NCBI GenBank assembly: GCA_000827325.1
Contig: KN832897.1
Coordinates: forward strand, 180,994 to 244,993
DNA: 64,000 nt
From: Oidiodendron maius Zn
Taxonomy: Eukaryota > Ascomycota > Leotiomycetes > Myxotrichaceae
Direction of reading: 5' to 3'
Shown here in pieces: positions 1 to 64,000 of the stretch. Within the stretch, counting starts at the first letter, position 1. Each line of letters opens with the position of its first letter. A program made the translations under genes and the position numbers. The notes below the pieces were generated by a model, which made no database searches, had not been told where the DNA came from, and saw only the letters and a list, made by a program, of their open reading frames with translations.

Positions 1-827
1 GCCATAGCCAGGAACCCTTGGAGTCGGCATTTGCCATTGCTGATCTGGACAGGACTGGTCGGCCAGTAGACTTCTGGACCTTCCTTAAGAATGATCCAGA
101 CGGAAAGCCAAAGGGCTACCGAGCTAATCGATTTGCAGAGGCAATGCAAGCAATTTCGGCATCTTCATCCATTAAACCTGACGAAATTGTCAAGCTTGGT
201 TTTGACTGGAACAGTCTCGGCGAGGCAACAGTTGTAGACGTAAGTCTTCTACCTTCGACTTGTGTACCAGTATAGGTCGCTAATCATTTATGCTTCCAGT
301 TGGGAGGCTCCAGGGGTCATGATGCCATCGCCCAGGCTAAACACTTTCCCAAACTCAAATACATTGTCCAGGATCTCCCAGAAGTAGAAGAGGCTTTCAA
401 CTCGAATTTGCCCAAGGAGCTTGCTCACCGGGTCTCGTTCCAACCGCATGACTTCTTTCAGCCACAGAATATACAAGCAGATGTATACTTTATGAAGGTG
501 GTCCTCCATGACTGGCCTGATAAGTACGCCGCTCAAATTGTGAACAACCTGCTCCCTTATCTGAAGAAGGGCAGCCGACTGGTGCTATGTGAAGGGGTGC
601 AGCCTGAATCGTACGATGTACATGGAAATGCCATAATCCCACTATTTGTAAGACGATTACTATCGAGCATGGACCTCCAGATGTTGGTAGGAGCCAATTG
701 TTTGGAACGCCGTCTGACAGACTGGAAGGATCTCCTTGCTCAGGTTGACAAGAAGCTCGAGATACGCAATGTGGCAAGCTTCCCTGGTGCAGTGTTGAGC
801 ATTATTAACATTGGCTATAACACTTGA
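1..827 (+). CDS. SAM-dependent O-methyltransferase, 3' part only (starts before the window)
   Basis: This is the C-terminal ~255 residues of a class-I-fold O-methyltransferase of the COMT/AflP-like family, which methylates hydroxyls of phenolic or polyketide metabolites with SAM. It is open from base 3 in the same frame with no start, so the gene begins upstream of the window. Exon 1 ends at 239. A 60-nt intron at 240-299 (GTAAGT...TTCCAG) restores the frame and rebuilds the SAM-binding loop as VVDLGGSRGHD. Further family features are DLPEV, then HDFFQPQ, then VVLHDWPD, whose His is the usual catalytic base, and a conserved LVLCEG strand. The stop is at 825-827. Its place at the edge of a cluster suggests a tailoring enzyme, but this is inference; the substrate cannot be read. 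No internal stops are seen, so the visible part looks functional. Confidence 0.85.
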
Positions 828-1047
828 CCTCTTTAATCAATATTTTATATAATAGACGAAGCTTGAATACTGGACGGCATTTTTTTGGCTCCTGTTATAT
901 CGACACCCAGGGGGTATCGATTTTTATCGCATGTAACATAATTAGCACCTAACATTGGTAGTTAGTTCCTGACGGACTCTCTAGATATACAGAGAGAGAG
1001 AACGAGGTTTGGGAGGAGAATGACAGAATAATCTTTAAACCAATCAC

Positions 1048-1081
<34 letters not shown>

Positions 1082-1528
1082 GACAATATTATTATAGAAA
1101 GAATATATTAAAATAAAAATAGCTATATCTATAAGTGTGCCTATATAGAGGCTGGCGTAAAGGCAGGGAATCACAGGCGCAACACGTGTAACGATATCGT
1201 ATAAGCTCACAGGATAACTCCTGTATCCTGCAGCAAGAATCAATTCAAGAGACAGACTATTTCTTACAGGGCCCTTAGAGAGGATCACTCTCTTTTTATC
1301 AGAGTCCCACTCCCATAATCTAGGAGTCGTCGTGGCTAGTGCGTCTCAGCTGCGCTCTGTGTCTCATCTAACCACGTGATGACCATTCGGCCATAACATT
1401 AAGTATATATTATATATCCTTTAGAATCTAGGATTTAGAGGATTTATATAAGTTAATAAGAGGCTAAATGGGTCTATATAAAGTAGCCTTTACTCTAGTA
1501 TAGCTATACTTAATTAGTTGTCTCTATA
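828..1528. other. Intergenic AT-rich stretch, no gene seen
   Basis: There is no supportable gene between the methyltransferase stop and the solo LTR. The stretch is AT-rich, with a (TA)n run near 1049-1078 and a more balanced block at about 1290-1400 that may be a decayed repeat. The reverse-strand reading frame at 962-1288 is low-complexity and runs through the TA repeat, so it is not called. Confidence 0.6.
1049..1078. repeat. (TA)n microsatellite
   Basis: About 14 uninterrupted TA units are visible directly in the sequence, in the non-coding gap downstream of the methyltransferase. Confidence 0.95.
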
Positions 1529-1533
1529 TCACT

Positions 1534-1873
1534 TCTTGAAGCAGAGGTTCAGTAGTGCGCAGGTTGTAGTCAGGAATCAAGGTGAAACTCAGTTATATTG
1601 ACTATAGGTTTTCGGCATAGCAGTATGCGGAAAGGCTTTCGGCATAGCTGATATGCTAAAAGCAGTGAATGACTTAAATGATGCAGAGACAACTTAAGGA
1701 ACCTCCTTAGGAATGCAATACAGTCCTTATATACATGCTTCCAGTCTTGTAGGACTCGTAAGCTCTATACGCAAGCTCAATGCAAGAGGACTGGGCACTC
1801 AATGCATAGGCTCTGTGCGTGTATCAGTGCTGTATCACCTCTCATATGCTTGAGGCCCTGATATCAGTCAACA
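1534..1873 (+). repeat. Solo LTR (family TSTTGAA...TCAACA), copy 1
   Basis: One of four related LTR-like copies in the window (others at 32671, 32986 and 53245). It begins TCTTGAAGCAGAGG, contains the shared core GAATCAAGGTGAAACTCAGT, and ends CAGTCAACA. The 5-bp direct repeat TCACT lies on both sides (1529-1533 and 1874-1878), which is the target duplication expected of an LTR retroelement. This copy carries extra sequence with two TTTCGGCATAGC motifs that the other copies lack. No internal retroelement genes accompany it, so recombination between LTRs is the likely origin. Confidence 0.8.
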
Positions 1874-1880
1874 TCACTTA

Positions 1881-1952
1881 ATAGTTAATATAACCAAGTT
1901 TCACCTTGATATCCGATTATAACCTGTATATTAACCTGACCTCTACTTAAGA
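1881..1952 (-). repeat. Partial copy of the same LTR, inverted
   Basis: On the minus strand this segment reads as the first ~70 bases of the LTR family at 1534-1873, including the core ATCAAGGTGAAACTTGG. It lies head-to-head against copy 1, leaving a large inverted repeat between about 1540 and 1952. It has several C-to-T-like differences. Confidence 0.6.
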
Positions 1953-2017
1953 GAGATCATTATAAATTCTTGGCAAGAGGTCAAAAGTTTCTATATGATA
2001 AGCGGTGTAAATCCTAT

Positions 2018-3817
2018 CTACTTCCAACGGATACAGACTTCTTGTCGAATTTTATTTACAATATATAATAGATCTCTCCTACTATTCCTAGAAAAACAGA
2101 CAAATTCCGCAATAATACCAGCTAAGTTTGTTACGGAAGGCTCAGGGACAATATCGCCACGCTGATAGAAACACGTGGTGCTAGAAACATGTGCCATTAG
2201 GTCCGGCCGACGTTGCCGTAGCTCCTCCATTATATCATCGCTGTCAAGAGTACCGCCGCGAGTCACGGTTATTGGCACGAGATCGCACCAGAGCTGTGGG
2301 CCGTTGAGGAATGGCTGAGACAAAGCTCGTAGTCGCCGAGAGTCTCCTGTTGCAGAGAGAAGCCAAAGAGCCGCAAAATCAACTCCATAGGTATATGCCG
2401 TAGGATAAACACCGGCTACTCCTGGACATCTCGCATTGACTTCTAGGATAAATATACTTGGGGATGTTGGCTGAGAATTGTAGTGTTGACGGAGATCTGT
2501 GATGCCATCTTCCACTGTATATTGCGAATTTGACCCACAGACTCGAGCTTCCACGTGGAAAACACCAGTCCGAAAACCTAGATTATCAACAAGCAGCCGC
2601 TGAATTGTATCCTTTATGACAAGAATTTCTAGCTCGCTCAGACCAGAAGGGTACACCATGTCACGTTCTAGGAACGAATCAGTCTTTCTACTTTCCTTTT
2701 CGTCGGCCGTGCATGGAAAATTGTCAACAACTTCGGAGAATAAAACTTCTCCGTCCAACATGGCAAAATTGGCATCAATCTCAGGCCCACCAATATAGTT
2801 CTCAACGATGATTCCAGACTTGCTGCTGTAGTTTTCAATTTCCGTTACGGCATCGAAGAGCTGCTGCATATTGGTGACTTTGGAAACTCCTACGGAGCCC
2901 TGACCTTCGCACGGCTTTACCACAAGCGGAAATTCCAGAGGCTTTGGGTGCAAATTAATCTGCTCCTTCAGATGATGGAGATCTCGAGCGTACAATAGTT
3001 GGGAGCAGTTTTCCATAGCTCTTTGCCTCATTGCGAATTTATTGACACATGCCTCAACTGCTGATGGAGGCGAAGTCGGTAGTCCTAACTCCTCCGCTAC
3101 TCTCGCCGCTGTTACTAGAAGTTGATCTCTATAAGCAAGAATACCACTGATAATCTCTGGCTGGTTCTTTAGAGCTTCCACTATTCGGGATTTCAATCCG
3201 TTGTCTACGGTCATGTCAACGGTTATAATTTCGTCCCGACAGTGGGAATAAGCCTTGTCGTCATTACTGTCCACGAGTAGTAGCCGAATCCCAAGGCTTT
3301 GCGCTGCGGCATAGAACGTTTCCATCGATTGAACTCTATGGTGCCCTAGTGCAACTATTACCTGCCTCAGTGGAGTTGAAGGCAGCACCCATGGAATTGA
3401 CATTCGGATGGTCAATTGACTGTCAACGAAATCCAGGACTTCAATCGACGACAACGCTGTGCTCTGTTGGAGAACAATTCCACCCGATGCACAGTATATC
3501 AACTGCTGAAAGCTTTCAGGGTCGGCTAAAGAAAGACTTCGGTGGGTTATTTCTTCGAACGGCGTAAGAAATTCCTGGATGCTTTGTACATGCTCGCAAC
3601 CGGCCATTCGTTGGTGGATGATATTTGAGCGAACAACATATCCCCTTCCAGTTGGAATTAATAATTTTATGGCCAACTCGTTGAACCCTGGATGTTTTAA
3701 TCGTGACGCTAGATGTGAGATTATAAAAGCCATAGAGGTTTTCGGAAGAGTGCCTAGGCCGTTACTTTCGCATCGACTATGTTCGTCGAGAGACTCAACA
3801 CAAAGTTCTGTAGTCAA
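2018..3817 (-). CDS. ATP-grasp amide ligase, carnosine-synthase-like (N-terminus unresolved)
   Basis: ATP-grasp ligases join a carboxylate to an amine through an acyl-phosphate, using ATP; carnosine synthases form beta-alanyl or related dipeptides. The open frame translates to ~599 residues from 3817. An N-terminal Rossmann-like region (about 150-250) is followed by the ATP-grasp core: the glycine-rich loop VVKPCEGQGSVGVSK around residues 299-313 with its ATP-binding Lys, IIVENYIGGPEID around 336-348, and FILEVNARCPG around 456-466, whose Glu and Asn/Arg bind Mg-ATP. The frame stays open upstream to 3964 without an ATG. The first in-frame Met is about residue 29, so the true start probably lies in an upstream exon or is blurred by an indel. 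It diverges from the ABC transporter across a MITE. It is likely to form an amide bond in the cluster product; this is inference. Confidence 0.8.
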   Translation of the reverse strand: MTTELCVESLDEHSRCESNGLGTLPKTSMAFIISHLASRLKHPGFNELAIKLLIPTGRGYVVRSNIIHQRMAGCEHVQSIQEFLTPFEEITHRSLSLADPESFQQLIYCASGGIVLQQSTALSSIEVLDFVDSQLTIRMSIPWVLPSTPLRQVIVALGHHRVQSMETFYAAAQSLGIRLLLVDSNDDKAYSHCRDEIITVDMTVDNGLKSRIVEALKNQPEIISGILAYRDQLLVTAARVAEELGLPTSPPSAVEACVNKFAMRQRAMENCSQLLYARDLHHLKEQINLHPKPLEFPLVVKPCEGQGSVGVSKVTNMQQLFDAVTEIENYSSKSGIIVENYIGGPEIDANFAMLDGEVLFSEVVDNFPCTADEKESRKTDSFLERDMVYPSGLSELEILVIKDTIQRLLVDNLGFRTGVFHVEARVCGSNSQYTVEDGITDLRQHYNSQPTSPSIFILEVNARCPGVAGVYPTAYTYGVDFAALWLLSATGDSRRLRALSQPFLNGPQLWCDLVPITVTRGGTLDSDDIMEELRQRRPDLMAHVSSTTCFYQRGDIVPEPSVTNLAGIIAEFVCFSRNSRRDLLYIVNKIRQEVCIRWK

Positions 3818-4212
3818 GCCGTCTTCCTGCTTTGTCGTAAAGAGAAGGTCTAGTGTGTTGAACGATGATGTCGGAGTTGGTTCTAAACTAAACTCGGCTG
3901 CTTTAGCTCTCCACCGACAAACTACTTGTTCTATTTCGACATTAGAGAGTTTGTGCTGTATAAATTATGCCCAAAAACGTACGATCAACTTCGGGTAGCC
4001 GTATCATGCAACTTTGCCAAATATCCATTACTACGACTATGTTCTGTCTAAATTATAAAGGGTGGGAGCGATAGGTAGAAAGTAGTAGAAGACGAAAGAG
4101 GTCCTCAGGCTGTCTCAAGTGTAAATAGCAAATCGACAAGAATGGGCTGTGAAGCTGCTTATGCGTGAAGTAGCTAGTTCTGAAGGTGGTGGGCTCCCTA
4201 CTCATATATGTA

Positions 4213-4796
4213 GGACCAGGCTATATCCCGACCATTTAGTGGCTAAATCTCGACCACCTTTTCGCCCTAGGGACAGATAGCTCAGCCTATCACGTGTACC
4301 TGTGTGCCAGTGCTTTTTTCTAACGATCGCATGTACCTCTAATGCGTAGCACCTAATATAGTAAAGAACTTCCTAAATACTAGTGTCTACGTCAGTGTAG
4401 TCAATTACTCCGCCTTTAATAAGTGATATAGATGCAGTTGCAGCATTGACTAGAATATCAGACTGATATATTGATGATATACCACGTATATAATCCCTCT
4501 CCTTTCAGTTCCAGCAATGTACATATCCCGGTGGCCATTTGAAGCTGAACTAGCTCTGAATTAACAATATAAAGAGGCTGGTGCGGCCTATTCAAGGTAG
4601 GTGGAGTTGAACTAGAAGGGATCTCAAAGGCGGAAGGCTCTATACCACGGCTCCTTTAGGTGATACGCATTAGAGACACATGCGATCGCGTAGAAAAAGC
4701 ACTGGCACACAGGTACACGTGAGAGTCTCAGCTATCTGTACCTAAAGCGGAAAGGCGGTCGGGATTTAGCGGCTAAGTGGTCGGGGTAGCCTGGCC
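4213..4796. mobile_element. MITE with ~150-bp terminal inverted repeats and TA target duplication
   Basis: The left end (GGACCAGGCTATATCCCGAC) and the right end read in reverse (GGCCAGGCTACCCCGACC) match for about 150 bp with scattered differences, sharing motifs such as CACGTGTACCTGTGTGCCAG near 4290 and 4700. The element is 584 bp, is flanked by TA on both sides (4211-4212 and 4797-4798), and has no coding capacity. TA duplication and inverted ends fit a Tc1/mariner/pogo-type non-autonomous element. It sits between the divergent ATP-grasp and ABC transporter genes. Confidence 0.85.
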
Positions 4797-4798
4797 TA

Positions 4799-5804
4799 TA
4801 CGTAGTACATATTTGGGCTTGTTACTTGCCAGCACTAACAAGGTATGTGATTATTCCCATTCCCCATGCCGCACCACTGACCTCGCATAATCGCTGGATT
4901 CAACTACGTATATTTCGTTAAATCTGACCATTCTATTGGCGAAGTCTCCGATCAGTTTAATTAGAAGGAAGAAAGTAAGACAATTGTACGCCGCAAATGA
5001 GCAAATTCTGTGCCGCAATACCTGATACGAGTCGTCTTGCGCTTCCCTTTCATTTTACCCTGCCCTCTTGTCTTTTGACGTAAGTAATACCGGTTTTACG
5101 CCGCGATGAGCGTAAGCATTAGTAGTCGTGCTAAGGTGCATGCTTCATTCGACTCTGGTTTCAACAATTTGCTTCGCTGCCTTCCTTCGTTCCCTGGGTT
5201 CTTTGCCGGGGTTCACTCCAGGGGTACCTTACACTATGGATCATTTGTCAAGTGTGCGACTATCTTACATGGGCTCCATCGCATCTCGCTCTCAATTCCG
5301 TACACACCGCTTCCTGAACTTACAAGAGCTTTGTTCTTTGACATCCGTGACCCACTCCAACGGCGGAGTTGTTGAACCAACCAAACCAACTTCGAAGGCA
5401 CCAACATTGGGGGCCTCGGAATTGCCACCAGGGCATACGCCTGGGAATATGGTTCGGCCGTTAGTGGTAGTAAGTTACAATGTCGCTCCGCGGCGCTCCT
5501 GGCGTAAAACCACCGCTCGGGCGTTTCTAGGATCATTCTAAAATATCTCTATTCGACATCGAAGTGACCTTCCGAAGCCGGATAATTACGCAATTACACT
5601 AGCGAGTAGCACACAAAATTGCAGCCATTAATGGTCTCGGGAATCCGTGCCGGGTCAGTGCTCTTACGGAGTACAAGATAATTTGGTCAGCGTCTCCTAC
5701 CCGAACAATCCACTCTGCCTTATGTGAAGGCTACTACTGTCTTGTTCTCAGTCCTTTTAACCTACGTTTGCTGCAATGCTCCACTACCCAATCTTTTACT
5801 AATA
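4799..5804. other. Upstream region of the ABC transporter, no convincing gene
   Basis: About 1 kb separates the MITE from the transporter start. Two overlapping plus-strand frames (5106-5541) and a minus-strand frame are open, but none shows recognisable motifs or a consistent frame choice. I read the stretch as promoter plus unique non-coding DNA. A small upstream exon cannot be excluded. Confidence 0.5.
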
Positions 5805-8800
5805 ATGAACTTCTCTGGTTGCATCGACGACGATTCTTTCGGACCAGCAGTTCACGGTTGTCGGGATAACTTCGATTTCACGATTAAGTTCGAGAACATT
5901 TTCTTCTCTATCATCCCGGCATCCTTATTTATTGTTATTTGCCTCGGAAGGATCATTATCCTCAGTCGTCGACCGGAAGCTGTCAGTGGATCCATTTTGC
6001 GGGTCATTAAATTCGCAGCCACCAATGCTTACAGTGCAATTCAACTATCACTTCTTATTTTCAGCACGAATTCGACCAAGCCCAGAGAGCTATTGGTAAC
6101 ATCAACAGCAGTATCATTCTGTTCGTCCATTTGTATTATAGGTCTCTCGCTTCTGGAGCATTCCCGATCGGCTCGACCATCGATTTTGTTAAACGTCTAC
6201 TTACTCCTCACTATCCTCTTTGATGTCGCACAAACGAGAACGTTGTGGCTTGCCTCCACTAACTTTCAAGAGCTCATCTTCTCGCGATTGTTCACGGCTT
6301 CTGTTGCTGTGAAGGCGATTCTCATCATTATCGAGTCCCAGCACAAATCAAGATGGGTGCAGTGGGATGTGAAGAGGCACAGCCCCGAGGAGACCAGCGG
6401 CATATTCGGTTTAAGCGCCTTTACATGGTTAATTCGGATTTTTTTAGCAGGGTACACTAAAATTCTAACTCTAGACGACCTCTTCCCTTTGGACCAAAGC
6501 ATGGCCACAGGAGCCTTACAGCTGAGGCTCATGGACAATTTGCGTTCTTCCAAATCAAAAGGACAGAAACATGGCTTTGGTCTAGCCAAAGCTTTGGCAA
6601 AGTCTCTCAAAATTCCGCTTCTACTTCCGATTGGACCAAGAGCGGCCCTTATCGCTTTCAAGTTCTGCCAACCGTTTCTTATCAACATTCTCTTGGAATA
6701 CCTGGAACAACCCGCCGATCATGCCTCAAAAAATCGCGGCTATGGCCTCATCGGCGCCACTATCCTCATATATACCGGCATAGCCGTGTTTACCGCTCTC
6801 TACTGGTACCTGCACGAGCGTACACTTTGCATGTCTCGGGGATCTCTTGCTGGTGCTGTATATAGAAAGACGACGGAGGCAAAACTTACAACTGTGGGCG
6901 TATCAGCGGCTATCACCCTGATGAGTGCCGATGTTGAACGCATCAGGCTTGGTTTCTTGAACTTGCATGAATTTTGGGCAAACTGCATTGAGGTCGGTAT
7001 CGCGGGTTGGTTGCTTTACCGACAGTAAGGAACTTCAATTCCTTGACGTCTTTTTGGATGTTGTTCGTGATCTTTCTCCTCCCGATCCATCAGCCACTTC
7101 TAAGACAAATTTCCTACCTTTTACTTATTCTGGCCTTACAAGCATAATCAGAAGCTGATTTTTTGATCACATAGACTTGGCACAGCCGTTGCTGCTCCTC
7201 TCATCGTAGTCCTCTGCTGTGTTATCGGCGGTGCATTTGCGAATAAATTTACCGGACGAAGACAAAGAGCGTGGATGAACAAGATCCAAAAGAGGGTCGG
7301 ATTGACAGCCAATGTCATATCAAACATGAAGCATCTCAAAATTTCCGGTCTCGCCGTACCTGTGGAGGAATTGATCCAAAATATGCGAGTCGATGAACTC
7401 CAAGCAGCATCCAGATTCCGGACAGTGAATGTTATTGTCATTGTTTTTGGTTACGTTCCTCTAGCACTGGCCCCCGTCATAACCTTTGCGATCACGTCCC
7501 GGACTCTTGATGTAACTACGATATTTACATCAATCTCATATTTGCTTTTGTTAACCGATCCTCTGAGCTATCTTTTTCAAAACAGTCCTAACCTCCTTGC
7601 GGCTTTTGCATGTTTTCAGAGGATCCAGACTTTTCTGGAGAAAGATTCCAGGGTGGATTTCCGAACGTCGAGACTGCACACTCCAGACTCCGAGCTTGAG
7701 AAATATGGATCTACCTCTGAAGAGAAAGAAAGCGAATCTAAGTCGTTTATCACCATCGCTAATGGCAATTTTGGGTGGGAAACAAATAAAATAGCCCTCA
7801 AGAATATTAATCTTGATATTCCATCGTCTCGTCTCACGATGGTAGTTGGACCTGTTGCATCAGGGAAATCTACCTTGTGTAAAGTTCTCTTGGGTGAGAT
7901 ACCCGAATATCAAGCTCAAATTACTATGAACCATAGCATTGCATCCTGCCGAGTTGGATACTGCGATCAAACTCCCTATCTATCAAACGCTTCGATCCGA
8001 GCAAACATCATCGGGTTTTCTCCGTTCAACCAACAACGATATATAGAGGTGATCGAAGCAACTATGCTAGAACCAGACCTAGCAACCTTACCCAAGGGGG
8101 ATGCAACAATAATTGGTAGCAGTGGTATTACATTAAGTGGTGGTCAAAAGCAGCGAGTTTCGATAGCGAGAGCTTTATATCTCCACACCAACTTCTTCAT
8201 TTTCGATGACATTTTGAGCGGGCTTGATGCAATCACCGAAGAAAAGGTTTTCGCCCGTGTCTTTGGTCTTCATGGTCTTTTGAGACGTCGGAATGCGACA
8301 GTAGTGTTATGTACGAACACTGTCAGGCGTCTACCGTTTGCTAATCACATTGTCGCCTTGAGAGTGGATGGGAGTATTGTCGAACAAGGGTCATTCCGAA
8401 AACTCCTCACTAACTGGAAGTATGTGCACAATCTCGGATTCAAGGCAACTGACGATATAATGCTGGATGCAAATGATGACGATATAACACTGGAAGAAGG
8501 CCCTTTGAGTATGGAGACTGAAGAAAGCACAGACACAGAACTTCAAAAGGTCGCTACAGGACAACTTGTCACCCAGAGCCACATCGACGAGAAGAAGAGA
8601 ATGAATGGAGACTCTGCTGTCTATATGTATTACATGAAAAGCCTTGGAAAGAGATCTATCGCAGCTTTCCTTATATTCGGCGTTGGATGGGGATTTTCCT
8701 ACAACTTTGGCAACATATGGCTGACATATTGGTCCGAAGACGTCGGTTCCGCCCACCCACGGCGGACAAACTCTTTTTACATCGGCATATACGCTTCGTT

Positions 8801-10625
8801 CCAACTCCTCTACCTCGCATCGCTCTTATTTTCTTTCATGGTCTGCTATCGGACAATGATCAGTGTCTCTGGATCGAAACTCCACAAAGCTGCATTGAAC
8901 ACGGTGATCAACGCACCCTTGAGATTCTTCGCCACTACAGATACTGGACTGGTCACAAACCTCTTTTCTCAAGACATGACACTCATTGACAATGAGATGC
9001 CCGTAGCGTTAACCAATCTCGTGCTTGATAGCTTCAATGCTTTGGGAATGGCTGCAGTGATTGCGACATCGTCTCCATTCCTCGCCATCACTTACCCCTT
9101 TCTGTTCGTGATCCTCTATGGGATTCAGAAATTCTATCTCCGCACATCACGGCAAATACGGCTTCTGGATCTTGAAGCGAAAAGTCCCCTGTAGTAAGTT
9201 ATGGATTTAGTTCTTGGAAATTCTTCGAGACATTGACTGACTAAACTTCGAACTAGCACCCACTTCCTCGATACAATCAGAGGAGTCACGACTTTTCGCG
9301 CCTTTGGATGGGTCCAAGATGGGATTGACTTGAACAATCGCCTCCTTGACGCATCTCAGAGACCCACATATCTCCTCGCCATGGTTCAAAGGTGGCTAGG
9401 ATTTACTCTCCAGATGATCGTCTGTATTCTAGCAGTTGTGGTAGTCACACTAGCTACACAAGTTCGGTCCAGTACTGCTATGACTGGTGCCAGCTTAGTC
9501 ACGCTTATGACATTCGGCGATATCTTGAAGTATATTATCAGGTGGTGGACTCAGCTTGAGACGTCTATTGGTGCTGTAAGCCGGTTGAAGAGCTTTGGTG
9601 AAAAGGTTAAGTCGGAAAGCTTAGATGGTGAAGATGTAAAACCGCCAAGGGAATGGCCTCTGAGAGGTGCTATTGAGATCAGTGGAGTCTCAGCTTCCTA
9701 TAGGTAAGTCCTCACGTGATTGTAGACCGTTGCATCGAGGTCTTTATTAATCTTGCATATAGTGACCTCAGTGAACCTGCTCGTGAGACAACAATTAATG
9801 ATGATATTTTAAGGGAAGCTTCACAATCTCTAGCTCTTAAAGATCTCACCCTCTCCATCGAGCCAGGAGAAAAGGTTGCGATCTGTGGACGAAGTGGAAG
9901 GTATATCCACGTCTTCCTTCCTAGACCAGCACCAACTAACAAATTGCGATAGTGGAAAATCGTCAACAATACTCCTCCTCCTCCGTCTCCTCGATCCCGT
10001 ACCCTCCTACTCCCACACTATGACAATTGATGATATCCCCCTCCACAAACTCGATCGACAAACCCTCCGCGAGCGAATAATCGCCGTCCCACAAGACGCC
10101 GTGTTCCTTCCAGACGGATCTTCCGTAATGGCTAACCTCGACCCCTTCAATACCTCCAATGAAGCCGAGTGTCGTGCCGTTCTCGAGACCGTAGGTCTTT
10201 TGAAGTTCATTGACGAACGAGGAGGTTTAAGCGAAGGGTTTGCAGCTGATACTCTTTCTCATGGCCAGAAACAATTATTTAGTCTCGCGCGTGCTATTCT
10301 CAAGCATAGAATTCGGAGGCGAGACTACGAGGCAGACTTTAGTACTACGACTAGCCATCAAGGGAATGGTGGGATTTTGCTGTTGGACGAAGTAAGTTCG
10401 AGTGTAGATCAGGATACGGAACGGGCTATGCAAAAAGTCATCAGGGAGGAGTTCGAGAGTTATACTATTGTTATGGTTAGTCATCGGCTAGAGATGGTTA
10501 TGGATTTTGATACTGTGGTTGTGATGGAGAGGGGGAGTGTAGTTGAGTCGGGGAACCCTAAGACTTTAGTTGATATGAATGGGAGTCACTTTAAAGAATT
10601 GTGGCTAGCTAGGAGTAACGCTTGA
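5805..10625 (+). CDS. ABC transporter, ABCC/MRP type, five exons, 1498 aa
   Basis: A full-length fungal multidrug-resistance-protein-type exporter of the plasma or vacuolar membrane. The exons are 5805-7024, 7175-9193, 9257-9703, 9763-9900 and 9953-10625; the spliced length is a whole number of codons (1498 aa) with no stops. The start ATG at 5805 gives the family-typical N-terminus with DSFGPAVHGCRDNFDF. Order: TMD0 helices, TMD1, NBD1 (Walker A GPVASGKST near residue 632, signature LSGGQKQR near 727, Walker B FFIFDD), TMD2, NBD2 (Walker A GRSGSGKSS near 1271 split by intron 4, signature LSHGQKQ near 1376, Walker B ILLLDE). NBD1 has Asp where NBD2 has the catalytic Glu, the usual ABCC asymmetry. 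Placed between cluster enzymes, it probably exports or sequesters the product (inference). Confidence 0.93.
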
Positions 10626-11104
10626 GTCCTGTATTAGAACTACTCATTATACAGGTGGGGTTTTCTGGTAGACTATAAAGCGACCCCTAATTAGGCAGCT
10701 AACTTAAGACCGTGACTCTAGCCTTGGGATCTGTACTAATAATAGTACCTACCCTATTGATTATAGATATCATTTATAACCCTATCTTATTATTAAGTTG
10801 TAAGTTGATAAAGTTTATAATATTAGTGTTAAGATATAGTAGTCCTTACTTAATTTTCTGAATTAAAATAAGAATAAGTAATGTAAGTCAAATCTATAAT
10901 CATAGATAGAAAACTAACTAATTTTAGATTAATAAAAAGAGTGGAGGTTTAGTATAATTCTTACGACTGAAGAAGGTATAATTTAAAATAAAAGAGTTAC
11001 AGCCACTGAGTCGTTGACATCAACAATCTGCTATTGCGTTAGGGTCTTGTAGATAGTGCAACAAGCGTTCTTCGGGTCATGGACTAAAACCTCTCATGAC
11101 AATA
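10626..11104. other. AT-rich spacer downstream of the ABC transporter
   Basis: No gene is seen. The sequence becomes strongly AT-rich from about 10,740 to 11,000, which looks like decayed repeat DNA separating the intact transporter from the relic on the opposite strand. Confidence 0.5.
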
Positions 11105-11701
11105 CTAGTACGGAGCCGTGGAAACAGTCCCACGGAGGCAAATGATAACAGCCGCTCCGATGAAACCATATGCAGCGTTTCTCGGGGAGACATCCCTATC
11201 TAAGTGGCTCTCCATGTGATCCAAGAGCGCGTGAACCAGAAAGTGTTGACAGAACTTAAAGCCTACCAGTGCTAACCGTGGAAGGATAGGGAGAAGCAAT
11301 GGTCTTAACAGCGTGCGTGCCAGAGCCCTGACCAACCCAAATTCTGCCGGGATAGGTTGGTGTGAGCATGAGAAATCTTGGTAGAGCTTCTGGCGGAGGG
11401 CTTCAGTCGCAATGTGCTGGTCCAGCTTGGCGAAGTCTTTCAGATACAAGTCGTTGAAGTAGCCCTTACGAAAAAGAACATTGAGCCACGTATACGCCAC
11501 AAGACCAAAAGGCACTGACGCTTCTTCGAGAGAGCAATCCAGTGATGTTGGCTTCCTCTTACTCTCTGCCACCAACAGAGCAGTGTATACTGGAGTATAA
11601 GGATTCCACCCTTTGTCCAGGTACAGTTTCGGATCTCCCAAAGTGGAATAGCGAGCTATGCCAAAATAAGACCCAGCTGAGAGTCCAGTGATGGCGATCA
11701 C
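11105..11701 (-). pseudogene. Relic of a second ABCC-type ABC transporter (N-terminal part)
   Basis: The minus-strand frame encodes ~198 residues matching the region just before TMD1 of ABCC transporters: SVPFGLVAYTWLNVLFRKGY, then LAKLDQ-like and LLRPLLLPILPRLALVGFKF, then AAYGFIGAAVI. The equivalent stretch of the intact transporter (about 6400-6780) is recognisably homologous but clearly diverged, so this is not a recent copy. It stops abruptly at both ends: there is no N-terminal TMD0, no nucleotide-binding domain and no downstream continuation. It is a truncated gene fragment, probably left by rearrangement of the cluster. Confidence 0.75.
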
Positions 11702-11776
11702 CTGCAGAGTCGGTACGCCTCACGTAAGGCCTGCCGACTGTGCAGCAACTTGAGCGCTATCAGTTTGATGGGGTAA

Positions 11777-12103
11777 CTACTGCACTCCAGAGGCAAGGCC
11801 GAGTGGAGCATAAGCAAGGACTTTGGCTGCAACGGCCTGCGCATCGGCTGTATTATCTCCCAGGCTAACCCTTCCCTCATCGCCGCCCTAGACGCTCATG
11901 CCCCATACTCTTACCCAGCTGCCTTCGTCGAGCACATCGCGTGCCTGATTCTGGAGGACCACAAATTCATCGCTGCTTATATTAGCGAGAACCGCAGGCG
12001 CCTTGCAGAGAACTACGCCGCGATACCCGCAACTGGTCCATTATTCCTATATGATCCCTGGATTCAGGAAAAAGTTGTCAACATAGCAACACAATTAGGC
12101 TGA
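11777..12103 (+). pseudogene. Relic of a PLP-dependent class I/II aminotransferase
   Basis: Open for ~108 codons after a stop at 11774-11776, with no start codon. It encodes WSISKDFGCNGLRIGCIISQ, the PLP-lysine region (Lys of SKDFG) of ACC-synthase-like fungal aminotransferases, followed by PSLIAALDAHAPYSYPAAF and AAYISENRRRLAENYAAI. The similarity to the family ends after this point and the frame closes with unrelated residues at 12,103. Only the middle of the enzyme remains and the fold cannot be complete. Swainsonine clusters include an aminotransferase (SwnA), but I cannot say from this fragment whether it is of the same class. Confidence 0.7.
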
Positions 12104-12460
12104 ACGGATAGTATAAGCGTCATTTTACAGGCATTACAAGTCGCAGTATATCCAAATTGCTTATACATGAAGCTTGTTTGTTTTGTCTTCAGCATGAAGA
12201 AGAAACCGGTATTGTTACTCAGACTATGGGGACAGTCGATGGAAGGAGACTCTATTCTATGAAACTCATGTTGAAGGAATATCTGAGACTTGAACAAGTG
12301 CGCAATAGTCTCAGAAATTATTTGCGGCATGATATACTACCGCGGAGTACCGTATAATCTGGTTTATAAGTCCCCTCCTAGGAGAGGGTCGCTGTCCAGA
12401 CTTTTTTTTCGGCATTTGACTAAATCCGACCACACATTTCAGTTATTTACCGAATCCGAC

Positions 12461-12622
12461 TGTCAGGACGAAGGGAACGTGACCAAGTCACGTGACCTTC
12501 GTCACATATCAACCAAGAGAAGGAGATAGAGCAGAGTTTTTCTCCTTCAATCATCAAAATATAACAGACTACCCCTATACCAAGGTTTACCTGTTTCGGT
12601 GATCACCCCTGTGTTACCAACA
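12461..12622 (+). repeat. Putative 5' LTR of the Copia element
   Basis: The stretch starts TGTCAGGACGAAGG exactly where the inner inverted repeat ends and finishes at ...TTACCAACA, giving TGT...ACA ends about 420 bp upstream of the polyprotein. No matching 3' LTR exists in the window because the element is truncated, so the boundary rests on the termini alone. Confidence 0.45.
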
Positions 12623-13042
12623 CTGATCAGTGGTTGAATTCACACTCAGCCACAGAACAGCTAGGTATTCCTCAGAAGAGACAAGGCCTCGATATCGCTA
12701 TATCGACCTACCTTGTGCTGAAGGAAGAGAACTTCGGTATCGCTATATCGTAGTGAGACTTCCAAAGGCTTACGAATACCAGCAGTAGATTCATTCCGAG
12801 ACAGCTGGGACTACTAGGTTGCGTCTATCACGCAGAACAACCGCGTTCACGAAGAACTGGTCGAAAACTTGATGCCAGAAGTGTCAATGAGCATTCAAGT
12901 ACCAAAGTAACGTCAAGAACGTGCCCCCAAGATCCCTCAAGAACACGTCGAATTATTCCCTTTCCGAAACCTCACCCGAATACTCACCCGTCCTGTCACA
13001 TCTACCCCAGATAGCTCAAGATCCGACACCCACATCCGAATC

Positions 13043-15622
13043 GTGAACATGGAAACCATACCCCAAGAGATTAGCAAATACGCGATCTATGTCGAGGAAG
13101 GGTGGAACAAGGACGTTGACGACCCGAATGACTGTACCCAAGCTGAAGTCAATGGCCATCTTGTGCGATACCTACTCTGCTACATGCAGAATGAGTATCA
13201 GGACATTCAGCTATGGGACTACTTCAGAGAAGATTTCCAAGGATGGAATCATGGGACATGGGCCATGGGTGAGAAACTAATTGTACGGGAGTTCAGAGAC
13301 TTCCTGAGAGCAAATGGAGTCTTTATACAGATGGATGGCAAGGACATCTATCTCAATCTGCAAACAGTCCTAGAAGAAGAAGAACGCCATGAATGGACAG
13401 AGGCAGAAATCAAACACCAGATGTCTGTTGCGAAGAAGAAGTTCAACTCGCGATGGAACCCTGATAACAATGAAGCAAACCACCCTCAACAACCTGTAAT
13501 CCAACAAACTCTGCCCCAGCAGTCGCAAAACGAGCTGCAAAACGTGACCATTGCCCCCCAACAACGTCTACAGCCAATCCCCCTCCCCATCCCAACTGCC
13601 TATCAACAGCAGGACACCCAACAGCAAAATCCCCCACAACAGTACTTCCAACAGCAGGTCCTGCCGCAAGCCACATTTACGCAAGTCAAGGCTGACTCTA
13701 AACTTGTTGGATATGTGGACAAACGATATAAGGAAGAGATGAAGTTCTCAGGGAACCTATATGACGTCTTAAATACAAAGTTGCTAGCATTCTATGACAT
13801 TTGCAGGAAGGTTGATCTGCCAAAGGAGCAATACCATGAGGCATACTCAATCATGCTATCGGGACGAGCCCTAGATTTCTACTATAACCGCCTCTCGAAT
13901 AGAGAATATGACTTCGACACAATGGTGCGAATGACGAGAACCCATTTCGAGACAGAAGAAAATCGCCAGCTCTATTGGGCAGAATGGAGAGAGACAACAT
14001 TTTCGAGAGTCATCACGGAGAATCCAACAAAGAACCGTTTAGAATGCCTTCAACTACTCTTTGACAAACTTCAAAAGATCCAGAGAGGGATGTCAGAAGT
14101 ATACCAGACAGAGCACAACTTGCGAGACATGATCATCAATGCCTGTAGAGGAGTGGAGGAATGCGAATTAGCTCTATACAAACCTGCGAATACATTTGAG
14201 GGAGTATGTTCCGAACTGCAATCGGCAGTCGGCACAGCAATGCGGAGGAAGAGACAAGATCAGTTCATTACGGAGGACAATGCCCAATATGATCAGAACT
14301 GGACTGATAGAACCTATGGAGGAAGAGGGAGATATCAGGGACGTGGAGGAAGCAGCTCTCGAGGAAGCTCCAGAAGAGGAAGCTTTCGAGGAGGACACAA
14401 CAAAGGGGGAGATAACTCAAGACAGAAGAAGTGCTATGTATGTGAGAGAATAGGATGCTGGTCGAGCAAGCACACCTTCGAGGAACGGAAGGCAGCATAT
14501 GCTAAGTTCCGCCAACTTACAATGCATAAACAAGAGCCATCAATGGCCTATTTTCAAACCTTTCTGATCCAATACGAGGGCGTGGAGGAGTCCCTAGAGG
14601 ACGAGGCAACAACTGAAGCGGAACAACTGCTAGCGGATATGGAGATTGAAGATATTCCGTACGAACACTTCCTTACTGAACTCGGGGAAGTGAAAGGCTT
14701 AGAGACTGTCGCTATTCTCAACAACCAGTCTGCAATGCACTTGATTACAAGGACAGACATGTTTAGGACAGAAAACTCAGCATTTACAGTCAGCGGCAGA
14801 TACTCGTCAGATGTCTTCCAAGGCATTATGCCAGACAGCGGAGCAGCAGGAGTCTCAACGGCTGGAGAACCCCAGTTCCGCGCGCTACAAAGGATAGACC
14901 CAACAATCCAACTCGACACAACCACGGCGGGACTGCACCGGATTAAGTTTGGAAAGGGGGAGGCAATTTCCCGGGGAACTATCCAAGTGCCTACTCCTGT
15001 AGGGACAATCACATTCCATGTTATCCCCACGAACACACCATTCTTGTTTTGCATCCAAGATATGGATGCAATGGGAGTTCAACTCCTCAACCTAGAGAAT
15101 GTACTCACTCAGCATAATAAGGTTGTGCCTATCATACGAAAATGGGGACACCCATGGATGCTTCTCAATCAACCAGAGCAAAGCATGGCCTGGAGTCACC
15201 TAACCGAGTCGGAGTTGAGACAACTACACCGCCGATTTGGACACCCTTCTGTACGCCGACTGTACAAGGTGCTCCAAAGATCCGGACATGACGCTGAGCT
15301 TAGTGCAATTGAACACCTTACCAAATACTGCCACCAATGCCAGATGAATGGTAAGGCGCCAGGCAGATTCAAGTTTACCCTGAAGGATGACCACGAATTC
15401 AACTGGTCGATCATCGTGGACGTCGTGTATATCGACGACAAGCCTGTGCTGCATGTAGTCGATGAAGCGACAAGCTTCCAAGCTGCTAGATTCCTGCCAG
15501 ATATGTCAGCTAAGGCTGCTTGGGATACGCTACGACTATGTTGGATTGACACATACCAAGGACCGCCTGACAACATTGTCACTGATGCCGGAAAGAATAA
15601 ATATTTAAGTAGCATTAATTAA
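13043..15622 (+). pseudogene. Copia-type retrotransposon gag-pol, truncated in the integrase
   Basis: An 859-codon open frame. The order fits Ty1/Copia: a gag region with a Gln-rich linker (about residues 150-225), an Arg/Gly/Ser-rich stretch, a zinc-knuckle variant (CYVCERIGC...H, about 469-482), an aspartic protease with DSGAAG near residue 595, a GAG-pre-integrase region with HRRFGHPS and CHQCQ, then the start of the integrase core (SIIVDVVYIDD, then IVTDAGKN). It ends at 15,622 in AT-rich sequence just after the second integrase Asp. Reverse transcriptase and RNase H are missing, so it cannot transpose on its own. The remaining frame has no stops and is not visibly RIP-mutated, suggesting fairly recent truncation. 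Confidence 0.85.
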
Positions 15623-16164
15623 TTTATTATATAGTTATAAAGAACCAAGGCTTTAGGTAAAATTAGGGCCAAAACTCAATATCTTAAGAACTTAGAAATA
15701 AATTTTCTTTAAACTCTTAATACTTATTATATATAAGCTTCTATCCAGCAATTTTAATTTTACTTAAAAATATTAAGAAATAGTTAAGTTATTATAATTT
15801 TAAAATTATAAAAGTTGGTTTTAGTAATTAGTTAATATATATAGTCGGATTCAGTAAATAACTGAAATGTGTGGTCGGGTTTAGTCAAATGCCCTTTTTT
15901 TTGGGATTAAAAGTCCCCCTTTTTATTAGTCCAATAAATGGCGCTATTCCTGAAAAGTAGGTGACGCGCCAGAATATAACTTGAATCGACGCGTATGATT
16001 GGTGGATAAGTGATTACTAAGCATTGACCCAAAATCTTATTTACAAGTCCCCTTTGCTATAAGCCCCCCCCCTAGAGAGAGTCATTTGTCTCGAACGGGT
16101 CACATAGGGGGGACTTATAAATCAGATTATACGGTAGTGGTATACCATCAAATTAGGTATAGCA

Positions 16165-19100
16165 CTAGTCAATTGCGGCCCAGTTACAAGACTGACTGTG
16201 CATACGATTTAGATACGCGTTGACAAATTTCTCATTGATTGACGGCGCAGGATAATCATCGCCCCCAAGGACATGCTCGCCAACTGGCAAACCCTTGAAC
16301 ATGGCAGTCGCAGTTTCATCTGTGTAGCAATCCAAGACGGCAGAGATGCGGGCAAGGGGACTCGTTGGATGCACAGTGGCATAGTCCAGTGCCCGTTGCT
16401 TCCACGCACCGAATGCTATCATCTCCTTGGGCTTTCCACCGCTAAGGTCGCCAATCAGCTTGAAAAATTCGGTGCAGGTTGGTGCACGCGAGCTCAAAAA
16501 GTCAAAGTCTCGGCCCAATCTGTGGAAATCAAGTGTCATGATGGCAACAATTGTCTTGGCCAGATAGTCGACAGGTAGTACAGCTGACATATCAGCATGT
16601 ACTAACGGGAACGCTCCCATCTCAAGGCTTCCGGTAATGAAGTTGTGCAAGAAGTCGCCGCGATCGAGCCGGAAGTGTCCAGTCGTCGTTGAGGCTGTGA
16701 CATAGGGTAAACGGTAAACAGCTGCCCTGGCGCCGCGCCAACGAGCCGCGGCCACTAACCTCTCAGCAATGTATTTTGAGGTCCCATAGCCGTATTCGAG
16801 GTCTCCATCTTTGAGGTCTAGGCCCATATGCTTGGGTAACGTGGAGATGGTGGATACAAGGTGGACTGCCTTGGCCAGACCGCGAGAGGCCAGGCGCAGA
16901 ATCTCGTGAGTGCTGACGATGTTGGGGCCGACATAGTCTTGTAATGGTCGCAGCCAGTCGACAAGAGCGCCAGAGTGACAAATGGCGTCCACCTGATGTG
17001 CCAAGTTGTCGAATACTTGATCGGTCATGCCGAGCAACGGTTGGGCTATGTCACCAACAATGGGCTTCATCAGTGACGCAAATTTGGGCTCCCAGAGACC
17101 ATATTCCTGCAGAGTACTAACCAGCCGCTGTCGTGCCTTGTCGATGCAGTGAGCGCGCACAAGACAGTGTGTAGTAATGCCCTGCTTGAGCAGCTCGTAC
17201 AAGATAAAGACACCAACAAATCCTGTAGCACCCGTGAGAAACACGGCCTTTGGGGGTATAGCCAAATTACTCGAAGAATTCTGAATTAGGTTGTCGAACA
17301 TGAAGCCGCTATCAAGACAGCCTTTGCGGACTGCTGTCATGTCAAACTGACTAGTAGATGTCACCACGATGGACGATGTAACCGTGTCCTGCAACTGGGA
17401 CAATAGGGACTGGCTGAGCGCCCTTATGTTTGGGTGAAGGAAAACAATGTTGACCGAGAGTGTCAGACCCGTCAATGTTGCCAGATGATTGCGCACCTGT
17501 ACCGCGGTCAACGAGTCGATTCCAATGTCTTTCAAGGGACGGTCAACCTCCACACCAAGCGGGTGCGTAAAGCCCAATGCCTTGGCAACTACTTGACGGA
17601 CCATGTTGAACACTATACCGACATGCTGCCCCGGTTCAGCTTCGCTCAGCACCTCGCGCAGGTGCCGGTGGCTGGAAGAGGCCTGGGTCACCGTACTGTC
17701 CTGGATGAGAAGCGAACCAAGCAATGGCGGTATACTGCCGCCCTGTTCCTCAAGGTAGGCCCGAAGCCGCTCCAAATCGAGGGCGGCAGCCATAGTTAGT
17801 GGACGACGGCTGGTTATAGCCTGCTTGAATAGCTCCAGACCCTCATCAGGTGGCAGAGGGTCAAGACCATACTGAGCGAGGTGAGAAAGGGTGGCTGGGC
17901 CAAGCCTGGACGCCATGCCGCCATTGCCTGCCCAGGTGCCATATGCCACCGAGGTGGCCGGTAAGCGTTGGGCGCGACGCAAGTGGGCCAGCGCATCAAG
18001 AAAGGTGTTGGATGCAGCATAGTTGGCAAGACCCGGCATGCCCATGACGCCAGAGATGGAAGAGAACATCATAAAGAGGTCCAGATCCATATCTCGAGTT
18101 GCTTGGTGCAGATTCCAAGCACCGTACACCTTGGGCGCAATCGTAGCCTCGCAGCGCTGCCATGTCATGGTAGGGAGAACACCCGAGTCTACGACGCCGG
18201 CGGCGTGGACTACGCCTCGCAGCGGCCGGTCTTTGTTGAATGTTGCCATGATCGAACTGACACTATCTGGATTGGCCACATCGCCGGTCATCACAGTGAC
18301 TCCGACGCCCAACTTATAAAGCTCGGCTACTAGTGCACCCGCGCCAGAAGCGTCCATACCACGGCGCGAGGTCAGTACTAAGTCGCAGACATTGTGATCA
18401 CTTGCCAGCCACCTTGCTACGCGCACTCCGAGATCCCCGAGGCCGCCTGTTATCAGCACTGCACCCCCCGGTCGCACGAGTCGATGCTTGGCTAGAATTG
18501 GCTTCGGTACTGGGTCAACGTGTTGCAACCGTGGGATAAGCACTTGATCCTGGCGCACAGCGCATTCGGGTTCGGCGTTGAGCATCAACGCTGATGGGAT
18601 ATGGGCTCCTGTTGTTTCCTGACCTAAGTCGACCAGGCGTAAGTGCAATTCTGGATGCTCGCTCCTGGCTGTCCGCATCAAACCCCATAGTAACGACCCA
18701 GGTCCGAGTCTCATGGCGCGGTCATCGAACTCATCACCAGTGCCAACCGCCTGGTGCGTTACCCATACTAGTGGTGGCATGAACTGAGTATGGGCGGCCG
18801 TTTGCAGCTGTGTCAGCGCCAATGTCATCACATGCTGTGTCTGCGATAGCACATCGGCATTCAAGTCCCACATGCATATCAGACCCTCCAGCTTCTCGGC
18901 ATGCTTGAGATGCTCGACTTGGACTAGTTGTAGACCGGCTCGTGACAGGGTGGCTGTGATACTCGCTGGCCACTTCGAATTACTGGCTGGGACTACAAGA
19001 CCCCAGGTCCCGCTAGGATGGACATTGTCCGTCTTGACTGGATGCCACACTACACTGAACTGGTTGCGCCTTTGATTGCCTTGGGGGCCACTGCGGGTGG

Positions 19101-22100
19101 TGTTGCCGATACTGGCCCCAGTACCGTTGGTGATACTGGTACCGTTGGTGATACTGGTACCGTTGGTGATACTGGTACCGTTGGTGATACTGATACCGTT
19201 GTTGATACTAGTACTGTTGTTGATACTGGTACCGTTGGTGATACTAGTACCGTTGCTGAGACTAGTAGAAGTACCCACCGCGTTTGGTTGCATGTTGAGA
19301 CCGTGACGAAGAAACTCGCGTTGGAAGGCATAGGTTGGCAGTTGCACACGCTGACAGCCAAACGGCTTAAAATAGGCATGCCAGTCGATAGGTACATGCC
19401 GCATATGTAAATGAGCAATACTGCGTTGAAGGATCAAGGAGCTGTCTTTGCAACGACCGAGAGATGGCAACCAGGCGACCGTTCCACTCTGGTCATGGTC
19501 TGCAAGGCACGTTGCACCCATGCCACAAAGCACTTGATCCGGTCCCAGTTCAAGGAAGACGTTGACACCTTGACGGGCCAACGTCTGGATGCCGTCACTA
19601 AAGCGGACTGGTTCACGTGCCTGCTTCACCCAATATTGCGCTTTGTCCAGCTGGCCCGCCTTGACCGGGTTGCCTTCTAGACTGCTGATGATGCTTATCT
19701 GTGGTGGATTGAATCGTACCGTCTCGGCGACGGCTCGAAAGTCTGCTAGCATGCCGTCCATATGACGCGAGTGAAAGGCATGTCCAACGACGAGCGTCTT
19801 GTTCTTGCGGCCTTGTCTGGCAAAATGGCCCGTTATACTTTTGACGGCATCCATGTTGCCAGATACGACCGTCTGCGTCGGTGTGTTATGGGCAGCGACA
19901 TCGACTTTGGCACCATAACCCAACTGCTCAACTGTTGTGCCTACCTCGGCGGCGCTGGCTTCGAGTGACACCATGCTGTGATCGCCAGATTGGGCCTGCA
20001 TTAAGCGGCCACGCGCTACAACTAATCGACAGGCATCAGGCAGGTCCAAAATGTCCGCTATATGAGCAGCCACGAGCTCGCCTAAGCTATGGCCTAGGAC
20101 AACGTCTGGCGTCACGCCCCAGCTCTGCCACAGCCGCCATAACGCTACTTCCAAAGCGAATATAGCAGGCTGAGCAAAGTCAGTACGGTCTAGTAATGTG
20201 GCGGCTGTGCTGCCAGGATCCGCCCACATGACATCAAGCAGCGGTACTTCTAACTCGGGGTCAAACTTGGCGGCGATCTCGCATATCGTTTCGCCAAAGA
20301 TGGGGTAGGCCTCACATAGGTCCTTGCCCATACCCGGCCACTGGCTGAATTGGCCAGTGAAGAGCATAGCCAGCCTCGGCGCCTTGGCAGCTTCGCTACT
20401 AGCAGGCAATGCGAGAATTTCCGGGTGGGCGTTCGAGCCCAGCTCCTCCAACAGCTTCAACAGCTCAGCCTTATCTCCAGCCATTAATACCAACCGCCTT
20501 CGGAAGTGACTGCGAGTAGTTGCTAGTGAGTAGGCTATGTCACCCAGATTGTCCTGGTTAACAGGGCTGCTGATGTGTCGATGAAGCTTCTCGGCCTGCA
20601 TGCGTAGAGCTGCGTCGGTATCGCCCGAGATGAGGAAGGGCAGGGTGTGAGGCAACCGAACTGCCGTCTTCACATTTTCAGTGATGATAACCTGCCTCGG
20701 TGGTTCTTGGATAATGACATGAGCATTTGTGCCACCGATGCCAAATGCACTAACACCAGCCCGGCGTAGCCGGGTCTCTTGTGGCAGCCACGGTTGTTTA
20801 CTCAACACCGGGATCATGTTGGCACGCTGCCAGTCTACCGCTGGAGTAGGCTTCGTAACGTGTAGCGTTTGCGGCTGAATGCTATGCTGTATGGCCAGCG
20901 TCACTTTTAGTAGGCCTACCAGCCCACTGGCAGCTTGAGTGTGGCCGATGTTGGACTTGGCCGCACCGATCAGGAGAGGCTCTCGATGGGCACGGCTGGG
21001 ACCAAACACCTCGGCCAGCGCCGTGGCTTCGATTGGATCGCCCAGTTTAGTAGCGGTGCCATGAGTTTCAATATAGTCTATGTCATCAGGCTGTAGTCTA
21101 GCTGCAGCTAGGGCCGTACGAATGAGTCGTTGCTGGGCAGGGCCGCTGGGCGCAGTTAAGCTGGCACTGCGGCCGTCATGGTTGACGGCGGTGCCGCGTA
21201 TCACGCCGTGGATACAATCACCATCGTGCTGAGCATCAGATAACCGCTTAAGTAGGACGACGACAGAGCCCTCGGACCATCCTGTGCCTTGCGTGTCTTC
21301 TGAAAACGACCGACAACGGCCATCTGGCGACATGCCCTGAAGCCGGGAGAATTCCACATGCAGACCAGGATTTAGCATCAGGCTTATCCCCCCAGATACG
21401 GCCATGTCGCATTCACCCTGACGCAGCGCAGTGCAGGCCAGGTGAGTTGTGACTAGCGAGGACGAGCAAGCAGTGTCTATCGTCATCGCTGGGCCTTGTA
21501 GGCCGAGTTGGTACGAGATACGGCCAGACATGGTGCCACCGGCCGAACCTGTCGTCGTGTATCCGTCGAGATCTGCCAAATCTCGAATGGCTCCTGGGTT
21601 GAGGCTGTGATGAGCTAAGATATTGCTGACTCCAATGAACACGCCAGTCTGGCTACCCCGTAGCTGTTCCACAGTATAGCCCGCACGCTCAAAAACTTCC
21701 CAACAAGTCTCGAGCAGCATATACTGCGAAGGATCGAGCTTGTGTGCCTCCCGTGGTGAGATGCCGAAGAAGGATATGTCAAAAGAGTTGATGGAAGGAA
21801 GGAATCCACCACGGCGGCAATACGATTCGCCTTGAGCGTTTGAGCTGGCATCTTCACTCCAACGGTCCTTGGGCGCGTCGGTGATGGCCTCACGACCGCC
21901 CTCAAGTAGTTCCCAAAAGTCCTCAGGAGTACTAATGCCACCAGGTAACCGACAAGCCATGGAGACAATAGCGATGTCTTGGTTACTGTCATTCGCACAA
22001 AATTGCTCACTGGCTTCAGGTTTCGGGTAAGCCACTTCGGGCGAGCCAGTCAGATATGCTGCTAATGTCTTGATGGTGTAGTGTTCAAAGAGCTTGGCCG

Positions 22101-23892
22101 CTGGAACTGGGCGGCCCAGCAGTCTCTCGAGCTCTTTATGGACGCGAACGACACGTAGCGAGTCCCCTCCAATTTCGAAGAAATTGTCTTTGATGCTGAC
22201 GCGGTCATGGCCAAGGACCCTCGACCAAATTAGGAGTATTTGACCTTCCAACTCAGTGGCGGGCATCATGGCGGCGGCCGTAGTCTGAAGTGCCGCCACT
22301 GGATCTGGGAGGGCTTTGCGATCAATTTTGCCACTCATCGATACCGGGAAAGCTTCCACTTCAACGAAAAAAGCCGGAACCATGTAAGCCGGCAGTCGCT
22401 CTACCAGCCAAGGACGTAACAGCTGGTCAACACGGTCAAGCGCGCCTAGCTTGGCTTCAAATTCTCCATTCCTGGGTGGCCTTGCCTTTCGCACACAATA
22501 GGCTACTAGTCGGTCATCACGGCTGACCACAACTGCCGCGGATATGTCATCGTGTGCGGTAATGGCTGCTTCGATGTCACCCAGCTCGATTCTGTTGCCT
22601 CGGATCTTGACCTGCCCATCCATACGGCCCATGTGGCTCACTTCTCCGGGCGCCGTGAAGCGAGCGACATCGCCGGTTCGGTACATCAGGCCAGGGTGAA
22701 AGGAGTTGTTGGGAAATCGAGCGCTGCTAAGATGGTTGTTGCCGCGATAGCCGCGTCCCACGCCCAGCCCTCCAATACACAGCTCGCCAGGAGAGCCGAG
22801 CGGAACTGGTGACATGTTCTCGTCCAGTATGTAGAGGTATGTGTTTGCGATGGGACCGCCGATTATCACATCATGGTCGCGGCACACCCTCCAAATACTC
22901 GAATACACACTTGCCTCTGTAACGCCGTACATATTCCACGTCATATCGCCGCAGTCCAGCAAGCGATCTGCCAGTGCTCGAGGCAGCGCTTCGCCGGCGC
23001 ACAAGATCTTATTAAGTCGAGGTTGGCCATTCCAGCCTGAATCGAGTAGCATTTGCCAGATTGCGGGTGTTCCCTGCATGATGGTGATTTGGTGGCGCTC
23101 CATAAGTCCGACAAGAGCAGCCATGTCAGTTAACTCCTGTCTTTGCGCGATGACTATGGTTGCTCCGCAGAAGAGCGGCAGAAACCAATCGACAACGGAC
23201 ATGTCGAAAGACACGGTGGTGATAGCAAGCAGCCGATCCGTTTCGCTGCATCCTGGTTCCTTCTGCATCGATAATAGGAGGTTTGTGAGACCTCCATGGG
23301 TAATCTCGACGCCCTTGGGCCGGCCAGTCGAGCCCGAGGTGTACATGACATACGCAAGATCGCCGCTCTCCACCACCACATCGCCGTTACTGCTATCAGA
23401 CGAGTCTAGGTTTATCGTGTGTAGCACCTCGTCGACGCTCAAGCAGCACACACTTTCTAGGGAGGTGAATGCCTGGAGTGTATTGGCACCAGTGAGGACT
23501 AGCTTCGGGCAAGCATTCTCCATCATGTGGCTGATGCGTTCTGCAGGCAAGGCCGGTTCAATAGGCACGTAAGCGGCACCTGTCTTCATGACGGCTAACA
23601 ATACCGCGACGAGTTCGACGCAGCGATCCAGCGCCACGCCGACAAGGTCGCCATTGCCGATTCCCCGCTGAATAAGGGCTCTGGCAAAACGGTTGGCAAA
23701 CAAATTGAGCTCTCCAAAAGTGAGTGTCGTGTCGCCACAGACTACAGCGACCTTGTTGCTGTGCTTGTCGATGATGGGCATGAGAAGCTCGTGTAGGCAC
23801 AATTGTAGTCTTGAGGAACCATCCATGTCGTCAACTCGGCACTCCTTGACAGTTGCCTGGTCCTGATTCTTTTCTGCTGCGATGGTATGCAT
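16165..23892 (-). CDS. NRPS-PKS hybrid, A-T-KS-AT-KR-T-R, SwnK-like, 2575 aa
   Basis: A single-exon megasynthase. Start is ATG 23890-23892; upstream in-frame codons lack an ATG. Domains by protein residue: adenylation ~35-530 (VMYTSGSTGRPKG; YRTGD; specificity region SFDMSVVDW), carrier protein with Ser near 578 (FFEIGGDSL), ketosynthase ~640-1065 (DTACSSS near 807, THGTATKLGDP, SNIGHTQAASG: complete Cys-His-His), acyltransferase with GHSLG near 1268, ketoreductase with GGLGDLG near 1816, second carrier with GIDSL near 2124, and a C-terminal reductase with GATGFVGV near 2222 and a YGTSK Tyr/Lys pair for NAD(P)H-dependent release. No DH, ER or C domain. This order is that of SwnK, which extends pipecolate by one malonyl unit in swainsonine biosynthesis. 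Substrate here is inferred only. The AT-KR linker carries an expanded tandem repeat. It is divergent from the dioxygenase gene. Confidence 0.93.
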   Translation of the reverse strand: MHTIAAEKNQDQATVKECRVDDMDGSSRLQLCLHELLMPIIDKHSNKVAVVCGDTTLTFGELNLFANRFARALIQRGIGNGDLVGVALDRCVELVAVLLAVMKTGAAYVPIEPALPAERISHMMENACPKLVLTGANTLQAFTSLESVCCLSVDEVLHTINLDSSDSSNGDVVVESGDLAYVMYTSGSTGRPKGVEITHGGLTNLLLSMQKEPGCSETDRLLAITTVSFDMSVVDWFLPLFCGATIVIAQRQELTDMAALVGLMERHQITIMQGTPAIWQMLLDSGWNGQPRLNKILCAGEALPRALADRLLDCGDMTWNMYGVTEASVYSSIWRVCRDHDVIIGGPIANTYLYILDENMSPVPLGSPGELCIGGLGVGRGYRGNNHLSSARFPNNSFHPGLMYRTGDVARFTAPGEVSHMGRMDGQVKIRGNRIELGDIEAAITAHDDISAAVVVSRDDRLVAYCVRKARPPRNGEFEAKLGALDRVDQLLRPWLVERLPAYMVPAFFVEVEAFPVSMSGKIDRKALPDPVAALQTTAAAMMPATELEGQILLIWSRVLGHDRVSIKDNFFEIGGDSLRVVRVHKELERLLGRPVPAAKLFEHYTIKTLAAYLTGSPEVAYPKPEASEQFCANDSNQDIAIVSMACRLPGGISTPEDFWELLEGGREAITDAPKDRWSEDASSNAQGESYCRRGGFLPSINSFDISFFGISPREAHKLDPSQYMLLETCWEVFERAGYTVEQLRGSQTGVFIGVSNILAHHSLNPGAIRDLADLDGYTTTGSAGGTMSGRISYQLGLQGPAMTIDTACSSSLVTTHLACTALRQGECDMAVSGGISLMLNPGLHVEFSRLQGMSPDGRCRSFSEDTQGTGWSEGSVVVLLKRLSDAQHDGDCIHGVIRGTAVNHDGRSASLTAPSGPAQQRLIRTALAAARLQPDDIDYIETHGTATKLGDPIEATALAEVFGPSRAHREPLLIGAAKSNIGHTQAASGLVGLLKVTLAIQHSIQPQTLHVTKPTPAVDWQRANMIPVLSKQPWLPQETRLRRAGVSAFGIGGTNAHVIIQEPPRQVIITENVKTAVRLPHTLPFLISGDTDAALRMQAEKLHRHISSPVNQDNLGDIAYSLATTRSHFRRRLVLMAGDKAELLKLLEELGSNAHPEILALPASSEAAKAPRLAMLFTGQFSQWPGMGKDLCEAYPIFGETICEIAAKFDPELEVPLLDVMWADPGSTAATLLDRTDFAQPAIFALEVALWRLWQSWGVTPDVVLGHSLGELVAAHIADILDLPDACRLVVARGRLMQAQSGDHSMVSLEASAAEVGTTVEQLGYGAKVDVAAHNTPTQTVVSGNMDAVKSITGHFARQGRKNKTLVVGHAFHSRHMDGMLADFRAVAETVRFNPPQISIISSLEGNPVKAGQLDKAQYWVKQAREPVRFSDGIQTLARQGVNVFLELGPDQVLCGMGATCLADHDQSGTVAWLPSLGRCKDSSLILQRSIAHLHMRHVPIDWHAYFKPFGCQRVQLPTYAFQREFLRHGLNMQPNAVGTSTSLSNGTSITNGTSINNSTSINNGISITNGTSITNGTSITNGTSITNGTGASIGNTTRSGPQGNQRRNQFSVVWHPVKTDNVHPSGTWGLVVPASNSKWPASITATLSRAGLQLVQVEHLKHAEKLEGLICMWDLNADVLSQTQHVMTLALTQLQTAAHTQFMPPLVWVTHQAVGTGDEFDDRAMRLGPGSLLWGLMRTARSEHPELHLRLVDLGQETTGAHIPSALMLNAEPECAVRQDQVLIPRLQHVDPVPKPILAKHRLVRPGGAVLITGGLGDLGVRVARWLASDHNVCDLVLTSRRGMDASGAGALVAELYKLGVGVTVMTGDVANPDSVSSIMATFNKDRPLRGVVHAAGVVDSGVLPTMTWQRCEATIAPKVYGAWNLHQATRDMDLDLFMMFSSISGVMGMPGLANYAASNTFLDALAHLRRAQRLPATSVAYGTWAGNGGMASRLGPATLSHLAQYGLDPLPPDEGLELFKQAITSRRPLTMAAALDLERLRAYLEEQGGSIPPLLGSLLIQDSTVTQASSSHRHLREVLSEAEPGQHVGIVFNMVRQVVAKALGFTHPLGVEVDRPLKDIGIDSLTAVQVRNHLATLTGLTLSVNIVFLHPNIRALSQSLLSQLQDTVTSSIVVTSTSQFDMTAVRKGCLDSGFMFDNLIQNSSSNLAIPPKAVFLTGATGFVGVFILYELLKQGITTHCLVRAHCIDKARQRLVSTLQEYGLWEPKFASLMKPIVGDIAQPLLGMTDQVFDNLAHQVDAICHSGALVDWLRPLQDYVGPNIVSTHEILRLASRGLAKAVHLVSTISTLPKHMGLDLKDGDLEYGYGTSKYIAERLVAAARWRGARAAVYRLPYVTASTTTGHFRLDRGDFLHNFITGSLEMGAFPLVHADMSAVLPVDYLAKTIVAIMTLDFHRLGRDFDFLSSRAPTCTEFFKLIGDLSGGKPKEMIAFGAWKQRALDYATVHPTSPLARISAVLDCYTDETATAMFKGLPVGEHVLGGDDYPAPSINEKFVNAYLNRMHSQSCNWAAID
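19112..19270. repeat. In-frame 18-bp minisatellite in the AT-KR linker of the NRPS-PKS
   Basis: About eight tandem units of an 18-base sequence (plus strand GGTGATACTGGTACCGTT and variants) encode repeats of NGTSIT/NNSTSI on the minus strand. The unit length is a multiple of three, so copy changes keep the frame. The near-identical central units show recent expansion. The linker lies between the acyltransferase and ketoreductase and is rich in Asn-Gly-Thr/Ser. Confidence 0.92.
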
Positions 23893-24317
23893 CTCTCCTG
23901 GTAATAACCCTGGTAAAACCAATAGTCATTGAGCTTGTTAGATTCAAGTGCTACATAGTACGCGGGTTGATTGCCCTCTATGTACTCTTGCCTCCAAAGC
24001 CCCGAATTAATGAATGAATGAATGAATCAATGTCAATTACGCATAGCTAAGCCCAAAAGGGGCTCGGACTACCTACCCACTTAGGCACTACAGGGTAGTC
24101 CGATCCACAGCCGCAGCCTGCAGCTTGGGCACTGAGCACATGCATGTAAGCGACCATCATCAACGTCGGTCACACATGACTTGATTCCTTCACGTACAAA
24201 ACATCCCACACCGCTTGAGGACAGAACACTCTCACATCAGCCTAATTTCAGCTTGAGTTCACAATATCCGCATATCATTTCTTTCGGTGCTGTTGAATAA
24301 TCTGTTTCATTTTCACC
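23893..24317. promoter_or_regulatory. Shared divergent promoter of the NRPS-PKS and the dioxygenase
   Basis: The 425-bp gap separates the start codons of two oppositely oriented cluster genes, so it very likely drives both. It contains an AATG tetranucleotide run near 24,007-24,030, the CGG-containing inverted repeat listed separately, and pyrimidine-rich sequence before the dioxygenase ATG (TTTCATTTTCACCATG, a good fungal start context). Confidence 0.7.
24064..24103. promoter_or_regulatory. 10-bp perfect inverted repeat TCGGACTACC / GGTAGTCCGA
   Basis: Two perfect 10-base arms with a 20-base spacer lie in the middle of the divergent promoter. CGG half-sites in inverted orientation are typical binding sites of fungal Zn2Cys6 regulators, so this is a candidate pathway-regulator site. 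No regulator gene is visible in the window and I see no second copy of the full repeat in the other cluster promoters. Confidence 0.4.
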
Positions 24318-25175
24318 ATGTCCACAACTGTAACCATGCTACAGCAAGTTAGCCCTTCTGAAGGTCATGACGCTGTCCTTAAAGCCCTTCGTGAGGATGG
24401 GGGTGTCATTATCAAGGGCCTTTTCACAAAGGACCAAGTTCATCGTCTAAATGAAGAGTTGCAGCCTGCTATGGACAAGCTCGGGTTGGGCTCAAAGCAG
24501 TCAGAAGAATGGCTCAAGGAGTTTCACGGTGACAATACAAAACGCTTGAATGGCTTGGTCGCAGTGAGCAAGACTTTTCGCGATGAATTTCTAGAGTGCG
24601 ATTTGATCCACAAACTGTGCGAAGAGATCTACCTGAAAGATGCCGGTGGATACTGGATGAACTCTGCTCAACTCATCGATATCGGCCCAGGGAGCAAGGC
24701 CCAACCACTGCATCGGGACCAATGGCAATTCCCTATATTCACGCATTGCGGCCCTAATGCGCCTGAGGCTAGCTGCAACTTCCTAGTGGCATTGACCGAG
24801 TTCACCGACGAGAACGGCGCAACCAGACTCATACCTGGAAGCCACAAGTGGGATGACTTTTCGCAAAATGGAACTCCAGAAGACACCATTCCAGCCGAGA
24901 TGGAGGTGGGTGACGCCTGCTTCATTACTGGAAAGGTGGTGCATGGAGGGGGTGCCAATAGGACCAAGGACTTCACGAGAAGAGGCGTCGCTATTGTTTT
25001 CCAATGCTCTTACCTAACTCCTGAAGAGGCATATCCATTTATTGTTGACAAGGAAATTGCCAGAACGCTCAGCCCACGAGGCCAGCGTATGATTGGTTTC
25101 CGATCCCAATTCCTGAAGGACAGCCCAGGAGTGTGGAAGACAGATTATGGTGAGGTGGATGAAGTTTACTGTTAG
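24318..25175 (+). CDS. Fe(II)/2-oxoglutarate dioxygenase, PhyH family (SwnH-like), 285 aa
   Basis: Phytanoyl-CoA-dioxygenase-type oxygenases hydroxylate or oxidise small molecules using Fe(II), O2 and 2-oxoglutarate. The intronless frame has the expected length (285 aa) and the full metal site: His132 and Asp134 in PLHRDQW and His209 in VVHGGG. Arg221/222 (RRGVAIVF) is the likely 2-oxoglutarate carboxylate binder. GATRLIPGSHKWDD and GDACFITGKVVH are further family features. It is transcribed away from the NRPS-PKS across a 425-bp shared promoter and converges on the NmrA reductase. In swainsonine clusters SwnH1 and SwnH2 of this family hydroxylate the indolizidine core. By context this enzyme probably hydroxylates the product of the hybrid, which is inference. 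Confidence 0.9.
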   Translation: MSTTVTMLQQVSPSEGHDAVLKALREDGGVIIKGLFTKDQVHRLNEELQPAMDKLGLGSKQSEEWLKEFHGDNTKRLNGLVAVSKTFRDEFLECDLIHKLCEEIYLKDAGGYWMNSAQLIDIGPGSKAQPLHRDQWQFPIFTHCGPNAPEASCNFLVALTEFTDENGATRLIPGSHKWDDFSQNGTPEDTIPAEMEVGDACFITGKVVHGGGANRTKDFTRRGVAIVFQCSYLTPEEAYPFIVDKEIARTLSPRGQRMIGFRSQFLKDSPGVWKTDYGEVDEVYC

Positions 25176-25596
25176 AGGGAGACAGAGTCTCAAGTATCTC
25201 TGTGCTTATTGGACATCGATGATCTATCAGGTCCTCCAGATCCGGCAGAGTATGAACGATTGGAGAGAGAAACTTGAAAGCCACCACAAAGGCAGAAGAC
25301 ATAAGCGAGACAAGAAATTAGGCCTCAGTCACTTACTGAGACTAACACTACTAGAGTCCAATATAATCGCGCGTAGAAACATACGTATAACGTACTAGAG
25401 CTTAATGAAAGACAAATAAATGAATTCACGCCAAGAAGTACGTCTACCCTTGAATATTGAACAAGGTTCGCGCTGAATAACTGACTCTACTCTAGCTTGT
25501 CAAGTAGTTTGCCCTTGTATAGGTATGATAGATCTCCTTACAGTGATTATAAGGCTAATGAGTGTCTAGATAAGAAATTCATCTTTTAGTGCCTGC
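25176..25596. other. Convergent 3' intergenic region
   Basis: About 420 bp between the stop codons of the dioxygenase (plus) and the reductase (minus). No gene or repeat is recognised; it should hold the 3' untranslated regions of both. Confidence 0.6.
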
Positions 25597-26656
25597 TCAC
25601 TGGATAGAAACCGGCTTCCATGCCTCCTCTATCAAATCCTCGATACGCTTTGGCGCGGGCGCCTTTCCCTCAAATGCTTTGACAAGATCAAGATGCTCAC
25701 CCAACTTGCCCAAATCATATCCGCCAAGTGCTACAGCTGCTTCAAGATCGGCGACTATCCCTCGGATTCCCTGAGGAAATCGGTCAGGATAGTCCTTCGC
25801 TATGGTTACGTTGATTGGTAGATCGATTGTGTCATGCTTGAGCAATTTCTCGACTGGCTGATAGCGCACTTGGAGCTTACGACCCAGGCTCTTCTCGTAG
25901 AGCCTGACGAGATCATTCATTGAGACAGTACTTGTCACCGTTGTCATAATCCGGGGCCACTTGTCCAGCTCAAGCGCCAGCACTACATACCGCGCAGCAT
26001 CCGTCGTAAATGTCATGCTCATCCTCCCTTCTCCGTCCCCTGGCAGCACCGCCTGTCCACTTGCCGGGTCGACGCAGAAGCACAGCGGACGCAATGAGCT
26101 TGCCACCTGTGGCATACCGAAATAGTCCATGAACATACCCGGGTAAATATATGCATACTCGAGCATGCTTGTCTTGGCCAGCTCTTGCCGAGCGGTGAGA
26201 TGAAACCTCTTTTCCGGGTAAGGGAGGACGTCGTCGCCAACATTGTACTCGACATTGAATTCGGAGGGGACGAAACGCCTGACGCAAAGGCACTTATCGG
26301 CGGCACGGATAAGTCGCAGCTGAGCATCGCATACGGAATCAGAGTCCATAGGGAAAGCACAGATAACGACGTTGGCATTTTTTGCTATAAGCTGCTCAGC
26401 CAGAGAATCCTCAGACGAGTAGTCGGTCTGAATTATAGGGAGGTATCCTTTGCCAGTCAATGGTGAGATGCGCTCCGAGTTCAAGTTGTTGTCCACAATC
26501 TGCATTTACATGGTCAATATCGTGAGATAGACGATGGAACGGCTTTCGTACCTTTCTTGACATGATGTAAACCTCATACTTGCCACTTTCAAAGAGGGCG
26601 TCCGTGATGGGGCGACCCAGGTCGCCCAAGCCGCCAGCGACTACGACAACGGCCAT
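25597..26656 (-). CDS. NmrA / isoflavone-reductase-like NAD(P)-dependent reductase (SwnN/SwnR-like), 335 aa
   Basis: A two-exon gene: exon 1 26552-26656, intron 26500-26551 (52 nt, GTACGA...ATGCAG), exon 2 25597-26499. Splicing joins MSRK to IVDNN in frame. The N-terminus VVVAGGLGDLGRPI is the Rossmann dinucleotide-binding loop of atypical short-chain dehydrogenases. NVVICAFPMDSD, then RFVPSEFNVEY and the AYIYPGMFMDYFG segment match phenylcoumaran-benzylic-ether/isoflavone reductase and NmrA-like proteins. The start ATG at 26656 has a strong context (CACCATGG); an upstream in-frame Met exists at 26668. Family enzymes reduce C=C or C=N bonds with NADPH. SwnN and SwnR of swainsonine clusters are of this type and act on cyclic imine/iminium intermediates. 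By context, a similar imine reduction is the best guess. Confidence 0.88.
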
Positions 26657-26758
26657 GGTGAAATACAAGATACCACAGTTATATGGTAGGCTCTTGTTTG
26701 AAAATGTGCATAGGATTGCGCTCTGACCTTAGAGGGCCTTTATTGCGTAAATACGCTA

Positions 26759-26780
26759 GTCTAGGAGCATCCACCTAGAC
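26759..26780. promoter_or_regulatory. 7-bp inverted repeat GTCTAGG-N8-CCTAGAC upstream of the NmrA reductase
   Basis: A perfect short palindrome about 105-125 bp upstream of the reductase start codon. Its place suits a transcription-factor site, but arms of this length can occur by chance and no second copy was found. Confidence 0.25.
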
Positions 26781-27156
26781 CGGCTATAAACTCTTCCTTG
26801 CTTATTAAACCCACCTTCATTAAGGTCTCTCCAACTATCCCCTCAACCGGCAGCCATGATCCACTCTAGAGGGGCGTTTGACTAGTCAAGTGCATTCACT
26901 AGCTTGACATATTTTATAAGAGACGTGAGCAAATATGCAAGCTGAGCACTGGCGTGTCAACTCTACTACCTCAACCTTACATAGCTCTACCTAACAGATG
27001 GAAGATAACCCAAATGCCTTATCATAGGACCTTTATTCAAGACACTATGGCAGAAATAATATGTCTAGCTTTCAATCCCCATAGTATCATTCGAACTTTT
27101 GTATTCCTCCTCGGACCTCGCTTGTCACATTGATACGTAAATTTCGCGTCACTATA

Positions 27157-27380
27157 CGGAGGTCACCGCAAAAAGTCCTGAGAGCAGGGGTTTCGCTTAC
27201 TTGTTACCCAGCAACCAGGGTCACTGTAAAATTAGTGGTCTATAGGCTTGAGCACCCTAATTTTACAGCATGCGCAGCCTGTAGTAATCACTAACAGACT
27301 CCATCCGAGCACTATAATCGTTGCTCTGCTAGACCCTAGTTGATAACCCCTGCTCTCAGGACTTTTTGCGGTGACCTCCG
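27157..27380. mobile_element. Short MITE with ~37-bp terminal inverted repeats and TA duplication
   Basis: The left end CGGAGGTCACCGCAAAAAGT and continuing CCTGAGAGCAGGGGTT is repeated in inverse at the right end (AACCCCTGCTCTCAGG...CCTCCG). The element is 224 bp, flanked by TA (27155-27156, 27381-27382), and has no coding capacity. It lies in the divergent promoter region between the NmrA reductase and the A-T-C NRPS. Confidence 0.9.
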
Positions 27381-27382
27381 TA

Positions 27383-28144
27383 CGAGTGCCGCATTGCTGC
27401 TTAACTAGAACAGCGAGGTCCTGTTTCAACTGTGCAGCTACGGCGTATACCCTATCGTAACGTTACATCGTCGTCCGTTGAGGTCTCCATCCTTGCTAGA
27501 GATGTGCACGCTTTTGTAAGACGAAAAGTTAAAAATAAGATATTACAAAGTTGCCGCTCTTTTACACCGCGTGATAGCCCGCTATATCTAAAAGTGTTAG
27601 AATGGCACCGCACGGATGCCCGTAAGGAAGTATAGGCATGTACTAAAGCCAGGTAGTGTAAAGGCACGAGTAGATAAGTGGCCAACCCATACATTCTAAA
27701 GTAGCTAAACCTTTGACTATTCTCAATGACAATGGTTCTACTAGATAGGAAGCCATTAGGTTAACGTTAGCAGGAATCATTGGTTACATGCATTCTAGAA
27801 TTCCACTTTTGCATAAGACGCGTTAGCGTCTACCTAAGCATGTGCAGGGGTACTGGCTTAGCTCCGGATCTAAAGTAGGTCTCCATTTTCGTAAAATCTA
27901 TACGTGGTAAAGGACGAGTGGATGTCCGTAGTAGTAGCTGCCTCGGCCCGCCCTACACTAACCTTGCTACCCTGCAGGGACGGTCTATAACAGAAGATAG
28001 CTGATCTATATCCATCTTCTAGAACACTGCCAGGCGTAATCTTCAGATCCTAGATTCCTACAACCTCCCGTAACAAATTGGCTTGTCCTTGTAGCCGTTT
28101 CACTCAACCTAGAACGCACACCGTCAAGAACAACTTCTGAGACA
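27383..28144. other. Upstream region of the A-T-C NRPS
   Basis: No supportable gene. The reading frames at 27,432-27,694 lie on both strands of the same DNA without motifs. The last 150 bp are unique and should hold the NRPS promoter. The start context is GAGACAATGGGA. Confidence 0.5.
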
Positions 28145-31100
28145 ATGGGATTAACCGATTCCGATGATGGTCAGTTTGCAAAATTCCAAGGAGTAAACTA
28201 TACAGTGCCAGAGGCTTCTACTTCACTGATCCACGAACTCGTACATGATCAGGCAGAAGCGCATCCCATCGCCGAAGCCGTAGTCTCTTGGGACGGCACT
28301 CTTAGCTATGAAGAGCTCGACTCCGCATCCACTCGTCTCACGGGTTTTCTTATCGCAGAGGGTGTTAAACCGGAAACCATTGTACCTCTTCTCTTCGAGA
28401 AATCTAGCTGGATAGTAGTCGGCATGTTAGCCACCATGAAAGCCGGCGGCGCCTTCATGACCCTAGATGTTTCCCAGCCAGAGTCACGACTTCGCTCCAT
28501 CATAGCAGCCAGTGGCGCAAAGGTTGCCCTTTCCTCGGCCGGCTGCAATGGGCTCTGCTCTTCGCTAGTCCCCAGCGCGTTTTCTGTCACAGAGCAGAGT
28601 ATTGCGGGACTGAACATGCCCGTCCGTCAATGGCCAGCAGGGTTAAGAAATGCCGCCTATGTGATGGCTACCTCGGGAAGCACCGGTAGCCCCAAGCTCG
28701 TCGTCACAGAGCATTCGCAGTTGTCGTCCTTTGTAGCGCACCTCACACGGCCGCTTGGGTTCACAGAACGGACACGCACCTTCCAGTTCGCGTCGTACGC
28801 TTTTGACCCCATCATTGGGGATATCTTCCTTACCCTTGCTGCTGGCGGCACTGTGTGCATCCCCTCAGAAGATCAACGCAAGGGCGATATTGCTGGCGCT
28901 ATGAACAGTATGAGAGTCAACCTTGCAAAATTCACACCCTCACTCGTCAACTCCTTGACAGACTTAACACCGGCTAATGTTCCAACCCTTAAGACGCTCA
29001 TCCTTGGGGGCGAGACTACACCTACTACCGTTCTTCAAAAATGGGCAGGCAAGGTTGACCTTAAGCTCATATACGGGTCAACTGAGTGCACCATCAGCTG
29101 TGTGGTACCAGATGCGAGCACAGGCACCGTCGTACCCGGGGAAATCGGCCGCCCACTTGGGAGTCGAGCGTGGGTCGTCGAATCATCAAGCGATGGCTCC
29201 GACCTCAGATTGGTTACGGAGGGTGAGGTCGGAGAGCTTGTCCTCGAAGGCCCGTTGGTTGCTCGGGCATATATGAACAGCCCCTCCGAAAGTGAGTCCA
29301 AGTTCATTAAGCGTCCGGCGCATCGGATGTATCGAACTGGGGATCTGGTACGTTGTTTAGATGATGGGCGGCTAGTCTACGTGGGTAGAATCGACAACCA
29401 GGTCAAGATCCGCGGGCAGAGGTTGGAGCTAGAAGAAGTCGAGGAACATGTACGCCGGTCGCTCACTTTTCTCGACATACGTATCAAAAATGTCTTGGTG
29501 GACGCAGCAGTGCCACTTGGTGCAACGAGTAAGCAACTAGTAGCATTGCTGAGTCTCGAGACCAATAACCCGTTCGGCTCCCTCCTCTGCGATGACGAGA
29601 AGGGCGGTGCGACCGTCAGTTTCTCTCCAAAGACAATGCATAACTTTGCTAACCTCGTGTCCCTACTCGAGGCAAAGATGAAGTCGATGGTTCCCTCTTA
29701 CATGATACCGTCTCTATGGGTTCCTATAGACGAGATGCCGCATACCTTGTCCCGAAAGCGGGACCGGCAACGGCTTCGACGGGCCATTGAAAGCCTCCCG
29801 GCGAAGTGGCTGGCTGCGTTCTCCCAGGCACATGATGGCCTACCCGGTGACGAAGAAACTGGAAGTGTCGTAACTACAGAGAAGGAGAACTTGCTTCGGA
29901 GACTCTGGTCCGATGTGTTGGGTTTGGACCTCAGATCAATCCGACTTGGAGATAACTTCTTCCATCTCGGAGGCAACTCTCTTCTAGTCATGAGGCTGAT
30001 TTCCATGGCAAGAAGAGAGGGCCAAATTCTTGTTGCTGATGATGTTTTTGCACACCCCGTCCTACAAAGTCTGGCATTTAAGCTTATCTCTGCGGAAAAG
30101 TCTGCTGATATAGCCCCTTTCGCTTTACTGGAGCCTTCTCATAGGCTCTCTATTAAGCAGGAGGCAGCTCAACAGTGCGGAGTCAATCTGGATGATATAG
30201 AAGACATATTACCATTGTCCTCAATGCAAGAACATTATATTTTTAGCTATCCCGAGCTAGGTCGGGATAGTGCAGGACCCTGGGACTGGCAGCAGCAGAT
30301 CGTCTTCTTACTGCCCGAGTCGTTTAACATCCAGCTCTTCAAATCCGTTTGGAATGACGCGGTAAAGCGTCACCCTCAGCTTCGTACTCGCGTCGTGCAA
30401 ACCTCCTGTGGCGTATTTCAGGCCGCCTTGCGGAATGAAGCTGGACCAGCTTGGCGAGATATTGACGACCTGGACCACTATGTTCGCTGGGACCGGGAAG
30501 CTATTATGTCATTTGGTGACGAACTTTTGCGACTAGCAATTACAAAATCGATACAACGCTGCTACTTCGTGCTCACCATGCAGCATCTCATCTACGATGC
30601 TTATTCTCGTGACATGCTCTTCAAGGAGCTGGAAGTGGCATATCTTCGTCAAAGTCCTCTAGAGATGGAGCCACCAAAGATGAGCAAGTTCATAAGCTAT
30701 ATCAACGGAGCAGACCGTCGGCTGGGGACTGAATTTTGGACATCATATCTTAAAGGGTCATCGACTAAGGCTCTCCTGTCGGCGCCCATCAGCAGTCCAG
30801 TGGGGGAACTGAATACTCACACATGGACTCTTGAGAAACCGCAGCTGCCGTTCTTGAATTATACATTGGCAACGATCATCGAGGCTAGCGTGGCGCTGGC
30901 TATCGCACGGATTCTGGGCTGCAGAGATGTTATCTTTTACTCTGACCGAGCGGGCCGCAACTTACCGATTGCTGGCATCCAAGACTTGATGGCACCGGCG
31001 ACGATACTTCTCCCGTTACGCGTTCACATTGACCCGCAGCAAACCGTTCACGACCTGCTCTGTACTCACCAGGCGGCGAATACCGCGATGATGCCCTACG

Positions 31101-31438
31101 AGTACCTGGAATTCACCGAACTCAGGAAAATGGATCATCTCAAGGGCATGCTGGGGCACTCTCTCAACATTAACATCAATCCTTACACTACCCTCGGCAA
31201 AATTGGCGCCACTATGGGTCTAATGGTGGTGGACGAACACGAACGATGGGGTGATCCTTTCACTGTTGATGTATCTGTACGCGAGGACGAGCTTAAATTC
31301 GCTATACACTTTGATGAGAGCTTCATCTCTGAAGCTGTAGTGACTAACCTGGTAAGGAATACCAAGGAAACGTTTCGGCTACTTTCAACCGTATACATGA
31401 CCCCACAAATGTCTGTGGGCGATGTTCTACAAAGCTGA
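28145..31438 (+). CDS. Monomodular NRPS, A-T-C, 1097 aa
   Basis: A single-exon nonribosomal peptide synthetase with the condensation domain at the C-terminus. Adenylation spans residues ~25-560: ATSGSTGSPKLVVTE near 175, FASYAFDPIIGDIF for the start of the specificity region, YGSTE, MYRTGDLVR and IRGQRLELEEVEEHV. The A10 motif is altered (TLSRKRDRQRL, with the Lys kept but the usual Gly before it replaced). The carrier Ser is near 611 (FFHLGGNSLL). The condensation domain begins with ILPLSSMQEHYIF near 690; its HHxxxDG motif reads QHLIYDA near 812, keeping the second, catalytic His and the Asp but not the first His or the Gly. Fungal A-T-C enzymes such as the fumiquinazoline alanyl module load one amino acid and transfer it to a separately made amine. 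A similar acylation or aminoacylation of the hybrid's product is inferred. Confidence 0.92.
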   Translation: MGLTDSDDGQFAKFQGVNYTVPEASTSLIHELVHDQAEAHPIAEAVVSWDGTLSYEELDSASTRLTGFLIAEGVKPETIVPLLFEKSSWIVVGMLATMKAGGAFMTLDVSQPESRLRSIIAASGAKVALSSAGCNGLCSSLVPSAFSVTEQSIAGLNMPVRQWPAGLRNAAYVMATSGSTGSPKLVVTEHSQLSSFVAHLTRPLGFTERTRTFQFASYAFDPIIGDIFLTLAAGGTVCIPSEDQRKGDIAGAMNSMRVNLAKFTPSLVNSLTDLTPANVPTLKTLILGGETTPTTVLQKWAGKVDLKLIYGSTECTISCVVPDASTGTVVPGEIGRPLGSRAWVVESSSDGSDLRLVTEGEVGELVLEGPLVARAYMNSPSESESKFIKRPAHRMYRTGDLVRCLDDGRLVYVGRIDNQVKIRGQRLELEEVEEHVRRSLTFLDIRIKNVLVDAAVPLGATSKQLVALLSLETNNPFGSLLCDDEKGGATVSFSPKTMHNFANLVSLLEAKMKSMVPSYMIPSLWVPIDEMPHTLSRKRDRQRLRRAIESLPAKWLAAFSQAHDGLPGDEETGSVVTTEKENLLRRLWSDVLGLDLRSIRLGDNFFHLGGNSLLVMRLISMARREGQILVADDVFAHPVLQSLAFKLISAEKSADIAPFALLEPSHRLSIKQEAAQQCGVNLDDIEDILPLSSMQEHYIFSYPELGRDSAGPWDWQQQIVFLLPESFNIQLFKSVWNDAVKRHPQLRTRVVQTSCGVFQAALRNEAGPAWRDIDDLDHYVRWDREAIMSFGDELLRLAITKSIQRCYFVLTMQHLIYDAYSRDMLFKELEVAYLRQSPLEMEPPKMSKFISYINGADRRLGTEFWTSYLKGSSTKALLSAPISSPVGELNTHTWTLEKPQLPFLNYTLATIIEASVALAIARILGCRDVIFYSDRAGRNLPIAGIQDLMAPATILLPLRVHIDPQQTVHDLLCTHQAANTAMMPYEYLEFTELRKMDHLKGMLGHSLNININPYTTLGKIGATMGLMVVDEHERWGDPFTVDVSVREDELKFAIHFDESFISEAVVTNLVRNTKETFRLLSTVYMTPQMSVGDVLQS

Positions 31439-31534
31439 ACCCTAATGGGCAACGCGAGCGGTTTCCGCAGACCACTCGTTTTGATCTGCAGTTGCGTATT
31501 AATTCTAGGGATAGTCTCAGTTCTTTGAAGGGGA

Positions 31535-32060
31535 GGTTTACGAAGCCATGCATGAAACAAACCAGGAGGGAAGCATTATTGGAGAGGCGACGAAGGATAT
31601 GGACCGGCATCGATGGATTCTTAGCCACCTTTGCTTCGTACAGCAAGAAGAAGATTGCCATGACACATCCAAAGACGATTAGACAGATCACCTTTGCCGA
31701 ATGCCAGCTACTGACAACGCCTCCAAAGTTGAGTCCAAGTAGCGTCATCAAGCTTAATCCGAGCATAGTTATCGTGCCGAACCAATCGATCGCCTGAATC
31801 CCCTTCGGGAAGAAAGTTCGAGGATATTCAACGCGAAGGCTAAAACACAATACGAGAAACGACAATGCAGAACATGGCAGATTGATCCACCAATTCCAGT
31901 GCCAAGTGACATATTCTGTTAATGCGAACTCCGAGCAGTGTACCGACATCACTAGCTAACCCCCATACCACACCCGTCAGTCCCAAGTAGAATCCGCGAT
32001 ATTTGCCCAAAAAATCGTTGTAAGTATATCTGTTGTATAAGGGTTCCTAGGAAAGAGGAT
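31535..32060 (-). pseudogene. Relic of an MFS drug:H+ antiporter (DHA14-like)
   Basis: The minus strand encodes a mid-protein stretch of a 14-helix multidrug antiporter: RGFYLGLTGVVWG upstream (followed by a stop near 31,960), then in another frame TWHWNWWINLPCSALSFLVL, QAIDWFGTITMLGLSLMTLL and NPSMPVHILRRLSNNASLLV. It needs at least one frameshift and one stop to be read through, and both ends are missing. It abuts the 3' end of the NRPS in convergent orientation. It may be the remnant of a former cluster transporter. Confidence 0.75.
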
Positions 32061-32061
32061 T

Positions 32062-32665
32062 TAGCTCATACTATATAAGTCACTTATATATATGTTGACC
32101 AAAATCGCCACTCCTCCAGTCGCAGCTCCCTAGACAGAACGGCTAGCAACCCCACCATACTTCCAGCCCCGGTACAAGCTGCAGAGCCGGCAAAGGAAGT
32201 CGCAACAGCTACCATCAACAATATTTTGAATATTCAGGAAAATCTTGAGCCTCCTCATAATAGCCTGTTGCTATAGTCTAGCCTTTTAAAACGATTTAAG
32301 GATACTATCAGTCGCTTATCCTCATTTAAATTATTTACTGCCATTTCTATCCTTTCTATACTTTAACCAGCCTATTATATCAGTAAATTTATCTATTTTA
32401 TAAAAGCTAACTAGAGCTTACTAATAGAATTAGGACTTTCTAGGCTTAACTAATTTTAAACTAAAAGCAGTAATAATAAGATTAAAATTAATACTTAGTT
32501 ATTAAATAAAAACTTGAAATTATAGATTAAGTATTTTATACCTTTAACTCTTTAGATTATTAATTTAAATATAAATAAAGATTAATATATAAGATAAAGT
32601 AAATCTTATAAATTACTAATATTTAATTATATTCTATATAATAGAATAGTATAATTATTTACTTA
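32062..32665. other. AT-rich repeat debris
   Basis: A very AT-rich stretch with no open frames and no motif that I can assign. The composition suggests RIP-degraded repeat DNA. Confidence 0.5.
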
Positions 32666-32670
32666 TATAA

Positions 32671-32921
32671 TCTTGAACAGAGGCAATATAGGTGCACAGG
32701 TTATAGTCGGATATCAAGGTGAAACTCAGTTATATTGACTATTGAGTGATACAGAGACAACTGAGGGGATTAGACTACAGAACACAACACTTATTATATA
32801 CCTGCTTAGGTAGCATATATATGTAGGCCCTTACGACTATACAGTCGTATACCATTGCGTATGTTACCACTAACCCTAAGACATCGTGATATATGTACTT
32901 GAAGCCCTGATATAGTCAACA
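32671..32921 (+). repeat. LTR (TSTTGAA...TCAACA family), copy 2
   Basis: It begins TCTTGAACAGAGG, carries the family core ATATCAAGGTGAAACTCAGT and ends ATAGTCAACA. The preceding five bases are TATAA. Together with copy 3 it forms a two-LTR arrangement with a 64-bp interior. Confidence 0.75.
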
Positions 32922-32985
32922 CTCCCCTGGCTGAATGCATGTTTAGTTGAGTAAAAACACCTCGAATACCCTCCTTATTATATAA

Positions 32986-33241
32986 TCTTGAACTGAGGTC
33001 ACATAGTGCACAGGTCGTAGTCAGGAATCAAGGTGAAACTCAGTGTTATAATGAGTGATGCAGAGACAACTAAAGTAAGAAGAGATTCAGGAGAACTAGA
33101 GCCTTTTATGCTCAACACTATACACTCAATTGAGTCACCAAATAGGCTCCCACTTAGTCACCCTATAGGCACCAGTGGGCAGCCTAGTAGGCAGCTGTAT
33201 CGCATGTGTAGATATGCTTGAAGCCTTATACCAGCTCAACA
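32986..33241 (+). repeat. LTR (TSTTGAA...TCAACA family), copy 3
   Basis: It begins TCTTGAACTGAGGTC, shares the core GAATCAAGGTGAAACTCAGT and ends CAGCTCAACA. TATAA lies immediately before copy 2 (32666-32670), before copy 3 (32981-32985) and after copy 3 (33242-33246). The pair can be read as one miniature LTR element (TRIM-like) with a 64-bp internal region, or as a solo LTR with a TATAA duplication next to another copy. Confidence 0.75.
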
Positions 33242-33374
33242 TATAATATATATTTAATCTATAGTTTAATCTTATTCTTTAAAATATCTTCCTTTATTTA
33301 TCTCTAGTATATTATATTTACTTTAAATAAAGACTAATAATAGCTTTATAGAATAATAAAATAATAATCTAATA

Positions 33375-35228
33375 ACGTAACTTATAGGGAAGCGGGCCAT
33401 ATGGGGAAGCGGGCCACTAAAATCTTGCTACCCTTAACACTTCTTAATAACTTTTATAATAAGCTTCCAACAACCATTTATATAAGCTTAAATCAAAGAG
33501 AAGATACAACTGGCTATTATTGCAATTGAAACTAAAGAGTATAAATTAATTCGTGATGCTACAGCATACTTTGAAGTGTCTAGGACGACTCTTGGCTATA
33601 GGATGGCTGGACAAAAAACGTATGCTGAAGTCTATGAAACTGAACAGCTGCTCTTAAACGCGGAAGAGAATACATTAGCAAGGTGGATTATATGTCTTAC
33701 TGCTACTGGATTTCCTGCAACACCGTTTTTGATTAAGGAAATAGCTAAGGAAATTATTATACGATGTGTATAACTTGTACCAACCTAAACTACCCTTCAG
33801 TCAAATCCGACTCCTATAGGTTATAAATGGATCTATAGATTCTTACAAAGATATCTGTAATTTAAAGGAACTTACTTAAGACAATTAGAGTCTGTCTGCT
33901 ATAAAGAGGCTACTCTAGAGAAAATTTCAGCCTGGTTTGATATATTTAAGGTATATATAGAGGAGCGAAAATACAACCTCTCTAATATCTACAATATAGA
34001 CGAGATAGGTTTTGCAGTTAGAGAGACTTAATCTATATATATTATCATTGATTCTACTATAAAATCCAATTGGAAGGTTATAGCTAGGAAGCAGGAATGG
34101 ATAACTGTACTTGAGTGTATTGATACAGACAGTGGCAATTTGCTACCTATAATTATATTCAAGGCCAAGAACACTAATACAGGCTGGATTCCAAAAGACA
34201 TACCTTCAAATTGGCACTTCTCTACCAGTAATAGCGGCTGGACTTCAAATAGTTATGGGTTTAAGTAGTTGTACAAGGTTTTCAAGCCTGAATCATGCAA
34301 AAAATCTGGAAATCGACCAAGGTTATTGATTATGGATGGCTATTCTAGTTACATTACTAGCGATATAATTGTGCTCTGTATTGACAATAACATTGACCTT
34401 CTTATTCTACCTCCTTATTGCTCTTATTTGCTCCAGCTACTTGATGTTGGAGTATATAGGCCTCTCAAGCGATTTTATGCTCAGGAAGTGGATCGCTATA
34501 CTCAAGTAGGAATAAAGCGAATCCAGCGTTCCCACTAGGTTGAGATCTTCAAGAGTATTCAAGAGAAGGGTCTTATACCTCTGAACATTAGAAGCGGATA
34601 GAGAGCAGCAGGGTTAATACCTTTTCTCCCGGAAAGAGTACTGGCTAACCTTCTACTTCAAATGACTGAACTACCTTATATACCTTAGAACTCGACTCTA
34701 GTTAATAGCTTGGACCTTTCTGTACTTCGAAGTTCTCCTCCAGATGGAACTGAACTAAGATATACAAACTCAGTCTTTAATTTAAGCATGGCAAGTAATG
34801 ACTCCCCTGCTTTACCTGCTTGGTGTTATACCAAGCGAATGACTAGACTAGTTGAAAGTTAGAATACTGAGCTTACTATCCTTTAGAAGGAGGTGAAAGA
34901 GTATAAAGAGTTGCTTGAGACAAGGAAGAAAAGGACTAAGGGTAAGAGAATCAAATTGCAGGGTAAATTTGTATTCAGTATTATAGAAGTATTGAAAATT
35001 GTTCGTGAGGCAGAGTTGAAGTCCACTAAGAAAAGGCTATACGGAAGGCTACGAAAGCGACCAATTGAAGAGGTAGAAGAAGAGGAGGAGGAGGAGGAGG
35101 ATAAGATTGATTCTAGCAACTTAGAGTCTGAATCAGAGGAGTGTGTGGTATACAGGACTAGATCTAGTAGATTTGAATAAATTTAGTGGCCCGCTTCCCT
35201 ATATGGCCCGCTTCCCCATAAGTTACGT
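33375..35228 (+). mobile_element. Fot1/pogo-type DNA transposon, 1.85 kb, with intact ~48-bp TIRs
   Basis: The ends are inverted repeats of about 48 bp (left ACGTAACTTATAGGGAAGCG, right in reverse ACGTAACTTATGGGGAAGCG), flanked by TA on both sides (33373-33374, 35229-35230). Each TIR contains the motif GGGAAGCGGGCC twice in direct orientation. Size and ends are those of Fot1-like elements. The interior transposase is broken, so the element is non-autonomous but could be mobilised in trans. Confidence 0.9.
33576..35180 (+). pseudogene. Broken Fot1/pogo-family transposase
   Basis: Fragments of one transposase lie in order on the plus strand: an N-terminal helix-turn-helix region (RTTLGYRMAGQKTYAEVYET), a central block near 33,900-34,260, and the DDE block with LLIMDGYSSYITSDIIVLC and LLILPPYCSYLLQLLDVGVY, then PLKRFYAQEVD. 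The second catalytic Asp (MDGYSS) and the LLQ-LDVGV signature are present. A Lys/Glu-rich C-terminal tail follows at 34,893-35,180. Many TAG/TAA stops interrupt it, several at positions where CAG or TGG would be expected, consistent with C-to-T decay. Confidence 0.85.
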
Positions 35229-35230
35229 TA

Positions 35231-35680
35231 TTAAACTCTATAACTATTAAAACTATTCTCTATATAAAATGTTTTTATTCTAATATAGATTTCTTATTAT
35301 TATAATAGCTAAATTAGATCTTATCTAAATTAGATTTTATTCTATATAAAGAAGCTTACTATTTTTACTATTACCCTTCTATTTCTTTACTTAATTATCT
35401 ACTGTTTCAGAGCCTTAGTATATAGAGTATATATTACTAGTTTATTAATATCTATTAGTTTACTAAAAGAGCAACTATTACTAATCTATAATTACAACTC
35501 TTAAACTGACTCTATATCTCCTTAAGCTTCTAAGTTTTTCTATTTCTGGCTTTTGTTGTCTCCTCTCTATCTCTATATAATAGATCCTATAGATTAGTAT
35601 TGTTAGTAGACTGGCTTGAAGGCTATTCTCCAAGTGTTCAGTGTCCTATCTTTAGCGGCTGAAGCGGCGCCTACTATTCT
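35231..35680. other. AT-rich spacer between Fot1 element and LINE
   Basis: No coding or named repeat is recognised. The strong AT bias suggests degraded repeat DNA. Confidence 0.5.
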
Positions 35681-35722
35681 TGCACGAGGTGATTAGTGTC
35701 AGCGGTGTTAGTAGTTATTGGA

Positions 35723-36028
35723 CTACAAGGTATCCTCCTGTGGTTGGCTGGTATCAAGTCGGCCTGTCGCAATTGCAAAACGTATCGTTGCACGAACTGC
35801 CTCCATGTTTGGCGACCAGCTGTTGTTATCTGATGGCGATTTTCCTCCCAGGTAGAAAGACATATTACTTCTATAAACGACCGTACATCGGAGCATCTCT
35901 GACTGGTATGCCGTCCACTTGGTATATCGGAAAAGGAAATGGTCTACAGTTTCTCTCGCCTGCCTGCATGCACATTCGTCTGATTCTGCTGTATTGATGC
36001 GGTGGAGATACCCGTTTAATCGTGCCAT
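35723..36028 (-). pseudogene. LINE ORF2 C-terminal fragment (Cys-His segment after RNase H)
   Basis: The frame encodes ARLNGYLHRINTAESDECAC followed by RQARETVDHFLFRYTKW. A C-x-C...H-x-x-x-x-C/F segment of this kind closes Tad1/I-type ORF2 proteins. It is in line with the upstream RT and RNase H fragments but in a different frame, so it is part of the same decayed ORF2. Confidence 0.7.
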
Positions 36029-36231
36029 ACCCGTTCAAAGCTGAGCTAAGACGCTGGCTTCTTTCCGTGTCAGTCTGTCATATAGCTGTCGAGTGCGTCT
36101 GCCCCGTAGTGCAGTGTCAACTCTCTTGAAGTGTTTTCCGACGTTTCCTGGTAGTGATCTTGTTATACGGCGTTCAGCTTATGCAACCCGGAGGGTTATA
36201 GACTACATATTTAGTAATTGCATCTGCAGCG

Positions 36232-36867
36232 TCACGCCTTGTCAGGTCGCTGCCTTCGCTTTAGGAGGTTGTCCCCCTTACATAACAGGAGCCACTCGAC
36301 TTTCAGCATATTCCCCTCTAGTCGTAGCTTTCTAGTGATCTTGTAGAACCGACAAACCTGTTCTTGACCGGACTGTTGCCGGGGCTTCCTGATTGTTAGC
36401 ACTGATGATTTGTTCCTTGTTAGCAGTACAATTTCGCGGTATCTAAGCATCGGGAGCCGACTCAGAGCAGTCGCCATTGCTGTCAACTCTCCCGAGTACG
36501 CATTATGTTCATTCTGCAAGCCAAGTGTGGAGGAGAAGGTTGTTGTAGTCTCATCGGCTTTAAACGACGTCTGGATCTCAATTGCTCCACCTATTCCGAC
36601 TACTCCATTCCGTGCTGAACTACTGACCGCTATACAGACAGCCGTACATTTCTGTTCTAGCTCTGTTGCTGTCTCGTCTATGATTGTTTGTATTCGTCTT
36701 TTCCAAGGTGCAAGTATGAATGGATTAATAGTTTCGAGGCTATCCACCGAGACGGCTTTCAAGGCGTCTGCAATCTGGTAGAAGGGTGAGAGGTAGAACC
36801 GTTTAAACTTCTTTCCCATCCGCGTGGCAGCACCCCGAAGCGGATTCGCTGCAGGGAGGGTGTGCAT
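36232..36867 (-). pseudogene. LINE RNase H domain fragment
   Basis: About 210 codons. VCIAVSSSARNGVVGIGGAI, then NEHNAYSGELTAMATAL and REIVLLTRNKSSVLTIRKPR correspond to the first three blocks of the RNase H domain found in fungal LINEs. The first catalytic Asp appears replaced (normally TDGS), as does the Asp of the third block (normally TDS/TDN; here TRNK), so the copy would be inactive. Confidence 0.7.
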
Positions 36868-36906
36868 GTCTGTCCAGAACTTGATTGTCCGTTTCCAGAA
36901 CCTGTC

Positions 36907-38172
36907 CTACGCAGTGGCGATGTGGGCCTCTGCCTCTGCTACGCTCGTTACTACTGTTCTGAAGGTCCCAACGATGGCCTGTGCCCCGATTCTCTGGACC
37001 CTGTTGATAGCCCACACTGCTCTAAACTTAACTTCGTACATCCAGACATTAGAAGCGTAGTCCACCACAGGAGCGACGGTAGACATGAATAGCTGCCGTG
37101 CCGTAAGTGGAGACAAGCATCTGAGTCGCTTCAGTTCCATCGCCGCTTCCAGCCCCTTAGAGGCAGCTCTTGCAATGTGCTCCTTATACTTGAGTTTAGC
37201 GTCCATAATTACCCCAAGAATCTTGACACTATTCTTAGGTCGAACCTCTTATCCTTTGATAGTGAACAGCTCCCAGTCGGCTTTATAATCCTTGCGCATA
37301 AAATGAATAATTGCAGTTTTCTCTGCTTCGAATATCGCACCGCTTCGCTTTTCCCAGTCTAGGGCATCATTGATAACTGCCTCAATGCCTTCCCGGTTGC
37401 CTTCCGCTGTTGGCCCTGTCACCCACGCCGTGAAATCATCAACGAAGGACACCGCGTCTCTTCGGCTATCAATGTATCTCTGTACCAAATCCGCATTGAA
37501 GAAGAGAAAAAGGATTGGAGAGAGTGAAGAGCCCTGCAGTAGGCCAGCCTAAGGAAGGTTTCGCACTTCAGAACTCTGGCCGTTGATCTAAATTGACGCT
37601 ATACGGTCCAAGCAGAATGCTTCCGTCCATCGGCACAGTTCGTCCGGTATGCCTTGTGCTCTCATCCTTTATATCAGTCTCTCCTTATAGACACCGTTAT
37701 ATACCCCTTTCACGTCAAAGCTAATCAGACTCAGGATTCTTCTTCCCTTCCAGGCGGTATAAATCTGCTCCTGTATTAAGACGAGTGCTTGCTCCGCTGA
37801 CCGTTGTTTGCGAGCACCGAAATGGTTTATCAGGAGCAGACCGTACGTCTCAACAGCGTATAAGATCCGTTCCGCAATAACCGATTCCAGTACTTTGCCT
37901 AGTGTAGCTACGAGTAAGATTAGTCTCCATGCCTTCGCGATAGTGTAATCTGCCTTACCTAGCTTCTTGAGCGGGATGATCTTGGCATCCCGCCATTGGC
38001 TAGGTAGGGAGCCTTCCTCCAGTGAAGCGCGGAACAATGCTAGAACATGATGCTTGACCACCGGCCAAATCTCTTTCCAGACAGCTACCGGTAGGCCATC
38101 CTCTCCAGGCGCCTTCCAGGGGTTCGCTGCAAAGAGCTGACGTTTTGTTTTTTCCATTGTAATGGCGGGCAT
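36907..38172 (-). pseudogene. LINE reverse transcriptase fragments
   Basis: Three collinear fragments in shifting frames. At 37,669-38,172: [20 protein letters not shown] (RT fingers), [25 protein letters not shown] and [14 protein letters not shown], the first Asp-bearing palm motif. At 37,249-37,488: DAVSFVDDFTAWVTGP, the second palm motif, with FVDD in place of the usual YADD/FVDD. At 36,907-37,206: the thumb-type segment ending APVVDYASNVWM and VQRIGAQAIVGTFRT. Frameshifts near 37,500-37,670 and 37,210-37,250 break the frame. Confidence 0.85.
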
Positions 38173-38174
38173 AA

Positions 38175-38456
38175 CTATAGGTGCCCTTTTGGCCTTGGTC
38201 CTTCATCCTCAATGGTCTCTGGTAGTGGAGGGAAGAATTTAGCTAGGAGTTCATCTGCCTGTTCCTTGTGGTTTGTTGTGGATGATTTGTTTGTTTTGGT
38301 GAGTTGTGGGATCTTTTTAATTGCTGTATTATTTTCAGATTTGAGGTATTTTGCGGCCTTCCAGATATTATCATTATCTGCTAAGAACTCGTCCCAGTGC
38401 TTTTTCTTCTGTTGTCGGATAGCATCATGATACTGCTTCGCAGCACCTTTTGCCAT
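38175..38456 (-). pseudogene. LINE segment between endonuclease and RT
   Basis: The frame holds [20 protein letters not shown] and a Lys/Asn-rich stretch, the linker that normally joins endonuclease and RT in Tad1-like ORF2. It continues upstream on the minus strand to WWTTDL near 38,560, directly at the boundary of an inserted 196-bp sequence. Confidence 0.75.
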
Positions 38457-38566
38457 TTCTTCAAGCTCCGCTACTCGGTGTCCTGCTCTCCTTTCCGATC
38501 GTGCACGGTTTCTCCAGTGCGTGTAAATACAACGCAGCTGCGTGAGATCCGTCGTCCACCATCGCT

Positions 38567-38762
38567 AGTTGAACGCTCTGAGCTTAGAAAAAGTGTTTTA
38601 TTCTCTATCTGTGAGGAGAACACGGCTACTTATAGTCGTGATATCTCCTCTATCTGCCTAGTGCCACACTGCGCTACTGACTGCCTGGCAGGCAGTCTCC
38701 CAGTGGCGCTCCTGCCTACAGGCAGACACACAGGCAGATATACGTGATAATGGGATTCACCT
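38567..38762. mobile_element. 196-bp LTR-like insertion in the LINE with 5-bp target duplication
   Basis: The LINE frame is interrupted between ...YTKR (minus strand, about 38,765) and WWTTDL (about 38,560) by 196 bp that have no place in ORF2. TCGCT is present on both sides (38562-38566 and 38763-38767). The insert begins AGTTGAACGC and ends ATTCACCT, giving imperfect AGTTGAA/AGGTGAA inverted termini. It contains the palindromic CTGCCTGGCAGGCAG. A 5-bp duplication and short inverted termini fit a solo LTR or TRIM. Confidence 0.65.
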
Positions 38763-39061
38763 TCGCTTTGTATAGGGTGAGGGCTTGGCCTTCGGTATGA
38801 GAGAATAGACAGCTTCTAACGCGGCTGACATAAGGCTGTCAGTCCTCTGCTGAACCGTGCCTCCTATCCCAGTGGCACTCAGTGCACTTGCAATTCTGGT
38901 CTGTATGTCATTCCATGGTGCGTTTTTGAAAAGCAATCGCTCCTGGAATCGCGGTGTCGGGATCGATATGTCAAACGTGCTGTCGATCGTGCGGTGGTCC
39001 GATCCATGCTCCGTGCTGTATATCCCACACTTAACCGTGGCTTCCCTCAACTCTTTCGAGG

Positions 39062-40561
39062 CTAGAACGAGGTCGATTGCTGTGTCGTATTCACCACTGT
39101 GCCAAGTTTTGGTGACCCTAGGGAGTAGGTGCTGAGAGAGAACTCGCTCATCAGGTCGATGATCGCGTCCGCTTCTCCTTGCCTCTCTAAAGCCACCTCG
39201 TCGCCTCCCCAAAGTTGGTCGTGCCGGTTGAAATCTCCTACAATAGCTACCTCCACCGCCGTGCCAGCTTTCCGGCAGGTTTCGGTGATAGCATTGCGAA
39301 GCATTCTGCATATACTTTTCAAAGCTTGCACGTCACACCCCGGTACGTAGACAGATGCTACCAGGACCAGCCGGTCCGGAAGTCGCACGATAGCTGCAGT
39401 TACGTCTGCGGATTCTATTATCACCTGCTCCGCCTCAACATCCTTATTTATCCAGAGCATGCTCCGGATTGCCCATCTTCCTTCTCTATGCGTCGGTGGG
39501 ACCATCTTGGTCCATTTATGGTGGCTCATCGGGGTTATTAAGAGTCGGCCTTGGATTATCCGTGCTTGCGGCTCCCGGATCGCTAATACCGTGGCGTCCT
39601 GGATATCTTCATCGTTCATCAAACTGTCATGCACTGCACCTTGTTTTCTCACATTAAGTTGAAGTATACGGAGAACCCTACTCATGCTGAGATGGGTAGA
39701 GTTTCCGGCAGCTTCTGCTAAATGCTTCGTGGGGCCCGCCACATGTGGCACACTTCGCGACTGTCTCAGTACAGGCGCAATGTGATGCCCCTCTCTTGCG
39801 CACTTGCCACATATCTGTGTTTTGGTGCATTGATAAGCCTTGTGGTCGGTGATTTCCTGGCAGTTATAACATTGTTTAGGGCATTCTCGTCGTTCGAAGA
39901 CCTTTGTGTACCCTGATTCTCCTCTGGCCGAAAAGAATCCTTCGTTCAGAAAGCGTTGCGCATCAGACCTCTTGTTCAGGTATACCACCATAGAACCGTA
40001 TGCTTTAGGGATCTCACGATTGCTTAGCCAGGCTACTTTCGCAACCTGGGTGTCGTTCTCCTTGCCTAATGCTTCGGCTGCCTCTAATCGAACAGTTCCC
40101 GCCTCGTTCAACACCGCCGTGCGGTTGACGCTATCTACCCTGATAGGGTAGAGATCATCTCGCATTATTCGCAAACCTTTGGCTAGACTTGACTCCAATA
40201 CGCGCTTCACTTTCGCGTGTTTGCCTTCGTTTCTGCAGGCTACTCTGATGCGATGTGGGTTCTTTGGATCTTTGATTACTGCTTGGCAGCGCCATGATGA
40301 TCCATCTTGCTCGGTCCGGATCCCGCTCTCCACCGCTGTCCGTATCGCGCCAGCGGATACTTGATCCCCGACTCCTTGTTCTACCCTCGAGGTGTCGATG
40401 GTACAGTAGAGCGTGTTGGTGAGCATGGACGGAGTAGTGTACATAGAAGAGAGTGTCCGAATATTGCTTGGCTGACTAGTTGGAGGAGTGCGTACAACAT
40501 CGGCATAGGATGGACTAGGGCTGTTCTGTCCCAAGTTCAGAGACGCCATGGCTTCCGCCAT
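39062..40561 (-). pseudogene. LINE ORF1 (gag with zinc knuckle) running into the endonuclease
   Basis: A 499-codon open frame starting ATG 40,559-40,561 (MAEAMASLNLGQ). Residues up to ~260 are a LINE ORF1 with a CCHC knuckle (CYNCQEITDHKAYQC); a second knuckle is damaged (CGKCAREGHH with the last Cys lost). From about residue 294 (MSRVLRILQLNVRKQG) the frame becomes an endonuclease/exonuclease/phosphatase domain with REPQA and VAIVGDFNRHDQLWGG. The frame is lost near 39,110 and the endonuclease continues in another frame at 38,757-39,311 (YDTAIDLVLAS, STEHGSDHRTI). The fusion of the two ORFs in one frame may be chance or a small deletion. Confidence 0.8.
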
Positions 40562-40895
40562 CTCTTGCTTGGTCCGTCCTCACTGGTGAGAAGATCGACG
40601 CGGGAAGACGCGACTACGCACGCCGTTAGCGTTAATCATGCTTCGGCGGACGGGCTCGCGAAACTCCGATGCCGTTGTACTAGCGTTTACTAAGCAACCC
40701 ATTGGAATCATACCGTCGAATTTTTAAGTAGCGTTTTGAATAAGCCACCAGGATAGATTGTGTAAACACGTTAGTTCTGCGCTATGGCGCGTTCCGTATT
40801 TCCCGGCGCAATCTATATATCTGGCTCAAGCCTGGCCGCCTATATAATATTAGATTGAGCATGAACATTTAAACTCCTTTTCTGAGAGAACAATC

Positions 40896-42848
40896 ATGGC
40901 GAGCCACCCTGACAAGCGCTTGGGGAGTGACAATCTCAATGGAGATACGGACATTGAGATGAATGAAGACAATATAGCCTTGAAGGAGTTAGTGAATGGT
41001 GACGGTGTAGGCCCTGGAGCGGAAGGGTACCGAGTGCAGGGAGAAGAGCTAATGAAGGACCTCAATCTGATCGAATGGAATGGCCCGGACGACCCTGAAA
41101 ACCCAATGAATTGGTCGCTGAGGAAGAAAGTCCTTCTAACAAGCACATTAGCAATGATGACGTTTTGTGTCACTTTTGCGTCTTCTGTCTTCAGCAATGC
41201 TACGGTACCAGTCTCTAAGGAGTATGGAGTGTCTACTGAAGTCACGACGTTGGGGACAAGCTTTTTCGTGCTTGGATTTGCCGTGGGACCATTGGTAAGT
41301 GTATTCCCCATCTCCAAGTCAAAACGGAACCGATGGTTTATTTCATCCTGCGTGCTGTAAATGTCTGGTCAGAGGGAGTGATTTGGGCCATCGCATCTCC
41401 CGTCGACTTTCCCATTACCGAACTCGATCATTATCTACGTGACAGGCTTGCTAATCGCTCGTCTAGGTATGGGGTCCCGGTTCAGAAGTCCTCGGGCGTA
41501 AACGTCCTCTTTTTTTCGGGTACATGGCGTTCGCCATATTCCAGATCCCAGTAGCTGTTGCACAAAACCTAGAAACAATTATGGTATGTCGTTTCTTGGC
41601 TGGTTGCTTTGGTTGTGCGCCATTGGCGATTATTGGAGGCGCTTTTGTGGATTTTTGGAATCCAGTTGACCGCGGTGTTGCGATGTGTGTATTCTCTGCA
41701 GCAACATTTATAGGTCCAGTCGTTGGTCCAATTATGGGGTATAGTCTCCTATTTCTACTTAGTTGGATATTCTCTAACTCTTACATAGAGGATTCATAAC
41801 ACAAAGCCATCTTGGTTGGCGCTGGACAGCCTGGATTACACTTATCATGGCTGCTCTCTTCGGGGCAATTGGTATTTTCATTGTACCAGAAACATCACAT
41901 AGTCGGATCCTTCAGATCCGCGCCCAGAAGATACGACTTGAAACTAAGAATTGGGCAGTACACGCAAAGGCCGACGAATCACCTCTGGATATACACACAT
42001 TGGTCTCCAAGTACCTCTTGCGACCATTTACCATGCTTGTGCAAGAACCTATTCTACTTCTCATCAGTATATATTTGGCCTATATTTATGGTATTCTATA
42101 CCTATTCTTCGAAGCTTACCCAATCTCTTTTCAAATAGAGCGTGGCTGGAACCAAGGAGTCGGGGCTCTTCCGTTTCTAGGGATTATGATTGGAGTCTTA
42201 CTGGGCAGTATAACAATCACATATATAACGAAAACTCGCTTTGCACGAAAGCTGAAGAAGCATGGGAAAGTTATCCCAGAAGAGAGATTGATTCCCATGA
42301 TTGCCGGGGCTATTATATTGCCAGTTGGACTCTTCTGGTTTGCGTGGACTAGTAGTCCTCACATTACCTGGGTGCCACAAGCCATCGCCGGTGTGTTTAT
42401 TGGATGGGGAATCCTCATGATCTTTATACAAGGGCTGAATTACCTGATCGACGTTTATATGTGGCATGCGAACTCGGCTATTGCAGCAAATACGTTCCTT
42501 CGTTCCCTTGCTGGTGCTGGGTTTCCCATGTTCGCTACCGCTATGTATGACAAACTTGGTGTCAATGTAAGTTTACCCGTATCCCTTTTTTTCTATTATG
42601 ACGTGTTTAATGGACTGAGGTATCTCTTAATCTGGATACAATGTCTTAAGAGCGGGAGCTTATGACTTGTGAAATTCTCATGCCACGTCAGTTTATTCAG
42701 TCGTTGAACAGGTTACTAATTATTCTTTATACAGTGGGCCACGTCGCTGCTAGGATTTCTCAGCATCGTCATGATTCCGGCACCCGTCCTGTTCTTCATC
42801 TACGGAGAGAGGATCAGGAAGATGAGCAAATTCAGCCCTTCAGCCTGA
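40896..42848 (+). CDS. MFS transporter (DHA1-like), four exons, 520 aa
   Basis: A major-facilitator exporter of the plasma membrane. Exons 40896-41294, 41467-41738, 41789-42566 and 42735-42848 join in frame to 520 codons with no stops. The cytosolic N-terminus ends with WNGPDDPENPMNWS, a hallmark of fungal polyspecific DHA1 transporters, followed by twelve predicted helices. GSEVLGRKRPLFFGY is the loop 2-3 MFS signature, AGCFGCAPLAIIGGAFVDFW follows in helix 4-5, and FIGPVVGPIMGGFI is the antiporter motif C. The closing segment is FFIYGERIRKMSKFSPSA. It lies beyond two large transposons from the other cluster genes, so membership in the cluster is plausible but not shown. A TATA-like CTATATAATA lies about 50 bp upstream of the start. 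Confidence 0.9.
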
Positions 42849-43547
42849 TAAACCTCAAACAGTACTACGGTTCTGCACAGGGGGGAGATATTGAAGAGTA
42901 GAGTGTTGATATTTGGAACATAATATAACGATTCGAAGCAGCAAACATTTTGGACCTTTAGATTACAGAGAATAGATTTCATTTGATAGACTTATATTAT
43001 TTCTAATAGAATGCCTAAAGAGCTATGCCATCTCGTCTTCTGGCGGAAGACGCGAAACTCGACCGAGCTTCTACTAATTTGGGTAAGTATGGGTCCGTGC
43101 ATAGGTTTAATTGGGTTAGTATAGGCGCCTCGCGTTCAGACAGAAGTCCCCAAATTTGTCCGTGCACCCTGACCTCTAATTTGCTCTAAGAATCTTTACC
43201 TTAAATCTTCTTCTTATATTTTAAATGTAGAGACATAAGCGCACCGCTATACCTATTCCAAGCTATTTTAGTTTATCTTCATTTAATTTTATCAATGGCG
43301 GATTCTAAGTGCAGTGTTGTGCTAAGAATTTAAGGAGTTTGGGCTCGCATAACGTGCCTATTTTAGTCTAGCCCGTCGTTTAATTTCGCTTAAATTCTAC
43401 GGTCATTTCGCGGTCAAGGAGCTAACTTCGCAAATTGCATGGTCAATCCGCTAGCCCATTTGGGATTTCGCGGTCATTATGGACGGCATACCGTTCGATC
43501 AGGGGTTTCCTTCAAGACCTCGATTTGAACACCTCGATTGATGATCA
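42849..43547. other. Intergenic, no gene seen
   Basis: This is a 700-bp gap. It contains repeated short motifs such as TTCGCGGTCA (near 43,397 and 43,465) and GTCCGTGCA in both orientations near 43,090 and 43,160. These could be parts of an undefined repeat belonging to the decayed element downstream. Confidence 0.45.
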
Positions 43548-45750
43548 ATGAGTGCTACTAACGCACCGGTAGTTATGTTCCAGGTTCCTAAAAAGCGCGG
43601 CCGCCCTCGTTTATATTCACCACAAGAGAAGGCAAGAAGAGACGTCGTCAATAGGCGGCTGCGGAGACAAGCCAAATCTGCTGCAAAACGACAAAATACT
43701 ATTCGATTTCAGAACTACACCGCTGAGCAGATCCAGCCCGTGCCTCCTCCGATTCCTCATCAAGTGCACTTGCAGTCATTAGACGGTCTCAATGTACTTG
43801 CGGATACAGCAAGCTATCAAGTCACCACATCTCAGCCTCGGAAGCTCCCAGATCCTGGCTATCAAACCAGGGTTTACTGCTGTAATCAACCTCCTCCTTG
43901 TATACAAAACGGTACGCTATATGATCGAGAGTTATCATCTTCCCACTATGAGCAGCTGTTTCCCCAGGATGCTTTCCCCGCGATCCGTCCATACAAGTCA
44001 ATATATACAAATTTGAATCCACCACGACCTCCGAGTCCGAGTTCTTAGGCCGCCATTGAACTTACTCAGGAGGATGTTTTAAATTGCTTTGACGATGATG
44101 ACGACATTTCCCCTCCGGACCTTTCATCGACCCATGATGCTACTCCAAATGAAGACAGCAATTTAGTGCTGGCCATCGAGCAGCCAACCGGATTGATGGA
44201 CGTGGATACGGATGTTGTATCTGATGGAATTTCCGGGCAAACTGAAGGTGGCTTGAGTAGACCACAGCAAGACGGGAATACAAGTGGTCAGGAAGAAGGC
44301 GGCCTGGAAGAAGACTCTGATCTCGAATTCGTAACAGAGGATATTGAAACAGACTCGGATTCCGAGGCAGACCTGTCTCCAGACGAGGAGGCGGTAGCGG
44401 ATGAGGATATCTCTTATAGTCACAGCCAGTCACATCGCTCCTTGGCAAAATCCTTCTTGGAAAATACTTGGAATCATCTCTATGACTGTGAGAACGAGGA
44501 CAGCTCCTTGGAATCTGGCAAAGAGCGTGCGATTGGCCTCAAGCAAATGGCCGAGTACTGGCAGAATCTTGGCGTACCAGATGCAATTGGCTCTACGGCA
44601 CTCCCACCTGAGGCTGCTGAAGAAGAGAGACAAGTCGACTGGTTCTCGATACTGAGTGGTGGAGAGCAGCGGCCGCACTTACGCCTAGAGACGTTGCAGG
44701 AGAATGCCCCAATCATCAATTGCACCTGAGATGTAGATAGCATCGTCCTATAGGCCTCGTGCTTATCTATCAATCGAGGGCTTTATCTCTCGTACTTTCC
44801 CACGCCTGTAAGGAACCTCCAAACCAATCTTCACGTCTATTATCAAGGGTAGGCCCTGAACCTTATCCCTCATCTTCGACTAGGTAACGGACGGCAATCA
44901 CTAGAGTTTGATGTACTGGTCCTCTTCCCGGGTATGGTTCATGCAAGTCGAACAACATCCTTTCTAAAGAAAGATGAACAAACATCGTCTCTGGGTCGAT
45001 CGATTCCTCCTGCCAGCGATCCGAGAGGTGTGCCCTCAAGATGTTATCCAATATCACCCTCGATCCTTCGACGATGCTGAGAGCAAGACTAATAGCCGGC
45101 GTCGAGAGAACTGCTCCGGCAATGTATGCAACAATATGGACATGCACCATTATCTTCCTCTAGAATACCTAGAGGACATCTGGCGTCACATCACTCGAAG
45201 TGTAGAGCAGTCCGAACTAGCTCAATTCCGAGGGCTGTTCATTGTTTTGAGTGCGAAGAATATCAAATTGGCAGCATGAAGCTCAAGCCTCCAGGAATGC
45301 CGTGCCAAAGTCATCGACCATCTTTGCCAAGTGCTGGGTTGGGCTAAAGCCGATCTATCCAATACCTGGATAGACGTCGGCGTTGAGGACACTGCGGCTT
45401 CCTGTAACAGCATATTTCTTATGAAGAGCCACTGTTTAAAGGCGTGGATTGACTCGATGAAACATAGTATTCAGTCTCCTCTTGTGGCAGCGGAATGTTT
45501 CAATTGGAACCTAACTGGCCAAGCGGGCAGTGCTAGGGTTGAGACTCGCAAGACGTATCCTCTTCGCAAAGGGGGTATTGCCTATACCCAATGTTACAAC
45601 GCCAATAAAGATATCCTCTCTACGGCCTCCAAGCGGGACCATGGCCTCTTCGGTGAACCGCCTCTGGAAGGAATGACATACCTACTATCGCTGCTGGATG
45701 CATGGATAGTGGCTGCTCGGCAATATCGAAATGCTATAAAGTTATTATAA
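43548..45750 (+). pseudogene. Decayed gene for an AT-hook protein of unknown family
   Basis: I do not recognise the family. The first block (43548-44048) starts MSATNAPVVMFQVPKKRGRP, an AT-hook (KRGRPR) followed by a basic stretch, as in DNA-binding proteins. After a stop at 44046-44048 the same frame continues (44049-44729) through an Asp/Glu-rich region. Further stops follow, then a different frame carries two conserved-looking blocks: WVDRFLLPAIREVCPQDVIQ (44,995 on), then LPLEYLEDIWRHITRSVEQS, and after a stop ADLSNTWIDVGVEDTAASCN to 45,750. Several stops (TAG at 44046, TGA at 44727 and 45277) sit where a single C-to-T change from CAG or CGA would explain them. The protein was large (over 650 aa) and could belong to a repetitive or mobile family. 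Confidence 0.55.
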
Positions 45751-45779
45751 TAGTATTATTATTAGTAGTTATATTTAAT

Positions 45780-48700
45780 TCTAGAATTAGATAAGAGTAT
45801 TCTATACTTATTTATTTTTTTAGATAAATAATATTAAATAATAGTAAGATTAGAACTATTATTATTATTATTATTAATACTCTGTTTAGCTATCTAGCTA
45901 CAGAACCTCTACTAGAAATATTATAAGGTAAACTATACCCCTTAGGGCTAGACGAAACCCTTATACATTAGTCCCTATATATACAAAGCGTCTTCACCTA
46001 GTCCTCGCTGCTACTTAGCTAGTCTTACTGCTAACTATATAATACTACCTGGAGCCTCTATAGCCCCCTTTCTTCCTCCTTCTCCTCCTGGTCCTAGATT
46101 ACTGTATACCTGCAGGCTTACTAGAACTTAGGGAAGCAGCTAGTAGCTAGCAGCTACCTTACCACCATCCCTATATAGGCTAGGTCTACTGTTACTACTA
46201 TAAAGTCACAGGTAGTTTAAAGGGGGTATAGTAGGAGGGCCCTCTAGAGCTTCTCTCTCTCTTGTTATAGTTCTAGGCAATAGAGGACTATATAGGCTAG
46301 TGTTTCCCTTATAATACTATAGTAATAGAGTAGTATATTTACTTCTAGGACCTTTTACTAGAACAGGAATACTTAGAGCTTTATCTTACCTATATAAATC
46401 TATATAAAAAGGGAGCTTTTATACTTCTTAAGGCTCTAGTGTTTCTGGAGTACTTTCTTCCCTTTAAATTCAGGGTCTATATCTGCTAGTTCTATACTAG
46501 ATCCTTCTTAGAACCTTATCTATATCTTGACCTTACTTTCCTACTATAGTCTCTAGTCCCTCTCTACTACTTTATCTATTATTAGCTCCCCTTTAGTATA
46601 CTACTTGCTTGCCTACTTTGCCTTCTATTCTCCTCCTTTAAGTAGGAGTTATAGTCCTACTAGCCTAATTCTTATCCTCTACTATTAGAGACAGGTTGCT
46701 ACTATAGTATAGGTACTATATACCTTCTTGGCTATATCTATATATTCAAGCTTTAACTTAAATTCTATAACTCTCTTATTAAGATATATATAGATTAATA
46801 GGGTAGCTGCTTTAATCTTAAGGTATTAAATCTAGATTATATAATATCCTCTAGTTACTATATAGAGACAGTTAGACTATACTATATTAAGGTAGTTAGT
46901 AATACCCCTAGAGTTTATTTCTACCTTACTAGGTTTATACTATATAGATATTCTATATACTATTATTGCCTTTATTACCTTAGTATAGATTTCTCTTATA
47001 TAGACTAGACTGTATCTCTAGACTAATACTATAAGCTTTATAAGTATAAGCTTCTAGATAGCTAGCTTCTTCTTAACTTCTTTTAGGTGGTAACTCTACT
47101 AGAGCTTCTTATCTAGCTAGACTCTAAGGAATTAGGCTAACTCTACTAGATTAATTATATATCCTGCTAAGCAAACTACCTTTAAGAACTCTAAATACTT
47201 CTAGATAAAGTATATAAGTTTACTCTTTTAAAGGGTAAACTCTATGTCTTTTATTTTGGTCTAGTGTTTATAGACCTTAAATATATTCTTAAGTCACTAG
47301 TAGTTCTTCTAGATATTATAGCTAGCTACTAGAAGGTTTATATTATCTATAAATCCTATAATTATTAGGTTTCTATACTTCTCTAGAGCTTTATAGAGTA
47401 AGGCTATATAGAGTAGGAATAGGATTAATAATAAGAGGGATCCCTATAGGACCCCTACTCTAATCTATATCAGCTCTAATGCTTTACTATTAAATATAAG
47501 CCTTATAGAGTATACTTTAAGGTAGCTATTAGTCTACCTTACTACCTATATTAGAAAGCCTTGTTTATATAAGGTGTCTAGGAGCCTAATATAATTAACT
47601 ATATTAAAGGCTTCTTTAATATTAAGCTAAAGTAGTAAAGCTACTACTCTATAGCTCTAGGCTATCTATACTGCTTTAGTAACTAGATATATAGTAAGTT
47701 CTATAGACTACCCTTTTCTATTCTCTATTTAACCCTCTAGCAGTAATTGCTATAACTCTACTATATCTATAATTTAACTTCCTATTACCTCTTTAATAAG
47801 TTTTCTAACTGTATTTAGTAAAGAGATTAGTCTCTAGTCTCTAGCTGTTTATTACTATATTAGTATCTTATCTAGTTTCTTAAGGACTATTACTCCTATA
47901 CTATAGAACTGCTTCAGGAAGTATTTAAAGTTAAAGCTAGCTTAGGTTATAGCTATAAGAATCATTAAAAGGGGTCTACTATATACCTTTAGAAACCCTA
48001 CTAGAAGGTTGTTACTTAGTCCTAATACTTTCTAGACTCTTTACTTAAGTCTTTTCTCTATTTCCTCTATAGTAACTGCTTTTTCAATAGAGAATTACTA
48101 CTAGATCAAAGCTTCTTTCTAGATAGTATCCTTGATATCCTAGAGGTCTACTTTACTACTAGAGAAGAACCTCCCTACTAAAGTTTTGCTCTTTTCTTTA
48201 TAGATAAATACTAATTAAGGGGTATCTTTACTTTAATATAATAGTAGTATTATTAGTAGCTCTTAAGAGGTATAACTTCTTAGTTATATTTACTATTAGA
48301 GTTTCTAAAGAGTCTTTAATTGCTTTAAAGCTCTAGTAAAGGCTAGTCTCTAATACCTTGTTTATACTTTTTAGATTATCTACCTTTATTTCTAGATAGC
48401 TTCTTGAAGCTTTATCTATATATATTATAATACTACTATATAATAGCTATATTATATTACTAATATCTTTACTATTACTTTATCTACTTCCTTATTCTAT
48501 TATAGTTTACCTTGACTATAGCTAGTCTTATATTATAGGGTCAAAACATTAATAATTCTCTAGAGCTACTATATAAGCTAATCAGTTATATAATTAAGGG
48601 CTTCTAGAGAGCTGATAGAAAGGGGTATTTTTAGAGTTTTTGCTTCTATTATTACTAGGTCTTTATCTATCTTTATCTATAACTACTCTAGTAGTATACT

Positions 48701-50900
48701 AGAGGGTTGCTAGTACTATATACTTTTAACTTATATAAGTTAGACTATATAGTCTAATCTAGTATAGTCTAGGCTTCTCTTATAGTATACCTATAGTGTC
48801 TCTATATATTATATAAGGTCTAATATTCTATCTCTATCCTCTCTATACTTTATATTTCTTTATCTAGTAGGTTCTCCCTATAGTATAATTAGTATAAGGT
48901 TCTAGTATTATATTATTAAAAGAAGTACTTCTATATATTATAAGGTTCTCCCTTTTCTATCTTATTATAAGTAGTAGAGGTTTATATTATTAACTACTAG
49001 GTAGTAACTCTCTAGTAGTCTCTTAAGGAGTGTTTAGAGAGAGCTCTACTAGTCTAGTCTTTTATATAGTAAGTATATTAACTATATTATTAGTAGTTTA
49101 AGCCTATCCTTAAAGGTAACTCTATACTAGTTTATCCCTATAGCCTATAACTACTCTATAATCCTATAGCATTTATAGATATATAATACTATCTAACTAT
49201 TACCTTTATAGACTAGGTAGTATTTACTATTAGCTAGATAGTAGAGTTATCTAGTTCCTAAACTTCTAGCTAGTTTCTATATAGCTATTATATTATACTT
49301 ACTATAATCCTCTAGTATAATTAGTACTATCTTCTAGTTCTTTCCTATATTCTAGTATACTACTAATAGTATTATTGGAAGGGGTTAGAGCTATTTACTA
49401 TAGTAGCTTAAATGCTTTATATTCCCTAGATCCTTGCTATACTTATACTATAGTCTTATTAGGTAAATATTATAATATCTTAATATATCTTTACTACCTA
49501 AACAGTTCCTGGAAGTCTTTCTCTCTTAGCTACTAGCTAGCTAGAGGTATACTAGAAGCTCTTTAGCTATAGTAGTCTTTTGTATATAACTAGACAGAAG
49601 CTATCTGTATCTTCTTCTAGTTATAGAGCTAGTATATTACCTATATTACTACTACTATTTCTTTAGATAACCTTAAACTAAAGTAGCTAGTATAAGTATA
49701 TCTAGTAGGCTTTACTGCTCTCCTACTTAGTAGCAGGATAGTCCTAGTTCTATATAGTATAAGCTCCTCTATAGTTAATACACCTCTTTTTACTACTATT
49801 TTCTTTCTCTAGATAGTTGGCTTCTTCCCCTTTATATACTATATAGGTATAGTGGCTATACCTAGCCTGTTTAGTATAGTACTATCTAATATACTTGAAG
49901 GTATAGTACCTAAAGTATTGCCTTATCTATACTTCTATATAGTAGAGTTTAATATTGAAAATTTAGGCCTTAAATATAATACCTTTTTAGCAAGCCTCCT
50001 AAGTAGCAACTATACTACTTATATATAGGACTATATCAGTGAATAGTCTATAAGGGGTCTTAGAGAGTTGTATTTTATATTAAGTAATACTAGATATATG
50101 TTTCTTTAGTTTAATAAGGAGCTCTACTAGATTATAGATATTATATAGTCTAGAGGCTGCTATTCCCTTTACTATAACTGTAAACTCCCTGTATTTTATC
50201 TATACCTATACTCCAAATATAGTCGCTATCTATACTATCTCTTTAGTAAAGCCTTCTATATTTCCTATAAATATTAGGACTATGTTGCTGCTCTATATTC
50301 TCCTTGCTACTACTATACTGTCCTCTCCTAGTACCTTATTGACTGCTTTAACTACTTGGGCAGGCGTTCTTTTAGCTAGGTCCTTGCTCTACCCTGAAGC
50401 TTATACTATGATTTCCCGGGTTTATCGCTCTAGGATAACTACCTTTAGTATATATACTGCTCCCTTGCTGGTACTGTATACCCCCTTTATTACTACTGCC
50501 TATATCTTCTTGGATATATTCTCAGGCCCTAGTAGGGCCTCCTTAACTGTTTTTGCTAGTATCTCAATAGTGGTTTGTAGGTTGTTTAGCTCTGTTGCGG
50601 TGCTGGCTCCTAGCGTGTTTTGATATATTGCAAGAACCTCCCTCAGTATCACAATAAAGCCCTCCTCTTTACCTGGTATTATATAGTCTTTGAATAGTTA
50701 TAAGAGATCCTCGTGATTACCCTCTAGCCCCCCTTCTCCCTCATCGCTGCTACTTCGCTGGGTCTGCGTATACATACTTGCACCTGCCAGTAGGTGGTAC
50801 ACGCTTTGCTCAAGACTAGCGTTTCTGTCGTCGACCACTATTGGAGCCGCTATAACACCGGAGGGATGCAGGTAACTTGAAGGGTAGTAGAACCAGGGTC
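45780..50900 (-). mobile_element. Heavily RIP-degraded non-LTR retrotransposon
   Basis: About 5 kb of AT-rich sequence with almost no open frames. On the minus strand, RT motifs are still readable through mutations: near 47,400-47,460 GVL(stop)GSLLLLILFLLYIA, matching the GVPQGSPLSPILFLLY motif with Pro/Gln codons turned by C-to-T change, and near 47,335-47,370 GFIDNINLL, matching GFVDDTNLL. The 5' end is less damaged: an ATG at 50,775 opens YTQTQRSSSDEGEGG, and 50,640-50,880 is GC-richer. Most stops are TAA/TAG and the local base bias is that of RIP. The class (Tad1-like or related) is inferred from size, order and the RT motifs. Confidence 0.72.
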
Positions 50901-51160
50901 ACTAGTTCCAGATTTTGTAGTTATTTAATTTTATATTAAGGTTTAAGGTTGAATATAGGGTATAAATTAAAATCGCGAAAAATTTTAGAACTATTATTAA
51001 TTTATCTAAGATAATTTTCTTAATCTGAATTTAGTATATTAAACAGTAAAGTATATAAAATCTAATATTAATTATTTTTAGAGAGATTAAAATAGTATAC
51101 TATAGTACTAAAAATCTAAAACAAGAATCTTAGTTACTAAAAACAGTAGCTATTTATATA
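50901..51160. other. AT-rich spacer
   Basis: Unassigned AT-rich DNA between the two degraded elements. No gene is seen. Confidence 0.4.
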
Positions 51161-51162
51161 TA

Positions 51163-53089
51163 TAGTAAAACCTCTCTATAAGCATCCTATAGATAAGTAT
51201 ACCTAATCGCTAAGTATGAAGCATTAGGTCCGAGCGATTTTTTGGTATATATTAAGTATAATCTTTACGCTAAGCATATACTTACGATTTTTCAGTCCTG
51301 ATTTTTCAAATATACTGCTTTTCTTCCTCTTATATACTAAGCAGTTATAGTATCAAATATAATAATATTAAGTTGTCTCCCTTAAAAGCATCAAGTAGTC
51401 ACTAATAATAAGCAGATAACTATCTATAGATACAATAGAGAGTACCCTTCTACTTACTAAGGCAAGCTTATTACTTGGTTTTATTAAGAGACTAGTTATT
51501 AGCTTAATCAGTCTTAGATCTCTTGAATCCTTTCTTTAAAATATAACTATCTTAATAATCTCGATCTAAAAAAAGATAAAGCAAAGATATAGTCATAAAG
51601 GATATTATTAGAGGATTAGCCTAAGCTTAAAGGTATATTATACAAGTAGTAGTAGAGTATACAGAAGAAAAGAGTAGTAATTATAGGTAATATACTCAAG
51701 GAACAAGCTATTAAGCTCTAGAAGTCTTTGCTACAATATCAGGACTACTAGTAGTCTAAGTTCTTAAATAGCTAGCTTAATAGCTTCAAAAAACGGTTTA
51801 AAATCAGAGAATATATTTAATATAGTAAAGCAAGCTCTATAGACATTTATAACCCTAAAGCTATTAGCTAAATAGAGAAAGTATATACTCTTGCTATTAC
51901 CTATAACCTTTATAATATCCTTAATATAGATGAAACTAGTCTCTTTTAGAAACTTACTCCTAATTATATACTTATAATAATACCTGGAAGTAGTAGAAAG
52001 AAGAGTAAGGATTGAATTACCCTTGCTCTTATATACTCTACTACTAGAGAGAAGCTTTAGCCTTGGATTATTAGTAAATCAAAGAATCTATATTGTTTCA
52101 AAAATATCAATAAAAGACTATTATATATTCAATACCAATATAACAAGTCGAAGTAGATGACAGAGCTTATAATAGAAGAGTATTTGAGATGGCTAGACAA
52201 TAAAATAATAGCAGAAGACAGGAAGGTCTTATTATTATTAGACAACTTCTCTAGTCATGATCTTGGAGTACAATTGGTTAGTAGACTTGAAGGCCTTAAT
52301 AATATATAAATCAAATGGCTCCCTGCTAATACTATATCTTATTAGCAGCCTCTTAATTAAGGTATAATTGCTAGCTTTAAGCTGTAATACTAGGTACAAT
52401 AGGTTGTATATATACTCCGGCAATACAAGGCTAATAAGGATCTAAATCAGACTGTTAGCCTCCTTAAAGCTATATAATAGACAAGGCTAGTATAGGATCA
52501 AGGAGTATTAGAGGCTACAATTCAGAAGTGTTAGTGGAAATCTATAATAATCAAGAAGCTAGTAGATCAAAAGACTAAGGATTAATACTTATAACAAGAA
52601 AGAGATAAATTACAGGCTCAAATAGTACAGCTTCTAAATATTTCAGAGCTTCTTTTAGTTGATAAATATATCTCTTTATCAAATAAAGTAATTAAGGATA
52701 AAGAAGAGGATATATTTGAGTCTATAGTAGATCAATATAGTATTGATATAGAGGATATTATTGAAGAGCTTAAGGAAGGAGATATTAAAGAAGAAAAGGT
52801 CTCTATTAATGATGCTATTAAAGTACTTGAAACACTAAAGCTATTTGAAATACAGCAAGAGGATAGTACTAAATTATTTATATAGGCTCTTGATTAAGCT
52901 GATAGAAGGTATATACAGAAACAATATCAGTTAAAGAGGCAGACGACTATTGATAGCTTCTTTTAGAATAAATAAACAGGTGGTTTTACCCCCTTACTTA
53001 AATCATATATATACCTGAATATAAGCATACCTGACTTATAAGCATATAATCTCTAGTCCTGATTATATACTTATAGCAAGGTTTTACTG
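51163..53089 (+). mobile_element. RIP-degraded pogo-like DNA transposon, 1.93 kb
   Basis: The ends are inverted (left TAGTAAAACCTCTCTATAAG, right in reverse CAGTAAAACCTTGCTATAAG) and flanked by TA. On the plus strand a transposase is readable through stops: LLLLDNFSSHDLGVQL near 52,230 and IKWLPANTISY(stop)QPLN near 52,310, which correspond to the LDN.xxH and LPPNTTSxxQPLDQG motifs of pogo-type DDE transposases, then ASFKL and a C-terminal tail. Stops repeatedly stand where TGG or CAG is expected, which is the RIP pattern on both strands. A separate family from the Fot1-like element at 33,375. Confidence 0.8.
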
Positions 53090-53244
53090 TATATAATGAC
53101 TATAAAAAGATTATTTAAGTATATAAATTATATAATAAGTAAAGATATAAAATATAGAGAAATTAAGGTCTTTAGTCTAAAACAGTTAATATAATTATAC
53201 TATATAAATATAAATCAAGATATAGAAGAAACCTAGTATCCTTA

Positions 53245-53471
53245 TGTTGAACCGAGGTCAGGGCAATGCACAGGTTGTAGTCGGATATCAAGGTGAAACT
53301 CAGTTATATTGACTATTGAGTGATGCAGAGACAACTAAAGAGCACAGCTATGCTGGAGTAAGGACCCCTTTATATAGACCTATACAGCCTCTTATTGACT
53401 CACATGAATCCTCTGGATCCTAGATCCTGAATCCTGAAGGATGTAATATATGCTTGAGGCCCTGGTCAATA
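53245..53471 (+). repeat. Solo LTR (TGTTGAA...TCAATA), copy 4, with perfect target duplication
   Basis: It starts TGTTGAACCGAGGTC, the best-preserved end of the family, carries the core ATATCAAGGTGAAACTCAGT and ends GGTCAATA. CCTTA occurs directly on both sides (53240-53244 and 53472-53476). There is no internal sequence, so this is a solo LTR. It is less mutated than the surrounding AT-rich DNA, suggesting later insertion. Confidence 0.85.
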
Positions 53472-53476
53472 CCTTA

Positions 53477-55276
53477 TATAAGAGATATCCTATTTGTTTA
53501 TAATAAACTTCTTAGCCTATAGCTACAAGAATAATCTATAGGCTAATGCTACTTATTATCTGCCTAGATAGACTTAAGGAAAACCTCCTTACGTTCATCA
53601 ATCAAGCACTATAGCAGCAGCAGTATAGGGTAATTATCATTCGTCGAATAGTTTTGGCTCTCGGCACAGTCTGTATTTATCCAAGCAACTTATATAACCG
53701 TCTTCTAATCTCATCCAATTAGGACGGAATAACAGTCCAAACTTGTACACAGCTCACGCCAGTATAAAGCCATGCATGACAAAATTGAAGGGTGCGATTT
53801 TGTGATTTTTGCAGTAAAGTCGAGTGGTCGACTCACTTGTCTGGTCGGCTCGCTATACATGCACGTTACGTATTAATCAATATAAATAACCTTCCACAAA
53901 GGATATAATTCATAAATATAACAAACAAGACTTAATGTGACGACTCAAGAAGAACAGGGATCTCGACCTAGTAGTGAAGGGCTCAAAGGTGTATTCAGCT
54001 ATCAATTGTTATAACTCAGAGAACAAGGTACGGAGTAAAGGGAGTCCAGAGGACGAGAATTAATCTAAATCTGCCACATAACACAAAATGTCACCCAAGG
54101 CAGGCTAAGGCACTTCTTTAGGTCTCCCAACTTATACCGACTTCTTTACAATATCAAACTATCATGTCCATGGGCAACACTCGTAGTTACTTGGACCTGG
54201 GCATAGGTTGCTAAACACTATGAATTAGTTTAAGTTATAGAAGTGTGGAAGTTAGAATTACGAACGAAACAAAATGGCCGTCAGTTCCTATAGATGAATA
54301 CGGAAACGATGTAAGCACACACTCTGAAGGGGTGCCATTACAATTGGGCCATATACAACATTCAACGTAGTCGGGGGAATCAGGGCAGAATCCTGCTTCA
54401 TGCAACCCATTATGCTGGTCACACCAGTCTGTAGATTCGCAAATGCCTAGGGTTATAGCAACGGACCAACTTCAACGACCTCAAGCGTAGCAGTGAGGAT
54501 AGTTACGGACACACTAGGATGGGGTGTGTTTTGGATAATGGGGGTATTAGCGATGGGGTAAATATAGCATTGATTTCGTCTCTTGGGATCCCCTAGTTGT
54601 TTTATTGAATCGAAAACATTCTATCATTCTGTCTCAATGTAAGAAGCAAAGGGCAGCGCGGTTGGAGAAGGAGAGGGCGGAGAGGGAAAAAGAGAGGGAG
54701 CGTTTGGACAGATAAATAGCCGTCAACCTTTTCAGATGGAGGACGGTGCTCTTCCAAGACCCGACTTACATGCCACGATGAGATGACCGCCTACCTGAAA
54801 ACACAGCGCCGTATTTAGCTTCTAACAATGGTCGTCAACTAAGGCTCCTGATCTATGATCCTCATTAGGTCGAGATGGCACGGCGGATAACGCGTTAACA
54901 ATTCCGGGCTATGTAGCTGTAGCGCTTTTGCGGCGCTGTGAACAGATTGGTAGCCAATTTTAGAGCCGAACCTCATGGGCCTTTCTGACCGGTGCCACAT
55001 TTGGCTCCCTGTATTCTGGCTTCTACCTGATGGCCTCAAGAAGCAACCTAGATGGGTGCTGGGCAGTAGTTTGAGGGTCAACAAGCACTCCATATTAGGA
55101 GCCATCACGAACGGCTCTCGTATAACACGGATGGCAGCCCTCCCAGCCTGGGCTGCCAGACCATTACCAGTGCAATCGTGCGGTTCCTTCTCGTACCACG
55201 AAGCTGCACGAGAGAACCGCATTCATAAAGGCCCAAGGCAGTAACGGCGAACAGTGACAGCTTCGCGCGCATCAAA
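53477..55276. other. Intergenic region, no supportable gene
   Basis: About 1.8 kb of moderate GC with no motif-bearing frame. Overlapping frames on both strands at 54,839-55,244 lack recognisable features and are not called. The purine-rich block GGAGAAGGAGAGGGCGGAGA near 54,664-54,683 is a low-complexity feature upstream of the MADS-like gene. Confidence 0.5.
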
Positions 55277-55702
55277 ATGGCTATTACCCTGAAGAGCACT
55301 TTGAAATCAAGCAGAGCCAATACCAAGCGCCAAAAGCAAAATCCTGCAAGGAGGATCGAGACTCTTTTTGTCCGGTCACACGAGATATGGGAGAGCTATG
55401 GCGTCGATGTCGCGGTGATTGTCATGAAAGGCGGACGGTACTCCACCTACAGCACAAGACCCCACCGGCCACCAAGCATGGCGGATATTGTATGTCGCAC
55501 TATTTCATCGGTACCTCATTGGAGTAAGGCTAACATAGGACAGGGTGCTACATACCCTCTCCCGAAGAATCTTCTTCCTAAAGATCTTGAAGGGAGAATT
55601 GCAAAACGCATGGCGCGGACCCAACGCCGGAGAGGCGGCGAGGCAAGCACAGGTCTGCACAGGGTGCCGGAGAGCAGGAAAAGGGGACAGTTGGTGATTT
55701 AA
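55277..55702 (+). CDS. Small MADS-box-like (SRF-type) protein, two exons, ~123 aa
   Basis: Residues ~25-70 (ARRIETLFVRSHEIWESYGV, then DVAVIVMKGGRYSTY) resemble the alpha-helix plus two beta-strands of a MADS domain, as seen in short fungal MADS-like proteins; the N-terminus is Lys/Arg-rich. Unspliced, the frame is open for 141 codons, but a 54-nt stretch at 55490-55543 has a GTATGT donor, CTAAC branch site and CAG acceptor and keeps the frame, joining MADI to GATYPLPKNLLPKDLE. The spliced model is 123 aa. It would be a nuclear DNA-binding protein if genuine. It stands alone between long gaps and has no visible link to the metabolite cluster. The MADS assignment is from pattern only. Confidence 0.5.
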   Translation: MAITLKSTLKSSRANTKRQKQNPARRIETLFVRSHEIWESYGVDVAVIVMKGGRYSTYSTRPHRPPSMADIVCRTISSVPHWSKANIGQGATYPLPKNLLPKDLEGRIAKRMARTQRRRGGEASTGLHRVPESRKRGQLVI

Positions 55703-58700
55703 ATGTGTAAATAACAACTTATCCCAACAAGCCATAGATACAGAACATCTTGCATCCTGAGTCTGGCCTTTCATAGGCAACTGTATCAATCAAACAGTCA
55801 ACACCCGTCCGAGTCTTCTGTAGGTGCGCATAGGCCTAAGCACAGAAATGCTGGGTCCCAGCCAGAAACCTCGCGGTGACCGTGGCTAAACCTCGGTCTT
55901 CTGGGGCTGCGAGACCTACCTGTCTATCGCTGTGTCTCCCTTCTCTTTTCTCCCATGTCACCTGCGTATAGTGGTCACGCATTCCGTGCGAGCATGTTGC
56001 TGTGAACGACATAACATATCACTATCGCAGAATCCAAAGGCCAGACCGATAAGCACGATTGAGAAAGCCTTTGCACTGCAGATGGCAAGCGACAATGGAC
56101 CTAGTTAAGGTGGCTGCCGTGCATGTAGCGAGAGTAACGTATCTCAGTTACCATCGCTGTGGTGCCAGGTCCGGTAATATTCTATGGTACCGTATCAATC
56201 TACTTCTCATACGCAAAACGCGCAACTCCCCAATGCACAATACTATGCACCGCTTTTCCTAATAATGCTATCGCGGAACGTAAGGCATCGCCACTTTAGC
56301 AAAATATAAGGATAATAAAGCAATTATAGTATATTTGCAGTGAAATAGTACGAATGAGATCTAGACCGACTCGCTACATATAATAAGTCTATATCCCTAA
56401 ACTGGGCACAGCGCACTGTCTGGGGTAGTCATCCGCCGCGTGTGGTCATTCTCCGCATCCTGCAGACCAGCCCCGCGCTTCTTCACATCGAGTGGTAAAT
56501 GATAGAAAGACGATGGGACTGAGGTATTCGAGCAGTGGGAAATAAAAACGTGCTGATTTGATCTTAGCGGTACCTGCGAGCAGGATATAGCGCTGACATC
56601 AGACAGCACATGAGGAGTGGCCCAAGTCGTCGCTTCAGGCATCGGTAGTCTCACCCATGATGGAGAAGCACATCGTGAGTGTGGCAGAAAAAACTCTGGA
56701 GGAATTCAGTTTCAACTCTCTGGGAGTGAACAATGATCTGTAGCTGCCACGATTGGGAGTCAATTCAAATAATAGCAAATCATCTAGGTCTTTATAGTGC
56801 TCATCACATTCTTGACCTGGCTGGAGCCTGATCTAGTATATTGCGGTGCAGGCAGATGTACTGAGCGATGCAATTTCTACTGCAGAGCACAACTGGAGAG
56901 GTCTTCTGCATTCGGATGGTCGGTTGCCAGGATGTACGGGGACCAGTTAAAATACTCTATTGGTTGATAACTTATGCCGCGCATGAAATTAATGAAGTAA
57001 AATCTGTGCGACCACAAGTTTATTCCGACACATGACCCGGTCTGACGGTACTCGATCTGGCCTGAGTGGATAAGCTCGCTGGATTATGATGTCCAAGCGC
57101 TGGAAAACTTGTGCCAGGTGAGGCCTAATTCCAGGATGCACATCACTTAGCATTGGCGAGGATGACTGCTGGATGTCGCTTTTAAATATCAAAACTATGC
57201 TATCTATCTACTAGTATACATACTATCGGCTTACAGCACCGACAAAATGTTAGAAAAGGAGCGCCCTACACGTATACATGTGACAACAACAGCATCTTAT
57301 GGAATCGGGAAGGAAAAGAAGGATCTAGACCAATTGTTTCGCCCGGAATGCATTCAAAGATAAGAGAGAAACTCTGTAGGGCTATTCCTAATCCGATCGT
57401 CGGAAGACTTCGTATCAGATACTTCGTCTGAATATGTGGAATTAGAAGCATCGAATTTGGAGCCGCGCTGAAGGGCGGCAATGCCTTTTGAGGTGCTGAG
57501 GCGGCCCAAACGACCGCCATTTCTTATATCAGATGAAGCTGCACTAATATAGTTGCTCTAGTTGGCGACATGCTTCGTAAATAAATCGCCAATGCTTCCT
57601 GGTAAGCCTTCCCTACCTTAACTCCCGTTCAAGGTCCTTTCGTCCGCCGGAGGTGCAGAGAAGTGTCGTAACGACGTCCGAGCCAAGCATATAGGGAAAT
57701 ATTTCAATGCATCTGCAGGTGCTGGAGGTGTGGTACATGTAACGGGCTCAAATATCAACTTACGATAAGGGACAGTTTTTCAAAGTCATAACGTGGTCGT
57801 GCCCATCGACTGTATCGTTCTTTTCTAAGTCTTTTTGAAGAGTCCTCCTAATAAAACTGTTACTTTTGGGGCGAGAAGGAGCCGAAAGCCAATCCTCATA
57901 AGAGTACATTGTGATAGAGAAAGATAACGAAGTCAATAAAGAATAGTTGTATATGATACTCCCTATCTCGCCGCGAAGAAGTTTCCCGTGTGCTTTACTC
58001 TACAGTTAAAGGTGTCAGTCCGCTAATTAGATGCATGATAAAAGACGAGCAGCTACCCTGGCGTCTTTGTCGTAGCCAGTACCTTTTCCAATTCAACACC
58101 TGCTATTGATATGTGTATTCGTGACTATCAATCTTGATATAGTCACACATATGTGACTATTTTCTCGACGGTAGTCACAGATCCATGCTGCCGCTCTCAA
58201 TAACGGACCTGTGACTATAATACGCAACTACGGTCACGGATCTGTGACTATGTTATGCAAATGCGATCATAAATCTGTAACCCCATGTTCTCATGGTCGG
58301 AAGATGTTGGGGCTATCAACAAAGGCCCTTGCCTCTGCGAAATGCCCTCACGCTGCTTGAGAATGGCGCTATGAAATTCTAATAGCTTTACTCGGCCGTA
58401 GTTCACCTGTGGCATGGTAACAGCGAAATCGGCGTCAGTTCTGAATGGGGTACTTAATTACATAGGATATCGGTCACTAGTCATCTTATAGCAGATGGCT
58501 ATAAGTAAAGGCGTGCTTCGCTAAGGTCGCTGGCTTGAAGAGAGGAGAAGATTTAGGGGAAACCCTTAAATGCATTTTTTTTCTATGAGCATAGCTACAT
58601 TTCTCACCAAGCTGTCAAACTTACATTTCCTCCCCTTACATTCTCTTGCCTCAGAACAAAGTGCCCAGCTACATCCCTGACCACCTTTCCGCTTTAGGAA

Positions 58701-59304
58701 CCGAGGACTGCGCTCAACGCTTTCCTCCGACTCGGCCAATTCTGCCTGAAGGCACCTTCCCTCTGTGCGCTGAATCTTCGTAGATTTGACTTGTGCAGTG
58801 TCACAGTCCAAAGGGAGAGCATAAAGAGTTTTCTTGAGAGAAATGAGAAACGCTTCTGTTATTCAAACCATTTGAATGGAACGGGGACTCGCTTACCAAA
58901 AAGGGAAGTGACCCGACACGGCCGAGGCTAATAAGCGCCTCTTAAGCATATGTTATTAGCATATGATATTATCGCCTGCATGATGTTGTGGAGATTGTCC
59001 CAACTACGCCGCAGGCCAATAATATGCCATAGCACTCCCCTGATCCGATTCGTGCAGAATACGGCACCGTGATGACTTTTACCTAGGTTAGCGATATAGC
59101 CAAATCACGCTTGGAAATGGCGGCGGATACATAGATCTGTTAAGTTAGCTTAATAGAACTCATTTTGAAGTTATCCCCTGTGCCGGATGTCAGCGCGCGG
59201 TTGGTGCCTTTGGGGCATCGTTTATATCGCCGCGTGAATAGACAAATAACCTATATGAGCCTCGAGAAACCCAACTCCTGCAGTGGTAAGCCGACCAAAT
59301 TGCC
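55703..59304. other. Long intergenic region, 3.6 kb
   Basis: No frame with recognisable motifs; the longest are 60-85 codons and lie on both strands. Composition is balanced, unlike the RIP regions, so this is unique DNA or very old repeat. The only structure seen is the GTGACTA motif array at 58,121-58,270. Confidence 0.5.
58121..58270. repeat. GTGACTA/TAGTCAC motif array with a 33-bp tandem repeat
   Basis: GTGACTA occurs at 58121, 58153, 58211 and 58244 and its complement TAGTCAC at 58140 and 58172. The pair at 58140-58159 forms 8-base inverted arms with a 4-base centre (TAGTCACACATATGTGACTA). At 58205-58270 a ~33-bp unit beginning GGAYCTGTGACTAT is present twice in tandem. It is about 1 kb upstream of the secreted esterase gene and may be a regulator-binding cluster or a degenerate satellite. 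Confidence 0.6.
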
Positions 59305-60423
59305 ATGATTCCCTTCGTCTCAGGGCCGAGCGCCACTGGCCTCGCCAAGCTGGCTCTTCTTACTGCCTTAACCTTTCTCCCCTCAACTTATGGAGCCATC
59401 GTGCCTCGGCAAGACTCTTTCAGGGTGATGATCGTTGGCGACTCTATTTCCCAGGGCCGCGAGGGCGACTATACGTGGCGATATCGTATTTGGCAGTGGT
59501 TTGAGGAGAATTATATTCCCGTTACTTTTGTCGGACCCTACTCCGGCACAGTGCCGCCCGCTGATGCGGTACCCCCAGGGCCACCTCCTCTATTTGGGGA
59601 AACAACTACCAGCGCCCCTCTTGGGACTAATGGCCTTTACGCTCCTGATGTTGAAAGTGCTTTTCTTTCGAATGACCTGCATTTCGGTATGTGGGGCCGA
59701 CAGCTTGCCCAAGACAAGGACCTCATCGCAGACATGGTCCGCCAATACACCCCGGAGTATCTACTGGTTGAACTCGGCTTCAACGACATAGGCTGGTTCG
59801 TTAGCGATGCTCAAGGAACGATGGTCAGCATGGAGGAATTTATCGATAATGCCCGGTCTGTAAAGGCTAACATTAAGTTCGCTATTGCTAACGTGCCTCA
59901 GCGTACCTTTATCGGTGGCCGCGACGATCTCATCACCAAAACCGACACGTACAACGAACTGCTCGCGGCAGCTATTCCTTCTTGGACTACAGCCGAGTCA
60001 CCTATTTACCTCGTTGACTTTCGAGATAACTACTCCTGTGAGCCCCAAGGAGGTTGTCCTGCTGGCACGGATGGGCTTCACCCTAACGTCTTGGGCGAAT
60101 ACCAGATTGCAAAGGCCTTCGTAGATGTGCTACACTATGGATACGGCCTCGGAAGTGGCCCCCTATCAATTCCCGGCAGCTTGCCGACACGACCGTGTAA
60201 CACGCCTGGTAATATTCAAGCCGTGCCCTCGATCGCCGGTGTCACCGTCACATGGGATGCTGTGTTTGGCGCATATGACTATACTGTTCAAAGCGCTTTG
60301 GTTGGATTAAGTTGGGGCAACTGGACCACCAATAGTGCCCGTTATGACACGACCTGGGCAGAAAGCGGCCAGACTTACCAATATCAAGTTCAGGCGATCT
60401 GTGGGGATATACTCTCGGGTTGA
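59305..60423 (+). CDS. Secreted SGNH/CE3-like hydrolase with FN3 domain (frame closes at 60,423)
   Basis: The frame opens with a signal peptide: hydrophobic LALLTALTFLPSTYGA ending about residue 31. The SGNH esterase domain (~38-280) has block I VGDSISQG with the nucleophile Ser, block III ELGFNDIGW with the Asn, and block V DGLHPNVLGEY with the catalytic Asp and His, as in carbohydrate esterase family 3 (acetylxylan-esterase-type) enzymes. A fibronectin type III domain follows (~290-370; PGNIQAVPSIAGVTVTWDAV). The frame ends at 60,421-60,423, but homology continues without a gap one base out of frame, so the natural protein is longer. It would act outside the cell on polysaccharide acetyl groups. 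A one-base deletion, or a sequencing error, explains the break; a 47-nt intron at 60419-60465 could also restore frame, but its donor is poor and it would remove FN3-like residues. Confidence 0.82.
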   Translation: MIPFVSGPSATGLAKLALLTALTFLPSTYGAIVPRQDSFRVMIVGDSISQGREGDYTWRYRIWQWFEENYIPVTFVGPYSGTVPPADAVPPGPPPLFGETTTSAPLGTNGLYAPDVESAFLSNDLHFGMWGRQLAQDKDLIADMVRQYTPEYLLVELGFNDIGWFVSDAQGTMVSMEEFIDNARSVKANIKFAIANVPQRTFIGGRDDLITKTDTYNELLAAAIPSWTTAESPIYLVDFRDNYSCEPQGGCPAGTDGLHPNVLGEYQIAKAFVDVLHYGYGLGSGPLSIPGSLPTRPCNTPGNIQAVPSIAGVTVTWDAVFGAYDYTVQSALVGLSWGNWTTNSARYDTTWAESGQTYQYQVQAICGDILSG

Positions 60424-63066
60424 CTGATATTGTGTCTGCCACGGCCAATCCTACTGTTGCACCAGGACCTTCAAATATCGTGGTATCGTCCACGGCCGAC
60501 GGCTTTGATATGAGTTGGGATGCAGTAGAAGGTTACGATATCGACGTTTACGCCGTTTTCTACTGGGACACGTCTATCGCCGGCTCTTACGTTGCAGAAT
60601 TTTCGTTCACTAGCACCTCAGTGTCAATTACCGGCCAGAACCCCGGCGATAATTTCCTTCTTGCTGTCCAGACATGGGGAAATGTCGACGGCGTCCCCTG
60701 GGCAGGGCTACCTGCCGTTGCAGGTAATGTTATTGTTGGTGGAAACCCAGAACCACCTACGAATTTCCAAGTGGTGACCATCAATGAAGGCGCAACAGTT
60801 CACATGACATGGGACGCAAGCGAATATGCCTCTGGATACCGCATCTGGACTCGCTATCTTAATAATGCTACTGATATATTCCATGAAGGGGTAGTGACAA
60901 CCGGAACCTGCCTTGAGGCTACTTATTTTTTTCCCCGGATCTTGGAACTATGAGTTCTGTATAACGGCCATCAATGGAAACTATGAAACTGTCTTATTTG
61001 GCTGTACAGTCCCATCTGAAACAATCACGACTGTCTCTGAATGTCCAGTACCAGCCACAACAGTAGGCACCTCTGGGTCTACTCCAACAGTCACATGGTC
61101 AAGCCCAAGCGTAGTCACTGCTACCCCTTACCCTGGAGTGCTTGTCTGTGTTTCTGGTACAGGCTCAGGCAATTACGCGCAACTTTGTAGCTTTACCTGC
61201 CAGTATGGATTCTGTCCTAGTCCATGCAGCTGTGGTTCCGAGGATGTGCAGGTCACACCGCCGACTATTGATACTACTATCACTGGCTACGCTGCAGCAG
61301 GCTTCGACGAACCTACCTATGGCCCTCTTTGCAATTGGGCCTGCAGCCATGGGTATTGTCCAGCCAGCGAATGTCTCGAAGAAGTTACAATGAATCCAAG
61401 TGCAACAGCCCCAGAGACTACTGTACTTGGGCTCGCATCCTACACCTCCCCAGATGCAAGTTATAGCGATGGCGACTTTTTCACGTACGTTTCACCTGAA
61501 AATTCCGATTTAACTCTTGATATTATCTTGACCGGCAGTAACTCGTCACTCGAAGATATGACTTGCGATGTTATTGTTGTTGGAGAATATGGAGGTGGCC
61601 TTGGTTGTATTGCTGAGGCAGTAGAGTTCCTGATATATACAATACTGGATGACGCATATGCCCTTGCGAAGCGAGATTCCACATCGGATTATAACTTTAG
61701 CATCCATCCGGATTGGCAGTCCTTCAGCAATTGTACAACACATTGCATGCTATTAGCTAGTGCTCCATTACATTCTTGGACTCCAGTAGGAAATGGAACT
61801 TTGAACGGCACATACCACGAACTCCACTTCTTAAATACCGGGAGAACTATCGGCTATAAAGCCTTACGAACTCCTTCCACAGCTCACTTGCCAGCGGGCA
61901 AAGCTCTTGGTAGTCGAGGCGTCAGTGGAATGGATGCTAGCATGTACTTCACACCTGGCGATATGGAACACTTCAAGGACATTGGTATCGACATCACTCT
62001 TCCAGATACGAAACATATGGTAGCAGAGCTCTATGCTGTCGGTGCCGAAGAAAGCGCCATATACGGCTATCTCAACCACTGCGACTCCTTCAAGTATACA
62101 GGCAACGTCGAGGTTATTGGAGCGACCGTTATAAAATTTGGGCCGGTATCTAGCTTCTCTTCCGAGGATGCAGATAACACTTTATCAAGTTGTGTGGCAG
62201 AAGAAGCTGCACCTAAATCATATGCTATCTTTCCATTAGATAACTTTGATATAGATGATATCTCGGCTATATTAGCCGCATTGCCTAATGCAAACGTTGT
62301 AGAGCACATATCGATTAGTGGATGGGGGATGATGTATTGGACGGCAGACCTTACACCAGCACAGTGGGGGGTTGTGATAGTGCAAAAGCAGGTAGGGTAT
62401 CAACTAGACGGCTGATATATATCACTAACGAGATCAGGTTGGTGCAGTATACCTCATATGCGATGACGACTGCGAGGATCCCGACGACGAAATTAGTGAC
62501 GCTTTTGAATTTAATAGTACTCTCTCTTATGAATTCAACAGTACTGTCCCTTATGAGTTGAAGAAACGAGAGGGCAACTTTCAAACACTTTCTGCGACTC
62601 CGGATCTTGCATTTGTCTCACAAGTTCAAGGGGTCTCTCCTGTTGTGACCAATTCCTATACTTTCGATGAGACAGGCGGAGAAGACGTCTACGTCTATAT
62701 CATAGAAACTAAGAAATTCGACTTGACTTTCCCAGTAAGCAGAAATCGTAGTTTACTCTGCTGAAGCCCCCTAGCTAGTTGAGATCAGACGAGACTAATA
62801 AAACGCTTTAGGAATTCAACACGATGTTAGATACCTCAGGACGCAGTATAGCCGCGAAAGCGGTTGCCCCTATACTAGTTGGACGGCCTGGATTCCAGCC
62901 CATTGCTCCTACAATAAGCCATGCGAATGGTATGTTGGCCCAGGTTGCTGGTGCAAAACAGGGGGTTGCGAAATATTCTTGGCCGCTACTATACAATATT
63001 CCCTCCAGTCTTTTCCTTGGGCCTAGGGTTAGGCCTTGGAGTAATGCTGTATGGGGCAAAAATTAA
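60420..63066 (+). pseudogene. Continuation of the secreted multidomain protein: FN3, Cys-rich modules, subtilase-like tail
   Basis: From 60,420 the next frame carries two more FN3 domains (ADGFDMSWDAVEGYD; ATVHMTWDASEYASGYRIW). A second one-base shift falls at a C4 run near 60,930, after which WNYEFCITAING completes the third FN3. Two Cys-rich modules follow (LCSFTCQYGFCPSPCSC and LCNWACSHGYCPASEC, the type seen after fungal alpha-1,3-glucanases). Next comes a ~350-residue region without known motif, then, across introns 62392-62437 (with CTAAC) and 62735-62811, a tail with EDVYVYIIETKKFD and SHANGMLAQVAGAKQGVAK, which resembles the start of a subtilase domain around its His, altered and truncated at 63,066. 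The catalytic Ser is absent. The frameshifts make this a probable pseudogene unless they are assembly errors. Confidence 0.65.
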
Positions 63067-64000
63067 GGCGAGGTTGGCTTCGAGTTGGGTAGAAGCAACG
63101 CAAAGAGTTGCTCTAGCTGTTCAGCTTTGCCCCGCGGCGCAAGAGCAGGCCTTAGCATCGCAATTGCGATATATACTGGCGGGATATTACATCGGTTGTC
63201 TTAACGTTACAAGTAATACTTCTTGCCCTGCAGGGCTAAATCCGAAGGCATGCAAGGTTAGTAGTTGTTAGCCTTGCCCTATAGAGCAAAGTAGGCAGAT
63301 ATTACACTCTAGTATAAGATATATAATGAAAAAAGAACAAGGTATAACTAGCAACGAAAATCAGGCTTATAAAAATCGACTCTTAAGAAAAGACCTTTTT
63401 ATAATATAAGGTAGTCTATATACTATCTAATAGAACTAAAATATATTATCTTTATATACTCTAATATAGGATTTAAGGGCTTGCTTAAGAATACTCCTTA
63501 GTAGCTAGTAGACTTTATCTAATAGAATTGTATTTATATAGCCTTACTATACTATAGTTAATAAATAAAGCTTAGTAATATAATAAAGTATTAGAATATA
63601 TAGCTTTATAAGTTCTGTTTTCTTATTCTATAGAGCTATATCTAAAGATATATAAGATTAGTTACTATTAGTCTTATTCTATAGAATAAAGGATTAAAGT
63701 AAACAGTTAGATTATAGATTAAAAGATACCTTATTTTATTAGTCTTAAATAATATAAAAATCAATATATTAAGAGAGACTTTATTATCTTACTCTATTAT
63801 ACTTGTTTATAAATAGTAATATAATATATAACAAATAGTTATAAGAGTATTTAGTTATATAACTAGCTATAAAAATTAGTTTTATAAAGACTAGTTTTAT
63901 AAAAATCAGGTTTTAAGTAATAGATTTTATATAATATATAATAAAAATATAGTCTATAACCTTTAACTAGTCTAGTAAATAACCTTAATAACTATCCTAG
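63067..64000. other. Transition into AT-rich repeat debris
   Basis: An out-of-frame remainder to about 63,271 contains Cys-bearing residues (CPAGLNPKACKVSSC) and may be the decayed end of the subtilase-like tail. From 63,300 on the sequence is very AT-rich with no open frames, like the RIP-degraded blocks elsewhere in the window. Confidence 0.5.

What the first reader, a model, noticed from the sequence alone, without database searches (positions are those of the whole stretch)
16165..31438. SwnK-type hybrid with dioxygenase and NmrA reductase, extended by an A-T-C NRPS: a candidate new indolizidine-like pathway
The domain order A-T-KS-AT-KR-T-R, one PhyH dioxygenase and one NmrA reductase are adjacent, as in fungal swainsonine clusters. 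However, only one dioxygenase and one reductase are present, the aminotransferase nearby is a fragment, and a separate A-T-C NRPS stands next to them. This suggests a related cyclic-amine core that is then acylated or peptidylated rather than swainsonine itself.
Basis: partly seen in the sequence, partly recalled or inferred. Interest (0 to 1): 0.88.

Follow-up and report, generated by a model that had tools for sequence, protein, structure and literature searches.

The report
SwnK-paralogue alkaloid cluster with aminoacyl-transferase NRPS
A fungal genome carries an intact four-gene cluster, a distant cousin of the one that makes the alkaloid swainsonine, that probably builds a small ring-shaped amino alcohol and then attaches an amino acid to it; the product is unknown, so it is a good target for finding a new alkaloid.

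Summary
Four intact adjacent genes are confirmed: a hybrid NRPS-PKS (16165-23892, minus; A-T-KS-AT-KR-T-R), an Fe(II)/2-oxoglutarate dioxygenase (24318-25175, plus), an NmrA reductase (25597-26656, minus) and a single-module A-T-C NRPS (28145-31438, plus). The hybrid has SwnK's architecture but is not SwnK: it is 54% identical to a named SwnK and lies outside the SwnK group with full support in three trees. The dioxygenase resembles EasH, not SwnH1/SwnH2, and no SwnH orthologue was found in the genome. So this is not a swainsonine cluster. In other fungi, 30 of 99 hybrid records share an exact contig length with a close dioxygenase homologue and 7 with an A-T-C NRPS (6 with both); in Thyridium curvatum the three locus tags fall within four numbers. 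The NRPS carries QHLIYDAYS, fitting the QHxxxDxxS motif of AneB, which esterifies a free hydroxyl with an amino acid. Best reading: a cyclic amino alcohol is made, oxidised and aminoacylated. Ring type, amino acids and every chemical step are inferred. New variant of a known kind.

The parts
16165..23892 (-). Hybrid NRPS-PKS, 2575 aa, A-T-KS-AT-KR-T-R; SwnK paralogue
   Evidence: Pfam; closest homologue 95% (P0001), named SwnK of a Chaetothyriaceae species 54%; trees; catalytic residues; start codon
24318..25175 (+). Fe(II)/2-oxoglutarate dioxygenase (PhyH), EasH-like, with HRD at residue 132 and VVHGGG at 207
25597..26656 (-). NmrA-like / isoflavone-reductase-like reductase, 335 aa, exons 26656-26552 and 26499-25597
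   Evidence: splice; PF05368 E 8e-17; nearest PDB entry phenylcoumaran benzylic ether reductase 1qyc E 1e-13
28145..31438 (+). Single-module NRPS A-T-C, 1097 aa; pocket letters DPGKIGIIS; C-domain motif QHLIYDAYS at residues 813-821
   Evidence: Pfam; homologues; code and motif; the C domain's PDB matches include the terminal C domain of TqaA
23893..24317 (.). Intergenic region between the divergently transcribed hybrid and dioxygenase genes; possible shared promoter (inferred from orientation only)
   Evidence: coordinates

Best explanation
An intact, product-orphan alkaloid cluster of the SwnK-paralogue type, extended by an AneB-like amino-acid transferase. Step 1 (inferred from domains): the hybrid loads one amino acid, adds one malonyl unit, reduces the beta-ketone to a hydroxyl (KR present, no DH) and releases the chain as an aldehyde (R domain). 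The aldehyde closes on the amine to a hydroxylated cyclic imine or iminium: pyrroline from a primary amino acid, pyrrolizidine from proline, indolizidine from pipecolate. Step 2: the NmrA reductase reduces the imine or iminium, the kind of role proposed for SwnN/SwnR in swainsonine. Step 3: the EasH-like dioxygenase hydroxylates or otherwise oxidises the ring. Step 4: the A-T-C NRPS activates a second amino acid and its C domain transfers it to a hydroxyl of the free alkaloid, as AneB does for a sesquiterpene alcohol. Shown: genes, domains, motifs, shared contigs in other fungi, and that it is not SWN. Inferred: every chemical step and their order.
For: Domains and catalytic residues. Separate from SwnK with support 1.0 in A, KS and whole-protein trees. 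Equal contig lengths of hybrid and dioxygenase in 30 of 99 hybrid records and of hybrid and A-T-C NRPS in 7. Locus tags E0L32_010785/010786/010788 in Thyridium curvatum. QHLIYDAYS fits the AneB motif QHxxxDxxS, whose His794 and Asp798 are needed for ester formation (PMC10720950).
Against: No product, expression or enzyme data. AneB itself was not available, so the comparison rests on a motif and domain order. The amino acid taken by either A domain is unknown. Whether the NmrA gene is linked in relatives was not tested. The linked NRPSs fall into two groups, 57-74% and 42-48% identical to the window's.
Confidence: 0.5

Rival explanations
1. The A-T-C protein is an upstream module working in trans: A-T-C followed by the hybrid's A-T-KS-AT-KR-T-R reads as one assembly line, giving a dipeptidyl-polyketide aldehyde, as LPSB hands lysergic acid to LPSA in ergot alkaloids.
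For: Domain orders fit end to end. The single-module A-T-C protein LPSB is described as such a donor (PMC8902786, passages).
Against: No clear N-terminal docking stretch: 25-32 residues lie before the A domain in the nine clade relatives and three further linked hybrids, against a median of 26 (quartiles 26 and 30) in the other aligned hybrids; the NRPS ends 22 residues after its Pfam C match. The C motif is of the AneB type; LPSB's own motif was not seen. 24 of 30 hybrid-dioxygenase pairs show no such partner.
Confidence: 0.2
2. The core is a monocyclic pyrrolidine from a primary amino acid, and the A-T-C NRPS forms an amide with the ring nitrogen rather than an ester.
For: The A-domain pocket (DMVQLAMVY) differs from that of SwnK at six of nine positions when read from motifs (DMLQIGVYG) and at five, one a gap, when read from the alignment. 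A single-module NRPS can form an amide (DrcB, PMC10720950, passage).
Against: Pocket letters do not exclude proline or pipecolate; the C motif is the one reported for ester formation.
Confidence: 0.2
3. A diverged swainsonine or slaframine cluster that has lost genes.
For: Same architecture; the hybrid is slightly closer to Slafractonia SwnK-like protein 1 (58%) than to a named SwnK (54%).
Against: SwnK-like protein 1 sits in another clade; no SwnH orthologue was found in the genome (best matches 29-33% to a SwnH2 segment and 34-37% to a SwnH1 segment); hybrid and dioxygenase recur together in other fungi.
Confidence: 0.05
4. Chance neighbours: the A-T-C NRPS makes its own small compound.
For: 8 of 15 NRPS homologues on contigs over 50 kb have no listed hybrid on the same contig.
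Confidence: 0.05

Closest known systems
SwnK / SWN swainsonine cluster
   Same: Hybrid domain order A-T-KS-AT-KR-T-R; a PhyH-type dioxygenase and an NmrA-type reductase nearby
   Different: Hybrid outside the SwnK clade (54% identity to a named SwnK); no SwnH1/SwnH2 orthologue found; different dioxygenase type; extra A-T-C NRPS; different A-domain pocket
Slafractonia leguminicola SwnK paralogues and fungal hybrids named nonribosomal peptide synthetase 7 (NPS7/PKS24)
   Same: SwnK-type hybrids of unproven product outside the SwnK clade
AneB, ThmA, FlvI single-module NRPSs
   Same: A-T-C order and a QHxxxDxxS motif in the C domain (reported for AneB)
   Different: Those act in terpene pathways; this one is linked to a SwnK-like hybrid
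EasH and related fungal dioxygenases (DhiD, PrhA, AndA)
   Same: Dioxygenase sequence (E 1e-63 for EasH)
   Different: No ergot or meroterpenoid gene was seen among the window ORFs scanned

Membership tests
SWN swainsonine cluster | SwnK-type domain order A-T-KS-AT-KR-T-R | tested here: met
SWN swainsonine cluster | SwnK orthologue (orthologues share more than 70% identity, PMC5473758) | tested here: not met
   54% to a named SwnK; SwnK clade separate with support 1.0 in three trees
SWN swainsonine cluster | SwnH2 orthologue | tested here: not met
   A SwnH2 segment (279 aa) finds four places in the genome at 28-33%; the window dioxygenase hits SwnH2 at 8e-19 but EasH at 1e-63
SWN swainsonine cluster | SwnH1 orthologue | tested here: not met
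   A SwnH1 segment (130 aa only) finds the same four places at 34-37%; no threshold for orthology was calibrated
SWN swainsonine cluster | SwnN and SwnR reductases | tested here: inconclusive
   An NmrA-type reductase is present; no SwnN/SwnR reference sequence was compared
NPS7/PKS24-type SwnK-paralogue hybrids | SwnK architecture among the fungal SwnK-like hybrids but outside the SwnK clade | tested here: met
   that some relatives are called nonribosomal peptide synthetase 7 comes from source names; Cochliobolus NPS7 itself was not compared
AneB-type single-module NRPS | A-T-C order | tested here: met
AneB-type single-module NRPS | QHxxxDxxS motif in the C domain | tested here: met
   QHLIYDAYS at 813-821; strict QHxxxDxxS in 15 of the 17 closest homologues P0121-P0137, the exceptions being P0130 (last S is A) and P0136 (first Q is H)
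AneB-type single-module NRPS | Sequence relationship to AneB | not tested
   No AneB, ThmA or FlvI sequence was available
AneB-type single-module NRPS | Aminoacyl ester formation | not testable with these tools
   needs an enzyme assay

The most novel reading that the evidence does not exclude
Probability: 0.4. Interest if true: 0.65.

Novelty: new variant of a known kind. Interest (0 to 1): 0.45.

Why it matters
One survey counted 502 fungal NRPS-PKS hybrids, of which five had known functions (PMC9606254, passage). This report ties a large group of SwnK-like hybrids to a conserved dioxygenase and, in part of it, to a transferase whose likely mechanism is known. That turns an orphan family into a testable pathway and gives concrete candidates, unlike SWN, for asking what else SwnK-like enzymes make besides swainsonine.

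Tried and rejected
Swainsonine identity: rejected on the trees and on the SwnH searches. One PhyH protein elsewhere in the genome (L034, C11) has SwnH2 as its best PDB match, but only at 5e-16, next to SptF at 9e-16, and 28%; I do not take it as an orthologue. Of 18 PhyH matches in the genome, only the window's protein and L034 were compared with the PDB. Aminotransferase as a cluster gene: rejected, it is a 108-residue fragment beyond a copia-like remnant. Docking between NRPS and hybrid: looked for an N-terminal extension, found none clear. Predicting the amino acids from pocket letters: the NRPS pocket keeps Lys at position 278 in all 16 homologues of P0121-P0137 with a readable code, which recalls Asp/Asn-type pockets, but that is memory, not a test; the hybrid pocket suggests nothing firm. 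The nine pocket positions are recalled and were placed by motifs; for SwnK the motif and alignment readings disagree at the last two positions. A first monophyly test of the SwnK group returned False for A and KS after rooting on it; a root-free split test then recovered it alone with support 1.0. The KS tree does not recover the ten-member window clade: Thyridium falls outside and nine members group at 0.995, whereas the A and whole-protein trees recover it at 1.0. LTRs for the copia-like remnant: none of 60 nt or more found. Structure prediction was not run. Neighbourhoods of relatives were not fetched: the collections that could be scanned hold prokaryote or viral contigs, and the metagenome cap was 0. 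Linkage therefore rests on equal contig lengths, organism names and locus tags.

Rows dropped: 17 of 120 hybrid homologues were left out of the alignment by length (2950 aa or more; mostly enzymes of about 4000 aa, several from actinobacteria). For the linkage table I entered contig lengths for 99 of 120 hybrid, 43 of 120 NRPS and 86 of 120 dioxygenase records. Each search listed only its best 120, so linkage counts are lower bounds. In one search hybrids on contigs of at least 30 kb were counted: 27 of 60 dioxygenase-linked in the window's larger clade, 0 of 12 in the other clades (2 SwnK, 5 SwnK-like-1, 5 rest); Fisher p 0.0025, not corrected for relatedness. Only one of the six SwnK-clade sequences bears the name SwnK as a deposited name (P0110); the other five were put there by 76-82% identity to it.

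Full report
What is there. The window is the right end of a 244,993-base contig (C28:180994-244993) of a 45.9-Mb fungal genome in 58 contigs. Between a copia-like remnant (12911-15622; read as such by eye, its one Pfam match is below the family cut-off) and a piece of a TRI12-type transporter (31344-31952) lie four intact genes in two divergent pairs: hybrid (-) and dioxygenase (+), then NmrA reductase (-) and A-T-C NRPS (+). The hybrid is one frame with A-T-KS-AT-KR-T-R and no DH match. The A-domain Asp, both T-domain Ser, KS Cys and two His, AT Ser, KR Ser and Tyr, and R-domain Tyr and Lys are kept in 102-104 of 104 aligned sequences, the misses being gaps. The AT carries HAFHS (its first His in 94 of 104), a motif that by memory marks malonyl-CoA use. 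No second SwnK-type hybrid was found in the genome: the next best match is 35% over the KS-AT part alone.

Is it SwnK? No. A protein search lists relatives from 95% (unnamed) through Pseudomassariella vexata (73%) and Thyridium curvatum (65%) to Slafractonia SwnK-like protein 1 (58%) and the SwnK of a Chaetothyriaceae species (54%). SwnK orthologues share more than 70% with each other (PMC5473758, outline and Results part 1 of 2). Five further sequences here are 76-82% identical to that named SwnK, and I treat these six as the SwnK clade. They are separated from the window hybrid with support 1.0 in the A, KS and whole-protein trees. In the whole-protein and A trees the window sits in a ten-member clade with support 1.0, including Thyridium and Coniochaeta; in the KS tree Thyridium falls outside and nine group at 0.995. 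The pocket letters, at positions recalled from the literature and placed by motifs, are DMVQLAMVY for the window, DMLQIGVYG for SwnK (DMLQIGV-Y by alignment) and DILQLGMVW for SwnK-like protein 1.

The dioxygenase. Against the PDB it matches EasH at 1e-63 and DhiD at 1e-58, but SwnH1 and SwnH2 at only 4e-19 and 8e-19. Segments of SwnH2 (279 aa) and SwnH1 (130 aa) searched against the whole genome each find the same four places, at 28-33% and 34-37%; the window's own dioxygenase is one of them. I conclude that the genome holds no SwnH orthologue that these searches can see. One of the four, L034, has SwnH2 as its best PDB match, but weakly (5e-16).

Linkage in other fungi. The database gives no neighbourhoods, so I matched contig lengths between searches. 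Of 99 hybrid records with a contig length, 30 share that exact length with a dioxygenase record and 7 with an A-T-C NRPS record; 6 match both. By the names, both partners name the same organism in 22 of the 30 and 4 of the 7; the rest are unnamed. Locus tags agree: Thyridium curvatum 010785 (NRPS), 010786 (dioxygenase), 010788 (hybrid); Pestalotiopsis fici 07789 and 07791; Ophiocordyceps australis 2029 and 2032. On contigs of at least 30 kb, 27 of 60 hybrids of the window's larger clade are dioxygenase-linked against 0 of 12 in the other clades. In the six triples the dioxygenase is the most conserved of the three genes, 76-89% identical to the window copy. Against the pairing: of 15 NRPS homologues of at least 42% identity on contigs over 50 kb (one of them, P0155, without a Pfam A domain), 8 have no listed hybrid of equal contig length, and Podospora didyma has the two on contigs of different length (my count).

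The A-T-C NRPS. Its 17 closest homologues (P0121-P0137) keep DPGK at the start of the pocket letters and Ser at the last position in all 16 with a readable code, and a QHLIYDAYS-like motif in the C domain; 15 of 17 fit QHxxxDxxS strictly. AneB has QHxxxDxxS, and its His794 and Asp798 are required for ester formation between proline and a free terpenoid alcohol; the first Gln is not (PMC10720950, abstract, passages and one section). The C domain's PDB matches are bacterial C domains and the terminal C domain of fungal TqaA. A second linked group (two Coniochaeta, FL0016) is only 42-48% identical, with different pocket letters but the same kind of motif.

Most likely working. One amino acid plus one malonyl unit, ketone reduced, chain released as aldehyde and closed to a hydroxylated cyclic imine; NmrA reduction; dioxygenase oxidation; transfer of a second amino acid to a hydroxyl. 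Every chemical step is inference from domains and from swainsonine and AneB precedents. The in-trans assembly-line reading is the main rival.

Known or new. SwnK-like hybrids outside SWN are known: NPS7/PKS24 was described as a bacterial gene transfer whose product remained to be found (PMC3226686, passages); [quoted passage not shown] fici, with no function in the passages I saw (PMC4320822); Slafractonia's two paralogues are suspected in slaframine synthesis, which is yet to be studied (PMC11052177, passages; PMC5473758). The SWN surveys I looked at deal with SWN clusters (PMC9030584, Results part 1 of 2; PMC8403587, passages). In the listings of ten paper searches and in the passages I opened, I saw no description of this hybrid with this dioxygenase or with an A-T-C NRPS; the library lacks most subscription journals.

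Noticed in passing
27155-27382: A MITE-like element: perfect 38-nt inverted repeats 152 nt apart, between the NmrA and NRPS genes.
   Followed up: no
33370-35233: A DDE-type transposon with 52-nt terminal inverted repeats, 96% complementary, and a DDE_1 match inside.
   Followed up: partly
36232-40579: Remains of a LINE-like element on the minus strand: an endonuclease match above cut-off and a reverse transcriptase match below it.
   Followed up: partly
12911-15622: Copia-like gag-pol remnant (by eye; one Pfam match below cut-off) with no direct repeats of 60 nt or more in 10500-16400.
   Followed up: partly
16165-23892, AT-KR linker: The linker carries a short tandem peptide repeat (like SITNGT) that differs in the 95% identical relative P0001.
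   Followed up: no
11105-12100: A 204-aa stretch that by eye resembles the neighbouring ABC transporter (no Pfam match) and an aminotransferase fragment lie side by side as gene debris.
   Followed up: partly
46000-54000 and 62000-64000: AT-rich blocks (GC 0.28-0.37), the second at the contig end; no telomere-like repeats seen in the last 500 bases.
   Followed up: no
2018-3964: An ATP-grasp protein gene near a multi-exon ABC transporter at 5682-10625.
   Followed up: no
L018 and L030 / G000:C46:16280-17101: A 52% identical paralogue of the window dioxygenase, near a likely zinc-cluster regulator gene (by eye); the hybrid search lists no match on that contig.
   Followed up: partly
P0065, P0067, P0095 and similar records: Actinobacterial megasynthases of about 4000 aa are 60-65% identical over about 40% of the hybrid and carry extra DH, ER and in many cases methyltransferase matches.
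   Followed up: no
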